Positions 1-64,000 of a stretch of 64,000 bases of DNA are shown here, one piece after another (the first letter of the stretch is position 1; the number at the start of each line of letters is the position of its first letter). The stretch is taken from contig BQMF02000048.1 in NCBI GenBank assembly GCA_027922465.2, forward strand, positions 62,001-126,000, read 5' to 3'. The notes under the pieces were generated by a model. It saw nothing but the letters and a program-made list of their open reading frames with translations. It was not told the DNA's origin and did no database searches. This DNA comes from Turritopsis dohrnii. Taxonomy: Eukaryota; Cnidaria; Hydrozoa; Anthoathecata; Oceaniidae. Position numbers and translations under genes: made by a program.

Positions 1-66
1 CGCCCTTATGTGTGTTTGGCAAAAAAGATTTGCCTAACCCTTAAAAAATCCTAGATCCGCCCCTGC
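1..66. other. Edge of a DNA-transposon-like repeat
   Basis: The stretch ends in TAGATCCGCCCCTGC. This resembles the terminal motif of non-autonomous elements seen elsewhere in the window (AGTGGCGGATCCAGAG at about 20154 and 36545, GGGGCGGACGCAGC at about 55697). The rest lies outside the window, so only a partial end is proposed. Confidence 0.3.
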
Positions 67-660
67 TTCAATTTTCATGAAAATTTGCACAGAGCACAAT
101 TGAAAGATGCTGATTTCAATTTTGACAATGATATAGCCAAGTTTGACTAAAATTGGCCAATTTAGGCCAAATTTGGACCAAATTTCAAAAAATCTTCAAT
201 TTTCTTGAAATTTTGCGCGGGTCACAATTGAAAGGTGCTGATTTCAAATTTGACAATGATTTTGTCAGGTTTGACTAAAATTGGCCAATTTAGGCCAAAT
301 TTGGACCAAATTTCGAAAGTTCTTCAATTTTCAGGAAATTTTGCAAAGATCACATTTGAAACGTGTTGATTTCAAATTTGACAATTATTTTGCCAGGTTT
401 TACTAAAATTGGGCAATTTAGGTCAAATTTGGACCAAATTTAGAAAGTTCTTCAAATTTCAAAAAATTTTGCGCCGATCACATTTGAAAGGTGCTGCTTA
501 CGAATTTGTCAGTCATTTTGTCAGATTTGACCAGAAATGGGTAATTCGGGCCAAATTTGAATCAAGCTTAGAAATTTCCGCAATATTCATAAAAATTTCT
601 ACAACTCACAATTAGAAGTTGCCGATTTTGAATTTGCCAGTCATTTTATTAGATTTGAAC
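67..660 (+). repeat. Degenerate tandem repeat, 128-bp period
   Basis: The motif TTCAATTTTC recurs at 67, 195, 323 and 451, exactly 128 bp apart, and a decayed fifth copy follows near 579. Each unit carries ACAATTGAAAGGTGCTGATTT and a GGCCAAATTTGGACCAAATTT-like tract. Copies become more divergent toward the right. The small open frame at 409-615 only reads through the repeat and is not a gene. Confidence 0.85.
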
Positions 661-986
661 ATAATTTGGCAATTCGGCAACGTTGTATTTTGAGACTAAA
701 TAATGCATCGTTGTGTTACCTCCTGAAGTCTTCAAGCCAAGCGACTTCTTGTTAACTTTCATCTTATTGAATGTCACTGTTTCTTATTTCAGATGTTTTC
801 TCTGTGCCAAATACAATGAAGCTTATATTAACAACCATGTTAACACGTTGGCTACGGAGTGATTTTTAGTGGCCATATCTAGCGTACGGCGGAAGATTGG
901 CACTATGGACATATATACCTGTTTTTTTCATTTTTAACAGACTTTTAAAAACACATTTTTAACATCAGGAAGTGTGAACAATGATG

Positions 987-1121
987 ACGAGTATACTCGT
1001 CTCACGTACTGGGAAAAAGAAAAATTAGCGCACTACGAAAAACGAATATACTCGTGACGAATATACTCGTTTTCCGTAGTGTGCATGATTTGTTTATGCC
1101 GAAGACGGAAAACGAGTACAC
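987..1121. promoter_or_regulatory. Left subterminal palindrome array of the piggyBac element
   Basis: ACGAGTATACTCGT occurs at 987-1000. Near-identical ACGAATATACTCGT copies lie at 1042-1055 and 1057-1070, and a weaker half site starts at 1112. The palindromes face a matching pair at the right end. In this superfamily, subterminal repeats commonly serve as transposase binding sites, so that role is inferred here. Confidence 0.6.
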
Positions 1122-1340
1122 TGGCATAGTTCAATCAACCTATCACCTCATATTCTGATTGATTTAGACCAATCAAAGTGAGTTTTCTATTGTATATTCT
1201 GGAATTTTTCACATATAAATTCTTTTGGTTTCACACAAGCGTAAAGTGCAGTCACACGTGGTAAGTCTTCAGATTTTTTTTACATCTTTTTAGCCATATT
1301 CATGAGATTTCTTGTAGTCTGCTGTATATTTTAGAAAGCT

Positions 1341-2488
1341 ATGGCACGTCGATACACCGCAGAAGAGGCCTGTGAGGCTATTATGAATGACGAAGACTTT
1401 GGTGAGTTGGACTCAGCAGACTCATTAGATGATTAGTTTCAGCGAGTCTAGCTCCTGTTCTGAACTAGACTCAGACCCAGGTAATGATTATGTTGGAAGA
1501 AATATAATGGTTATTCAAAAAGAAAGAGGTCGTCCATGTATGAGAGGATCACAGACAAGGAGAAGAGCTCGAGTGAGAGGAGGGGGAGTTAGAAGAGGAA
1601 TACGGACCCGTGGTGGTCAGACAAAGCGTCTGACGTCTGCAGCTTTGGATAGTGAAACACAAGTAACACAAAATGATTCTGAAAGTTCTGATAGTTTGGT
1701 TGAGTCTGACGATAATGGGGATGAATGGAAACAAGATCCTCCAGTTATCAAAAATTTTCCATTTACAGAAACACCTGGCTTGAAAACAGCTATTCCTGAG
1801 AATGGCAGCCCTATGTTTTTCTTCAATTTGATATGCACTGAAAACTTTATTGAAAAACTGGTGAAGAAAACGAATGAGTATGCCGATAGGGTAATCAAGG
1901 TCCAAGGATGATATGACTGTCTGCAGATGGAAAGACAAAAGGGATGTATTGACTATTTCCAACGCACACTCTCCAGATATGGTAAAAGTAACGAATCGCC
2001 GAGGTCAAGAAAAGATGAAACCCAACCTAGTACGAGACTACAACGAGGCAATGTCTGGTATCGATCGTAGTGACCAAATGTTATCCTATCACTCCGGACT
2101 AAGAAAGACCTTGCGATGGTACAAGAAAGCTGGAGTTCACATTTTGGAAATATTCGTGATTAATGCTTTTTATCTTTACAAAAAGTTTTCCCCAAGCAAC
2201 GAAATAAAACATCTTATCGACTTTCGTGAAGTTGTAATCAAGAACCTGGTTGGAAATAGATTGAAAGCCCCATCCGAAAGACCATTGGCAAATTTTCATT
2301 ATCCAAGAATCATCCCTGACAATCCCAAAAAGAAAAAGCCAAAAAGACGCTGTAAGCAATGTACAAAAAACGCCATAAGGAGAGAATCACGCTATGTGTG
2401 TGGCTACTGTGATGATCAACCAGCCCTTTGCGTCGACCCCTGCTTCCGGTTATATCATCAATCAATAGGTGTTACAAATCATCAATAA
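1341..2488 (+). pseudogene. piggyBac-type transposase, core deleted and frameshifted
   Basis: A start at 1341 gives an acidic N-terminus typical of PGBD-type transposases, but that frame stops at 1434-1436. The neighbouring frame (1429-1911) continues the acidic and basic low-complexity N-terminal part and ends in the region resembling the start of the DDE_Tnp_1_7 domain. A second open frame (1913-2488) resumes near the C-terminal end of the catalytic core with a W-K-D-K-R-D-V motif, a DYN..M.GID motif holding the third catalytic aspartate, and a cysteine-rich C-terminal domain (CxxC ... CxxC ... C ... H). The part that normally carries the first two catalytic aspartates is missing, so the protein is inactive. 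The junction near 1910 marks an internal deletion of roughly 250 residues relative to family length. Confidence 0.85.
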
Positions 2489-2743
2489 TAAAATTGTTGA
2501 GTAGAAATAGTTTCAAGATAAGAAATGTCGTCATCAAATATGAATCACTTTTGTTTTTCTTCTTTTGACGGATTTGACCCGCGAAAGTGCCCCATAATAT
2601 CAAAACATTGATAGAAATTTAAAATCTGGTGCCACTAACGTCATTTATGAAAATTATGTCATTATTTAGGTTAAAGTTTGTAATAAAACAGCATTTCATG
2701 TGAAAAATACTGCAATTGTTGAAATATGATTCACTAAAGTCAA

Positions 2744-2799
2744 ACGAGTTTACTCGTCGTCCGTATGCAACGCAATTCCCACTTGACGAGTTTTCTCGT
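2744..2799. promoter_or_regulatory. Right subterminal palindrome pair of the piggyBac element
   Basis: ACGAGTTTACTCGT (2744-2757) and ACGAGTTTTCTCGT (2786-2799) lie just inside the right terminal repeat and mirror the left array at 987-1121. Their consensus is ACGAG-TNTN-CTCGT. Confidence 0.6.
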
Positions 2800-2964
2800 C
2801 TTCCGTAGCCAACGTGTTAAAGTGACCATATATCACTTATGACATATGGATCACTTATTATGGTAATAATCGTCATTTATTGGAAATTTCACTGCATAAT
2901 GTATGTTATTCACAGGTTTGACTGTATATTAACTTGTTTATTATGATTTAGGGAATTCATCACA

Positions 2965-4354
2965 ATGTCTGAAGAGTCACGGTTATGCATTTCATATAAG
3001 AAACTAACCAAAATTGTTGTTGGTGATATAACAAATACATTTGAAAACATCAAAATAGCATTTAATTGTCCTGGAGGTTTCCCAGAAACATTTTTCGTCC
3101 AATATTATGATACAGAGTTCCAAAATTACATTGATCTTGACGATGAAAGTATTAACCATGGCATGAAGCTAAAAGTCGTGGAATCTGAAGAAATTTCAAG
3201 GGTAGAATTCACATGTTGTGAAGAAGAAGAAATTGCCATGGAACAACCAAATGTCATTACAGATACAGAAGAAAATGAAGTGCAAGTCAATGAGGAAAGC
3301 ATGACAAGAACATCGTGGCCTAACCCTTTCATTATACACAACAACTTTTTAACGAAAAGTTTAATGTATAAGTTAAATTTATCTATTAGATTAACACGTA
3401 CCGATGTTTCTGTACTGACATCAGCTTTATTTGACCAATGTTCAGAATATGCCTAGTAAGTAGTATACAACACTTGATATTTAGGAGTACAGTATTTTAA
3501 AAATTTAAGTAATAATATAGTAATAAGTAATATTATACTCTTTTATAGCTTCCCAAATAAATGGCAATATGATGATATGATTAATGGGTTGTATGAATGC
3601 TGGCCATATTTATTCAAAAATTTCAGCTCTCATAGAGATGCCCAGGTATTACTGCTTAATGTTAATATGCCTATTAACAATTTTGAGCATGGAACAGTTT
3701 TTGAGAATGGAATTATTTTTGTGCTTTGGTTTTAGTTTTCCTGGAGACATAAATTAAGGGATAAATTCAAGAATACAAGAAAAAGGAAGTGCACCGAAAT
3801 CCCGGAAGTAATGGCTAAGAAAACGAAGGGGGCAAAAAAGATGGAAAAACAAGTATGTCATACACCTACTGCAGTTCCACCCAATGTGTGGGGTGTAAAG
3901 AACTTTTTACCACCTGATGTTGTTGGTGAAGATGACCGGACAATCAACATTCACATGAAAAAACATAAGGAACTTTATGCACTTTACCCCTACAACCGAA
4001 AACAATCACTGGTCAATACAGCAATGGATAGGACTTTCACTGCCAGAAGGAAAATGATAGTGGAACAAAGGAGAACGGTGGTGGAAGTAATGGATGATTT
4101 CCCTTTGTTAATGGAATGTAATCAGGTATAATCATTACCCATTATTATTAAAATATTATTCATATTATTTTCATCTGGATCATGATTTTTGTATGTTTTA
4201 GATTTTACGTGAATTTGAACGTGTCACAGAAATAAAGATGGATTTCAAAGGCTATGTTAGTGGCAATTTGAAGAAAATTTTGAAGCTCACTCCTCCCAAG
4301 TCTGTTCGTGGAGAGAATTTGATTAAAACATTTGAAAAAATGTTAAAACTCTAG
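2965..4354 (+). CDS. SAMD3-like uncharacterised protein, four exons
   Basis: Four exons join in frame at GT/AG sites: 2965-3455, 3549-3645, 3736-4125 and 4202-4354 (TAG), giving about 376 residues. A possible upstream non-coding exon joins at the AG at 2950-2951. The N-terminal ~90 residues look like a PB1/ubiquitin-like fold (beta-rich, acidic, no catalytic motif). An acidic linker follows, then WPNPFII, then a helical part including YECWPYLF and a basic RHKLRDKFKNTRKR segment, and a C-terminal part with AMDRTFTARRKMIVE. The WP-F-I start, the K-L--KF-N-R-K-RK segment and the M--TF--RR--I/VV--------D--P-L ending match proteins often annotated as sterile alpha motif domain-containing protein 3-like, whose function is unknown. 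It starts 145 bp right of the piggyBac element on the same strand but is a separate gene. No frame damage is seen. The nearest AATAAA after the stop is at 4709. The homology call comes from memory of the family. Confidence 0.62.
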
Positions 4355-5107
4355 ATTTGGAATTAGTAAGTGGTAGGTAAAATCCATTCTGGTATTTTTT
4401 ATGTTTTATTATTGACTTTTGCAAGTGATGGTCTCCATTTTGCTGGCATTTTGTTTCAAAAGTATTTCAGAAAAAACTGTAGCATGTTCATTCATTCTAA
4501 TCCCGCAAAGAGAATTCCAAAAACTGTATTCAAATCTACGTAAACGTCTGGGAAAACATACTTTGTGTCTTTTTAAAGTGTAGCTGTACTTTTCATAACA
4601 ACTTGTAATAATTTTTCGTCCATTTACATGTTTATCCTAAGGAAAATGAGTCAGAATTATGAATTTAATCTGTCCATTTCAATTTTCCTTTAAAATTAAA
4701 AAATCACAAATAAAACTTCATGTTATTACAAAATACACTTTTAGATTTATTTTCAGTGTAAAAAACTTTCATTCTCATGTGCAGTATTGAACGTACCTGA
4801 GTGCATGCTCCACCACGTGCGTGTCTTGAAAGAAAAAAACTGTAGAAAAAAATCAGTCTTTTCGTAATCTAACGAAGTGGTAGATTATACTGTGCACCAT
4901 ACCATAATTTTGTTTATTTGTTCTTCTCTATGCTTTAACTTAAAATTATTTTACGACCTGAGATGTTTTTCTCTAATTCTTAACGAAATCTGATTCCATG
5001 CACGTGGCTCAAAAAAATTATAACAAAAAATCATTCAGCCATTCATTCAAATAAATTAATAAAGCTCTATTTACACGAGAGGTTAAAATGACGAGTATGT
5101 GCTTAAA
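4355..5107. other. Intergenic, AT-rich, no gene seen
   Basis: This is probable 3' untranslated sequence of the upstream gene followed by intergenic DNA. AATAAA motifs occur at 4709 and near 5050. No coding pattern or repeat was recognised. Confidence 0.4.
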
Positions 5108-5736
5108 TACAGTGTGTTTCGTAATGTTGGAAATGGAAATTTTAAAGTTGTTTTTTTAAATGAATATACCGAATTTCAAAATAATGTTTACATCAATGGA
5201 AAGCCATTTTCAAGCTCTTTCGGCTACTATTTTTTTGCAAAAAATGAAAAAGTGGTTTTTGAAAAAATAATGAAAATGTCTTGGAAAAATGTAATTAAAT
5301 TTTTAATGGTCGATTAAGATGTGAATGAAAAGAAAAGATTTTTCGAAACAATGACAGCAATTTGGAAAACAATAAACAAATTTAAGCTGTGTGTTCACGA
5401 AAAACGTTAAACTTTTGTCTTATAAAATATCAATTTGGGGGTCTCAGCGCAAACATTAAATTAATAAAAAATTTGAATGGATTCAGTGTTTTGAAACAAT
5501 AAGCACGATGTAATTAAACTACGTGTTAATCGACCATTAAAAATTTAATTACATTTTTTGATAACATTTTCCTTATTTTTTCAAAACCCACTTTTTCAAT
5601 TTTTACACAAATATACTAGCCAAAAGAGCTTGAAAATGGCTTTCCATTGATGTAAATATTATTTTGAAATTCGGTATATTCATTTAAAAAAAACAACTTT
5701 AAAATTTCCATTTCCAACATTACGAAACACACTGTA
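5108..5736. mobile_element. Foldback MITE, mariner-type ends
   Basis: The left arm (5108-5317) and right arm (5526-5736) are inverted copies of each other over about 210 bp, separated by about 208 bp of unrelated AT-rich sequence. The outermost bases read TA-CAGTGTGTTTCG on the left and the complement followed by TA on the right. A TA target and CAGTG-type ends suggest a non-autonomous Tc1/mariner relative. The short open frame in the left arm (5099-5317) is a by-product. Confidence 0.8.
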
Positions 5737-6143
5737 TATGATATAATAGGATTTTTATGTGATATAAATAAAGCGAGAATTCATTTCCCAGTTTGTTCCA
5801 ATAACTATAAATCAAGAATAAAACTAGTTTACGATATAAATAAACTCATCGACTGTTTGCAAACGACAAGGGCGAGACTATGCCATTGCACATTGAATAT
5901 ACCGTATCAATTTTTTTAAACATTGGCAATATACAAATTAATATACAAATTAACTAATAATGACTAAGGAGGCCCCACCATGGTTGGGGCGGACGGGCCA
6001 AAAATTTATTTTTGAAATTTAGGACCTTCAGATTGGCTAAAACGCTATCCAAATATCTGAAATTTATAGTATTAAAGACCAGAAAAAGTTATATGCGTGT
6101 TTATATTATTATAAGAAACTTCTTTTAAAAGCATAACGTTAAG

Positions 6144-6456
6144 TTAAATACAATGTAGGAAATTTAAACTTAACAAAAAACAACAACAAAACCAGTTAAC
6201 ATTTTCCAAAGTAACTGAGTCTTCCCGAGCCATTACAAATTCTTTACAAACTTCAATAACATTGATTTGGTCAGTCAATTCTTTGTGAATAGTCAAGATA
6301 GCCAAAGCGTTGAATTGTTGACTTTTCATTGTAGACCGTAGCCATGTTTTGAGCCGCCTTGCAGTGGAAAATGATCGTTCTGGTGTGCATGACGTTGATG
6401 GATTTACAACACCCATAGAAATGTTTAATGCTCATTCCATCATACGTCCGCAACAA
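6144..6456 (-). pseudogene. hAT transposase C-terminal fragment
   Basis: The minus-strand frame contains SCTPERSFSTARRLKTWLRS followed by a LTIHKEL block. This is the hAT C-terminal dimerisation region, best matching the ZMYM1/TTF-zinc-finger group. Only about 60 residues of the domain are recognisable and the upstream DDE part was not found in frame. It is a relic, independent of the larger hAT pseudogene at 57-61 kb. Confidence 0.75.
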
Positions 6457-7434
6457 TTAATTGTTTAATTGTTTTTTTCTTTTAGATATCCACGACTCTT
6501 CTGCAATTGTGTTTTTGGCTTTGCTGTTGCGGGAAGATCCGAAAAATTTGTTTGCAAATTTTATAACGAACAGACAGCCACAATTAAGATGTTGCGGTGA
6601 AGTTAATCACTTGGTGGACTGCATAGCGGCAACAGGATTTGATATTCTTCTCGATGGTGTTGTAATTACCTCGATCGATAACTTTCTGGTAGCAATGGAA
6701 TGTCTGTTTGCAGTGTTCTTTATTTTTAATGTAGAATACCCCAACAATTTAGTGGGGTTTTTTTACGTTTTTACAGAAAAAGGTTGTTAATTTGGATGAT
6801 TCTATCCAACCTCTTTCTAAAGTGCTAAGACTTATTTCTTTGATCCGTTTTTGAGATAAGATGTTCTTTCAATTTCATGTCCTTAGTTTTCCGTACTCGA
6901 AGTCAAGACCGAATTTTTATTGCTGAGGACTAGGAAAGTTTTGAGAAGTTTTTCACAGGATAATCCCAATAATTCGAACCGAAGTTAGTGGGAATTTGCG
7001 AGAATTATTTATTTTGATGTGGATTATTTTAAGTTTTCGCGCGCCACGGAATGTTGTTATTCTAAGAAATTTCTTAGCATCGCATGTTAACGAAGCAAAT
7101 AAATATTTCCTTTACGAAATTGTTCATTCAGTCGAGCTTTCGTTTCATCTGATTTAAATCAACAGACCTATCATTGTAAATGATTACATTAGGTCTCCAT
7201 TTAAATTAGACAGAGCAAACGTTTGGTAGTATGAATTACTTCTAACTAAAAAAAGGCACCACAAAAATGTTCATTTATTTTATTTATTTATTTTGAGAGA
7301 CTTTTTATCTGCTACAAGTTATAGCTACGCTTCAGCTGAAGTTCTACGTACTGTTTTTATAAGTTCATTATTATTCAAAAATATATATATAAATTGTTAT
7401 GTTTTTTGTTGTTGCTGCTCTATTACACGTCCAT
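6457..7434. other. No gene recognised
   Basis: An open frame at 6461-6790 (+) has no recognisable domain and probably overlies decayed hAT sequence on the other strand. The rest is AT-rich with no repeat noticed. Confidence 0.3.
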
Positions 7435-7690
7435 TGATGACACCTTCAAAGCAGTCGCAATATAATGACTCCTTTCAGAGAGTCAAAAATAATGACTCCC
7501 TTTACAGGAGTCATTATGTTATGACTCCCTTAAAGGTGTCAATTTAGGCACCGAAGGGAGTCATTAAATCATGACTCTCTTGAATGACTCCCTTTTAGGA
7601 GTAATATTGACTCCTTTAAAGGTGTCGTTTTAGGCACCGTAGAATGACTCCTTTTAAGGTGCCATTTGACGCTTTTAAAATTTTCAGTGT
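7435..7690. repeat. Cluster of TGACTCC / GGAGTCA inverted motifs
   Basis: TGACTCC and its complement GGAGTCA occur about ten times in 250 bp, usually as short hairpins such as ATGACTCCCTTTACAGGAGTCAT. Variants with GGTGTC or GGCACC alternate between them. The arrangement is neither a simple tandem repeat nor a pair of terminal repeats. Its origin is unknown; a decayed element with subterminal repeats is possible. Confidence 0.6.
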
Positions 7691-8577
7691 AGAGTTTAGA
7701 ATTTTCACCGCACGATCAAAGACTTTCTGAATTCGTAGATAGAGTGTCTTACTGCAAAACATCCAAACGATAGGGGCATACATAAACTTAGAAATAATAA
7801 ATGCGTTAAATAATAAGATAGATTGTTTATAGCTAATTAACTTTCTGATTCTGTTGAATCTAACGACAGTGTAGTTTGCTGATTAACAAAGACTTAGAAT
7901 ATGTTCTTCAAAAAGAAGTTTAGAGTCAAACACAATGCCAAGAAGTTATAACAGAATCAGAGTTTTTGATAACAAAATTTTCAATTTCTATTTCTATGGG
8001 TTGGTCTAAATTGTTACCTAGTAGCATCATCTGAAACTTTTTAGGATTTGCAACGAGTATATTAGCATTGAACCATTCTAGAACAACGGCGAGATCAGAT
8101 TTGAGATTTGAAAGAATGGTTTCAATGCTCGTTCCACACGAAAAGAGAGTGTTATTATCAGCAAAGTTACAGATGCTGGCTAGAACTACAGTAAATAAAA
8201 GATCGTTGATAAAAACATTAAAGAAAAGAGGACCAAGAATTGAACCCTGTGGGACACCAAGAAAAATTTCTTGCCAGGTGCTGAAGCAGGATTCAATATT
8301 TGTTCTCTGGTGTCTATTACAAAGATAATTTTTTATAAGGCGTAAGCTATGAAGATTTAGACCATAAGCTGATAGTTTAGCAATAAGAAGGTCATGATTT
8401 AGAGTATCAAAAGCTTTGGATAAGTCGATTAAAATAGTACCGACTTTACCATTGCTATCGAGAGATTTTTCCCACTCAGAAAGAAGACGAAGTAAGAAGT
8501 GCTGTGTATTATGCTTAGATCGAAAACCGCACAAGAACACGGAAAAGCTATTTCGAAAAAAATCTTCCAGCTGATTA
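7691..8577 (-). pseudogene. Non-LTR retrotransposon reverse transcriptase fragment
   Basis: A 204-codon minus-strand frame (8540-7926), extendable upstream to 8577, holds the reverse transcriptase core: a GFR motif, LIDLSKAFDTLNH (first aspartate block), GVPQGSILGP, and NFADNNTLF where the catalytic YADD box is expected. The second aspartate is Asn, so the enzyme is dead. Past the stop near 7930 the sequence still reads like the thumb region (YAPIVW) to about 7691, with a stop codon. The 5' part is cut at 8577, where a TA-flanked DNA element begins. The clade looks CR1/jockey-like, but this is not certain. Confidence 0.85.
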
Positions 8578-9481
8578 TACCTTATCGGACAAAACTTAGT
8601 CGGACAAAAGTGACTAAATTTTTTGGAAGTGACTAAAATTTTGTCCGACTAATAATTTTTTCCGACTAAAATATTGTCCGACTAATTATTATGTCCGACT
8701 AAATATTTGGTCCAAGTCATTTTTTCAGAATTTTTCTTCTTATCAGTTTAATTACAATATTTTAAATATTTATAATTTCTTTATGATTTTTCTTTTTGCT
8801 AACCAACGAATACAATATTATGACTTAGTCATAAATAAACAATTTCTAAAGTGGTAAAGTGTTTTGATAAATAATATTAACGCTCGTCTTCATGATGTTC
8901 ATTGTTTACTCTCGACCCTTTCGTAAACAGATTGGATTTTTTAATAGCCTCGCTTATTCCAGGAAGGAATCCACAGGAAAAGAGAAAAGCAACGGTAATA
9001 ACAGAAACTTCCGATGAAAGTGATAGCGAGGTATTTCAAAAGAAAATGAAGAAGACAGTCATAATGGAAGAAACGCCTGAGGCAAATGCAGGAACCAAAA
9101 TAGATTTTTATACCGATCAGGAACATGACATTAAAATTGAAAAATAAAATTATACTACAACCCTTTTAATTAGGATTTTCTTCCGACGGCAAAATTGTAC
9201 CGTCGTGGGATGATGATTTTGTTGGACATTTGATTTTCACGTCGGCAAAACTGTTTTTATTAAATATGCCTTTTCCTTCGTTTTCCTATACATATCTAGA
9301 ACTTAGAGTAATATCGGCGCACTCCCACACGCTTTTTCATAATCCTTATCGAAAATTAAGTTATGAAATTTTAGAAAAGGACCAAAATTTTAGTCGGACA
9401 ATATTATTAGTCGGACAAAAGTGACTAAAATATTTGGAGGTGACTAAAATTTTGTCCGACTAAGTTTTGTCCGATAAGGTA
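8578..9481. mobile_element. TA-flanked DNA element with GTCCGACTAA subterminal repeats
   Basis: Terminal inverted repeats CCTTATCGGACAAAACTTAG start at 8580 and end at 9479, each bounded by TA (8578-8579 and 9480-9481). The motif TTAGTCGGACAAAA or its complement is repeated many times within about 120 bp of the left end and 100 bp of the right end. The 900-bp interior holds an 81-codon frame (8902-9147) with a Ser/Glu/Lys-rich sequence that I do not recognise. A TA duplication suggests the IS630/Tc1/mariner group. It sits at the truncated end of the reverse transcriptase relic. Confidence 0.75.
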
Positions 9482-11513
9482 GATAAATTTTGTGTCTCGC
9501 AACAAAAGTTTGATTTTCAATTTGTTTAATAAGTCATTCACGTTGATTTGAGCACCACTTTATCCTTTTGCTCTAAGTTATTGTGCTAATATCTATAAGA
9601 TAGAGAAGGTGCTTCCCTTTCTCTGGAGTTATCCGCTGCTAGCGTGGGGAGTTATCCAGTTTTGTGTAGATTTTCCTCATAAAGTTTTTACTGACTACAG
9701 GGCCTGTTACGAAATAGGTTGACCTCATATCTAATTTTTCAATTTTTCAATTCGCTTTCAAATATATGTCCTAAGTTTTCATTGGAAACTATATTTTGAC
9801 GCCCTTATAACAAAATTTTGTAAAATTCTCCCATTTTCCCAAAATTTTTACTGAATCATTGTCACTCAGAAAAGTTAGCATGTCGGTCGGAAAATTTTAA
9901 TCAACATTTTTGCAGTGAATGAAAGTTTTATACCTATGCTGAGTTTGTTTTCAACATTGGTGAATGATAATGGTAGTGTATTTTAATGTCAGTATTTATG
10001 CATCATGGTTAAGCACTTATGGTTTAGGATTATGCATTGTTTGTTTATTTCCAATAGGAAGCTTCAATGGCACGAAACATTACAAAGCGTATGAGTTTTC
10101 ACAAACTAAAATGTTACATTAAGGTAGATACATAGACAATAAAAACATAAGTGTGTATTTAGGAAAGTTTTAAAATTGAGTAGCAATGAAATAAATTTGT
10201 TTTTAGTAAATGTATAAATATAAATAATTTAAGACCATATGTATCTTTCTACTAAGTGTTTATATCTTCCCAGTACGTAAATAGGTTTCTTAAAATTAAT
10301 TGATAATTCCCAATAATCTTTTTTTCTTCTTTTTTTACCCTACAAAACAAATAGTCAATTGATGATGGAAAGAAATTAGTACAAATTGTAAAGCTCATAC
10401 ACATGATAAAGTGGCCTTTCAGACATAAAGGAAGTTTCCTTTCGGTTTTGGTAACAAAAATGGGATAGCATTGCAATGAAACAAACAAGACAAGAAACAA
10501 AAATTCTATTGACTTCACATCAAACATTTTTTTCTGAGCATTTTCTACTGACGAATTTGTAATACGCTAATTGTATTAAGATGATAAGGAATATTTTCTA
10601 TCCGCTCTATAAAGTTTCATACTTTTAATACCATGCCAAAGATAATGTAACAAGTTTTTAAAGTTTTTTGCATCAAAAAAATATATCTGATTGATGTCAG
10701 CTGACTTTTGGTGTAAAAGTACACAGACAAAAGTGAAGCAAAACTACAGGTACCTTTATGTTTCTAATAACAATTGAATCAAAACGTTTGAGAAGCTAAG
10801 AAAATTGCCTGTTTTTAAAAATTAGCTAACCCACAAAAAGTAGGAACGTAAAGTTTATGAAGGTTTGTCTGGCTGTTTACAAAACATGAATAGATTTATT
10901 GACGATCCGTCTAAGTCGGTTTTTATCTCTTTTCCAAAATTCTAAAAACAGCCGACAAGCGAAACACAATGAACGCATATATTGATTAAGCTTGATCTCA
11001 TGATAAATCCATTCAAAGATTCAATTTATAGATTTTTTTTACTTCTTATTGCTTCATTAAAATGAAGGTTTTGTGGCTGTTTACAAAATATCAAAGGCTT
11101 GGTGACGATCCATTTGGACCTTTTCATTGCCAATGAGATATTGAATAGTTTGTGAATTTGTCTGAATTTGGGAGTTGGCAAGACCTTTCGCGTTGTGGTT
11201 GAGCCAACAATCACAGTTTTGCTGCAAAGCTCGTAATTGCTTTTAAATATCCAACTGCGGAGTGGAAACATAAAATTTGTTGAAACGAGAGAATATGTAG
11301 AAAGAAGACGAAATTTATTGGCAAGGTATTAACATGGTGTTTCAACAGAAACTCGGGAGAGTTCTGTCATGTTGTTTATCGTTATTGTGTCCATATTTCT
11401 TAACGGTGACAATTAAGGTCAATGACGTTACTAAGACAATTATTATATTTTTTCCATGTCCATGATGTTGATATTTTGTTATAAGAATAAAATAGTTATT
11501 GAACCTAACGTAA
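9482..11513. other. About 2 kb without recognisable genes
   Basis: AT-rich, with stop codons in all frames. Two short minus-strand frames (10252-10527, 11026-11271) show no domain character. No tandem or inverted repeat was noticed. Confidence 0.4.
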
Positions 11514-12482
11514 TCTATATATTAATAGCCGATTCTCTGTCTGTCTGTCTGTTTGTTTGTTTGTTTGTAAGTCACGCAAAATGGTAGATTGAGTTGTGAG
11601 CTAAATTATTTCTTTTTTTGTGTGCGACGTGAGTTCGAAGCAAATACATTATTGCAACCCCAATCGAACGTGACTTTTTTTGGCTGATGAACTAATAGGA
11701 ATAACGTTTTATTTTTATCATTATTGTTAGTTTTATATTCCACGTTGACTTGGCTTTGAAAACAGTACATCAACTAAATACAAAGAAACTAACTGATTAA
11801 ACATTTTGGACAAAAAGCAGCAATGGCAGAACGTGGCAGCATATGTTCGGTTTGCCACTGACTCTTGGCTGACTGTCTGAGACGGGTGAACATTTCTTCT
11901 TTTAATTGTTAAGCGTTCTGATCGAACGTTTTTTTATTCTATTTATTCATTTAGCACGTGCCTTTTTTCTCTCCTCCGTGTGAACTTTTTAAGAAGAGAA
12001 ACCATTTTCCCCCTGTTTGATAGCACCCATGTTAGAGCGCGTAACGTTTTTAAAACAAAAGCTAATAAAAAGTTTTTTTCTCTCTACGTTTTGAGTGCAT
12101 TGATCAACGATTGTTTTAAAAAATAAATAACACATGAAATTTGGGTTTTTTTGGAACCATTGTTCAAACTGATATTTGATATTTGATTTCGAATCTGTCT
12201 CTAGGATAACTGACGTTTTTTCGGGTCCGCGATACAGGCGATGGGGTGACAAAAAATTTCGGTCTAATTTTTTTGGAAGGGGTCTGTGACGTCATCAAAA
12301 TCTTTGAAGAATGATATCTCTGTAACGGCTGATCGTAGCGGAACGATTCCATACATTTTTTAATCAGTTTTTCGAGCTCTACAACATGGGAACACTTTCG
12401 GTTGCCAATTCCTTAATTTTATTTTTCGTGAAGTCAACGCATGCTGAACATGGGCGGCGAGCGACGCCGCCTTGGCGGCTAG
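11514..12482 (+). mobile_element. Non-autonomous Helitron-like element, copy 1
   Basis: The element begins TCTATATATTAATAGCCG after an A and ends in a GCCGCC-TT-GGCGGC hairpin running into CTAG before a T. A 5' TC, a 3' hairpin with CTRR, A/T insertion and no target duplication are Helitron hallmarks. A CTGT/TTTG microsatellite follows the 5' end (about 11531-11567). A conserved interior block near 12190-12400 reappears in other copies (46 kb, 36 kb, 50 kb). There is no coding capacity. Confidence 0.75.
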
Positions 12483-13345
12483 TCTATATATTAACAGCCG
12501 ATTCTCTGTCTGTCTGTTTGTCTGTAAGTCACGCAAAATGGTAGATTGAGTTGTGAGCGAAATTATATTTTTTTTGTGTGCGACGTGAGTTCGAAGCAAA
12601 TACATTGCAACCCCCAATCGAACGTGACTGTTTTTGGCTGATCGACTAATATGAATAACGTTTTGTTTTTATTATTATTGTTAGTTTTATATTCCACGTT
12701 GACTTGGCTTTGAAAACAGTACATCAACTAAATACAAAGAAACTAACTGATGAAACATTTTGGACAAAAAGCAGCAGTGGCAGAACGCGGCAGCATGTGC
12801 GGTTTACCAGTGTATCCTAACGTATCCTTGCCTGACTGTCTGAGACGGATGAACTTTTTTTCGAGCAATCAAAATGTTTAAAAACCGATAGGTAAAAAAA
12901 GAGTATCATGATACAAAATATTTTTTTTTTTTGCTTTTGTCTTAATAGTTGTCTTAATTTCTTTTAATCGATTTCTTTTAATCTATTTTAATCAGATCGA
13001 ACGTTTTTTTTATTCACTTTATTCATTTAGCACGTGCCGTTTTTTCTCTCCTCCCGTGTGATCTTTTTAAGAAGAGAAACCATCCCCCCCTTACGTTTGA
13101 TAGCACCCATGTTAGAGCGCGTAACTTTTTTAAAACAAAAGTTAATAAAAAGTTGAAGTTTTCTCTCTACACGTTTTGAGTGTATTGTTACACTGATAAA
13201 AGATTGGTTTTACCAGAGGTTATGACTTCGAATCTGCTTCTGGTTGAACACAAGTTGTACGAGCCGTTTATAAGGAAATTTGACATTTATTGATACAGTG
13301 ATACAGAGAAGGTGGACATGGGCGGTGATTGTTCAGGATGCAACA
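12483..13345 (+). mobile_element. Non-autonomous Helitron-like element, copy 2, head-to-tail with copy 1
   Basis: The first base T12483 directly follows the CTAG of copy 1, and the sequence restarts with TCTATATATTAACAGCCG. Similarity to copy 1 is very high through the 5' half. The 3' part differs and ends in ACATGGGCGGTGATTG near 13345, with the hairpin lost or decayed. Confidence 0.65.
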
Positions 13346-14880
13346 AAGTAGTTATTATGGAGAATTTGCAATTATAATAAAAATGAATTTGCTTTACCAT
13401 CATAAATTTAAATTCCTTTCATACCAATAAAAATACTTTCCATAAGGCACATTTTCCTTTCACGAAGTACATGCGTATTCAGATGGAAACTGTTGACTTA
13501 CAGTACTTGACGGTGTAACAATAACACAATATTAACTGTGCAATATTGATGCGATTTCATTTGTAAAATAAAGTTTTTACATCTGTAAATATGTTTGGCT
13601 TTCATCGTTGTGACCTATACTTTCTCTGATGTTGCGGACAAGAATATCTCTGAAATTCTCTGAATTGCCCCGTATTTGAAGTGAAATAGAGATTAAGCAC
13701 ATAGGAGTTATTTGCGCTGATCTTTAACATGCCATCGAAAATCACTACCCTCTTAAGCCTTCATTTCTACAATTAATCATTTGGATATGATTCTAATTAA
13801 TTCGCTTCATCCGATCATTACGACACAATTCATAAATATATCTGAATGATGCATAATTTTCACATTAATATATTTTACCACTTTTATATCGTTTTGCCGC
13901 ATCTGTTTGATTTTCATAAACGGATTTATGACCGTCTTATATTAATTAGCGGGATTCGGAAAAATCATGTTTCGTTTACACGAAACTATTTTTCTATAGA
14001 TTTGTGGGGAATTATATACAACGTCGTAGAATTGTTCGTGAATTTTTCCCTACAAAGTCATTAGAAACTTGACATCAACACTTGAAATAAGCGTGCAAAG
14101 TAATGATGTTTCTTTTGATACAACAAAAGGCTTTACATCTCTGGAGTACCTTTATAGTAGAACAGTTTTAAAAAAATTCTCACAAGTAATTGATTTTTTT
14201 CGTGTAACAGGCTCCTCGAGTTTACGAATCTCCCTAATTATCAGTTATCCGATAGTGATGGTTGCTTCTTTTCTTTCCTGTAATTCCAGAACATTAATAC
14301 ACGCAAAATAATGGGCCAGACGAAGCATACACAGGAAACATTAAAGGGATATGTCCGAAAAATATTGGGGAATATAACCTCAGTTTGAAAATGCAATCTT
14401 TTGTTGTGATTATTGGTATTGAAACATTGTCGTACAACGTGAGCACGTTCTGATCATTAATGCACTTGGGAAGGAAGGAAGATATTGAAATGAAATATCA
14501 AAGCGATGTGAAAACCTTTGAGCTTCAAATCGTACAACTATAAGTTACAATGAAATAAAGGATAACCAGAAAAGTATTGCATATAACGAATGGACAAATA
14601 ATGGATTCATGCTGACTATGCGTGTTGAACAAACAACAAGTAAAATTTTATTAAGAGGTTTTCGGATTTTTATGCATCCATCATCAGTGCTGTTAAAAAA
14701 AGTAAGTATCCTTTTGTTTGTTGTTCAACATATATAGTCAACAATCTAATATGGGTTCTACATTAAACAATGGATACATAATATGTTTACATGTCAATGT
14801 CTAGTATAAAACATTGAAGTGGAAGGACAAAAGTAAGCATAACGTACAATAGGAATGTCATTCTGAATGTGTAAACACAA
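13346..14880. other. No gene recognised; one small palindrome-ended segment
   Basis: Two adjacent plus-strand frames (13846-14064, 14069-14311) lack domain features. Around 14624-14729 a segment begins with GTTGAACAAACAAC and ends with GTTTGTTGTTCAAC, and contains a GATGGATGCATAAAAATCCG-type tail (minus strand) like that of some retroelements. Its identity is uncertain. Confidence 0.3.
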
Positions 14881-15000
14881 TTGAGAGGTCAAATCAAAGC
14901 TAGTTTAGACGAACAGTTTATTGACAGACTGCTTTCAGAGAGTGAATTTAAAAATCAGGAAGACTTGAAGCGGATTTTATCAAAGATCCTGCATAAATAG
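14881..15000 (+). other. Possible isolated coding exon, unknown
   Basis: The frame starting at 14881 stays open for 39 codons and stops at 14998-15000. Its composition is protein-like: charged and helical, with DEQFIDRLLSES and a basic ILSKILHK end. There is no in-frame ATG, and AATAAA follows near 15007. It could be a 3' terminal exon, a relic, or chance. Confidence 0.25.
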
Positions 15001-15320
15001 TAGAGAATAAAGAAATAGATTCATTAATAACAAAAGTAATTAAAACATGTTCATATACAGGTGAGTGCATAAGTTCTTTGCATTTTTTGGTTCCTTTAAC
15101 AATTTCTAAAACAACAAAGCTTACCGGATGTTCTCACTCACTAAAACAAATTTCGAAAGGTTTAACGTGGTAAACAAACAGACGATGGTTAATGACTGCA
15201 GGTTTACTATTACGGTAGCAGCAAAAGTGAATACCTTATAAAAACGCTCTTAAACTGCTACTACTACTACTAGTCCGGTCACTAGTATTGAGACTGACAC
15301 GGCAATGGCTCTTCATAAAC

Positions 15321-15562
15321 CAATACACCTTTCCCGTAACTGATTGCGCAATATTTTTATCATGCTCTACCTCGTTTTCAATATGCTATACCATGACAAC
15401 CGAATCTCCCGTGATCAATTATTAACGCTATCACAATCATTACACTAATTGCTCATTACTGAAATAAGTCCCGTGTCATTCTGTTACCATATCAACCTTT
15501 GCGAAAACGAGGCGGAGTATGGTAAAAAGTATTGCGCAATCAATTACGGGAAAGGTGCATTG
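15321..15562. mobile_element. MITE with ~60-bp inverted ends, at the edge of a receptor fragment
   Basis: CAATACACCTTTCCCGTAAC (15321-15340) is matched by the complement ending CGGGAAAGGTGCATTG at 15562. Similarity continues inward for about 60 bp through ATTGCGCAATA. No coding sequence is present. The element abuts the 3' end of the receptor-like frame on the minus strand. A target duplication was not clear. Confidence 0.75.
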
Positions 15563-15783
15563 TGACGGTCGACTGCTTGATACGTACTGAGAGGAGATAC
15601 GAATATTCCGACCAAGAAATCTCCTATAGCCAACGACAGGATTTGTAAATCAGAAGGGTTACGAAGAGCTGGCTTTTTTGCAGACAACACCAAAATTATG
15701 AAATTCATTGAAGATGCAAATACTGCATTGATTCCAAAAAAGGCTGTAAAGTATATCCGCTGATAATCAGGCAGGTGTGACAT
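15553..15783 (-). pseudogene. Class A GPCR fragment, TM1-TM2 only
   Basis: The minus-strand frame starts with ATG at 15783. It encodes a short N-terminus, a hydrophobic TM1 (FGINAVFASSMNFIILVLSA), a basic ALRNPSDLQ loop and a TM2 containing LAIGDF, the conserved L-A-x-x-D of class A receptors. The coding sense ends at the MITE (about 15562); the last residues read into it. What follows beyond the MITE (below 15321) is not receptor-like. NP-D-QILSLAIGDF resembles cnidarian opsin-like receptors, but the diagnostic parts are absent. It could be an exon whose partners lie elsewhere or a truncated copy. Confidence 0.6.
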
Positions 15784-15844
15784 GGTAAAAACTCCATTAG
15801 TTGTGGTTTGGTCTTCCTTTGAGAATTGTTCTTTTTGAAAATCG

Positions 15845-16330
15845 CAGCTAGATAATGAACTTTACAGAAACTTTCTTTGAATAAATAGAATAAGTTTACA
15901 GAATAAATTTGAATAAATGTTCTTTTTAACTGTCACTGTGGTTTCGTTTCTTTACACATCTTTCTTTGTGAATTGAATCCTTCAAAATGAGCATATGGAA
16001 GACCTTCCTTTTGTGTGTCACATGAATAATTCAGAGTGTTTTTTTCCGAAGAAAGAACGTAATTAACTATTGTCTCTTTGACAATCACGGCAATGAAATT
16101 CTCAGAAGCTTTTTTCGAATAAATAGAATGTATTTTTATCTGTAACTGTAGTGGTCTGGCACATTTCGCTCGGAAACGAATCGATAATTTATGGATTTAC
16201 TTTCTTAACACATCTTTCACTGAGAATTGAACTTTTTAACATTAGCATATGGATGGCCTTTCTTTCGTGTGTCACATGAATAATTCACAACATTTTTTTC
16301 GGAAGAAAGAAAGTAACTAAAAAGACAAAA
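15845..16330. repeat. Imperfect tandem duplication, ~240-254-bp period
   Basis: GAATAAATAGAAT recurs at 15879 and 16117, CACATCTTTC at 15955 and 16209, and TGTGTCACATGAATAATTCA also occurs twice. Small indels between copies account for the varying spacing. Confidence 0.8.
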
Positions 16331-16984
16331 CTATTTGAAATTTTACAGAAAATCAACATTCCTACTCCTCTTCCTCATAAATATTTATGTAAATGTCAAA
16401 TGAAACAAAGACCAGTGACGCACAACTCAAAAATAGACTAAATGAGTAAGGCTGTAACATTTGTTGTTTGAAAATTAAGGAAAACAAGCGTCACATGTCG
16501 TAAAACGGTGTAGTAGCATCTTTAATGTATAGCATTCTTCAACATCCTTCATCTCTGCTTGATGTATCGCTTCGCATTTTTACGCCTCACTGACAATTTT
16601 AGGAGAGTCGATATGAGAACCCTCAGGGAGTCATTCAGGTTGCCGGTGGCGGCTTCTTTTGCGAATCATTTTGGTTCCATTATGAGTATCAGAACTTCAA
16701 TCTGCTATGACTACCTTCGGAGCATCATGCCTTGATATCAAATGACGCCCTTTGATGCATAATACGTTAATGTTATCATATCATAATGGTGAGGCATTTC
16801 TCAACGTCGTTTTGCTGATCTTTTCCCCGGATTTTATGGCGAATCTCAGGATAAATAAGAAAACAATGCCATTCACTTGAAATCATGCATAGATCTTTTA
16901 ATATAAACACGTACTTAAAACTAGCAAATAGTTCTATTACAAATGCTCCCTCATAGACTGAGAATAAGCAGACACATGGTTGAG
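16331..16984. other. No gene recognised
   Basis: The stretch 16530-16760 is less AT-rich and contains short open segments on the minus strand, but no frame could be followed and no motif was recognised. Confidence 0.3.
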
Positions 16985-17345
16985 GAAGTTTTACAATACA
17001 ACGAATAATTTAATGAGTAGCGGTATTTCAAAACTAACATTTTGCAATATACAAACCAAATAGATCTAAACTTTAAACTCTGCACAAAACTTGTTAATTT
17101 TTGTTATCTCTTAGGCCTTAGTTACACTGATGCTAATATACTTTTTTAAAAGTGTAAATACAACTTAACTAACAGAAAGAAGATAAGATTTTTTAAAGAA
17201 ATTATGTAAGACCCAAAAGGAAATTTTCGAAAAAAATCAAAGCGAAAAATCCATTAGAAATCTGCGTGTGAAACTTGGATTCAAAACAAAAGAATAGCCA
17301 AAAAAAGGCTTGTAGATTAAATCACGATTCATTTTTGAAGTGAGG
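16985..17345 (+). repeat. Dispersed repeat, shared with 39490-39960
   Basis: Sequence including CAAACCAAATAGATCTA, the CTCTTAGG..TA block and an AAAAATCCATT tract occurs here and near 39550-39860 in the same order and orientation, with moderate divergence. There is no coding capacity; it is an unclassified interspersed repeat. Confidence 0.65.
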
Positions 17346-18786
17346 TTTACTTTAATTCCTTGCACATGAACTTCGTATTTTGCTCTCATGTCCGACAAAA
17401 ACGTGAGCGGTTGAGTACACGCTTTTTCAGGTCACGGCAAAGCCGAGAACTGTTTAATTACGGCTGTGGTGGCGCGAGGCGAGGCGAAATTTTGGCAAAA
17501 AGTAGATCCCGACTGTGTTTCTTGCTATTATTACTTTTTTCTTCCAAATTCTCAAAATGTTTGGTCTGTAAATTATACGTACATTGTTTTCTTAAAATTC
17601 CGGCGTACTGCTACTGGCATTTGGATCGTTGAAAACAAGTGGGGAACAAATTGTGAATGTTATAAAGTGAAGTCGAAACAACTGTAATTATGGTACTCTA
17701 CTGTGCTTAATTGTAGGGGGGTCAAATTGCAATTTTTCAAATTTTTCATCCCGAAAATCAAATTATTATGACCCCCCCTGTTTAAGAAAACATAATAATC
17801 ATGTGTATTGAAGATCTCTTTTTAAATTATTGAAAACTGCCATATCTTCTCACAAATCGACTCATAAAACACTGTTTTGTACTATATAAAGTATAACTAT
17901 ACAAGACTTCTAATAAGAGTGCTTGCAGGAAAAAGCCGAACCTTATCTCACTTCGACAGTTTCCATTCCCACCCCCACTTAGACTTTACTATCAACGAAA
18001 AAACTGTTACATAGAACTAGAGGTTCCTTGAGTGTTAAAACTATTTTAACAATACTTTTTATTATGTATAGTTTTAACCATTGTATTCGATATGGAAGAG
18101 TAACTACCCGTTATATTAGCATTCCTTCAAAAATATATCAGTTGTGTTTCTTAATCTCAGCCTGACAATGTTTCGTGTTTCTTAAGATTTTGCCATTTTG
18201 AGCCTCATGTTTCTTAATGTTTCATGTTTCATGTTTCTTGCTATTTTGTCTTTCTGATACACGTTGTTGTTTTTTTAAGAAACACGAGTTTCTTAAAAAA
18301 ACAGTTTCGACATTTGAAACAATACGGAAAGGGTCTTTTGAATCGCAGATAAATAAAATTATATTGATAGATAGGATAGATTGCATTAGTTTCAAGAAAA
18401 CTAACAAAAATAACATATTTTATTCGATTTAATATGGATGCGTATTCACGCATTCAACTCGCTCGCGGAAATTGTGAAATAAAAATCCGGCTTTCACGCA
18501 TTCCAACTTTTCGCTGGCGAACGGGTGATTTTAGGCACCCACTCCGCACCTTACTATATTGATATCAAACACACGGTGACCGATAGTATCGGATTTTGTT
18601 GTTCTCCTTTCAAAGTATGATTTTATCTTACAACCTCAAAATACATGCTAATGGTCTTATTTTGAAAGGTCGGCGTAATAATTTCAGAGACCTCTAACGC
18701 CGGCCCTAAAAAATAACGTATTTAAGGCCGGTGTAATAAGGACCGATAAGGTAATTTAAAGTTGTGAAACATTTGTAAGTTTCAAA
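17346..18786. other. No gene recognised; short palindromes
   Basis: A 63-bp segment bounded by GGGGGGTCA (17716) and TGACCCCCC-type sequence (to 17778) may be a tiny inverted-repeat element. TGTTTCTTAA-like words recur between 18140 and 18300. CCGGCC...GGCCGG-type symmetry lies at about 18695-18730. No gene is supported. Confidence 0.3.
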
Positions 18787-18860
18787 TACCGTATTCTCTG
18801 TAATAAGCGCCCGGGCCCTTATAAAATTTTTTTAGAAATTAGGGGGGCGCTTATTTTCAG
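18787..18860 (+). mobile_element. Solo left end of the TACCGTATTCTC MITE family
   Basis: TACCGTATTCTCTGTAATAA followed by a GCGCCCGGGCCCTTATAA tract and GGGGGGCGCTTATT matches the left end of the complete element at 31191-32180. Here the copy breaks off where Helitron coding sequence begins. Confidence 0.6.
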
Positions 18861-18998
18861 AAACGTTCTTTACCTCATGCACATATTCTTATCCATTTAG
18901 CTCAAGAGGACAAACTGCAGAATGCTGATGATATTGACAGCTTAATTTCTGCTGAAATACCAGATCCTGAACTTGAACCAGAGCTACATAAAGGCGGG

Positions 18999-19066
18999 TT
19001 TCCACTTAAGCGAAATCGGTCGCGCGGGCAGCGCTGCCCGCGCGACCGCTTTCGCTTAAGTGGAAA
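18999..19066. repeat. Near-perfect 68-bp palindrome at the Harbinger left end
   Basis: The sequence reads outward from a centre between 19032 and 19033, with one mismatch in 34 pairs. It is GC-rich near the centre (CGGTCGCGCGGGCAGC). The outer part is the terminal repeat itself, so the left end carries a second inverted copy of its own tip. It would extrude as a stable cruciform or hairpin. Confidence 0.85.
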
Positions 19067-19118
19067 TTGATAGAAGTTTAAGAAGTGGCGCACTTTTTCA
19101 CAACTGCTAATTATAAAT

Positions 19119-19469
19119 ATGAATATGTCGAGAAGGAATTTGCTGATTGCTTTGATGTTAATTAGACGATCAAAGAAAAACGAAAAAAAGAAGAAAGCTA
19201 GAAGATTTTGGGTGAAACAGCTATACCAAGAGCGTCACAAAAAAGGAGAGTACCATTTACTCATAAAAGAGATGAAAATATTCGATAAAGAGTATTTTTT
19301 TCAACATTTTCGGATGACTCCAGCTAAATTTGAAGAACTGCTGTCGTTAGTAGAACCAAAAATAACGAAAAACTCAATAAAAAGGGAACCTATATCTCCA
19401 GGAGAACGATTATGCGTGACTCTTCGTTACTTAGTGACAGGGGATGCATTTGATAGCGGCGAAACATAG
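19119..19469 (+). pseudogene. Harbinger (HARBI1-like) transposase, N-terminal fragment
   Basis: About 116 codons encode a basic N-terminus, RRFWVKQLYQERHKKGEYH, an acidic-aromatic segment (DKEYFFQHFRMTPAKFEELL) and ISPGERLCVTLRYLVTGDAF. This is the conserved region upstream of the DDE_Tnp_4 nuclease in HARBI1-like proteins. The DDE nuclease itself does not follow; the frame ends at 19467-19469 and the next 2.7 kb is non-coding. Confidence 0.85.
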
Positions 19470-19879
19470 CTAATGCATTTTCTTCGGAGTTAAACATGTT
19501 TTCAGTCGACATAGTGGTAACAAAAATTAAAAAATTAAAACTATATTAAGAACTTTTCTTTAATTTTTTTAATTCTTTACTGACGTTTTTCTAGTTTAAA
19601 AAGACATAATAAAATATAAACTAGAAGCCTCAGGGCTTGAACAATTTCCGCATCAGGCCTAGAGGAAATAGCTTTAGGCTAATTTTTCAAGATATCTGAA
19701 TGGCTATCCATTCTGTTCTTGTTGCGTACGTGAGAACAGGTCTATCACAATTCCCAAAGTATGACTTATGGTTCACATGAAGAATAAAACGATATTCGAT
19801 AGAAGTGAACCAAAATCATTTGAAAATCAAGGAAAAATCAGGGAAAAATCTGCAAGTAACTGCCAACTTTAATATCAGG

Positions 19880-20165
19880 ACCTTTCAATTGTTATTGGAG
19901 CACACCTTCCAAATTTTGTCAGAAATGTGAATTCGGTAATATATTTAAGTAAACATTGTTGGTAATATATATTTAAATAAACATTGAAATTGTTCATAAC
20001 TTGCATTAATACGAGCAGGAGAAACTTGGGCATTTCAAAGATTTTAATCCATGACATTTAACAGGAATTACAAAAAGATAAAAATTATACATATATAACT
20101 TAAATCAACATAACATACAATACGAAAATCTATTTCTACTAAACTCGCCAGTGGCGGATCCAGAG
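19880..20165 (-). repeat. Dispersed repeat, inverted copy at 40650-40940
   Basis: The segment from ACCTTCCAAATTTT through GAAAATCTATTTCTACTAAA is present in reverse complement near 40655-40930 with moderate divergence. It lies inside the Harbinger element here and outside it there. Confidence 0.65.
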
Positions 20166-20312
20166 GTAAGCCACAACTTGTGTAGGAGAGTGTTAGCAAT
20201 TCAAACATAAAAGAAAAAGGTTCAAATAATCCCATTGATAACATGAACTGAATTCACAACTTATGTTAATGCGCTTCTCCACAAGTTGCGACTACACTCT
20301 AGATCCACCAAT
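20154..20312. mobile_element. Small hAT-like MITE
   Basis: CAGTGGCGGATCCAGAG at the left and CTCTAGATCCACCAATG at the right are near-inverted copies. A second inner pair (CACAACTTGTG and CACAAGTTG) follows. CAG..CTG-like ends with GGCGGATCC are common in hAT-type MITEs. A partial copy starts near 36545. Confidence 0.6.
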
Positions 20313-20437
20313 GTCTGCATATTACCACTTCTATGGAGTCTACAAATAACACCAATGTGCCCGAAGAGGCAAATAACACGATAAAACTTTGTTAGAATCT
20401 GTATGAAAATGTTTTTTTCGAACATGATATACCTTAA

Positions 20438-20822
20438 GGGGATTTTTTTGCGTGGACTAATTTTTGCGAGCCAAGGTTTGAGAGCGTTTTACGTGGATTA
20501 ATATTTTTATTTCAGAGCTTCTCAAGGAAAATGTTTGGATTTATATTTGCGAATGGGCACAAAATGCAATGTGTGTACTTTATAATATAGCTTAGAAGTA
20601 GCAGCAAAAATCACCATTTCCATGCCTGCCACATTGCAAAACCAATAGTTGCTTCATAAGTATATACAAGGAAATAGTTAATGTATGAAAGGTACGCAGA
20701 GCCAAAAAATGAGCAAATAAAATCATGAAATTTTGCGTGGATTTATTTTCGCGAATCGTTTATGTCTTGACGTTTTGCGTGGATTTATTGCAAAACTTAA
20801 TCCACGCAAAAAAAAAATCCCC
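20438..20822. mobile_element. TTAA-flanked MITE nested in the Harbinger element
   Basis: GGGGATTTTTTTGCGTGGA (20438) and the complement TCCACGC-A(10)-TCCCC (to 20822) form terminal inverted repeats. The flanks are TTAA on the left and TTAG on the right. Words related to GCGTGGATTWAT recur inside. The end resembles that of the larger TTAA-flanked transposon at 28144. Confidence 0.65.
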
Positions 20823-22198
20823 TTAGTGTATTGTGTCCTAGAACATATTACACTCCAAATTTTCACAAGGCTTTACTGATCTCATTGTATGTATATAATT
20901 GGTTGGAATCTAATCTTCATCCAAAAAGTTTGTTTTCCATAATCCAAACTAAATCATTGTGCCTCCATTGAGCGGTTTGCAGGATTATTTTGAACGATGT
21001 CATCTTAAAATCTTTTAAACGTGAATTTAAAACTAATCAGTTCCACACAAGTGATAACTTGACCGAGCATTGTACAGTGATGAATAATTTGATACAGTCT
21101 GGAATTCCCCAAATTGCTCCTTTCTTTAATTTATTACCGCTTTTCAATTCACTATGACGCTTCGAAGCCAGAAAAACAGTTTTATAAGACACATCGTTCA
21201 CCAATATCTTGCACATGTTTATACTTTCAGTATGTATATATATGTTTGAGTCAATAATTAATTCACTGTGATTTGTGCTGCAATGATAATTTCATTTGTT
21301 TTGTTTTTTTTTTCAATATCTTCAACTTTCGGTGTAATATTTATTAAATGAAATGAACATGTTTCATGCATTTATTGATAAGATGTATTCACCAGTAATG
21401 TTGATACTACTTCTCTGCTGTGATATTGAAAGTTTTTTTCACAGCTAAGTTTCGTTTACTATCAAACCTTCACCTTCTTTTTCAAGAATTTTTCCCAGAG
21501 TCAGCTAAACATCAATATTTCCTCCATAAGTAATGTTCTCATGATTATATTTCGATTGGAATAGTAGATAAAGTCTTAAAATTCTTCTTCAAAGCTTCTT
21601 CTACATCAACATCTTCCTTCACTCAAAACATAAAACAAATCGGTTCGAGAACGTTTCACGTGTTCGGTGTGCATATTTTACTGACTTTTTAAAGAAATTT
21701 TAAAGATAATTGAATTGGAAATTTTAAATATAAAACGGCTAAAATAACTTCTAAAAGTGTTTAAAAGTATAAAAAGCTTATTATTTTTTGCGAATTATTA
21801 TTGAAAATGGCCTTTTTGTATTACATTTTGCATAGAATTTTGGGTCTGTCATTAACTATTCTGAATAAACAAACAATCCGAAATCCGAACGGACTTTCCG
21901 AAAACAGCAAAAAACTGTTACGGAGAGAGAGAGATAGATAGAATGTCTAAATCAAACAATTTCCTACGCTAAGGCGCGGAAATTGAAAAAGATATAATTA
22001 GGCCAGGTGTATGTTTTATTTCCACGTGTGTATAGTTCATTCTGATTGGTTAAAAATGTAGATTTTCTTGAGCGAGCGATTTCGCACGCTCTAGAAGTTG
22101 AGTTGGCTTCAACTACAGAAAGCGACCGCGCGACCAAATGTATTGCATAATAATGCTCAAGTTTTTTAAAGTGAGCATGCGCAAAGTCGTGCGAATTC
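20823..22198. other. Non-coding interior of the Harbinger element
   Basis: No transposase remnant could be recognised in either strand. A minus-strand frame (21964-22212) overlies the right terminal region and is not supported as a gene. Confidence 0.35.
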
Positions 22199-24776
22199 GC
22201 CCGCGCGGCCAAGTTCGCTTAAGTGGAAACCCGCCTTAACATCATCAGATCATGTATGATTCATGGTCCCTGTGGGAATGCAAATCCTAATTCAGTCTGC
22301 ATGGGAGATGATGGCAACTGTACCAAGAATTTTCCAAAGCCATTCTGTGATGCAACCCAAATGAATGCAAATGGGTATCCAATGTATCGCAGACGCAATG
22401 ATGGTCGTACAGTGAGGGTCAAAAACGTGGACTTGGATAATCAATGGGTTGTACCATACTGCCCGTGGTTGTCAAAAAAATACAATGCTCACATAAATTT
22501 GGAAGCATGTACCACGATAAAAAGTGTGACACACTGCAAACCCTCCAATCCCCGTGAGTTGTGGAATACATTCAAGGAGCATCTGTGTGAGGACTACACT
22601 CGAACATTAGCTCTTGCCCAAGCAGAACAAAGAGCTTTGGGTTATATTGATAATGTCCTGAAACAATTCGGTATGTCCTTAACTCAATTTAATCTTCCAG
22701 AGTTGGTTCAACAGATCCCCGAGGAAGAAGTGGATGTAAATGTTTACATTGACAGGGCACAACAGGTAAGGCCTCAGCTTAATGAACAGCAGGTAGCTGT
22801 GGCTGATGCAATTTTGTCTGCTGTTTCAAATGTGCGTAATGGTTTAGCACAACTTGAAACATTGTTTTATCTGGATGGACCAGCTGGCACAGGTAAAACT
22901 TTTACATATAACTATGTTATTGCAGCATGTAGAGCCAGAGGTTGGAAAGTTGCAACTGCTGCATATACAGGTATTGCAGCCACCTTACTCTCTGGTGGAT
23001 GTACATTGCATTCATTATTTCGTTTGCCTGTTCCTGTTTTAGAAAACAGCGTATGTAAGATAACCCCGACATCTAAACATGCAGAATACCTTCGGAGTAT
23101 TGACCTGTTTCTGATTGATGAAGCTACAATGGTGTCTACGCACATTTTTCATGCTATCGACAGATTACTACGTGACATCTGCGGTAGTGATGCACTTTTC
23201 GGTGGAAAGGTACTTTTGTGGGGTGGCGATTTTCGTCAGTGTTTGCCAGTTGTGAAGAAGGCAAAACCAACTGATGTTATTGAAGTTTGCTTGACAAGTT
23301 CTGCTTTGTGGGCATCAGTGGTAAAGTACTCACTTACCGAGAACATGAGAGCCAGGCCGGAAGAACAAGAATTCTGTAGGTGGCTATTACAACTTGGTAA
23401 TGGTGAACTGCCAACAAAACAAAATGAACCTGCTAAAGGCTCAGGCGAAATCCCTGATTGTTGCGTTGTTCCCCAAAACACTTCTATTATATCGGTGATG
23501 TATGATGGTTTGGAACATCACGAATATGCCGTCACAGCTATTTTGACACCAACAAACGAGCAATCGTTAATCATTAACAATGAGATGTTGGACAGATTGC
23601 CAGGAAATGCAGTTTGTTACTACAGTGCTGATGAGGTGGTATGTGACGATGAAGACGAGCGGCAAAATTATCCACTTGATTTTTTAAATAGCATCACGCC
23701 GTCAGGTATGCCTCCTCATTGTTTGAAGCTTAAAGTTGGGGCTATTATTATGCTCTTGAGGAACCTTAATACCAGGAAGGGTCTCTGTAATGGCACACGC
23801 TTGATTATCCATGAACTGTCAGGCAATTTTATTAAAGCTGAAGTTTTGACAGGGTCAGCAGTTGGAGAAATCATTTTCATACCTAGGGTTGAACTGTCAC
23901 CTTCAGATACAGGTATGCCTTTTATATTGAAACGCAGACAATTGCCTATCCGTTTGGCCTACTCTTTCACTATTAACAAGAGTCAAGGTCAAACATTTAA
24001 TAAAATTGGTTTGTTTTTGCAGAGTCCGTGTTTCTCTCACGGTCAGCTATATGTCGCATGTTCCAGGGCAAAGGCATTTGATAATGTGAAAATCAAAGTT
24101 GCTGCTACTGGGAAACAAGGTTATATCAATGGAAAGATGTATACTCAAAATGTTGTCTTTCCACAAGTATTACAGTAACTTAATTCTGCATATCTTTCCT
24201 TTCATTTTTTCATATCCACAAAAGTATTGTATTGTTGAGTGAGTTACAAAAATACCGGAAATGAAAACACTGCTTTTCTGGTGAGCATTTTGATATCCTT
24301 ACTCATTTGGAGAGTGACTATCATTGCAGTTGTCTAAAAGCGGCTTTTCGGCTACGTTGGTATACCAACTATGTGACATTGTGTTGCTCAACTGTAGTGG
24401 TGGATTGAGTGGTGCTATTTTGTTAAATCACAGACAATTACTTTGTGGTAGTGCTGAAAATAGATGATATGCTTTTATTGTTACTGAACTATTTTACCTA
24501 AAAAACATTTTGTTTCTGTACATTTGTTTTTTTTAGGTGGAGTACAAGTCCCATTGACTTACGTTCACGTCGTGTACTCTGTTACCATGGGTTGTGCATG
24601 CTTTTTATCAATTCACCGGAAACAAATATCATCTTATTTTGGTTTTTTAGAGTCTTCTTTGTCCTTGCATGCACAAACCATGAACCAAAAGTCAGGGCAT
24701 TCATCCTGTTGTCTTTTTAGAAGTGTAATCCTTAGTTTTTTTTTCTTTTAGTGAATTAATAATAGTAAAAAAAAAA

Positions 24777-25743
24777 ATGGCTGCCTCAGCACAAAATGGT
24801 AATAATCTTTCTACTTTTTTTTCATTTTGAAATAAGAATAAAAAATGATTTTGTCACTCTTTTATTTTAGTTTCCAAAAACCCATTTGTGGAAAAAAGTA
24901 AGTATTTAGTTCTTTTCGTTATATTTGGGATTATTTATAAGGTTAATGAATGTCTTTCTTATTGTAGTTGAAGTCGACGGTGAAGAAGATGGTGGTAAGT
25001 TATCAAATGAAACTTAATATATACAAAAAAGAAAGGGTTGTCTATTTAGAACTACTTTCTTTTATATTTTAGTTGGTGATATATCCAAGAAAGGTAAAAG
25101 GACTTAATCCTTTATAAATACTAGAATACCATCAATGTAGTAATTAGGTGATTGATACATTTCCTTTCCTTTCAGAAGAAGAGGATTTATTAAGAGAAGT
25201 TAAGTTCTTATTTTCTTTTTGCTGTCTTTTGAATATTACTGTCAATCTATTGTAATTTCGTTTTATTTCATTCATAGATAAGGAGAATGGCGCAAATGGT
25301 GGTGGTTTGATATTTCCCTTCTTAACATGTAGAATGCACTTCAATAGATGTAGTATTTACACTGTGGGTCTTTTATGTTATAGGGCAGTTAGTCCAAGCA
25401 AGTGGCCAGAGTAAGCGTTTGCTTTCACAAATACATGTTGGCTCTTTACAGGGACTTGATGATATTTGCATTTTTAATTTTATCTTCCTGTTTAGAATCG
25501 CAAGAGACCACACGTTGTGAGTTGTGAAGTTTTTCATATAAGCCATACTATTTGGTTTTTTATTATCTTAACTGAACTTCCTAACTTTCCTTAACTTCCT
25601 ATAATTTTATTTTAGTAACAAGACAAGACTTCATGAATTATCGGAAGGTCCATCCTGGCTCGAAGTCCAGGAGGGCCTTCCAAATATGGAAGAAAAATGG
25701 GGGCCGTGACCGGGAGGGTTACGTCCCCCCACAAAAAAAATAA
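24777..25743 (+). CDS. Micro-exon gene, novel basic protein with HPG module
   Basis: Nine exons joined by GT/AG introns of about 70-105 nt give one open frame of about 104 residues: 24777-24798 (coding part; exon opens at 24752), 24871-24897, 24968-24994, 25073-25093, 25176-25198, 25283-25298 (donor could also be 3 or 6 nt later), 25384-25410, 25496-25516 and 25616-25743 (TAA). Seven internal exons are only 16-27 nt. All junctions are phase 1 except the 25198/25283 junction, which is phase 0. The N-terminal two-thirds is short and acidic (EVDGEEDG, EEEDLLRE); the last exon is basic, starting LTRQDFMNYRKVHPG and including KSRR and FQIWKKNGG. No signal peptide or membrane segment is seen. A last exon of the same pattern exists at 56320-56555 (-). 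I do not recognise the family. It lies 600 bp downstream of the Helitron helicase, so it could be a captured host gene or element-borne cargo. Splicing is inferred by eye. Confidence 0.62.
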
Positions 25744-25777
25744 AAAAAAATATAAAAAAGAAACATTATGAGATGAA

Positions 25778-25828
25778 GTATAAGGGGTCAGTCCTCACTG
25801 TTTTTGAGTGAGGGCTGATCCCTTATAC
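25778..25828 (+). terminator. 22-bp stem-loop 34 nt after the micro-exon gene stop
   Basis: GTATAAGGGGTCAGTCCTCA (from 25778) pairs with TGAGGGCTGATCCCTTATAC (ending 25828) around a 7-nt loop rich in T. The only two non-Watson-Crick pairs are G-U in the plus-strand RNA, so the transcript of the upstream gene could fold it completely. It may be a 3'-end RNA structure or the terminal hairpin of a mobile element; the terminator label is a placeholder for either. Confidence 0.6.
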
Positions 25829-26070
25829 GGTATGGAGTTACCATACACTCAGGTTCAGTTTTCATTAAAATTAGTTTTAAAATGTCTATAATCAAATTCT
25901 CGAAATGAAAAATAATCAAGTGAACTGAACCAACAAATTAAATTTAGACCGTGAATGGCTGATTAAGCCCACTTACTTAAGCTTCCGAATAGTTTTTCTA
26001 ATTTGTTTTTTAGGGAATAATGGGTTGTTTAATCAGTCATTTGCGATCGAGTGTATGGTAATTCCATACC
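25829..26070. mobile_element. Small MITE with self-complementary ends
   Basis: GGTATGGAGTTACCATAC..CTC at 25829-25850 is inverted at 26049-26070 with one difference. Each end is itself a short palindrome (GTATGG...CCATAC). A second inner inverted pair (AATGGCTGATTAAGCCC and GGGTTGTTTAATCAGTCATT) lies inside. Confidence 0.6.
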
Positions 26071-26084
26071 ATAGTTTATTTTAG

Positions 26085-26140
26085 TTTATTTTAGTTTATT
26101 TTAGTTTATTTAGTTATTGTAGTTTATTTAGTTACAAAAA
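26085..26140. repeat. TTTAGTTTAT-type short tandem repeat
   Basis: TAGTTTATTT is repeated about five times with small changes. Confidence 0.8.
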
Positions 26141-26969
26141 ATATGTTGTTATGTACGGATTACTCTTTATTTAGTCGTTACAAATCACTTGCGAATCTTA
26201 TTCTATAAGTCTGTTGTTATCTAAATGAGAGTTCAGGTAGAGTTGGAATACATACTTCCTTTGATCTTTATTTCACTATGTTTTGTGAAATGACATTACA
26301 GGTTATGGTTTAAGAGAAAACTTCTTTGTCAGTTTGAGAGATAACTATTCCTTAAAGTTAGTTCATTTAGTTTATTGAGGATAAAGAGGTTATTGTCCGT
26401 GTTAAAGATAATGAATGGAATATGCTGATGTCAGCAGAAATAGAACAATGGAGCGAAATGTAAATGAATAAATAAATCTTTCCTAACTGACAAAATTGAC
26501 TAACTTAATTCATTATCTTTAACTTATATTTATTCAGATTCTTTAGATTTATAGTATAGTATTGAGGTCAACTTGGTGTTGGTAGTTCATGGGAAAAACC
26601 TTTCCTGACAGTATCCTACGGATAACCGTATCTACTATAGTCTAGATAGCATTGTCAAGGTAATTGTGAAGGAAAGTTTAGTTGGAAGATATATTGTCGG
26701 CTGCACATTTCGGATTTTAAATTCAACCTTAACTTTATTTATTTATTTTTTTAGATTCTTTGGTTTCGCTTACGAATGATATGTCATCAATTTTTAAAAA
26801 TGCACTTTTCGGAAGATCCGATAAGTCCAACTGCATGCGTATGTAGATGCAATGCACCCACTATTCACCGAGAATTATCATTTCCAAGAATAAATGGATT
26901 AAACCAAAAAACGCATTGGAAGACCATTAACGAAGTCGATATACACTTTTACAAAAGTGATTAAAGATA
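26141..26969. other. No firm gene; one possible exon at 26755
   Basis: A pyrimidine tract and AG at 26753-26754 precede a short frame beginning SLVSLTNDMSSIFKNALFGR and ending at a TAG near 26850. It is protein-like but too short to assign. An overlapping ATG frame (26776-26964) has no domain. Confidence 0.25.
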
Positions 26970-27105
26970 CCGTAATGCATCGATTAAACGCCCCCTTCTT
27001 TTAAACGCCCCCCTCGCATAGACGCCTCCCCCCTTTTCAGGAGATTTTTAAATAAACGCCCCTCTCTATTAGACGCCCCCCTCGAATAGACGCCCCTCTC
27101 TAGAG
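26970..27105. repeat. GACGCCCCC-rich interspersed repeat
   Basis: TACCGTAATGCATCGATTAA is followed by several spaced copies of (G/A)ACGCCCC(C)CTC. Read in reverse, it resembles the GAGAGGGGCGYTTAT units of the TACCGTATTCTC element family at 31-32 kb. Confidence 0.6.
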
Positions 27106-27370
27106 ACACACTAATTAAGGCATGTAGAACTACTACATTGCATTGTTTCAGCCTCAATGTTTTCATTATATATTTCCCCATAGGGCGAAATATATGTTAA
27201 AACCGGCATTTTCCTTCTTCATCATCTTCTCCGTTCACTTTTATAGTCGCGGTTCGGTATTGAATTTTCGCCTAGCCAAAGTAGATAAGAACAGAGGCTA
27301 GCCTACAGCACGCCATTTTTTTCAGTCAGTGCAGAGCAGATGAACAGTGGAAGATTTTTGTTTTTTTTTT

Positions 27371-27830
27371 ATTAAATGCTTGGAGCAGTAAACCATTGAA
27401 GCTGTGATTTCAGTGAAAGGGTGAAAATTCACTAGTAAAAGCCACGCTGAAGATTTATTTTTATGTTACATCCTGGATAAATGTGGCCCAAACTGAACAA
27501 CACTGAAAGCACATGATGTACAGCCATTTAAAGGAATTATCCTTTTTATATGGAGCACATCCAGTTCAATCAGTTTCTTTGATTCATAGATTACATCACA
27601 AAAACTGCAAGTACAAACGTGACTGGTTATTAAATGCTTGGAACAGTAAACCATCATTGAAGCTGTGGTTTCAGTGCAAAGGTGAAAATTCATTATCAAT
27701 AGCCAGGCTGAAGATTTATTTTAATTTTACATCCTGATATAATGTAGCCCAACTGAACTGAAAGCACGATGCACCAGCCACAATAAAGGAAACCCTTTTC
27801 ATGTGGAGAACAACCAGTGTGTTAATTCAA
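27371..27830. repeat. Diverged tandem duplication, 258-bp period
   Basis: ATTAAATGCTTGGARCAGTA occurs at 27371 and 27629. GCTGAAGATTTATTTT and a TACATCCTG block follow at matching distances in both copies. Confidence 0.8.
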
Positions 27831-28143
27831 AAAGTACATACAAAAGCAGCAAGTAATGAAGCAATAAGAAGTCAGAAACTAATTGCGTATAATATTTTAA
27901 AACACAGGATTGAGACACATAATAACTTGACAGAATCTGGTCGAGTGTGCTTCCTTGGATAGTCATTTAATCCAACAACAGAAATGTAGTTTGCTATGGA
28001 TGAATTCCATGGTCACGTATACTGTTTTGATACTGTATATATCATATATTTTATTTTGCAAAATTTAATATATACTGTCAATTTTCCTGTACGAACAACG
28101 AACGTAAATCAAAACACAATACAAATGACAGTCTGTAAATTAA

Positions 28144-30926
28144 GGGGGAAACACCCTTTGGTGACTTTTTTTTTAATTATAATAAAAATGTAAATGACTA
28201 CAATCATGTTGTATAATATCAAAATCTATTTCAAAAAATGGTTCATAATGGTATCTGGTTGCCATGATAACCATGAAAACAAGTCTTAAAAGGAAAAAAG
28301 GTCTTTTATCCCGGGAAAGATATCTCTGGATTATAACATGCTCTGAAGCTCAAACTTTGTAAAGAAGTTTTAAAAAGGTGATTGTGCATTATGAATGATT
28401 TAGATTTTTGAAAATTTTGCTTCTGCTGAGTCAGCACTTCTTGAATTTTTAATGTTAGAAAACTTAGTGAGATTGGACATACTTTACAAAGTTAGAATTC
28501 TTCTTATCAAAATCTAAATCATTTAAAATGTAGATACAGATGCAATGAACTTCCACTGAAAATTTGGTGAAGTTTTGATTAGCCAATCACGAGATATCCT
28601 TCCCGGCGTACAAAAAAACTGATTCTTCAGAAATCACGTTTAAACACGAAAGAAGAAAAAAATGTTCTATATTAAATGAGAAAACCAGTTAAAACAACAA
28701 AATTACACATCTATAAAAGTGTAAAATATCTCAAATTTAAAATCCTCCAGGTGCATATGTTTCTCCTTCTTTCTCAGTGTCTTTATCTGATTTTTTTAAC
28801 CTTCGACCACGCAGAATCTTTCTTCGCAATTTATTTTTCGAATTGTTTTTGTATTTAGAACTTGATAAACGTTTATTATTCAAACGAGAACATCCATATG
28901 ACATATACTTTCCTGGAATCATATTCATGTTCTCATAAATAAGAACACTGGCTTTTCTGCCAATGTTAAAATTGGCCACTGCATCGTAAACACCCAGCTC
29001 TAGGTGAAACAAGGAAACATATTTAGATTTAGGTATCCGTTCCCAAATGGTAGCATTAAATGACTCATTTTGGTTTTGAGTGCGTCCATGCAAGCATTTC
29101 TGAAGTTGTTTATCTTCAGTTAGCTCTTCGAACATTGGTTTCAGCTTCAACACAATATCTAAAGGCAACCCAGGACCTGGCTTGTAGGTGTTAGTACTAT
29201 TAGCTTTGTCCTGGTTATATCTACACCAGCTTTCTGGACCTGTCGGACAGTGTGGAAAATGCCAGTTATTTTTTGCTGAAGAGCTTACATGAAATAATGT
29301 TGCTCGAGCAGCAGCCTGCATTTCTTTCACATTGCCAGCATTTTGTCGAATGGCCATGCCAAAATAATTTTGCAGCTTATCAATTGTTGACTCCGTTAAT
29401 TTTCCTCTTCTTCCTAAACCCTTCGTTGTTTTTTTCAATTTCCTGATACGTGAACCAACTCGCTTTTGGTAATGCCCTACACACTCCAATTTGGCTACTG
29501 TGTAGTTCTCATATATATCTTTAACAGCTGCATAGCTTTTTGTGTCACCATCTCCTAACATATTCGTGTAGCGCACTTTATTTTTTTCAATTGAACGTAA
29601 AAACATAACTTTCGTTCCTTCTTGCTCCATTCCAGGTGCAGATCCACGATAGGCGTATTTACACTTGTGCCCAACTTGCCAATTAGCATATGCAACTGGG
29701 TCAGTTTCTTTTAAATGCTCTTTAAGATTACAGGCTTTACAGGACCTAGCCATAGGCTCAACGTCTACAACTTTTCCGTTATCAAGGGAAATAGCAGTGA
29801 CGACACAATTGATTGAAGAGTATCCACGCTTTGTCCATGCACCGTCAACAGAAACTCCAATATTAGCAATGTCCATTTCATCTTTTGCAGCCTCTTTTCT
29901 TACTTCTTCAACTGCATCTGACATGGTTTCTTCAGCAACTTGTTTCGTTGCATTCAACAGAGACTCTACGACTTTATCGTAATTTTTCGTAGTCATCGGT
30001 TGTGGCATGTTCATTAATGCCATAAATTTCTCCATTCCCGAGTGTCCTTGTCCCAATGCTCTGAAAGTGTACACTGATCTGATGTTAACATCAAATCTCT
30101 TGCCCACTTTCTTTGATGTTGTAAAATTCTCTCTATAGTTGCAGTTGTTACACTGGATGAAAAGAGAAGAACATAAACCTTTTCGTGCTGACATATTTTC
30201 ATGCAACGTCAATGATTCCTGAAAACAAACACAACAAACCAACTTGTTGATAATTGATGACAGAATTTCAGTGTCTATTAGTCTATATCCAGTTATATTT
30301 TTGAATTTTCTTGGTGTACTGGAATTTATTTGCTGAACTTTGTGACTTGAAATTGTTTTCTTTGGAGTTGATGGTCCATGTTGTTTGCTCTCATCTGGAG
30401 TATGGGAATCTTCTACTTCTTCAGCAGTATTTACATCATTATCTACATGTCTATTTACATTATTTACAGATTTTGACCACGACGGCGTACCTTTAAAACC
30501 TTTTCTTTTCTTTCTATATACAGTTGATTTTTTTACACGATCAGACATGACAAAATTTTCACTTTTCTTCTAACAGAGTGACAACAACTAAAAGCATGGA
30601 TTTTCACTTTGCTACCTCTGTTACTCCAAAAATGTGTTTAGACTCGATAATACAAATCAAGTAGCAAAGTAGATATTAAAGGGTGGAAGAGATGTACTGC
30701 GAAAAGTACTTATTTTGGGGGGCTAAAACAAGATAAACAAACGGTTGCTATGGGCGTAACTAAGGAAGTGGTTACTACCTTGTATCACAAAAGTCTTTAA
30801 TTATCACTTTTCCGATACAATGATGAAAAAATCAATATGTCCATCGTATTCTACAGTGTTTAAAGTACCGAAAACCGTCAAAATCAAAATTTCGAAATTT
30901 TTACGAATTTTGGGGGTGTTTCCCCC
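28144..30926 (-). mobile_element. Complete TTAA-flanked transposon (Kolobok/Mutator-like)
   Basis: Exact 13-bp terminal repeats GGGGGAAACACCC (28144-28156) and complement (30914-30926) are bounded by TTAA on both sides (28140-28143, 30927-30930). The 2783-bp interior contains one intact minus-strand transposase gene. TTAA targets occur in piggyBac and Kolobok; the encoded protein is not piggyBac-like, so Kolobok or a Mutator-related group is inferred. Nothing seen in the ends or gene rules out activity. Confidence 0.85.
28737..30548 (-). CDS. Intact 603-aa Mutator-like transposase of the TTAA element
   Basis: A single uninterrupted frame encodes, in order: a basic Ser/Thr-rich N-terminus with an acidic segment; a cysteine cluster (about residues 100-135: CCVC ... 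CNNC) likely to bind zinc; SVDGAW (first catalytic aspartate, near residue 235) within NIGVSVDGAWTKRGYSS; a C-x(n)-C cluster (RSCKAC); MLGDGDTKSY (second aspartate region); a helical stretch with VGHYQKRVGSR; and GRTQNQNESFNATIWERIPK, whose glutamate is the likely third catalytic residue. The C-terminus is very basic. This order matches the Mutator-like transposase domain proteins (Pfam Mutator, PF20700) common in cnidarians and arthropods. The start at 30548 is the first ATG and the N-terminus is lysine-rich as expected. Expressed, it would be a nuclear DNA-cutting enzyme acting on the element ends. Confidence 0.85.
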   Translation of the reverse strand: MSDRVKKSTVYRKKRKGFKGTPSWSKSVNNVNRHVDNDVNTAEEVEDSHTPDESKQHGPSTPKKTISSHKVQQINSSTPRKFKNITGYRLIDTEILSSIINKLVCCVCFQESLTLHENMSARKGLCSSLFIQCNNCNYRENFTTSKKVGKRFDVNIRSVYTFRALGQGHSGMEKFMALMNMPQPMTTKNYDKVVESLLNATKQVAEETMSDAVEEVRKEAAKDEMDIANIGVSVDGAWTKRGYSSINCVVTAISLDNGKVVDVEPMARSCKACNLKEHLKETDPVAYANWQVGHKCKYAYRGSAPGMEQEGTKVMFLRSIEKNKVRYTNMLGDGDTKSYAAVKDIYENYTVAKLECVGHYQKRVGSRIRKLKKTTKGLGRRGKLTESTIDKLQNYFGMAIRQNAGNVKEMQAAARATLFHVSSSAKNNWHFPHCPTGPESWCRYNQDKANSTNTYKPGPGLPLDIVLKLKPMFEELTEDKQLQKCLHGRTQNQNESFNATIWERIPKSKYVSLFHLELGVYDAVANFNIGRKASVLIYENMNMIPGKYMSYGCSRLNNKRLSSSKYKNNSKNKLRRKILRGRRLKKSDKDTEKEGETYAPGGF

Positions 30927-30930
30927 TTAA

Positions 30931-31190
30931 ATCAAGCTGGAACACGAACTTCTACTTTGAGCTATGTAGTGATTTGGTTATGGATATGTATTTTCACTAC
31001 CAAAGTTTTTTTTTTCCATTTGGGATTTATATATGGTCATTTTTAGCACAAAATAAACAATGAAGTGAACATATTTTTTTGAAGAGAGATGTTTATTCTG
31101 AATATATACTTGAACTATTCTGTCCTAATTTGAAATGTTAACGTAATATTTGTTACTAGAGATTTTGATTGCTTTTGATAGTTATTTGCT
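30931..31190. other. Short AT-rich spacer
   Basis: Nothing recognised. Confidence 0.4.
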
Positions 31191-32180
31191 TACCGTATTC
31201 TCTGTAATAAGTGCGGGCCCTTATAATTTTTTTTTGGAAGTTAGGGGGGGGGGGGGGGGGGCACTTATTAGAGAGGGGTGCTAATTGGAGAGGGGCGCTT
31301 ATAAAAACATTTTGAAATGGTCATGCTAGCTGTGAACGAGGCATTGCTTTTTATCATAAAAGAGTAAAAACAACTGTATTTTTCATGGCAACGAAATAAG
31401 ATTTTGTACTTATAACTTAAATTTAGACATCACAAAAACATAGCCTTCCGTTTCTATTACAGAATATTCGTGTTTGGTGCAAAGTTCTAATTACCGCCCG
31501 GGCGCTTATAAATTTCTGAGTAATGTCTAGTCACTCTTTAAGCGCCCGGGCGCATATTGGAGAGGGGCGCTTATAAAAATATTTTGAAATGGTCATGCTA
31601 GCTGTGAACGAGGCATTGCTTTTTATCATAAAAGAGTAAAAACAACTGTATTTTTCATGGCAACGAAATAAGATTTTGTACTTATAACTTAAATTTAGAC
31701 ATCACAAAAACATAGCCTTCCGTTTCTATTACAGAATATTCGTGTTTGGTGCAAAGTTCTAATTACCGCCCGGGCGCTTATAAATTTCTGAGTAATGTCT
31801 AGTCACTCTTTAAGCGCCCGGGCGCATATTGGAGAGGGGCGCTTATAAAAATATTTTGAAATGGTCATGCTAGCTGTGAACGAGGCATTGCTTTTTATCA
31901 TAAAAGAGTAAAAACAACTGTATTTTTCATGGCAACGAAATAAGATTTTGTACTTATAGCTTAAATTTAGACATCACAAAAACATAGCCTTCCGTTTCTA
32001 TTACAGAATATTCGTGTTTGGTGCAAAGTTCTAATTACCGCCCGGGCGCTTATAAATTTCTGAGTAATGTCTAGTCACTCTTTAAGCGCCCGGGCGCATA
32101 TTGGAGAGGGGCGCTTATAAAATTTTTGACTAGAAGGGGGCGCTTACTGGAGAGGGGCGCTAGTTAGAGAGAATACGGTA
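31191..32180. mobile_element. TACCGTATTCTC MITE enlarged by an internal satellite
   Basis: TACCGTATTCTCTGTAATAA (from 31191) and GTTAGAGAGAATACGGTA (to 32180) form terminal inverted repeats, probably with TA as the duplicated target. Inside are an 18-G run (31244-31261) and three near-identical 272-bp units. A solo left end of the same family is at 18787. Confidence 0.75.
31287..32110 (+). repeat. Three near-identical 272-bp tandem units
   Basis: GGAGAGGGGCGCTTATAAAA starts at 31287, 31559, 31831 and 32103, exactly 272 bp apart; the last copy is only a start. Units differ by very few bases, so the amplification is recent. Each unit contains the pair CGCCCGGGCGCTTATAA and TTTAAGCGCCCGGGCGC, which can form a hairpin. 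Confidence 0.92.
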
Positions 32181-32916
32181 TGCAGATTTTACCTTTTAGG
32201 AATGCATAGTTCAACGAATTTAGAGTTGTCAATTTATATAAGCGTTCAGCCTTCAAGATTGAACATTTTAAAGCACGACCCAGCATGGTTGGGGGGAGGT
32301 TTACCTAACCTACTTTTCCGCGAGTGAGAAGAAAAAGCATAAGCGTATTTTTCGACGCAATTCCAACACATAAATTTGTTATAATATCACATTTTATTTT
32401 AAAATTTCAAATTAAAATATCTACAAATAACCCTTAGTTTTCACGCTCCTTGGCCTGTCTCAGATGTCTACAAACTCTAGAAATGTAAAGTAAAAGTATA
32501 TAATACAGTTAAAATGAAAAACCATAGCAAAATAAACAAGATGCCTTAAGAGGCATAAGGATTTCTGCAAGCTTTACTGGAAACCCAACAAAAATGCAAA
32601 GCCAGCAGCCTTGATTCGTCATGCAAAACTTACTAGGCAAACACATGGTTCGACAAGCATCATCAAAAAATAAACAAATCACAACTTTGGCTGTAAAGAC
32701 CAGTCTATATTAACAGAATACAGGGGCTCTTTTCCTTATGCCATTGTTGAAATCCTTTATAAAGATCTGTTTATGAAAATAAGCTGTATGATTGTTACAC
32801 TGGGAACTATTTATCACCACGTACTCCAGAAAATAGAAAAAAAACATTGACACGATACTTTAATTACAAACCACCAATAAGCATTATGGAAGCTATACAA
32901 GTAGGGCTTGTGTAAC
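32181..32916. other. No gene recognised
   Basis: AT-rich sequence without open frames of note or clear repeats. Confidence 0.35.
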
Positions 32917-33098
32917 AAACCCTTAATTTGGACAGCATAAAATAATATATAAAGTTTCTTTATTGGTCTTCTCAGGATGAAATATATAATATCACAATAA
33001 TTACTACAAACCCTTAATTTGGACAGCATAAAATAATATATGAAGTTTCTTTATTGGTCTTCTCAGGATGAAATATATAATATCACAATAATTACTAC
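32917..33098. repeat. 91-bp tandem duplication
   Basis: AAACCCTTAATTTGGACAGC recurs at 32917 and 33008. The two 91-bp copies are almost identical (one A/G change noticed), pointing to a recent duplication. Confidence 0.92.
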
Positions 33099-35039
33099 TT
33101 GAATATTACCTCAAATTAAAATCTACTCTAAAGGTTGTTAATAACAATAGCTACGTAGGGAGAAAATAAATACCCATGATACCCATTTTTGTGATGTTGG
33201 AGCTGAAAGGAAGCTAAGCTGAGCTGTAGGAATCCAAAAGCTTAAAAAAAGTCGACTTCAGAGATGTATGTACACATACAAATACACAAAGGCTTTTCAT
33301 ATTTAGAAAGGCCAAAAATAAGAAATACCTTTTCTTCCACACCACGATTGTTTTTACATTACTTCGAGAGAGCTTCTTTTAAAAAACAGAATAACCACAC
33401 TGAAATTTAATTTTTCAAATATGATAAGTTTCCAACTGTGATGGATGAACTTTTTTATTTAAAGTTAAGAAATCCATATTTACATCATCTCAGAAACTTT
33501 TAGAAAACTAAGTAGCACGTTCCTTCGCTGCCATTTTTAAAACGTTTGGAAGACGATCACCACATGGCAAGTCAAAAAGTACCCGGATGATCACATGGCA
33601 CGGCGCAGATCAAGCCAATAAACTGTCGCTATTGAAGTTAAGGTGGCTATATTAGCACCCTTTCGTAGAAATCGGGCATTATGCACCAATCACGATTGAG
33701 ACGGCTTTTTTATGAACCAATGAAATTTAAGAAACAAAAATGCGTAGGTTTGGACAGTAAGATGAAAAAAAAAAAAACAGAAAAACACGGACGATCGTAA
33801 AGTATTTCTTGCTTACGCAGAAATCCAAAAACGCCTATTCTTCAGGCAATAAATAACAGTAAAGCTTTAAGTCGTGACCTGTTGCAGCCATGCGGCTTGT
33901 TTATTTATAAGAATACACTTTATAAGAATGTTCAAGATGAAGTTGGCCTAAAAGTTAAGAATGTCTTAAGAAAATTGCCATCTTAAGATTTTATGAGCTC
34001 AAAATTTATTTTGTCAGAATTTACTTTGTTTTATATGTAGGTGCTATTTCTTTTGTAATCATCAATGTAAACATTCTTTCACGTAACTGTCTTTTTAGCC
34101 TTTTCAGGTTTACCTTTTGTATAAGGCCTTAAGAATGTCTTAAGAATATGTTAGGATGATTTTAACTAAAAAGTTAAAAATATTCATCATGAAACCAATG
34201 TAATGAATACTACAGTGTAACAGCAACACGTAAAGTTGGAAGATGATGAACAAAATCGAAAGTTGATATTTGCCTACCTTCTTAAAACTACAGCCTACTA
34301 CGCTCGCTGTTGGGACAAAAAGCGAATCGATAGTAAAAAGGAACTAAAAATTACGTCAGGAAAGACGAAGTGTCTTATTATACTAATCCGCAATCGTGCA
34401 TACCACCATTATTTTAGAGTGTGTTTGTTTGTTTGTTTTTTAACGGTCAAAATCTTCTTCGTCATGTTCGTAAAGAGGCAGTTCCACAACGCAAGACACA
34501 TTCACGGGACATCTAACGTCAGTTTTTTTAAAGCCAATCAAAACGCAAGAAATTCTTTTTTCGCCGTTTTGATTGGTTGCTGAAAATCAAAAATCGATAG
34601 CAAAGGAATCCGTTAGTAAATCCGTTAGTATACAGACAGTTGCGCACAAAGCAGAACATGGTGAAAGGTCAATTTCTTATTATTTCTTATTTCTTATTAA
34701 GTAAACCTTTAATCTTCGATCAATACTAGGTCAAAATCAAGTCGGAAACAATGTTGGGAAAAAAGAAGTCTGTTTTATGTTTTTAAGCACCAAATGGTAG
34801 CAAGATTCAGTGGGAGAAAGCATATTTCAGTGCATGTACAGTAGAAACTTACTGGAAAGTAAAGGAAGTTTACAGAGGTATTCAGAGGTATTCAGTGCAT
34901 GATTACAGCAGAAAATGATCAGGTACCACCTCGCATAAGCATAAAAGCAGTTTTGCCAAAGGAAGAAAGCTGTTTTTATTCCATAAATGTAAAAAAATCT
35001 CAGACAAATTTCAGTAAAGAAAACAATTAAAGATAGCAG
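33099..35039. other. No gene recognised; Helitron-like debris at ~34210-34340
   Basis: The stretch around 34215-34330 (GTAACAGCAACACGTAAAG, then GAACAAAATCG and CTACGCTCGCTG) is related to 40370-40500. The 115-codon frame at 34236-34583 covers this repeat and has no domain. Confidence 0.35.
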
Positions 35040-35770
35040 AAAAAGTATATTTTAATATGTGTTTGCAGTAGAAAAGTGTGCTGGAAAGTAAATAAACTGT
35101 TGTTAATCTGTTGACAGGTATGAGATACAGAAAGTATAGAGTTCAGAAGTATTTGAAAATGGCTGCAGAACATGATCAATATATTGTTTACTAACATGAT
35201 GAGTTAGTATTGAAGGTAGGTATTCTTATTAAACCAAAGATAAAACAGTATATATTTAGTTAGAACACAGTTAGTATGCCACCATATAAAGAATAAAAGG
35301 TTGTTTACTGTTGTGTTTTGAATTAGCCAGAGCAGATTTGAGCTGAAATTTAAAATGACTCTTTAAATTTTCTGTCATTACTTTTGTGTTTTTCATTATT
35401 TTTAATTATTGTTCCTCGAAGTTTCTTTTGGTTTCTTTTCTTTTTCTTTTGATATCGTCGTGGTATGATTAGGTTCTTTGTATGTTTTTTAAGTGTTTTT
35501 AAGTGCTAAAAAATTTTTTGTTATAAGTTTGTGTTTTCAATTATTCCTTTTCGTAAATGTGTTCTCGAAGTTTCTTTTAATTTGGTTTGTTTTTATCTTT
35601 TAATATTGTCATAATAACTACGATTAGGCTTTTTGTATCTTTGCGCATTCGAAATCTTTGAAAATAAAAAAAATACAATAACAATAAAGAAATGGAACTC
35701 GTGGTTTGAAATCATGATCTTGATGGTTGTTCAAGAAAAGATTATCCATTTCAGAAATTATGTAACTGGC
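35040..35770 (+). repeat. Left arm of a long diverged inverted repeat
   Basis: Blocks such as GTGTGCTGGAAAGTAAAT, AACATGATCAATATATTGTT and AAAGAAATGGAACTCGTGGT reappear in reverse complement and reverse order between 37515 and 38490. Within the arm a unit starting GAAGTTTCTTTT and containing GATTAGG.TTTTGTAT is itself repeated at about 35418 and 35568. No coding sequence was recognised. Confidence 0.65.
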
Positions 35771-36544
35771 ACAAAAGAAACACGGTTAGTAGGTATCGAT
35801 TTGTTTTCAATGTACGTGCGATAGAAAGAAGTAAAAAGAACAAAGTCAACTAAAATTTAACGTGCATGCTCCGAAATTGTTTTTAATTGCAAATTTTAAG
35901 GCTAAAATTTTAATATTTTTCCCCAAAAAGTTGTTTATAATATTGTGCTTGTTGTGCTCTTGACGATGCAAAAAAAAAATTATTTTAAAATCATTTATTT
36001 TGACTAAGTAATCATAAAAAATGTTCAAACTGCAAAATCGGTTGACATAGACTTTAGTTTTAAATTCACATTTGAAAAGATGACATTGTTCAAAATAGTC
36101 GAGATTTCTTCTACTGCAAACCACTCGATCGAGGCACAATGATTTATTTTGGGATATATATAATGTCAGGAAAACAAACTTCCTGCTAATTAATTTTTTG
36201 ATTTGTTTTTACCCAGGACATTCTTATTCCAACCTCATTCATACAAAAGTTGTGTACTAAATCCCATTCATTTTCATTTTTCACATTTCCTCGACAACAC
36301 ATAAATACCAAAAAACCTGAGGACTTTGTATTCCCCCGGTTATCTTCCGTCTTTATTCTATTGGATTTCTTATTTTGTTTTTTTGAGTAGTCTTTTATTA
36401 GTTACGATTTCAAACAAAGTTAGGGGAAAGAAATATTTTTTTCACACTCCACTGGCTTTTACGTTTTTAGGATTTTTCCAACCCCATCCGCTCTATTTCC
36501 AATGCAACCAACCACCATGAAAATTCAAGTGTTAACATGCAGAC

Positions 36545-36647
36545 AGTGACGGATCCAGAGGGTAGTCACAGCTTGTGGAGAGGCCCATTAGCATATATTA
36601 ATATATTACCAATGGGATTATTTTAACGTTTTTCTTTTATGTTTGAA
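36545..36647. mobile_element. Partial copy of the GTGGCGGATCCAGAG MITE
   Basis: AGTGACGGATCCAGAGG begins near 36545, and a following block is related to part of 20150-20260. The right part is replaced by the Helitron-like element that starts at 36648. Confidence 0.5.
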
Positions 36648-37203
36648 CTAGCAATTCGCGTAAAAGTTTTTTACGGCTTTAATTTCGAAAAGGTTTTGCG
36701 TAAGTCCCGTGACGATATGAGGTGACGAAAAATTAAACCATTGAATCGTAAGTGGAAAGTGTATCCATGTTGTAGAGCTGGAAAAACTAAACAAAAAGTG
36801 TATGGGATCGTTTCACTACGACCAACCGTTGCAGAGATATCATTGAACAAAGATTTTGATGACGTCATAGCCGCAGTACCAAAACAAATTTAGGTCGAAA
36901 TGTTGCGTCACCCCATCACCCGTATCGCGAACTCCAAAAAACGGCAGTTATCCCTATTGGTTCTCGAGATATTTCCCCAAAAAACGTCACGTTCGATTGG
37001 GGAAGATATGTAATGATTGCCCCGTGATAGCAAAAAATAACTGACCATGTGTTTTTTATATTTTGTGTGAAATTATGCGGCAAATACACATTGTGCCTCT
37101 GCGTGGTTTTACGCGCAACTAAGAAGAACTTGACCATAAATTTAAACTAAATATTTCACTCTCTAAAATAAAAGTGTATGCACACTTGCTATTATATATA
37201 AGA
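36648..37203 (-). mobile_element. Non-autonomous Helitron-like element, subfamily B
   Basis: On the minus strand it begins TCTTATATATAATAGCAAG at 37203 and ends with a CGTAAAAAACTTTTACG hairpin followed by CTAG (36648-36651) before T. The interior carries the same GACGTCAT and GATATCT..GCAACGGTTG blocks as the copies at 12, 46 and 50 kb. Confidence 0.7.
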
Positions 37204-37290
37204 TAGCCTCCCAGGCGGCGTCGCTCGCCACCCATGTTCAGCATGTGTTGTGTCGCAGAATTTAACTCGTGAAAAGTTTTTACAGGCATT
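37204..37290 (-). mobile_element. Helitron-like 3' end, head-to-tail with the previous element
   Basis: On the minus strand the sequence runs ...CATGGGTGGCGAGCGACGCCGCC and ends GGAGGCTA directly against the TC start of the element at 37203. Only the 3' ~85 bp is recognisable. Confidence 0.55.
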
Positions 37291-37514
37291 AATCTTTTAA
37301 TTCATTTCTTACATTCAAAAGATTTAAAACAGAAACAAATAGAAACATGGCTCAGAATATATATTTATAAGTAGAGGAGAAATAACTTTAATATAAAAAA
37401 ATGCAATATATAACACAGAACCGTTTACCCAGACATACAAAACCAAACATTGAATAACATTACAAAAATGATACCTTCCAACTTTTTCTTTTGTTCCAAA
37501 GTTACTACTGGACT

Positions 37515-38490
37515 GCAATCATTAATGAATTTTTGAAATGATATAGTCTGTTCTTCCCAAAACCATCAACGTCATGATTAAAACCATGAGTTTCATTTCT
37601 TTATGCTTTTTTATTATTGCTTAAAAGATTAATATTTCAATTGTAATACCGAAAACCTAATCATGCTATAAGAATATTGAAATAAACAACATAAAAAGAA
37701 CAAAAAATGAAATTCAAGTACGCATTTATCCTAAAAACAATAACTAAAAACAAAAATTTACCCAGAAGATAAAAAGTCACAAATAAAATCATAATGCCAA
37801 ACTTATATATATATATATACCCAGGTACGTAAACAATTACCATAACACAAAATAATGCATAAACATGATAAAATATAAACTTAAGAAAAATCCACCCAAT
37901 AACGCTTCGTTTTTGTAGGACAGTTTCATTGCACAGTAATAACTAATGAACTTCTTAAATACATAACCCATTCTTCTCTTAACTAACCCTCTCAGCGTCA
38001 TAATTTAACCCACCATGTTCTTCATTTCTATTTTAACATATGAAAATATTTAAAAAACATACAAAAAACCTATAATCATACTATGACGAAATCGAAAGAA
38101 AAACAAAAAAAACTGAAAGAAACTTTGAAAACATATTTACCTTAAAAATAATAATTAAAAACACAAACGTAATGACAGAATTTGTGTAGCTAAAGAATTT
38201 TTAACATATGAAAACATTCACATATGTGGAACCATCTTTTATTTCAGTTCAAAGCTCCTCCTGAGTAATTCAAAACACACAGTAAACATCCTTCTTATCC
38301 TTTTCTTATCCACACACTGTGTTTTAACTAAATAGATACCATTTTAACTTTGGTTTACCTTTCAATACCAATTCACATCATCATGTTAGTAAATGATATT
38401 GATCATGTTCTATAGCCATTATCACACACTTCTAAACTCTTTACTTTTTAACACTCGATTTACTTCCCAGCATACTTTCCTGAAATTCCA
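37515..38490 (-). repeat. Right arm of the long inverted repeat
   Basis: This is the reverse-complement partner of 35040-35770, somewhat longer because an internal unit appears duplicated (about 37645-37790 and 38055-38180). The loop between arms (35771-37514) holds the MITE and Helitron-like insertions. Confidence 0.6.
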
Positions 38491-39489
38491 CTACCATTTT
38501 TATACACTGAAAGGCATAAATAAAGAAAAAGATTTCAATGCATAACAGTGACAGTGGTGGTGGCAACGTCTCCTTGGATGTTGTTTTCTAAACTTCATAA
38601 CTGTGGAGCCATTTTGAAATAAATAAAATAAAGAACAGCCAGTTCGTTACCAAAACAAATCAGTAACTGTTCGTAGGGCATGCAACTTTTTGATCGTTTT
38701 AACTCTGTTTTTACTATCTTTTAACGCTGTATTTACTAAATGCGTTTGACTCATTTACTTACGTATATTACTTTGTATCTTTTCCAAACGTTTTCCCACC
38801 GAAAAGAAGTAAAACCATTTTCACCAATGTAAATAAACATCATCCTTTCTGCAGCGATTTTTAAACAACTTCACTTTAACTACACTACTTCACTGCTGCA
38901 CTCTCATAACTATTTGATAACTATAAAAAGAAATACGTAGAATCGGCACACGTTTCTATCGTAAACATCATAGAGACTTTCTTCCACTCGTTCTTCGTAT
39001 GGTTTTCCTCTGAAAAAACCTATTATATAAAAAACAAACATCTGTTCAAAAACTCACTTATTCACTCACTTATACCTGTTCTTTTATTAATCTAAAATAC
39101 AATAACAGTAAATGTTTAGCAATAAACACGATAATAAAACGTTTTATAGTAATAAAACATTCGTATGTATACAAACCTGTGTTTCTTCGTCAAATTCACA
39201 ACGAAGAAATGAAATCATTATTAACGACCGAAATTTTTGGAAATCGTCAACCAATCAAATAAGCGCATTTGAAGAGTTTTCTTTTATTAGCCAATGAAAA
39301 CGATCAGCGGCGGGGCTTCCCCATATACTATTCGTAAAACTACTATGTAGCTTTAGCTAAAAATACCCCCGCGCTCAAGCATTCCAATTTGTACAGACAG
39401 CAAGCTATACATTAACAGCGGAAACGAAAACAAGTTTTTGGCCGAAAAAACAATGCTTGGGTTGATTTGGGACCTGATATGAGGCAAAG
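38491..39489. other. No gene recognised
   Basis: AT-rich. The frame at 39112-39297 has no domain character. Confidence 0.35.
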
Positions 39490-39960
39490 TTATATGCTTA
39501 AATATTTCCACAAAATCAGTTTTCGGCATTTCAAAACCAACTTGCAATATGCAAACCAAATAGATCTACACCTGAACAGATGAAAATACGCACAAAACTT
39601 TGTTACTTTTTGTGATCTCTTAGGTCTAATTTCCACTGCTGCTAATATACCTTTCAAAAAGTGTAAATAAGGCTTAAGAAGTAATATCAGAAAGTATTTG
39701 CTACAAACAAAAGAAATGTGTGAATTGAAACCATGGATACATATTTCATAATTTTTATAATTAAAATAAGATTTGTTAAAAACATTCTGTAAGATCAAAA
39801 AAAAAAAAAAAACTTTTTCAAAAAAAAAATTAAAGCGAAAAATCCATTGTGTTTCAAACTTTGATTTAAAACAAAAAATAGCCAAAGTTTACATAAAAAA
39901 AACCAAGTAAAAAATATATAGGTTTTATTGATCATGATCACACTAGGTTTGGAAGACAGT
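39490..39960 (+). repeat. Dispersed repeat, shared with 16985-17345
   Basis: This is a longer and AT-richer copy of the repeat near 17 kb in the same orientation, including GCAATATGCAAACCAAATAG. It contains A-runs of 15 and 9 near 39800. Confidence 0.65.
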
Positions 39961-40364
39961 AAAAGAAGAAAAACACGAAGAACGACAATTTGTAATATGG
40001 CTTTCTTGTATACACAAAAATCCAATTAAAATCTTTTGAAGGCAAGATCCGCCAAAAATCAGTGCATTAAACAAAATTATTGAAAGAAAAATTTAGAGTT
40101 AAAATATATACAAAAATAAAATGTATGGTTGGCAAAATTTCGGATTTCAAGCTGTGCTTCAAAATCCTTGTCGTTCACTTCACTAAAACAACACAAAAGT
40201 AACACGAAAAATGTCTAAGCAATTTTAGCATACGATTTTCCTAAATAACATAGTATAATATAATAATAAATTAGGAAAGAGATACGAAAAAACATTCTGT
40301 CTCTCCCACTTACAGTACCATGCTTTGAAACGGGAAAAAAGCAAATTCAGCTAATAATTGTATT

Positions 40365-40624
40365 CCACCGTGTAACGTCAACACGAAAGTGGGAGGATGA
40401 AGATGATGAAGAACAAAATCGGAAACTGACATTCGCCTATCTCGTGAAACTACTATGCCTCCTCGCTCGCTAACGCTCGCTGCGGGGGCAAAAATGCTCT
40501 CGCTTCTGCGTGGTTTTACGACGAAATGGGAAAACATAAGAAGGATTTGACCGTGAAAAAAAAGTAAATATGTCACTCTCTAAAATAAAAGTGGGATGCA
40601 CAATTGCGAATTAGTATAATAAGA
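40365..40624 (-). mobile_element. Partial Helitron-like element, subfamily B
   Basis: On the minus strand it starts TCTTATTATACTAATTCGCA at 40624 after an A, like the 36648-37203 element. The shared block TCACTCTCTAAAATAAAAGT lies just inside. The other end is not clear. Confidence 0.5.
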
Positions 40625-40649
40625 TTGGTTACACTTTTCTACACAAGTA

Positions 40650-40940
40650 TTGACTTACCTCTGGCAGGTTTAGTAGAAATAGATTTTCATATTGTATGTT
40701 ATGTTGATTTAAGTTATGCAATATAATTTTTATCTTCTTGTAATCCTGTTAACTGTGTTGGATTAAAATTTTTGAAATACCCAAGTTTGAAATACTCACG
40801 TTTGAAATGCCCACGTTTCATCTGCTCCTACTTATCCAAGTTATGAACAATTTCATGTAATGTTTGCTTAAATATGTACCAAATTCACAATTCTGGAAAA
40901 ATTTGGAAGGTTTGCACAAAGATCAATTGGGAGGTGCTGA
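40650..40940 (+). repeat. Dispersed repeat, inverted copy of 19880-20165
   Basis: CTGGCAGGTTTAGTAGAAAT and the following ~270 bp match the complement of the 20-kb copy. Confidence 0.65.
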
Positions 40941-41220
40941 GGTCTTCAGTTTTTAAACGGATTTGAATGAAATACTTGACAGTGTTCACGCCTGGTGATT
41001 GTCGGTTGCGATGATTAATTTATTTTGTAATCGTTGTAATTGTCATATCGCCAGGTCTGAACGAAGCTTTAGTGCATCATGACAATTGAACTAAAAAAGG
41101 CAAACGATTGATTTAAACATAACCGCCAGGGGGTTTTGATAACAAACATTCAAACATTATATAGTTACATGACGATATTCTTTTTTGTAATAACGTTACT
41201 TTATAAACAATAAAACGTTA

Positions 41221-41290
41221 CTAGACGCCAAGGCGGCGTCGCTCGCCGCCCATGTCTACCTGCTCTGTATCACTGTATCAATAATGTGCG
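41221..41290 (-). mobile_element. Helitron-like 3' end fragment
   Basis: On the minus strand the block ACATGGGCGGCGAGCGACGC leads into a short hairpin and CTAG (41221-41224) before T. The adjoining GATACAGTGATACAGAG is shared with copy 2 near 13300. Confidence 0.6.
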
Positions 41291-41450
41291 GCCGCTTCCA
41301 GCGTTGGATCTCTCACAGTAATAGTAGCACCTAAAGTCTACAACCATGTGAGGCCCTTACTTCAAAGTCGGCGCCCGGCTTGTCCACTGGCTATGGACTG
41401 CGGCCCTGCTGGCTCACTGGCAATGCCCTAGGAAGGTACCAAGGATAAAC
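41285..41450. other. GC-rich block of unknown origin
   Basis: About 165 bp with a NotI-like GCGGCCGC and segments such as GGCGCCCGGCTTGTCCACTG stands out from the surrounding AT-rich DNA. It has no open frame of length. A SINE or a fragment of structural RNA origin is possible, but I could not identify either. Confidence 0.35.
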
Positions 41451-43463
41451 ACTTACTTACTTTAAGATACAATGGGTTGTTTTTCAGGAATTGTGTCACA
41501 GTTCTAACTCTCTCTGGCTGTGACGGTGTGGTGATTGAATTTCAGAGAACGATGTATTATCCTAGAAGATGTTTTGCTTACAATTTTATCAATATCTAAC
41601 TATACAGCGTGTCTAGAAAAAAATCCTCATCATCAAACTTTGAATGTGAATAACGTTTCATTTGTTGTTGTAATAAACTTGATTATTATATCACTCGATA
41701 GGAAATATTCTAAATTTTTCAAAAATTAAAGTTTTAGAATCCGGGAAAATTCAGGGAAGAAGAAATATCAATTTTTATCAAAGATTCTTACTATCAACTT
41801 TCTGATTCTTTCCACATTTTTGAAAAGTTGACCTAATTTCATTTCGAGTGCTATAAACTTGAAATTAACCTTCAATCCACCGTAAAGCTTTTTTCACATG
41901 CACATAGATTTTGCCGTAACACCTTTACAAACGTTTTTTCATAAGTTATTACGAAAAAAATGCTTTAAAGAGATTTTCATTCACTTGCACGCAAAATTCT
42001 GTCATATTCTCTGCTCACTCAATATGTTTTGATTTTTCAGAAAATGTGTTATCAATTTTCCGAACGTTATTTTCTTCTTGAGTCATACGGAGGCTTACGA
42101 CAATTTTCTTAAAAACACAATTTTTGAGCGTGTTTTCTGGGTGTTTTTAGTTCTCGTGGTTTGTGGTTTTCTTTTCTCTGTCATTGTCTTCATTGTTATC
42201 AATGTGTGCAATTGTCATTCTATTAATCTTTATAGAAACCAATAATTACACTAACAGTATTTATAGAAAGCGAACCGCCGTAGAAAACTATGTTTTGCGT
42301 GTATTTAGCTATATCATACAAAGGACAAGGTTGAAAAAAAAAGGAGACTGACCCGGAATCTTGGAAGTGATGGCCATGAGTCTGAAATGGAACGAAAGAA
42401 CTCTTTCCTAAAATTATCTTGGCGAAAAGCATGTACTTCTAGATTAACAAAAATTATCAGTGATGCTCTTGGTGTCGTTCGGACGTACGGCCGTCCTTTC
42501 TAAAGGGAACCAAATGATTGTGGCTTAGTGTTTGAGATTACAGACAACACGGGAAGAAAAATTCACCGTTTTTACGCGTATTCTTTACAAATACACTAAA
42601 GGTTTGAAAAAGTGACCCGTATTTTAGACACGCTCGCGCAGTGCTTCATCCATGCTTAAAAAATATTCCCCATTGTCTTGTACGAAGAATTTGCATGATA
42701 GTTAAGTCAACCCCAAACAAAACCAAACAACTAAAGGAACTGAAATCAAGAGATTCTAACTAATTAAATCAGGTTGGATGTTGAAAATAATTGAAAAAAG
42801 TCTTCACTTTATCGCGGGTTGTTCTTATTAAACGTGGATTTTTTAACGAAATTGATAAATTTTTTAATGGATGAAATGAACTCATTGGTGACGATGATAG
42901 AGTTATTGGAACACATTTTTGTGGCAATTATGCAGATTTAACGCTAAAAATAGGCTTGTGCATTATATTCTCAAGTGATTAAAGTGACATGATAGTAAGT
43001 GAATGTAATTTTGTGATTTTAAATAATTAATTGGATATTTAAAATAATCAACAAGTTGCGCTAATTTCATGGGGATTTTCGTGAGTACTTTTTGAATTCT
43101 AATTGATTACAATGAATCATCAAAAATAATAATATTTTCACGTGTGCTAAATTTAAAAGAAACACAGTAGACTTACACAGAATCTCTTAATTTTTCCTGA
43201 TTTATTCTTTTCTTGTTTCCTCTAGAAGTTCGTTTAAGCAAATGAATTTTTATTAGCCGTTTTTTTAAATCCGCTCTGTTTCTCTGATGGCAGCTTTCGT
43301 ATGCAAAGTCATATGGCGCGCATCATGAAATAAACATGAGGACGGTAAAAACATTTTGCAATAACTCAATATTTCAACTCAATTTTTTTTATTTTCATTA
43401 TACGTTTTCTATCACACATTTTTTTTTTTATACTTCCTTTTCATATTGTTACACAATTTGAGC
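41451..43463. other. Upstream region of the opsin gene, no gene recognised
   Basis: AT-rich without supported coding sequence. Short frames at 41535-41729 and 42163-42351 look random. Confidence 0.35.
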
Positions 43464-43470
43464 TATAAAT
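43464..43470 (+). promoter_or_regulatory. TATA box of the opsin gene
   Basis: TATAAAT lies 61 bp upstream of the ATG at 43531. Transcription would be expected to start near 43495, giving a short leader of about 35 nt with no upstream ATG. Confidence 0.5.
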
Positions 43471-43530
43471 GACTGGTGTTCACAACAACAACTTTCATTT
43501 CAACTGCGACACTCCATAGATCACGTCAAC

Positions 43531-44511
43531 ATGGACGATGTAAAAATATTGCTGATAACTATTGTTGTACTGTCAACCATTTTGAATGGTTTGGTTATTG
43601 CTGCACTTATCAAGAGATGGGATAAACTTGGCAGTCAAGATGTACTGTTATTCTTTAACGCTGTTTGCAATTTCCTCCAGTCCTTAATTGGTTATACCGG
43701 TGAGGCTGCCTCTGAAAGCCGAAACAACACTATCTGCGTTATTAGCGCCTTCAGTATTTCCGCCATGTCGTACATATCGATAATGCTTTTGGCATCGATA
43801 TCAATCGCACGTATGCTTTCACTATGCTATCCTCTTAGGACGCATGTTTGGCTGAAACTAAAGTCATCAAGTCTTTATTTCATTGTGCCAAGTATCACCT
43901 ACGCTTTATTATGGGCTATGCTGCCTTTATTTGGATGGAGTAAGTATGGGCCAGAATTGGCTAGCAAACATCGCTGCTCTATAAATTTCAACGACCAAGA
44001 GACAAACACAATAACCTATCTTTACTCTCTTTTGATTGCCTGTTTCCTCATACCTGTATCGATTATGGTGATCTGTTTCATTAAAATTAAAAAGGGACTC
44101 AACAGAAAGAGAGCAATGATGAAGACAATTAATAATACTGAATTAAAGGTGTCTCAAAAATCTCTCGAACATGAAATGCGACTTACTGTCCTCGTAATTG
44201 TCATGATTTCAGCATTTTTAATTTGCTGGACACCTTATGCAATTCTGGTGTTTGTTGTAAGCTTTGGCCATGGCGACCTTGCTTGGTTAGACACATGTGC
44301 AATGATGGGAAAGGCTTCTGTCATTTTCAATCCAATCATTTATGCGATTATATATAAGGAATTTCGACTCTACATTGCTGCATTGTTTGGAATCAGACCC
44401 TCAAAAATTTGGATATTGTCGGACGGCAGCACAAGGATGGAAGGGAGAAGTAACACAACTCGCAAGCAGAATGTTTTGGAGACAGCAAAAAAATCTACCG
44501 ATACCGATTAG
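43531..44511 (+). CDS. Opsin-type class A GPCR, single exon
   Basis: The 326-residue protein has seven hydrophobic segments. Lys261 in TM7 sits exactly six residues before the NP of NPIIY (267-271), the spacing of the retinal Schiff-base lysine of rhodopsin. Other opsin or class A marks are Asn19 in TM1, the probable disulfide pair Cys69/Cys149, FGWSKYGPE with Glu142 at the position of rhodopsin Glu181, and CWTPY (232-236) in TM6. The usual DRY/ERY triplet after TM3 reads A-R-M (93-95), so only the arginine is kept; this would weaken the lock on the inactive state. TM2 lacks the usual L-A-x-x-D aspartate (FNAVCN). Asn65 may be glycosylated. The C-terminal tail is basic with Ser/Thr sites. There is no intron from ATG to TAG. 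AATAAA follows at 44513. A TATA box lies upstream. I infer a cnidarian-type opsin; the G-protein partner cannot be told. Confidence 0.85.
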   Translation: MDDVKILLITIVVLSTILNGLVIAALIKRWDKLGSQDVLLFFNAVCNFLQSLIGYTGEAASESRNNTICVISAFSISAMSYISIMLLASISIARMLSLCYPLRTHVWLKLKSSSLYFIVPSITYALLWAMLPLFGWSKYGPELASKHRCSINFNDQETNTITYLYSLLIACFLIPVSIMVICFIKIKKGLNRKRAMMKTINNTELKVSQKSLEHEMRLTVLVIVMISAFLICWTPYAILVFVVSFGHGDLAWLDTCAMMGKASVIFNPIIYAIIYKEFRLYIAALFGIRPSKIWILSDGSTRMEGRSNTTRKQNVLETAKKSTDTD

Positions 44512-46060
44512 TAATAAAAATTCATTGCAGTAAAACTGTTGCAGCCTTCCCATACAGCGTTTACAGTAAAGCAAGTTGTTACGGATCCATGTGTTAAGTT
44601 ACTAAAAGCCGTCTTAAATGTACATTATTACGTTAACGCTAGGGGAAACTGTTACGAGATTCAAAAATATTCATATCAATTTAAAGACATTGATATTGAA
44701 AACATCTGATTTTTTTGGTGTTGAGTAGAAAGTGTTTGGCAGAAACACATTGCCTCGATAATTTAACATTGAATAAACAAGAAACAAAATTCACTATAAT
44801 CATTGTAATGGGAAGCTTTTAAGGGAACCTTGCATGCTGCATTCGCCATTTAACAGATATGTTAACCCATGTACTTTCTTGCATGAAAAGTAATAAAAAT
44901 ACTATTGCTTAAAATTGTTTTATAATCAATAGCTTCGTTTTTCGTCTGTCGACTGTAATATCATTAGTCACAATTTCTTAGTTACGGCAAAACTTAACGC
45001 ATAAAAAATTTCATTTTACGATACTGTCAATTACAAATGTGACGTTCTGAATTTCAAACCGTGGTACTCGTTTCTTACATTCTTGACCATATTAAAAGAA
45101 ATTCGTATTTTTTAAACATGTATATAATTCTAATACTTTTATTTGCTATGTTATTTACATGTATTTATCAAACTCAATTGTATGTTAGAATTCAAACATG
45201 TATAAGGACAAAGAAAGTGTGCTGAACGTAAGGTTACGTAAAATATTTGCAACAATCGAAAAAAACATTGCGTAACAACAATGAATGTTGCAGGAAGCAG
45301 ACGGTTCATCTTCAATGAATCACAAAAGAGCAGAAACTACACACTTGGGTTAAGAAGTTTAATTATAATACCTTTGAAGTTTGTTTTTTGAACTTTGAGA
45401 GACAGAATCATGAAGGAACCAAGGAAAATATATCGGAAGTACTGCTATTCTCACGTCTTCGTTTTCGGTACGACTTCAATACATTACTTTTCAGATTGTG
45501 TGTAGAACGTGCAAATCTAATAACGATGTTAGTAAAATTAAAAACATTTCCCAATAGTATAGTGTGAAATGACTTCCATTCTAAAGCAAATCTATGGAGT
45601 AAAATGAATCCTTTGTTTGCCTCACGTCGTCGTCCACGTTGCCGTCGTAGTGTCGTAAGGTCCCTATTAACGACATGAAGCCAACTTTTTAGTCTTTCAA
45701 ATCCATTATTAAAATTATTTATGTCGGCATTTCTTTAATAAAAACCTCACCTATCATTTCAAATTGATTTACATGTGGATTTTAATGTCTTAATCTTGTG
45801 GAAAATTAAAGAAAGTAGAAACAATGTAACTTGTATATACATCGGCGACATTCGTTAATACTGTTGTTTCACTTTTTTCAAAATGACAAAGGTTGTTAAA
45901 GCAGATGTTAGCGAGTTATGCAGCGTTAAGTGTATAGTTTTACAGAAATTTCAGACCTTGTATATGCTTATGTTTGTGTACCTTCTATACCTTTCTCAGA
46001 AGACATAATTGTAGAGTGAAGTGACTAAAAATTTGGTGTATTTGATGTAAATTATCCAAA
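44512..46060. other. Downstream of the opsin, no gene recognised
   Basis: AATAAA lies immediately after the stop codon. The remaining ~1.5 kb is AT-rich with no supported frame or repeat. Confidence 0.4.
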
Positions 46061-46498
46061 TCTATATATTAATAGCCGACTCTCTGTCTGTCTGTTTATC
46101 TGTCACGCAAAATGGTAGGAGAGCTGTGAGAGAAGTTACTCCTTACTTTTTCCATGACGTCAGTGTGAAACCATTGTATTGAGACCATAATCGAATGCGA
46201 CGTTTAGGGAAATCTCGGTAACCAATAGGGATAACTGACGTTTTTTGGAGTCCGCGATACCAGACGATGGGGTGACGAAAAATTTGGGACTAATTGTTTT
46301 TGGGGACGGGTCTATGACATCATCGAAATTTTTGATCAACAATATCTCCGTAACGGTTGGTCGTAGCAAAATGATCCCATGCATTTTTTTGATCCGTTTT
46401 TCAAGCTCTACAACATGGGCACACTTATTATTGCCAATTCCTTGATTTTGTTTTTTGTAAACTCAACGCAGGCTGAAAATGGGCGGCGAGCGACGCAA
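46061..46498 (+). mobile_element. Non-autonomous Helitron-like element, 3' end damaged
   Basis: It starts TCTATATATTAATAGCCGAC after an A and contains the shared GATAACTGACGTTTTTT and CTCTACAACATGG blocks. It ends at GGGCGGCGAGCGACG, where the hairpin and CTAG of the other copies are lost. Confidence 0.7.
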
Positions 46499-46987
46499 AA
46501 TAGTAGCTTCGAAAAAATCGGGGATCTGCAACGGAGAAATCGCGAAGAATATAAGCAAACTAGGGGATATATAAATGTAAAGCTCCTACCACAGAAATGG
46601 CGATGACTGCATGAAATTGTAATATTTTTGATTGAAATATATGTTAATGGGTAATATAAGCGAATTTCTATAATAGTATTTCTAAAATACTTAAGAATGA
46701 CCTTGAATGAATCCACCGATTTGTGTCATGGCAATAGTGTTAACAATCTTTTAAAAAGTCAACCCTTTTGGTTTTCTTCGTGCGAAAAGAAAAGAAAAAA
46801 AAAGTTGAGAAAAAAAGATCATTTTGTTTGCCTAAAGACAACAAAGGAAAGTCGTGTTTACTTTTTTGTTTATGTTGTCTGTTTAGCTAGGTAAACTGAC
46901 AAAACACACAAGGCCTGTGTTTTTATTTTTGTTGAATAAAAGTTAGATATACACAGCTACTGCATTTATTGTTCTGATTTGTTTTAA

Positions 46988-47326
46988 TTGTTTTCTCAAC
47001 AAGTGATGAATTCTGATCAAGACTATGCAACCCCTCAAAGATTTGTCTTGCCTAGATCACAATTTGATAGAGATGTTGTTGATGCACGGCAACATCAACA
47101 TGATGAGAGGCAACAACAATCCCCTGCTGATGACCCTCAACAACGTTGTCGCATTAAAAATGCTGAACGACAAAGGAGATACCGTGCCAATCAAAGAGAA
47201 ATTCGTACTCTATTGAGAAAGGAGAGGGATGCACAAAATCAAAGACAGCGACGGGCTAATGAACAACCCGAACAGGCTGCTGCTCGACTTGAATCACAAG
47301 CTCACCGGCAGCAGTCATTAGAGTAA
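46988..47326 (+). pseudogene. Helitron-protein N-terminal-like fragment
   Basis: A 112-codon frame rich in Arg and Gln contains RIKNAERQRRYRANQREIR and QRRRANEQPEQAAARLE-like text. This resembles the coiled, basic N-terminal region often found ahead of the Helitron_like_N/Rep domains. No Rep or helicase follows; non-LTR sequence begins right after it. Confidence 0.5.
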
Positions 47327-47339
47327 AGAAGTAAAGTAA

Positions 47340-48360
47340 AGAAGGTATTCCCACTTAAATTGAACTCTCAAGTGAATACCACCATACAAGTTGACGGGAA
47401 ATTGGTTACCGATGAATGCTCTATTGCCAATGCATTTTGTTGATTCTTTTTTAACGTCGTATAATCACTGAAAAAGTCTGCATTTGTATTAACAAATTCT
47501 ACCTGATCATTCCACAAAGATCATCCAAATGAAACTGCTCCAAAATTTTGTCTTCAACCAATCAGTGCTGATGATACTTTAAGACATTTGAAATCATTAA
47601 AACGTAAAAAGTCCGTTGGGCTAGATGATATACCATCCTGGTTACTCAAAGACTGTATGGAGGTAATCGCGCAACCACTGACTTATATTATTAACCTGTC
47701 CTTTGTAACCTCATCTTTTCCGAATGATTGGAAACGTAATAAAGTGTTACCTCTTTTTAAAGCAGGTACAAAATCATCTGTGAATAACTATGGACCAATA
47801 TCCGTGATCCCAGCTATATCCAAAGTGATTGAAAAAGTTGTTCATGGGCAATTAACTGAACATCTAGAAAGTAATAATTTGATAAATGATAACCAGTTTG
47901 GTATCAGACCTCGTCGTTCCACTGAACTTACTGCTACTATTTTCTTAGACTCTGTGAAATTAAAAGTGAATGAAAGTAAAATGGTAGGGGCTGTGTTTTT
48001 AGACCTGACAAAAGCATTCGACATGCTGAGTCACGGTAAACTGTTGTCAAAACTAAAGAGTTTTGGAATTGTTGAACAAGAATGCCAGTGGTTCACTGAT
48101 CATTTGTTTTGTAGATTTCAACAAGTACGATATAAAAATTTTCTATCTGACGAACAGCCAGTCAATAGTGGAGTACCACAGGGGTCAATTTAAGGCACGC
48201 TGTTGTTTATAATGTTTTTTCAATGATCTTTCTACCGTTGTGATTCATTCTGAAGTAGTAAAGTATGCAGATGATACCGTATTATTTGTGGCTGGGAGAG
48301 ACTTGGATATCATTGAAACTCGTCTCTCATCTGATGATCTCATCATCTCATCATTTTAAT
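47340..48360 (+). pseudogene. Non-LTR reverse transcriptase fragment
   Basis: The reading starts with a linker-like segment (VDGKLVTDE, near 47385-47450), is frameshifted, then is open from 47588 to 48193. That part holds KSVGLDDIPSWLLKD, the finger and palm blocks, FLDLTKAFDMLSHGKL and NSGVPQGSI. A TAA interrupts directly after GSI. In shifted frame KYADDTVLF (catalytic box intact) follows near 48265. At least two frameshifts and one stop make it inactive. It is cut off at about 48360, just before Helitron-like sequence. Confidence 0.88.
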
Positions 48361-48398
48361 CGTTTTTTTGGTTTTCCTGTTTGCGCAATTTATTTATA

Positions 48399-48852
48399 CT
48401 AGCCGCCAAAGCGGCATCGCCCGCCGCCCATGAATGCTCGTGTTTGGTTTCACACTGATGTCCCACAAAATAAAATGAAATAATCACTCTCACAACTCAA
48501 TCTACCATTTTGCCTGACAGACAAACAGACAAAGAGACAACAACAACCCCACTTTCGATGACGTAACGATCTTAGCGTCATCATCGAGGTCAATGAGCCA
48601 TTTAATGATTTTGGAAGCATTATACATCAGGGAGTTGAAACCGTCAATCAACACGAGAGACGAATATAAACAACACGAATTAGTAATTAGGTTGTAGATA
48701 GATGTTGATAACCTTTGTACATAATGTTTATACTGTTTTTAAACTGTTTTTATTTTAATTTTAGAAAAAATCTGATGATGGTACCTAGTGTTTCGAAATA
48801 TATTATTCAATAAAATTACATTGTTGGTTTATGCCTGATATCAAATATATAG
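48399..48852 (-). mobile_element. Helitron-like element, 3' end clear, 5' side doubtful
   Basis: On the minus strand the 3' end is GCCGCTTTGGCGG with CTAG (48399-48402) before T, and the last ~140 bp matches other copies. Upstream of about 48541 the sequence is different and includes a GATGATGG...GTTTCGAAA tail of retroelement type. A TCTATATATTTG start at about 48852, abutting the next element, may be the 5' end. Confidence 0.5.
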
Positions 48853-49349
48853 ATAGCCGCCAAAGCGGCGTCGATCACCGCCCATGTTAAGCCTGCGTTG
48901 TGTCACCTCCAAAAGAGTTCACGAAAAATGTAATCAAGAAGTTGACAATGGAAAGTGACACCATCTTGTAGAACTCGAAATTCTGAGCAAGAAAATGTAT
49001 AGGATCATATGTCTATGACGCACCGATGATACTCTTTTTTAAACTATCGGTAATCAGTTAATCAGTTAGTTTCTTTGTATTTAGTTGATGTATTGTAAGC
49101 CAAGTCAATGTGGAATATAAAACTAACAATAATAATAAAAACAAAACGTTATTCCTATTAGTTAATCAGCCAAAAAAAGTCACGTTCGATTGGGGTTGCA
49201 ATGTATTTGCTTCAAACTCACGTCGCACACAAAAAAAAAATAATTTCACTCGCAACTCAATCTACCATTTTGCGTGACTTACAAACAAACAAACAAACAA
49301 ACAAACAAACAAACAAACAGACGGAGAATCGGCTATTAATATATATAGA
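48853..49349 (-). mobile_element. Non-autonomous Helitron-like element
   Basis: On the minus strand it starts TCTATATATATTAATAGCCG at 49349, contains a GTTTG microsatellite, a block shared with 12540-12700, and ends in a GCCGC-TTT-GGCGGCTA hairpin at 48853. Confidence 0.7.
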
Positions 49350-49514
49350 GAACATGTACAAGTTTCTTTTTTAGAAAATCTCGAGAGTTTTTTTTTTTAT
49401 AACCCAGCAGGCACCCAACGTTATACTAACGTTAGTGTTACGTTATTTTTTACGTTGTGGTAACGTTAGTGGTTGGTTAGAATGGAAGTCTTTTTTTAAT
49501 TAGTATAACGTTAG

Positions 49515-49645
49515 ATACTTACGTTAGTATAACGTTAGATACTTACGTTAGTATAACGTTAGATACTTACGTTAGTATAACGTTAAATACTTACGTTAGT
49601 ATAACGTTAAATACTTACGTTAGCATAACGTTAGAAAGTTACATC
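49515..49645 (+). repeat. 24-bp tandem array, left arm
   Basis: Five to six copies of GTATAACGTTARATACTTAC plus GTTA stand in line, 24 bp apart. The same unit in inverse orientation makes up the right arm. Confidence 0.9.
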
Positions 49646-50164
49646 AGGACAACGTTAAATTTCGTTAACAACATCAAAATGTTATAACATTGTAATGACT
49701 TCTGAAGTCATTATAAACAAATCCCGGTGTCCATCCCAACAAAGTAAGAAAAATGACGAAAACAGCGAATAGTCATAGAAGTTGATATTTACCTTTAATT
49801 GACAAGAAAAGCATATTTTTATGTCAATATTTACGCATGCCTAATAGAAGAAAAAGAAACAAATATAAGTGAAGGTGTTAAACGAATGCTTGTGGTTACG
49901 GCAAATTGCAATAAATGAAAATCAATAGAAATTTATGCTAGAACAGATATCTATTTTCCGGCTGACTAATGTCCATAGAACAGACATTTTGTGCTTTCAT
50001 ATGTTAACAAAGCAAAACACTCTGGGGATACAACAAAATTAATCAGAAACCTTGAGTAAAAGATTTCTATTAAAAATAAATAGATTAAATAGATAAAAAT
50101 AAATTAAATAATCAAACTGATTTCTCGTTTTAAGGCTAGACTAGCGCGAAGTATATAATAGATA

Positions 50165-50600
50165 CTAGCAACCCGGGTAAAAATTTTTTACCGAGTTTAA
50201 CTTCGAAAGGGATGTGTCAAATTCCCCTTTCCCTTGTGCGAACTCCGTGACGAAAATTTCAACTTGACAATTGAGAATAGAAAATGTACCCATGTTGTAG
50301 AGCTTGAAAAACTGATCAAAAAAATGTATGGGGTCGTTTCGCTACGACCAACCGTTGCAGAGATATCGTCGATCAAAGATTTTGATGACGTCATAGCCGC
50401 AATACCAAATAAAATTTAAGCCCAAATTTTGCGTCACCCTATCACCTGTATCGCGGACCCTAAAAAACGTCAGTTATCCCTATTGGTTCTCGAGATATTT
50501 CCCCAAAAATGTCGCGTTCGATTAGGGATGCAATGCAATGATTCCCCGTGATAGATTAAAAAACCGACGTCACGCCAACGCTGCTGTAATAGATTTTTGT
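50165..50600 (-). mobile_element. Helitron-like insertion inside the CCCAGCAGGCAC element
   Basis: On the minus strand it ends in GGTAAAAAATTTTTACCCGG with CTAG (50165-50168) before T, like the 36648 element. The interior GACGTCAT and GTTGCAGAGATATC blocks are shared. The 5' end is not clear. Confidence 0.65.
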
Positions 50601-50889
50601 GTGATCTTATGTGACGAATTCTTATTCAAAATCACCGTTCCCTCATTTTAATGCAGAAACAAAAAGTTTAGTTTTACTTTGTTTAATTGGGTATGTAAGC
50701 CCATTGACGTGTACTTTTCATGAATATATAGACGTGATATAATAGACATATTACCATGTGTAAAATGGAGAGGAAATACTAGGTTAGCACGGTAAAAGCG
50801 AGTTTTTTCAAGAGATACACTTCTTGATTGAAAAGGCGAAAATGTGTAGCAAGTGCGAATCAAAATTCATATCATCCTCAAGGACTTAC

Positions 50890-51545
50890 TTATGATAGCC
50901 CTACTAACGTAAGTATCTAACGTTATACTAACGTAAGTATCTAACGTTATACTAACGTAAGTATCTAGTATTTAACGTTATACTAATTAAAAAAAGACTT
51001 CCATTCTAACCAACCACCAACGTTACCACAACGTAAAAAATAACGTAACACTAACGTTAGTATAACGTAAATTAACGAAATTTAACGTTATACTAACGTA
51101 AGTATCTAACGTTATACTAACGTAAGTATTTAACGTTATACTAATTAAAAAAGACTTCCATTCTAACCAACCACTAACGTTACCACAACGTAAAAAATAA
51201 CGTAACACTAACGTTAGTATAACGTAAATTAACGAAATTTAACGTTATACTAACGTAAGTATCTAACGTTATACTAACGTAAGTATCTAACGTTATACTA
51301 ACGTAAGTATCTAACGTTATACTAACGTAAGTATTTAACGTTATACTAATTAAAAAAGACTTCCATTCTAACCAACCACTAACGTTACCACAACGTAAAA
51401 AATAACGTAACACTAACGTTAGTATAACGTAAATTAACGAAATTTAACGTTGTCCTGATGTAACTTTCTGACGTTGTACTAACGTAAGTAGTTAACGTTG
51501 GAGTAACGTTGGTTTTACGTTGGTAACGTTAAACCTAGAACCAAC
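50890..51545 (-). repeat. Nested tandem array, right arm
   Basis: The 24-bp unit (ACGTAAGTATCTAACGTTAT plus ACTA) is repeated in runs of two to four. A larger block starting GACTTCCATTCTAACCAACC recurs at about 50994, 51151 and 51357. The spacings of 157 and 206 bp differ by two small units, so the array is a higher-order repeat. The open frames here only read the repeat. Confidence 0.88.
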
Positions 51546-51859
51546 GTTAGACTAACGTTAAATAAACGTTGGGTGCCTGCTGGGAAATATATTATGCGTA
51601 GCAATCGTTTGGTATATGCTTTGGAAGTTAAGTACGGAGGGAGCGACTAAGAAGATAATTATATTTCAAACTAGTGAGACTCCTAGCGACCTTGTAACTG
51701 AGTAGTGTCAAGTATAGATCTATTAGGCCAGGAAGGTTAGCACAGCCCAGCACAGTCTGCCCCTTATCAACAAGGAAAGTGAAAAATAATGAAAGAAGTA
51801 TGATAGCAAGTTAAAAACAAAAACCAAATAATAAAAAAATGAAAAAAATAGAGAGATAG

Positions 51860-54800
51860 ATCATTCAGCAAACTTAGTTAGAATACAACTGTGCAGATAT
51901 TTTTTAAAGGTTTTTTTAGAATGTTTGGCAAGTGCAATATTGAACAATAGCGGAAAGAGTTCATTCCAGTCTCTAGAGATCACATTTTGGATATTATACG
52001 TACCATATCTTACCGTATTTGTCATTGATATCTGGAGAATCTTTCTTAATGATCTTGTTGTGTGAAGGTGGTCATCACCTGGTGGTTCTAAGAAAACTAC
52101 AGAAATACTTGGGTAGTTTATTTTTTAAAAAGTCAAAAGCAAACAGGCAGTTTCTAAGCTTAATCCGTTCGGAGATAGCGAGGATTCTGGAGTAGACATA
52201 TAATGGTTTTGCAGAGTCTCTGGGTAATTTAAAGTGCGTAATTCTGAGAGCTTTGTTCTGAAGCTTTTCTATTTTGTCCATGATAGATTGTTTGACAAAT
52301 CCAAGAGCTTGCAGGCAATGGTTAACGTGTGAATCAAAAAGTGCATAGTAAACAGACAAAAGTGTTTTGTAGCCAAGATAGTGTCTCAGTTTGGCTAGAA
52401 TGCCTACCGATGTAGAGAGTTTTTGTAGTAAGTTGTGACATTGTTGTTCCCATTCAAGGTGTTCCTAAACTGTGACACCAAGGACACACTTTTTGAAATA
52501 TTCATTTTTTGTCCACTTAGACGAAAGTTGAACTTTTTAGTTATTACTTTCCTTTTTGATTTGAAGAGGACGATTTCGGTTTTAGAAGAATATAAGCTGA
52601 TTTTATTAGCTCTAAGCCAGTAGACAAGAAGTGATAAATCGTGGTTAACTTTCTTGTTCAGACCTTTTGGAGATTTTTCTTGGCAGATTAAGCTTGTATC
52701 GTCAGCAAAATGAATAGTAAAGTCTGTCTCAATGTAATTGGCAGTGGAAACAAATTACCTCATAACTTTTGATAGCCACTTCCGATTCCAAAACTTTTTT
52801 TTGCATGTTTTAGATAATCAAAAGCACTATATTAGAATATATTTTTTGTTGAAAAATTCGCGATTTTTAGCGGTTAAATTTGCGATTTAAAAAATAATGC
52901 TTTTTTTCAACTTAAGCTATAACTTTCATTTCTGCACCAGTGGTAGCCCTGCCTTAGGCAAAAAAGTTATAAAGTTTAAGGGCAAACCAATGGGTCGTTC
53001 AGAAGATATGGGACCCGAAGTACCCCTCAGTGGTGATTTTACGTGAAACATCAAATCTCCAACTTTCAACAGAAAACGGGGGTTATTTTTTCTTTCATCA
53101 ACAGCTCAATTAAAAGTTGAAAAGTGTTATAGTAATGTGTTGATGTTTGTTGACCATTAAGCAAAACAAAGGGAAGCAGCTTAATTGTTTTTTATTGTTA
53201 AAACGATGTGGAATAAAAAAGTTACACAGATCTTGAAGGCGTTGAACACAATAAGTTATCTTTTAAACACAAAGCTATGAAACCGTATGATACAATAGAA
53301 ACTAAACTTTGATTATTTCCAAAACACAAATATCAGTTTCTAAAAAGATAATTTAAAAGATCGTTGATGGTAACGTGTTTAAAAAATTTACTTTAGTAGA
53401 GTTTTTAATGGATGTATGGAGATCGTTAATGTAGATTAGAAAGAGCAATGGCCCAAGGACCGAGCCTTGGGGAACACCATGTTTTAGTTCTATAAGATTT
53501 TGAGAGTTTATCTTAAAGTTGGCCACGGTGATTTCTACTTGAGAGATAAGATTTTAGAAGGCCATAGGCTTTACCTCTAATTCCATAATGTTGAAGCTTA
53601 CGGAGAAGAATTTCATGGTCGACCGTGTCAAACGCTTTTTGCAGGTCGATAGAAGTTCCTGACCTATTTCATTTTTGTCAAGTGATTTAAGAACAATTTC
53701 TGTTAAGGCAACAAGTGCATGGGTTGTACTGTATTCCTTACGAAATCCAAATTGATTGCTAAAAATTATACTATTCAAGTCTAGAAAGTCAGTTATTCTA
53801 TCGTGGAGGAGTCTTTCGAAAATTTTATTGATGTCAGAGAGTAGTGAAATAGGTCTATAGTTGCCAACTTCGAGTTTTGTTTTTTTTTTTGTGTAGAGGC
53901 TTGATTGTGGCCCGCTTCAAGGAGTTGGGTTAAGAACCATTTTCCAGACATTCGTTAAAAATTTCAGAAAGAACGTCAAACATTGTGGGAGCAACCAATT
54001 TTAAACATTTTGGTGGAACACTATTTGGCCCATAAGCTTTAGATTCATTAAATTCATTAAGGATTTTTAAGATTTCATTCGGACTTGTCCGTTTTAAGAA
54101 AATTGAGCTTTTGTTTGGGTTCGTGAGGTAATCATTGAATTTTTTATTGGTTTTTGTAATCATATTCTTTGTTTTTTCTGCAATAGATCCATAATAATTG
54201 TTGAAAACTTCAGCCATTTCATTTACATTTTCTATCTGTTTGCCATTGTGTATAATAAGTTTAGGGGCTAAATCACTTTTAGTAGCCTTGGTGTTAATTA
54301 TTTCATAGATATCTTTCCAAACAACTTTGAGATCTGATTTATATGTAGAAAAAAAGTTTTTGTAGTAGTTGTTTTTAGTTGCTTTAAGAATGTTAGTGAG
54401 TAAGTTTCTATATTTTTTGAAGTTGGTGTGTCTGGAAGCTTTAAGGTCAGGTTGGTTTGTTTGAAGAAACTGTTTATAGAGGATATTCTTAGAATCTATA
54501 GATTTCAAAATACCCTTCGTAATCCATGTTTTTTTTGGTACCCACTTTTTATTGTATGAAGTTTTTATGGGGACGTCATAGATTTTGTTTGTTTCAGATA
54601 TAAAAATGTCCATTTTTTCATTGATTTGTTTGTTCAAAAATCTTTCATTCCAGTTAATGTCAAGGAAATCAAGTAGGAAATCTTCTCTATTGAAATTTCA
54701 AAAGTCTTTCCATGATTTTTAAATTTCTTGATGTTATTTATATTTCATGTCGAGTATTAGATACTCAGGGAGATAATCTGATATTGAGCAGATCATGTTA

Positions 54801-55030
54801 CCCATGACTTCATCCTTCCCAATAATATTAGAAAATATGTTGTCGATTAGAGTTTTAGATTTTGGAGTAATATGAGTTGGCCTAGTTATTGTGGGTTTGA
54901 AATAGTTAGACAGATGGTTTTGAAGAAATACTGCATGTTCCTGTCATTCTTCACACTTTAAAAAGTCCAAGTTGAAATCTCCCATAATGATTGTTTGTTT
55001 TTTTTTCACTAGAGATCTTTTCTAGAAGCT
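51860..55030 (-). pseudogene. Decayed non-LTR retrotransposon (endonuclease + RT)
   Basis: Reading down the minus strand: an endonuclease C-terminal part near 55000-54770 (MGDFNLDFL, then TLIDNIFSN and ISDYLPEY, where the usual SDH histidine is Tyr); the linker and finger region in an open 235-codon frame (54637-53930) with SKAYGPNSVPPK; a shifted segment with FGFRKEYSTTHALV (53778-53554); GVPQGSVLGPLLF near 53480; then an unrelated insert of about 640 bp (52745-53390); then IHFADDTSLI (FADD box) near 52710; and a C-terminal part ending near 52075 (HVNHCLQALGF, LQNKALRI). Multiple frameshifts and the insert make it inactive. The order endonuclease-RT is of the CR1/jockey/L2 kind. Confidence 0.88.
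52745..53390. other. Insert within the non-LTR element
   Basis: The retrotransposon reading breaks off after the SIKNSTKVN-like segment and resumes at the FADD box. The ~640 bp between, containing TCATAACTTTTGATAGCCAC and AAAAGTTATAAAGTTTAAGG, has no retroelement sense. Clear terminal repeats were not found. The exact edges are uncertain by some tens of bases. Confidence 0.5.
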
Positions 55031-56217
55031 TTGAGTAGGACAAAGAGAAAAGAAAAAATGTTCAAGAACCATTGCCGTTCATAAATTAGATTATACAAAA
55101 TGAATCTTTAGATTAAATACTTTTTAACAAATACTGTATCTACTGTGCTCTCATAACTTTTATACCGAAAATGCTCTAGTAACAACCTGCTTATACATGG
55201 TACTACGTACTGTAATGATGACAGTTATGCAAATCAATAATATCAAAAAAACAATAATAACATTAAGATAGAAATAAAGTTTTGGATAGAACCATGTCAA
55301 AGCTGTGGTTTGAAATTTCCAAAAAAAATTTCCAAAACCTATTTAAGACGTGGAAAATCTAAACACTTTGGTATTGTTCTAATTTGATCATTTTAATCAC
55401 TTCACTAAAACAATGGATGTAATATGTAATATATAAAAGCCAAAGAACATATTATTATTTTTACAATAATAAGATCATGAATAAATTTTCATGTAATAAT
55501 CAAAGAAATCAATAATAAAGCATACGACTGTATAAGAGCACCTTTACAGACGGGAGTGTTATTTGATTTCAAACACTAATCATAAAGTTTTCTAGTATTA
55601 TTATATAAACAATTCGACAGAAATGTCGGTACATATATACCATCTTTGTTCCAAATTTGAACGACCTTTCAAACCTCAAAATCGCTAATATTGCAGGGGC
55701 GGACGCAGCATTATTTTTTAGGAACAGCTCAACCTTTGGAATTCCAACAAGAATTGCGATTCCCCGATTTTTATCGGAATAACTCGATTTAAGGACAAGT
55801 GCTTACTGATGGGGAACGTTTTTAGCTTTCCGTATCAGCTATTACCATAATGAACCCGAAAAAGCGGAATTAGCTTTGAGTAAGCATTAAGAATAGAAAC
55901 TAGTAACAAAATCTTTATTCAATATAAACACAACATATACATAAATAAAAAATAAATACAAAATATATTAAAAGTGGACGTCTTTTGTGTACAAATTAAT
56001 CTAAATAGTCTGTTATCTCTTTAATGATAACACGCTAACTTTCAGGATGGAACGTCCAGTTTTAGAATTAAATTATTTCATTTTTTTTTCATTATCCAGT
56101 AGAAGAAGATTCATCAGAAACAAATAAAATGTAACGGGGATTGAACGTCATGGGTCAGTAAAACAAAACAGTCGAAATATATAATAAATGGTATAAAAAT
56201 AAATTAACAAAAATAGA
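55031..56217. other. No gene recognised
   Basis: AT-rich. A GCAGGGGCGGACGCAGCATT motif at 55693-55712 resembles a DNA-transposon end. Confidence 0.35.
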
Positions 56218-56286
56218 CCGGAAATTTACATGAAAACTTTACTCTTCCTTAATTTTTGTGAGTTTAGTTTTCATATAAATTTACGG
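56218..56286 (-). terminator. Stem-loop after the second HPG-module gene
   Basis: CCGTAAATTTATATGAAAAC (minus strand, from 56286) can pair with GTTTTCATGTAAATTTCCGG (to 56218) over 21 positions with two imperfect pairs and a 27-nt loop. It begins 33 nt after the stop codon at 56320. Its placement parallels the 25778-25828 hairpin although its sequence differs. Role unknown. Confidence 0.5.
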
Positions 56287-56319
56287 TGCTGTTATAGATA
56301 ATTGCTCCCCTCCCCTCAT

Positions 56320-56803
56320 TTAGATAATCGTCCCGTCTTCCACGCCCGCTGTCTTCCTCTTCCACGCCCGCTGTCTTCCTCTTCCACGTCCGCTGACTTT
56401 TCCTGTTCCACGCCCTCTGCTCCCTCTAACTCGACGTATCCAACTAAAACCGGGCCGAGCAGCCCCGTCCAGTTCCTTCCATTTCCCGTATGGCTTTCTT
56501 GAACTTGGGCCAGGGTGATCGACCCGATACTTGAGGTAGTCTTCGTAGCTTAATTCTGAAATAGGACAAGAGTATATAAAGAAAACAAATAAACGAATTG
56601 ATCAATGAAATTTAACTTACTGCTCGTCGCTGCTGCAGTCGTTGCTGTAGCTCTTGCAGTTGCTTATGTTACTGTTGATGTTTTTCTAACTGTTGCTGTT
56701 GTTGTTGCTGTTGATGTTGTTGTTATTGTTGTTGTTGTTGTTGTTATTGTTGATGTTATTGCTGTTGTTGTTTCCGTTGTAGCTGTTGTTGCTGCTGTTT
56801 GGG
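56320..56803 (-). pseudogene. Second HPG-module gene, last two exons, probably damaged
   Basis: The last exon (56555-56320) follows a TTTCAG acceptor. It enters in phase 1 and encodes LSYEDYLKYRVDHPG, then SSRKPYGKWKELDG and an Arg-Gly-rich tail (GRGTGKVSGRGRGRQ) ending at TAA. Over 32 ungapped positions it matches the last exon of the gene at 24777-25743 at 13 identities plus several conservative changes. An exon upstream (56803-56621) is bounded by TTTTAG and GTAAGT with a 65-nt intron between. It is a CAA/CAG-rich tract whose Gln frame carries four TAA codons, and the phase-1 frame needed downstream also has one TAA. The gene is therefore probably a pseudogene, or that exon is not part of the normal transcript. 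The plus-strand valine-rich frame here is only the shadow of the repeat. Confidence 0.55.
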
Positions 56804-57062
56804 CTAAAAGATAAAACGTAAACGTAAAGGTTAAATTTAAGATGTCATATATTATGGTGAATCAGCATAATAGGCACTACCATCCATTGATTTAGTTTTC
56901 ACTTAACAGGGTGCACCACGTGAAGGTAAGTCATTGGATTTTGCACCCCAAAAGTAGAACTGTATGTAAATTATATACTTTTTTAATGGAGATGGATAGT
57001 TATGTATCATGGAAAAATAAAACCATTTAACAAAGTCTAAACATCATTTAGGTAAAGCAACA

Positions 57063-57335
57063 AGAACTATTTCCAGCTATTGTTGTGCATATACAGTGAA
57101 CAGTTCATAAATACCAAAACAGAACTGTCCACACAACATAATACTTCCTATTTAAGGCTACAGTGGAGATGACTATAAACATGACAGCTGAAGCCATGTG
57201 ACATGAAGTCTAGTCAGCATCCCAGTGTTCGAGCAGTCAGAATTATTTCCAGCTATTGTTGTGCATATACAGTGAACAATCCATAAATACCAAAATGGAA
57301 TTGTCCACACAACAAAATACTTCCTATTTTAACTC
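57063..57335. repeat. Tandem duplication, 176-bp period
   Basis: AGAAYTATTTCCAGCTATTG occurs at 57063 and 57239. The following ~90 bp, including CATATACAGTGAACA and AATACTTCCTATTT, is repeated. Confidence 0.85.
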
Positions 57336-59698
57336 AGGGGGATTGACAATAAATCAATATCCCCATAAAACAAAAAAGAAGTATATGCAATGCATATTAA
57401 CGTTCAATCATTTGGTTCACATATACTCACTCAGTGAAACGCAACCTCCGATTATTTAACGCAAACTTTTCAATCACTGCGTTTATATCAGGAACAATTT
57501 CTTTATGGACATTCATCAAAGCAATTCCATTCAAGCGATCATTAACCATTGTATTTTTTGTGAAATCTTTAAGCCTTCTGAAAGCTGAAAAAGATCTCTC
57601 ACACTCACAAGTTGTAACAGGTAAAGTGCCCAAAATTCTCAAAGAAACTTTAACATTTTCAAAACCAGGAAAGTTTATTACTTTCAGAGTTTCTGAGACA
57701 TCTTTTAGTTAACAACCAGAATAATCTCTCCAAAACAGCTGCCATAACAATATTTCATCATCTATAGAAATAAGACTTGGCATGTCGTCACTATAAAAAT
57801 CAAAAAATACCTTGAATTTTTCAAGCCAAGTATCATCATCACCAGACCAAATTTCAATTTCTATAACAAGATGTTTAATCAATACAAAGGCATCAAGCTA
57901 ACAGCGTTGAATCTCCTATCTAATTCTGTATTCAAATGATCTAACACAGGAACTGTCAATGTTCGTTTATAGTATTCAGGTGTACTTGAAGGCATATTTA
58001 CTTTTGAGGTTTGTCTTGAGCATGTTCTTATTTTGGTCTCTTTCACATCAACTTTGGCTGCTAAATCAACAGCTTCAGCATACCAGGAATCATGTCGTGA
58101 ATCAACCTCAATTCTAGAAAACTCAACACAATTCTTTAAGATGTTAATTAATTCTGAACCAACTGAGATGTCCATATTGAAGAAGACCGCAGTATTTTAG
58201 TGACATCTTTAGTAATTGTAAACACATGTCTAGTGATGATAAAAGACACTATAAATTCAAAAATCTTTAAGGCTACGCAACAGTGGAGAAGCCTTAGAAG
58301 ATGTATCCAGACTACATATCTTCTCAATATTTTAATCCTCTTCTTCAAGTGTTTTTACAATTGTTACAAAAAGCTCCTGAAATATTTCTAAACCAACCAA
58401 TCGCTCAACCCATCTTGTGCGACAGACATCTATGAGCTTGCTTTTTTTACTGTCAGGGCAGAATTGATTGATATTTTTGCTCAGGATGTCAAGACGAGGA
58501 CCAGAAAAGTTAAAAAAAATTTGTTACCTCCTTAATTCTATCCATCGCCTTTCTCACCAAAGGAATGATACATGCCTTAAAAATACAAAGATTTAGCCTT
58601 TGGATGTGACAATGAGTGTATATTGCTTTATTGTTTAAAGCTATTATTCTAGTCTGAACTCCACTGATATGACCAGCAACATTTGAAGCACTATCATACC
58701 CCTGTCTACGATAATCATTCAGATCCAGTTTCAGATCTTCTTTAACAGTTTTTAGGATTGTATTTGTAAGTTTTTCACTAGACAAACCATTACACTCCAC
58801 AAAACTTCTTCTCAGTCTTCTCTGATGTTGCAGTCATCATCAACAAACCGGATGACCATGGCCAACTGTTCTTTCATAGAAATGTCTTCATCAGCTAGTA
58901 TGGAAAAGAATTTATTTCTCTTTATTTCTGCTAAAATCTGGTCAGATATCACAGCGCCACAACATTTAATAATCTCATTCTGGCTAGTTTTGGAAATATA
59001 AGTGGTATTCTTATTATGCTTATCATCTTTTAATCCCAAGTCACCAGCACAAACTCTAAAACGGAGCACGAACTCTACAAAATTACCAACTTGGCCATCT
59101 GAATATTCCCCTACATCTGGATGGAAAGCAAAATCATCCCTGTGACCTCTATACGAATGATCATTACGTGCACAAAAAATTACTGTATCAACAATTGATG
59201 CAAGCATTCTTCGATTGGATTCTATCTCTTGTTTCATTTGATTATCAAGCATGACATCCACAGGAGCAAATTTACCAGTGGTACCACATAAATACCTGGA
59301 AAACACACCATATGTTTCTTTATGTAAAGACGATTTCTCATGTGTAGAAAATCTTCGATGAGCTTCTTTCCAGTTTCTGAAAGATTCAGTGTAGAGTTTT
59401 CGTAATGCTGATTTTGACTCATAACTAGCTTTACTTGCAGAAAGAACACAAGCCAAACAGTATGCACCATCTGTACTTGGGGAATAACACAAACGAGAAT
59501 AAGTATCTAGCCATTTTAACTGAAATGATCGTCCATCTGTTTTATGAAAAACATGTGATTTCTCAGGCTTATAAACATTGTCAATAAGTGATTTAATATC
59601 CGGAGGAGAGCTGTAGATAACTTGTCAATATATGTTGCAACATCACCATCCAAAAATGACGATTCTGTCTGCTCTACAGTGTTTTTGTTTTGTTCATT

Positions 59699-60461
59699 CC
59701 CAGCGGGCACAATAACGTCGTAAAGACGTCGTAAAGACGTCTTTTCAAGACGTCCCTAAGACGTCGCAAAATGGTCGCGAAGTGGGAATCTCAAAAGACG
59801 TCCCAATTACATCTTCATTGAGACGTCTCGATGACATCCCAACGACATCGTAACGACGTCGCAGGATTATGAAATTTACTCTTTCAAAAACTGTAATAGG
59901 CCACAGGCGGACCCGAACCTGGAACCTCTGTGCCAGCCGAACTCGTAACCGTTATGCCGACGCTGCTTGTTGTCAAGACGTTTAAAAACATTTACAATAA
60001 ATCATTCTATACAGACTGATTGCTTTTGAAAGTTTATAATTGTTTCGAAGATCGTTATTGAATCTGCACAGAGACGTCCCAAAAACGTCGTAAAAGAATC
60101 CCAATTGCGACGTCCCGTTTCAGACGTCCCTACGACGTCCCAAAATGATCTTAAGTTTATAATTGTTTTGAAGGTCGTTATTCAATCCGTATAAGGACGT
60201 CCTAAAAACGTCGTAAAAGGATCCCAATTGTGACGCCTCGTTTCAGACGTCCCAACGACGTCGCAAAATGATCTTAAATTTACAATTGTTTCGAAGGTCG
60301 TTATTCAATCCGTATAAAAACGTCCCAAAAACGTCGTAAAAGGATCCCAATTGCGACGTCCCGTTTCAGACGTCCCTACGACGTCCCAAAATGATCTGGA
60401 AAGCAAACGACCATTTTACGATTAAAATAAGACGTCTCAAAGACGTCTTGTGCCCGCTGGG
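59699..60461. mobile_element. CCCAGCGGGCAC-ended element inside the OTU-hAT gene
   Basis: CCCAGCGGGCACAATAACG at the left and the complement (GTGCCCGCTGGG) at the right are terminal repeats. Flanking 8-bp sequences, read on the minus strand as GATGAAAA and AATGAACA, agree at six of eight positions and look like an aged target duplication. Removing the element with one duplication keeps the host frame. Inside, GACGTC-containing units of about 125 bp (including CGTAAAAGGATCCCAATTG) recur near 60080, 60200 and 60330. There is no coding capacity. Confidence 0.8.
59906..59962 (-). other. tRNA-like segment inside the element
   Basis: On the minus strand TAACGGTTACGA and GGTTCGGGTCC stand about 25 nt apart, like the A and B boxes of a tRNA promoter. 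CTGGCAC between them could be an anticodon loop. The anticodon and acceptor stems do not pair well, so it is a decayed tRNA copy or a SINE head rather than a working tRNA. Confidence 0.4.
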
Positions 60462-61685
60462 TTTTCATCTTTAGAAGATAAATTCAATGCAAAAAATAAA
60501 TCATGATTATTTTCTCTAATCTTGTTTGTGTGAACAGTGACACTTGACTCTTCTGAGATGAAACTTTTCTTGGGTAAAACAGGAAAGGATGAAGTTGTTT
60601 GAACCTTAGATTTAGTTTGTACGCATGCTTCTGCTGTTCTTTTCCTTTTATAAAGAAATCCAAGAACCAATGGAACAAAGTGATTATGAGAAAAACAGCT
60701 CCAGGTTTGTATACCCTCAAAACAAAACAATATATGGATTGTGAGGTTAGAGGTTACCTCCTTCTTCCCCTCACAAGGTTGCACTAACTGGTCAAACAAT
60801 ATTTTGTTTCGAACTGATCCACATAATGGATAGCGGATGGGAAGATCAATGACTGATGAAAGTCCCAACAAACATAAGAAAGGACACTAGTATTTTTCCT
60901 TGCAGTTTTGCTTTGCTTCCACTATAGAAATCCCACCAGTTGTATATGAACTGTTAGAGGATGAACAGAATTTCAGCACCGAAAGCATGTTTCCTTTAAA
61001 TATTTTCCCTTGATCCTCGGTAAATGGTTTTAGCAACAGAGGGTGTTCACTGTAAAAGACTGCATTGAGCGAAAGTTCCAATGATGTAAGAACCCTTAGC
61101 AAACTCACTACTGAATTACTTCCAAATAATGCTAACGATACAGAGCTATACAAGCAGTCACCATCACTGAGAGATCTGAAAAAGATTACTTTAACATATA
61201 AACATATACAAACTCTGGATTTCTGATGATAGCCAGGGTACCATCTCCAAAATGCATAAGTTCATAAGGTAAGCAAGTCAACTCCGAGTCAAATCCCAAC
61301 GTTATATGAGTTCAGCAAGTAAAAAATAATAACAAAGAAGAATTAACAAACAAACTTTCCAATATCTTTGTAACTTCGACAAATATAACTGAATAAGGTG
61401 ACAAAAAGATTTAGAATTAAACTTCATAAAAGAAAGTATAAAGGTGAAAACACAAACTTATTGTAAAGCGATGACATTGCATCCACCACGATGTTTTCTT
61501 TCATCTGTGATGTATGTTTCAGCTGTAAAGTCCCTTTTTAAGGCTTTACCTACAAGATTCATGTGCTCGTTTGGAAATAAAAGTGTTTTGGAGAACAATT
61601 TCTTTCGTAAAACGATATGTAAAGACTCCATCGCCACATCATCATTGCTGTTAATCGCTTCTAATACTCTTTCTCTATGCATCAT

Positions 61686-63705
61686 GCCGGATTCTCTGGC
61701 GTGGTAAAATCAAGAAAGAGGTTCCACGCACAAGTATGGGCTTTGAGTTGTATTTGAGCTGTATTTGACCACTCTACCGACGACCGAAAGACCTAAAGGC
61801 TTACACTTTGGGCTAAAACTTATTATCGTTCTACGTACTTTAGGTACGAGAGCTGTACTGTTCAAATAGACGGAAGAACGAAAAAATTACTGCTAAGCTA
61901 CGATTAGGGTTATGGGTGTCGAACAACAGTAGAATCGGGACTTGAGCCGTATTTTTGAGCTGTATCGATACAGCTCAAAACTGTTAGTTATAATTCGTAT
62001 CATCACAGATCAGAAGGGGCCGTTTTTTGAGCTGTAAAGAACAACAATCAGGCGGTGGAGTTTGAGTTATAGCTAACCTAAAATTTGCGAGTCAAATGGG
62101 GCGCCAACAAATAATGCGCTCATCCGTAAATAAATGTATTAGACAGATTTTTGAGTGACGGCGTCGCGTCACGTGATAATGGTGACGTAAAAAATCGACA
62201 AAATGAATAGGAGAACGGCCGTAACTCATTTAGTGACCATTCTCTTGACGAAATTTTACTACAGCTTGAGCTGCATGAGCTGTACCCTGCGACCGCCTCT
62301 GTAATGATATATGACTGAGACTTGACTGCGACAAGTTATTCGTTAAGTAAATGTGATTATTATGCTGGTTTAGTTTTTAGTAATAAACAATAATGAATAC
62401 TAAAACAACTTTTATATAGAGCAGCTACCAAGTGACGCAATGTTTATAAACATAAGCATTCTTTACATACTTGACAATTGCTGTATAAGGTTCATCATAG
62501 AAAATTGATCAAGTCATTTTTCGGTAAGCATGTTCATGCAACTTTCTCAGGAAATAAAATGTTCTTAGTTCTCTAGAGGACCCATGAAGACAATAAAAAG
62601 TCAAGTAAAATCAAAGTCAAGTATACAATATTTACAACTTGATTATTTCTCGACTTTGGTTGATATTTCTGAACAGTTTTAAATATGTATTTTGAGCTGA
62701 ACATATAATAAAAACGGAGATAATTCTCAAATAGAATGCATTGTTGATTTGTGTTAAATCCAATTACTTTTTACCACGACGAAATTTTTAACAAAAACTA
62801 CTCAAAATAAATTCATTGCACATTGACACTGTCAATCACTTTTTTGCTTTACTTTTAGTTCAGGTAGTGAGTGTATAAACCCATCCATATTAGCCCATAA
62901 GTTAAATTTCATAGAAAACATGAATAATAATAAAACGAATGAAAAAACGAGACTATATAAAAAATAAAAACAGGTATATCCAAGAGAATATGGAACCTTA
63001 GGAAGCAGCAGAGCTATCACATCCATAGGTCAATAATTACCCTTGCACTACACCAATATAATTTAACACACACCACAAAAAAGTTCAGTATACAGGCTAG
63101 GGTCCCTCAAGATACACGGTCACAATTATGCGAAGTTCTTCGCCTTTTTAGTAGCATAGATATAAAACGTATGACTGAACGCACTGTTTATTAACTTCAA
63201 AAATTTTGCAAATAAAGCGGCTTGGACGCTGAATGTATCTTTCTTCTGGCTAAGGCGGTTACCTTTGTTATATTTTATGTTTCACATACCATGAAAAAAA
63301 TATGAAACTAATACTCAATCATGCACGATTCTTAATTAAACCATGGACCAAAGTACTGGCGTTATCCACGGTATCAACTTACAACTGTGACAATACACAC
63401 AGAATTACTAACAGATACTGGGGCGCTGACCAAATACAACAAGAACAGCAAATAAACTTGTCCTTAAATTACTTCGGTTTCGCCGTTTTCAAATGTAGTA
63501 ACCATGATGTTACTTAAGAAAGGTAAAAAAGTATCGAAGTATCGTTTCTATATGAATACAAAGCAATCGCCATACTTATTGAAATTGAACACGAAGCGAA
63601 ACCAGCAGTTTTTCTACCCATGGTTGACATATGCATTCCCGTCAATGTCAGACAGATTGTTTATATAGCTGGATGTACCGTTGAAAATGCTTTCATGTTC
63701 TCGTA
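61686..63705. other. No gene recognised; GAGCTGTA motifs
   Basis: Between 61737 and 62290 the words GAGCTGTA/TACAGCTC recur several times, including one 28-bp perfect palindrome (61953-61980). The rest is AT-rich. Short frames at 62832-63026 and 63302-63517 lack recognisable character. Confidence 0.35.
61953..61980. repeat. Perfect 28-bp palindrome
   Basis: TTTTGAGCTGTATC is followed directly by its complement, centred on ATCGAT. Single-arm copies of GAGCTGTA lie around it at 61757, 62040 and elsewhere. Confidence 0.8.
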
Positions 63706-64000
63706 TTATCTATTCACGTTCACATAATCAACGCGAGTCTGTGAACGGATTTTCTTTTCGAAATTTTGTTTTCGAAATGTGGTTACATCGTTCAAAGATG
63801 CATAGATCAGCCTACCGTCATCGAAAGCCGAAGTATCCAAGCCTTTATATTGCTCTTCGTCAGGTTGCCCGTTGGTTTGAGGAAATCTTTTTAACACGAC
63901 GTACGTTGTGGAATCAGGATCGATCTTTTGCAGCTGTATTGATTCATAGTGATCTTCATCCATGACAACATCATCATTTTCATCTCTCCTTGAAGGATCA
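63706..64000 (-). CDS. Last coding exon of a probable receptor with ITIM-like motifs
   Basis: The minus-strand frame is open from the window edge to TAG at 63706-63708, about 97 codons, with an acidic start (DENDDVVMDEDHYES). It contains several tyrosines in signalling-type settings: LIYASL and VDYVNV fit the ITIM pattern (I/V/L)xYxx(I/V/L), and DHYESI, TTYVVL and QYKGL are related. No membrane segment lies in the visible part; it would be upstream, outside the window. The composition suggests the cytoplasmic tail of a cell-surface receptor that recruits SH2 proteins. An internal ATG at 63963 is probably not the start, because the frame continues above it. Gene identity is unknown. Confidence 0.5.
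   Translation of the reverse strand, partial: DPSRRDENDDVVMDEDHYESIQLQKIDPDSTTYVVLKRFPQTNGQPDEEQYKGLDTSAFDDGRLIYASLNDVTTFRKQNFEKKIRSQTRVDYVNVNR

Follow-up and report, generated by a model that had tools for sequence, protein, structure and literature searches.

The 64,000-nt window of Turritopsis dohrnii DNA analysed here (contig BQMF02000048.1, positions 62,001 to 126,000) contains a gene built largely of micro-exons. Comparison of its genomic copies assigns it, as an accessory gene, to an autonomous Helitron family. Elements of this family are about 9.0 kb long and carry the gene 3' of the Rep/helicase (RepHel) gene.

In the window the gene lies on the plus strand. It begins with exon 1 (24777-24798), which contains the start codon and ends in phase 1, continues with micro-exons 2 (24871-24897, 27 nt), 3 (24968-24994, 27 nt), 4 (25073-25093, 21 nt), 5 (25176-25199, 24 nt), 6 (25278-25304, 27 nt), 7 (25384-25410, 27 nt) and 8 (25496-25516, 21 nt), and closes with the terminal exon 9 (25616-25743), which carries the stop codon and encodes the module TRQDF..YRK.HPGSKSRRAFQ.WKKNGGRDREGYVPPQKK. 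The borders of exons 5 and 6 were set by other copies and by subfamily B, respectively. The initial annotation had described a run of 16-27-nt micro-exons, each with a GT donor, without giving exon borders, and the reading that we tested is our reconstruction of it; exons 1-4 and 7-9 of that reading were upheld, while exons 5 and 6 had to be re-bordered. A GT donor is not found at every micro-exon, as the window copy reads TT at the donor position of exon 5; among 19 non-redundant copies this donor is GT in 17, GC in L002 and TT only in the window copy. Since the GT of the 17 copies lies one base further on, exon 5 is normally 24 nt long. In a related subfamily exon 6 has an ATAG acceptor and ends before GTTTGA, which places exon 6 of the window at 25278-25304, so that it probably measures 27 nt. 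Automatic chaining of the window sequence alone prefers 25278-25301, and a 16-nt version of this exon was replaced after the comparison with subfamily B. With the two corrections all junctions are in phase 1, in agreement with the near-uniform phase noticed initially, and the reading comprises 107 codons.

The series of micro-exons exceeds what chance would produce, and both the chaining and the copies indicate that the gene is genuine. Splice-site chaining employed approximate weight matrices, and a stop-free frame was its sole requirement; the region 24871-25516 scores 37.0, a value reached by none of 300 dinucleotide shuffles (maximum 21.9), and the best score outside the gene among 248 half-overlapping tiles on both strands is 24.9, at 23461-24480, mostly RepHel coding sequence. 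It is extremely unlikely that we are dealing with chance GT/AG pairs in AT-rich DNA that precede a hairpin-rich, fortuitously open stretch: the last exon of the window copy is strongly folded and has more than one largely open frame, but the shuffles speak against this explanation, and the frame-preserving indels and conserved splice sites of the copies do so strongly.

Across the 19 non-redundant copies the splice sites are conserved, the junctions are in phase 1, and 132 of the 133 internal exons counted have lengths divisible by three. Of the indel events, five of the six exonic ones and 8 of the 32 intronic ones change the length by a multiple of three (Fisher P 0.012). The pN and pS values are 0.115 and 0.219 for exons 1-8 (E1-E8), and 0.053 and 0.167 for exon 9 (E9), which has at least 150 matches in its own genome, nearly all of them stop-free. 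The internal exons measure 18-36 nt with a mean of 25 (47 exons from six copies); chaining of L024-L027 and L049 gave 40 internal exons, all in phase 1, and that of L050 and L051 gave mixed phases. Related families gain micro-exons through duplicated exon-intron units (e.g. units 8 and 9 of L027, identical at 95 of 123 positions), and the comparison indicates that the gene lengthens and changes by duplication of such units and by in-frame indels.

Between subfamilies A and B the divergence amounts to 0.503 for E1-E8, 0.333 for the introns and 0.070-0.084 for RepHel; within subfamily A exons (0.108) and introns (0.105) diverge about equally. The micro-exon pS of 0.219 is also higher than the values of seven of the introns taken singly (0.062-0.196). 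With dN/dS below 1, and with divergence at the synonymous sites of the micro-exons as well, these figures do not demonstrate positive selection on the protein. Synonymous divergence between A and B is 0.315 for RepHel versus 2.3 for E9 (excluding L028, which has an extra codon), a disagreement that may reflect exchange of the gene among Helitron elements.

Two genome searches yielded at least 150 matches each (the best 150 of 701 and of 702 candidates). The terminal module lies within 6 kb downstream of RepHel on the same strand in 112 of the 150 scored RepHel matches, at a distance of 1.5-4.7 kb (median 1.8 kb); for two of the matches a module lies on the opposite strand, at most 6 kb away. 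Among the 38 exceptions to the same-strand arrangement two were examined, and in both the gene is present, its terminal exon damaged. The intact element (L020, 53-9070) possesses a RepHel ORF of 1179 aa, which matches PF14214 (Helitron_like_N, 4.7e-56) and PF05970 (PIF1, 1.1e-54) and in which we located by eye LPHAHILI and KYLFKYVYKG, taken here to be the HUH motif and the tyrosine motif of Rep. Its 5' end, with the TC, reads TCTTATTAT, and at its 3' end a hairpin precedes CTAG. Twelve loci were examined at the 3' end, which consists of a hairpin and CTAG followed by T in all eight that reach it; the remaining four (L010, L011, L024 and L027) end earlier or differ there. Thus the family displays the features that define Helitrons, namely Rep and PIF1 domains, the presumed HUH and tyrosine motifs, a 5' TC, a 3' hairpin with CTRR, and insertion before T. 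L049 is a short element without RepHel that lies in a tandem unit of 3902 bp; its Helitron ends are at 445-461, where CTA is followed by the TC of the next unit, and it retains eight phase-1 micro-exons.

The Helitron of the window is not intact. A RepHel fragment on the plus strand (18855-18991), 100% identical to the Helitron in L020, L012 and L018, is separated by an insertion (18991-22237) from the remnant with the PIF1 helicase part (22237-24178, plus strand; Pfam PIF1 4.1e-55), which, compared with the RepHel of L020, is about 650 bp shorter at 22527-22529, the missing sequence taking in the part that corresponds to KYLFKYVYKG. Downstream of the gene a further 3' part of the element (25744-26968, plus strand) extends up to an inserted element, a Mutator-type insertion beyond which we found no 3' end of the window Helitron. 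The initial annotation had missed both the multi-copy Helitron in which the gene sits and its broken state in the window.

Upstream of exon 1 lies a structured leader (24536-24708, plus strand), recognised by conservation of its core and by paired changes and composed of a three-way-junction stem (24536-24583), a long stem (24586-24601 with 24667-24682) and a conserved block with CATGAACCAAAAGTCAGGGCAT. The leader core, GTACAAGTCCCATTGACTTACGTTC, has 43 matches in the DNA retrieved for comparison, 42 of them with 0-2 mismatches and one with 6 (duplicate places counted); it occurs in 44 of 54 sequences compared and is absent from 10. Double-sided changes affect 5 of the 29 predicted pairs among 14 sequences. 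Directly ahead of the start codon stands TTTTAG, a candidate trans-splice acceptor. A search of 24000-27000 against Rfam gave nothing above gathering scores. Exon 9 contains two strong hairpins within 25643-25729 (25643-25681 and 25699-25729, plus strand), and none of 800 synonymous recodings of this exon in the window copy is equally stable. Folding of the terminal exon beyond that of synonymous recodings is seen in subfamilies A and B, is weaker in C, D and E, and is not seen in F. These hairpins had raised the possibility that the terminal exon is a structural RNA only, which we rejected, as the protein is kept through synonymous changes. After the stop codon there is a 22-bp hairpin (25778-25828, plus strand), present in the same stretch of aligned subfamily-A copies; by eye, L024 has no such perfect hairpin. 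We discarded it as the 3' end of the Helitron, for the copies align for more than 1 kb further and end in another hairpin with CTAG.

The protein comprises about 105-125 residues, and its description in the initial annotation as an acidic variable N-terminal part followed by a basic C-terminal module was borne out: the part encoded by micro-exons is acidic and fast-changing, and the basic module of about 40 residues is conserved and constrained. The module perhaps forms two helices; the AlphaFold model is weak (mean pLDDT 59). As stated initially, the protein resembles no known one: Pfam gave no family, and no silencing-related domain, for the whole protein or for five C-terminal members, no relative in PDB or Pfam reached a meaningful score, a 103-aa query with uncorrected borders found nothing outside its own genome at E <= 10, and one scan of viral contigs found no relative. 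A profile search retrieved a 73-aa JGI protein (P0001, E 1.3) that shares HPGP..NGGRD.PGF; its later E of 3.1e-14 is circular, because it had been included as a query row. Literature searches on micro-exon genes, transposons, Helitrons and cnidarians, thin in subscription journals, turned up no paper on a gene of this kind.

Within its own genome the gene has diverged relatives, at least 120 matches among the best 150 of 499 candidates. One is in the window on the minus strand, where a terminal exon (56341-56553) with TTTCAG acceptor and phase-1 entry encodes LSYEDYLKYRVDHPGPSSRKPYGKWKELDG... with an RG-rich tail, and a diverged copy of the first stem of the leader (56905-56958, minus strand) lies upstream; this second member is not visibly within a Helitron. 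Helitrons are known to capture genes, and these numerous relatives, including the one apparently outside a Helitron, would fit a host gene family carried as passive cargo that retains the gene structure of its host parent. We consider such an origin unlikely, as the copies preserve both the frame and the splice sites, diverged families have the leader together with the gene as well, and no host parent emerged from the two genome searches above or from that for the diverged relatives.

The explanation that we favour, with middling confidence, is that this micro-exon-built accessory gene encodes a nuclear protein that counters host silencing in a VANC-like manner. The protein would work in the nucleus on behalf of the element, its C-terminal module would bind nucleic acid or chromatin, its acidic part would contact a fast-changing partner, and together they would counteract silencing of Helitrons as VANC does for VANDAL transposons; since the micro-exons share one phase, the acidic part can expand without loss of frame. 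A possible but clearly less probable role is that of a small basic protein that aids RepHel directly, by binding single strands or ends or by targeting. RPA-like proteins are thought to assist RepHel in this way in other Helitrons, and the basic module, the RepHel neighbourhood in most scored copies and the retention of the gene in L049, which might be moved in trans, agree with such a role; however, a protein assisting replication would have no need to diverge far more rapidly than RepHel, and the protein lacks any recognisable Pfam or PDB relative. By analogy, the gene could also be a selfish two-component system of toxin/antidote type, with two functions provided by splice forms. It is small, fast-changing, multi-exon and kept in elements with and without RepHel, but the likeness is one of analogy, and we regard this as quite improbable given that no hydrophobic segment occurs near the N-terminus (the 9-residue hydropathy peaks at 0.32 or less over residues 1-31 in each of four proteins).

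The same lack of a hydrophobic N-terminus speaks against secreted variants like those of schistosomes, with which the initial annotation had compared the gene. Symmetrical micro-exons would suit a gene producing variants by exon skipping, but this one is borne by a transposon and its window introns are only 69-99 nt long, as compared with up to about 5 kb in micro-exon genes (MEGs; PMC10526429), so we find this reading very unlikely; variability is demonstrable between genomic copies, as exon duplication, in-frame indels and fast substitution.

The micro-exons themselves might serve counter-defence, an idea that we hold to be rather improbable. piRNAs are 24-33 nt long (PMC9923473), about the length of the micro-exons. 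Small RNAs derived from unspliced genomic copies would seldom pair from end to end with the spliced mRNA, which would thereby escape silencing aimed at the element. This idea draws on the unusual folding of the one long exon and on the micro-exons outpacing introns between subfamilies. If it were true, the shielded product would be a factor countering silencing of the intronless RepHel.

The family resembles other Helitrons with accessory genes in its RepHel (Helitron_like_N and PIF1), 5' TC and 3' hairpin with CTAG followed by T, but its gene is split into micro-exons and is none of the RPA-like, OTU and endonuclease genes named in PMC5148889. Helitrons thereby gain a fast-changing accessory gene with a domain unmatched in Pfam and a conserved structured leader. 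Same-phase micro-exon genes are known from few host families, schistosome MEGs and aphid bicycle genes; here they occur in a transposon, whose many copies at graded distances make the birth, duplication and decay of micro-exons readable from one genome. The host, the "immortal jellyfish", is an animal studied for rejuvenation, and stage-wise RNA-seq from it, covering nine stages, has been published (PMC9835754). Schistosoma MEGs share the numerous tiny exons, most of them with lengths divisible by three, but have a signal peptide and long introns (PMC10526429), unlike the mobile gene described here with its short introns. Aphid bicycle genes, likened here by their description, have a large number of very small internal exons, nearly all of which begin at codon position 2, the junction phase also seen in the Helitron gene, and show rapid protein evolution, but they are host genes with about 17 exons on average, many of them strongly expressed in salivary glands (PMC9168663). 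VANC proteins of Arabidopsis VANDAL transposons are likewise transposon-encoded and combine conserved domains with variable regions containing tandem peptide motifs and with diverse exon-intron structures (PMC5735166); DUF1985, the VANC domain named there, is absent from our Pfam results for the whole protein and the five C-terminal members. They belong to another transposon class and kingdom and have a different domain set, and it is their function that the Helitron protein would share.

A direct reading of 24752-25743 yields nine exons in one unbroken frame, with GT and AG borders: one with the ATG, seven internal and one terminal. When candidate exons of 12-39 nt were chained using approximate generic splice-site weight matrices, with a stop-free frame as the sole requirement, this region scored 37.0, against a mean of 6.9 and a maximum of 21.9 in 300 dinucleotide shuffles. 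Among 248 control tiles taken from the two strands, the top score outside the gene was 24.9, over the end of the Rep/helicase (RepHel) gene; under stricter chaining of the plus strand the two halves of the gene ranked first and third and a RepHel stretch second. The micro-exon series proposed in the initial annotation thus stands above chance; the donor position of its exon 5 reads TT in the window copy.

The TUR_r2.0.1 assembly of Turritopsis dohrnii is described as 435.9 Mb in 891 primary contigs (PMC9835754); we searched all 891 contigs (435,911,712 bases). The 42-residue terminal module gave at least 150 matches (the best 150 of 701 candidates), nearly all stop-free, and a second terminal-module query also at least 150 (the best 150 of 702); combined, they mark at least 189 distinct places among the matches listed. 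We found 49 terminal exons, leaving out the locus that repeats the window copy. The second window match and 11 incomplete or rearranged genes were dropped, both ends were present in 38, and with the longer form L026 set aside 37 were aligned, of which 19 were left after removal of near-identical copies. Internal exon lengths in these 19 are divisible by three in 132 of 133 instances, all but exon 5 of L046; indel events, counted against the window copy, have a length divisible by three in 5/6 exonic vs 8/32 intronic cases (Fisher P 0.012). All eight AG acceptors are kept in 19/19 copies, as are the GT donors of exons 1-4, 7 and 8, with 18/19 at exon 6 and 17/19 at exon 5; a stop or frameshift occurs in three of the 19 readings (L016, L028 and L046). 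Exons 1-8 have a pooled pN/pS of 0.115/0.219, exon 9 one of 0.053/0.167; values for single short exons scatter, with pN > pS at exons 1 and 7. In the predicted product, comparison of the copies shows the basic module to be under constraint and the acidic part to be changeable, in agreement with the acidic, variable-looking N-terminal part and basic C-terminal module described initially.

The flanks of the copies can be aligned to one another across RepHel, the micro-exon gene and the 3' tail. One element, L020, starts with TCTTATTAT at 53, ends at 9070 with a GCCGCC/GGCGGC hairpin followed by CTAG, and encodes a 1179-aa protein with Helitron_like_N and PIF1 domains. The hairpin and CTAG end was reached in 8 of 12 loci, with T as the next nucleotide in 8/8; in L049, a distant relative, CTA is instead followed by TC from the next unit. 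Of the RepHel C-terminal matches (the best 150 of 1380 candidates), 112 are followed on their own strand by the terminal module at a distance of up to 6 kb (median 1.8 kb), a count that rests on the listed terminal-module places, and on the opposite strand for 2 of the 150. In two of the 38 RepHel matches without a listed same-strand module, which we examined, the gene is present and its terminal exon damaged. These comparisons show the predicted micro-exon gene to be a Helitron accessory gene, whose splicing we infer from the conserved sites and frame. We also found head-to-tail Helitrons, in which a 3' end is directly followed by a new 5' end, in L020 (9054-9115), L012 (8360-8421) and L049 (minus strand, 445-505), and module matches that recur at about 9.25, 3.4 and 3.9 kb in contigs C257, C28 and C11. 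Further Helitron ends lie within the window at 34375-34459 and 12412-12482 (plus strand) and at 37204-40622 (minus strand), the last of which may be a 3.4-kb non-autonomous copy.

The window Helitron copy is dead. Its RepHel gene is split by an insertion (18991-22237) bounded by inverted ends of 39 bp, and lacks about 650 bp at 22527-22529; a Mutator-type element with a PF20700 transposase starts at about 26968, and a Helitron 3' end looked for behind it was not found. The Mutator-like element (26968-32181) has its transposase on the minus strand and also contains a 17-nt GC-rich repeat in arrays as well as a 272-bp triple repeat; a related insertion starts at the same Helitron site in seven other loci (L017, L019-L023 and L028). 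An inverted repeat (25826-25850/26049-26073, arms 198 bp apart) is by eye also present in L024 and L025. Elsewhere, at 43462-44511 (plus strand), a single exon encodes an opsin-like receptor (7tm_1, 1.4e-24) whose lysine five residues ahead of NPIIY has the spacing of the retinal lysine.

The micro-exon gene is preceded by a conserved structured leader (24536-24708, plus strand), a block lying about 200 nt 5' of the ATG; 42 of 43 matches to its 25-nt core, places counted twice included, carry 0-2 mismatches. It is present in 44 of 54 sequences, including L049, L050 and L051, and absent from 10, including L032 and L037, both with a complete gene in the aligned stretch. Folding of 14 sequences suggests a three-way junction and a second stem; double-sided changes occur in 5 of 29 pairs, three of which come from one sequence, the diverged window copy, and covariation contributes only a small term of -0.43 kcal/mol. 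The leader contains ACUUAC, the complement of GUAAGU splice donors, and Rfam gave nothing above the gathering score in 24000-27000; it may belong to the mRNA, or else be a separate RNA or a DNA element. The terminal exon also forms strong hairpins (25643-25729 in the window copy), with pairings that differ between subfamilies. Compared with synonymous recodings, its excess stability is z -4.0 to -6.1 in subfamily A (4 copies) and -2.8 to -4.9 in B (2 copies), weaker in single copies of C, D and E (-1.4 to -3.1) and absent in F.

A second, diverged member lies in the window on the minus strand (56553-56341), with its terminal exon entered in phase 1 and a diverged leader upstream (56905-56958); its peptide has at least 120 matching places among the best 150 of 499 candidates. 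A Helitron 3' end and 5' start (445-461) directly precede L049, which repeats every 3902 bp in contig 11. The stretch read is without RepHel and the unit barely exceeds the RepHel gene in length, so L049 is apparently a non-autonomous Helitron that retains the micro-exon gene. Outside the T. dohrnii genome we found one weak candidate, the 73-aa protein P0001 (E 1.3).

Automatic chains contain 5, 9, 8 and 10 internal exons in L024-L027 of subfamily B and 8 in L049, all 40 in phase 1, as noted initially for nearly all junctions of the window copy; those of L050 and L051 are mixed. With the window's seven added, two of whose borders were set by comparison with other copies, exon lengths are 18-36 nt and divisible by three in 47/47. 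Units of exon plus intron resemble each other within genes: 8 and 9 of L027 (95/123 positions identical, score 64), 5 and 6 vs 7 and 8 of L025 (score 33-37), and 3 and 6 of L049 (73/105 identical, score 33), where shuffled units score at most 18; the top pair of the window copy scores 21 vs 14 for shuffled units. These recognisable duplicates show that the gene lengthens as units of about 100-170 bp, with both ends in one phase, are copied.

Subfamilies A (7 copies) and B (4 copies) diverge by 7.0-8.4% in RepHel, 3% in the first leader stem, 29% in the variable leader loop, 33% in introns, 50% in exons 1-8 and 32% in exon 9, and every one of exons 1-8 is more diverged than the introns flanking it. 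Within subfamilies the excess of exons over introns is small (0.108 vs 0.105 in A, 0.075 vs 0.049 in B). Positive selection on the protein is not proven, because synonymous sites share the exon excess, for which constraint on the introns, selection on the RNA or exchange between elements are alternative explanations. Synonymous divergence of RepHel (A-B 0.315; B-C 0.05, with C a single sequence of 107 codons) disagrees with that of exon 9 (A-B 2.3; B-C 1.7, at about 28 synonymous sites per pair); the gene seems to be older than its RepHel backbones or to have been exchanged between them.

Neither the whole protein nor any of five C-terminal members matches a Pfam family, and the best match in a PDB sequence search is only E 0.14, so the initial impression of a protein without known relatives persists. 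An AlphaFold model of the second window member, computed with two further sequences, is weak (mean pLDDT 59); it has helices at residues 3-12 and 22-29 (pLDDT about 70-78), and its tail is disordered. The product would be a nuclear protein serving the Helitron, most likely against silencing. The VANC anti-silencing proteins of Arabidopsis VANDAL transposons (PMC5735166) would be a parallel in this inferred function, not in descent. The nearest gene architecture is that of the aphid bicycle genes, whose small exons nearly all begin at codon position 2 (PMC9168663), an exon start found also in the micro-exon gene.
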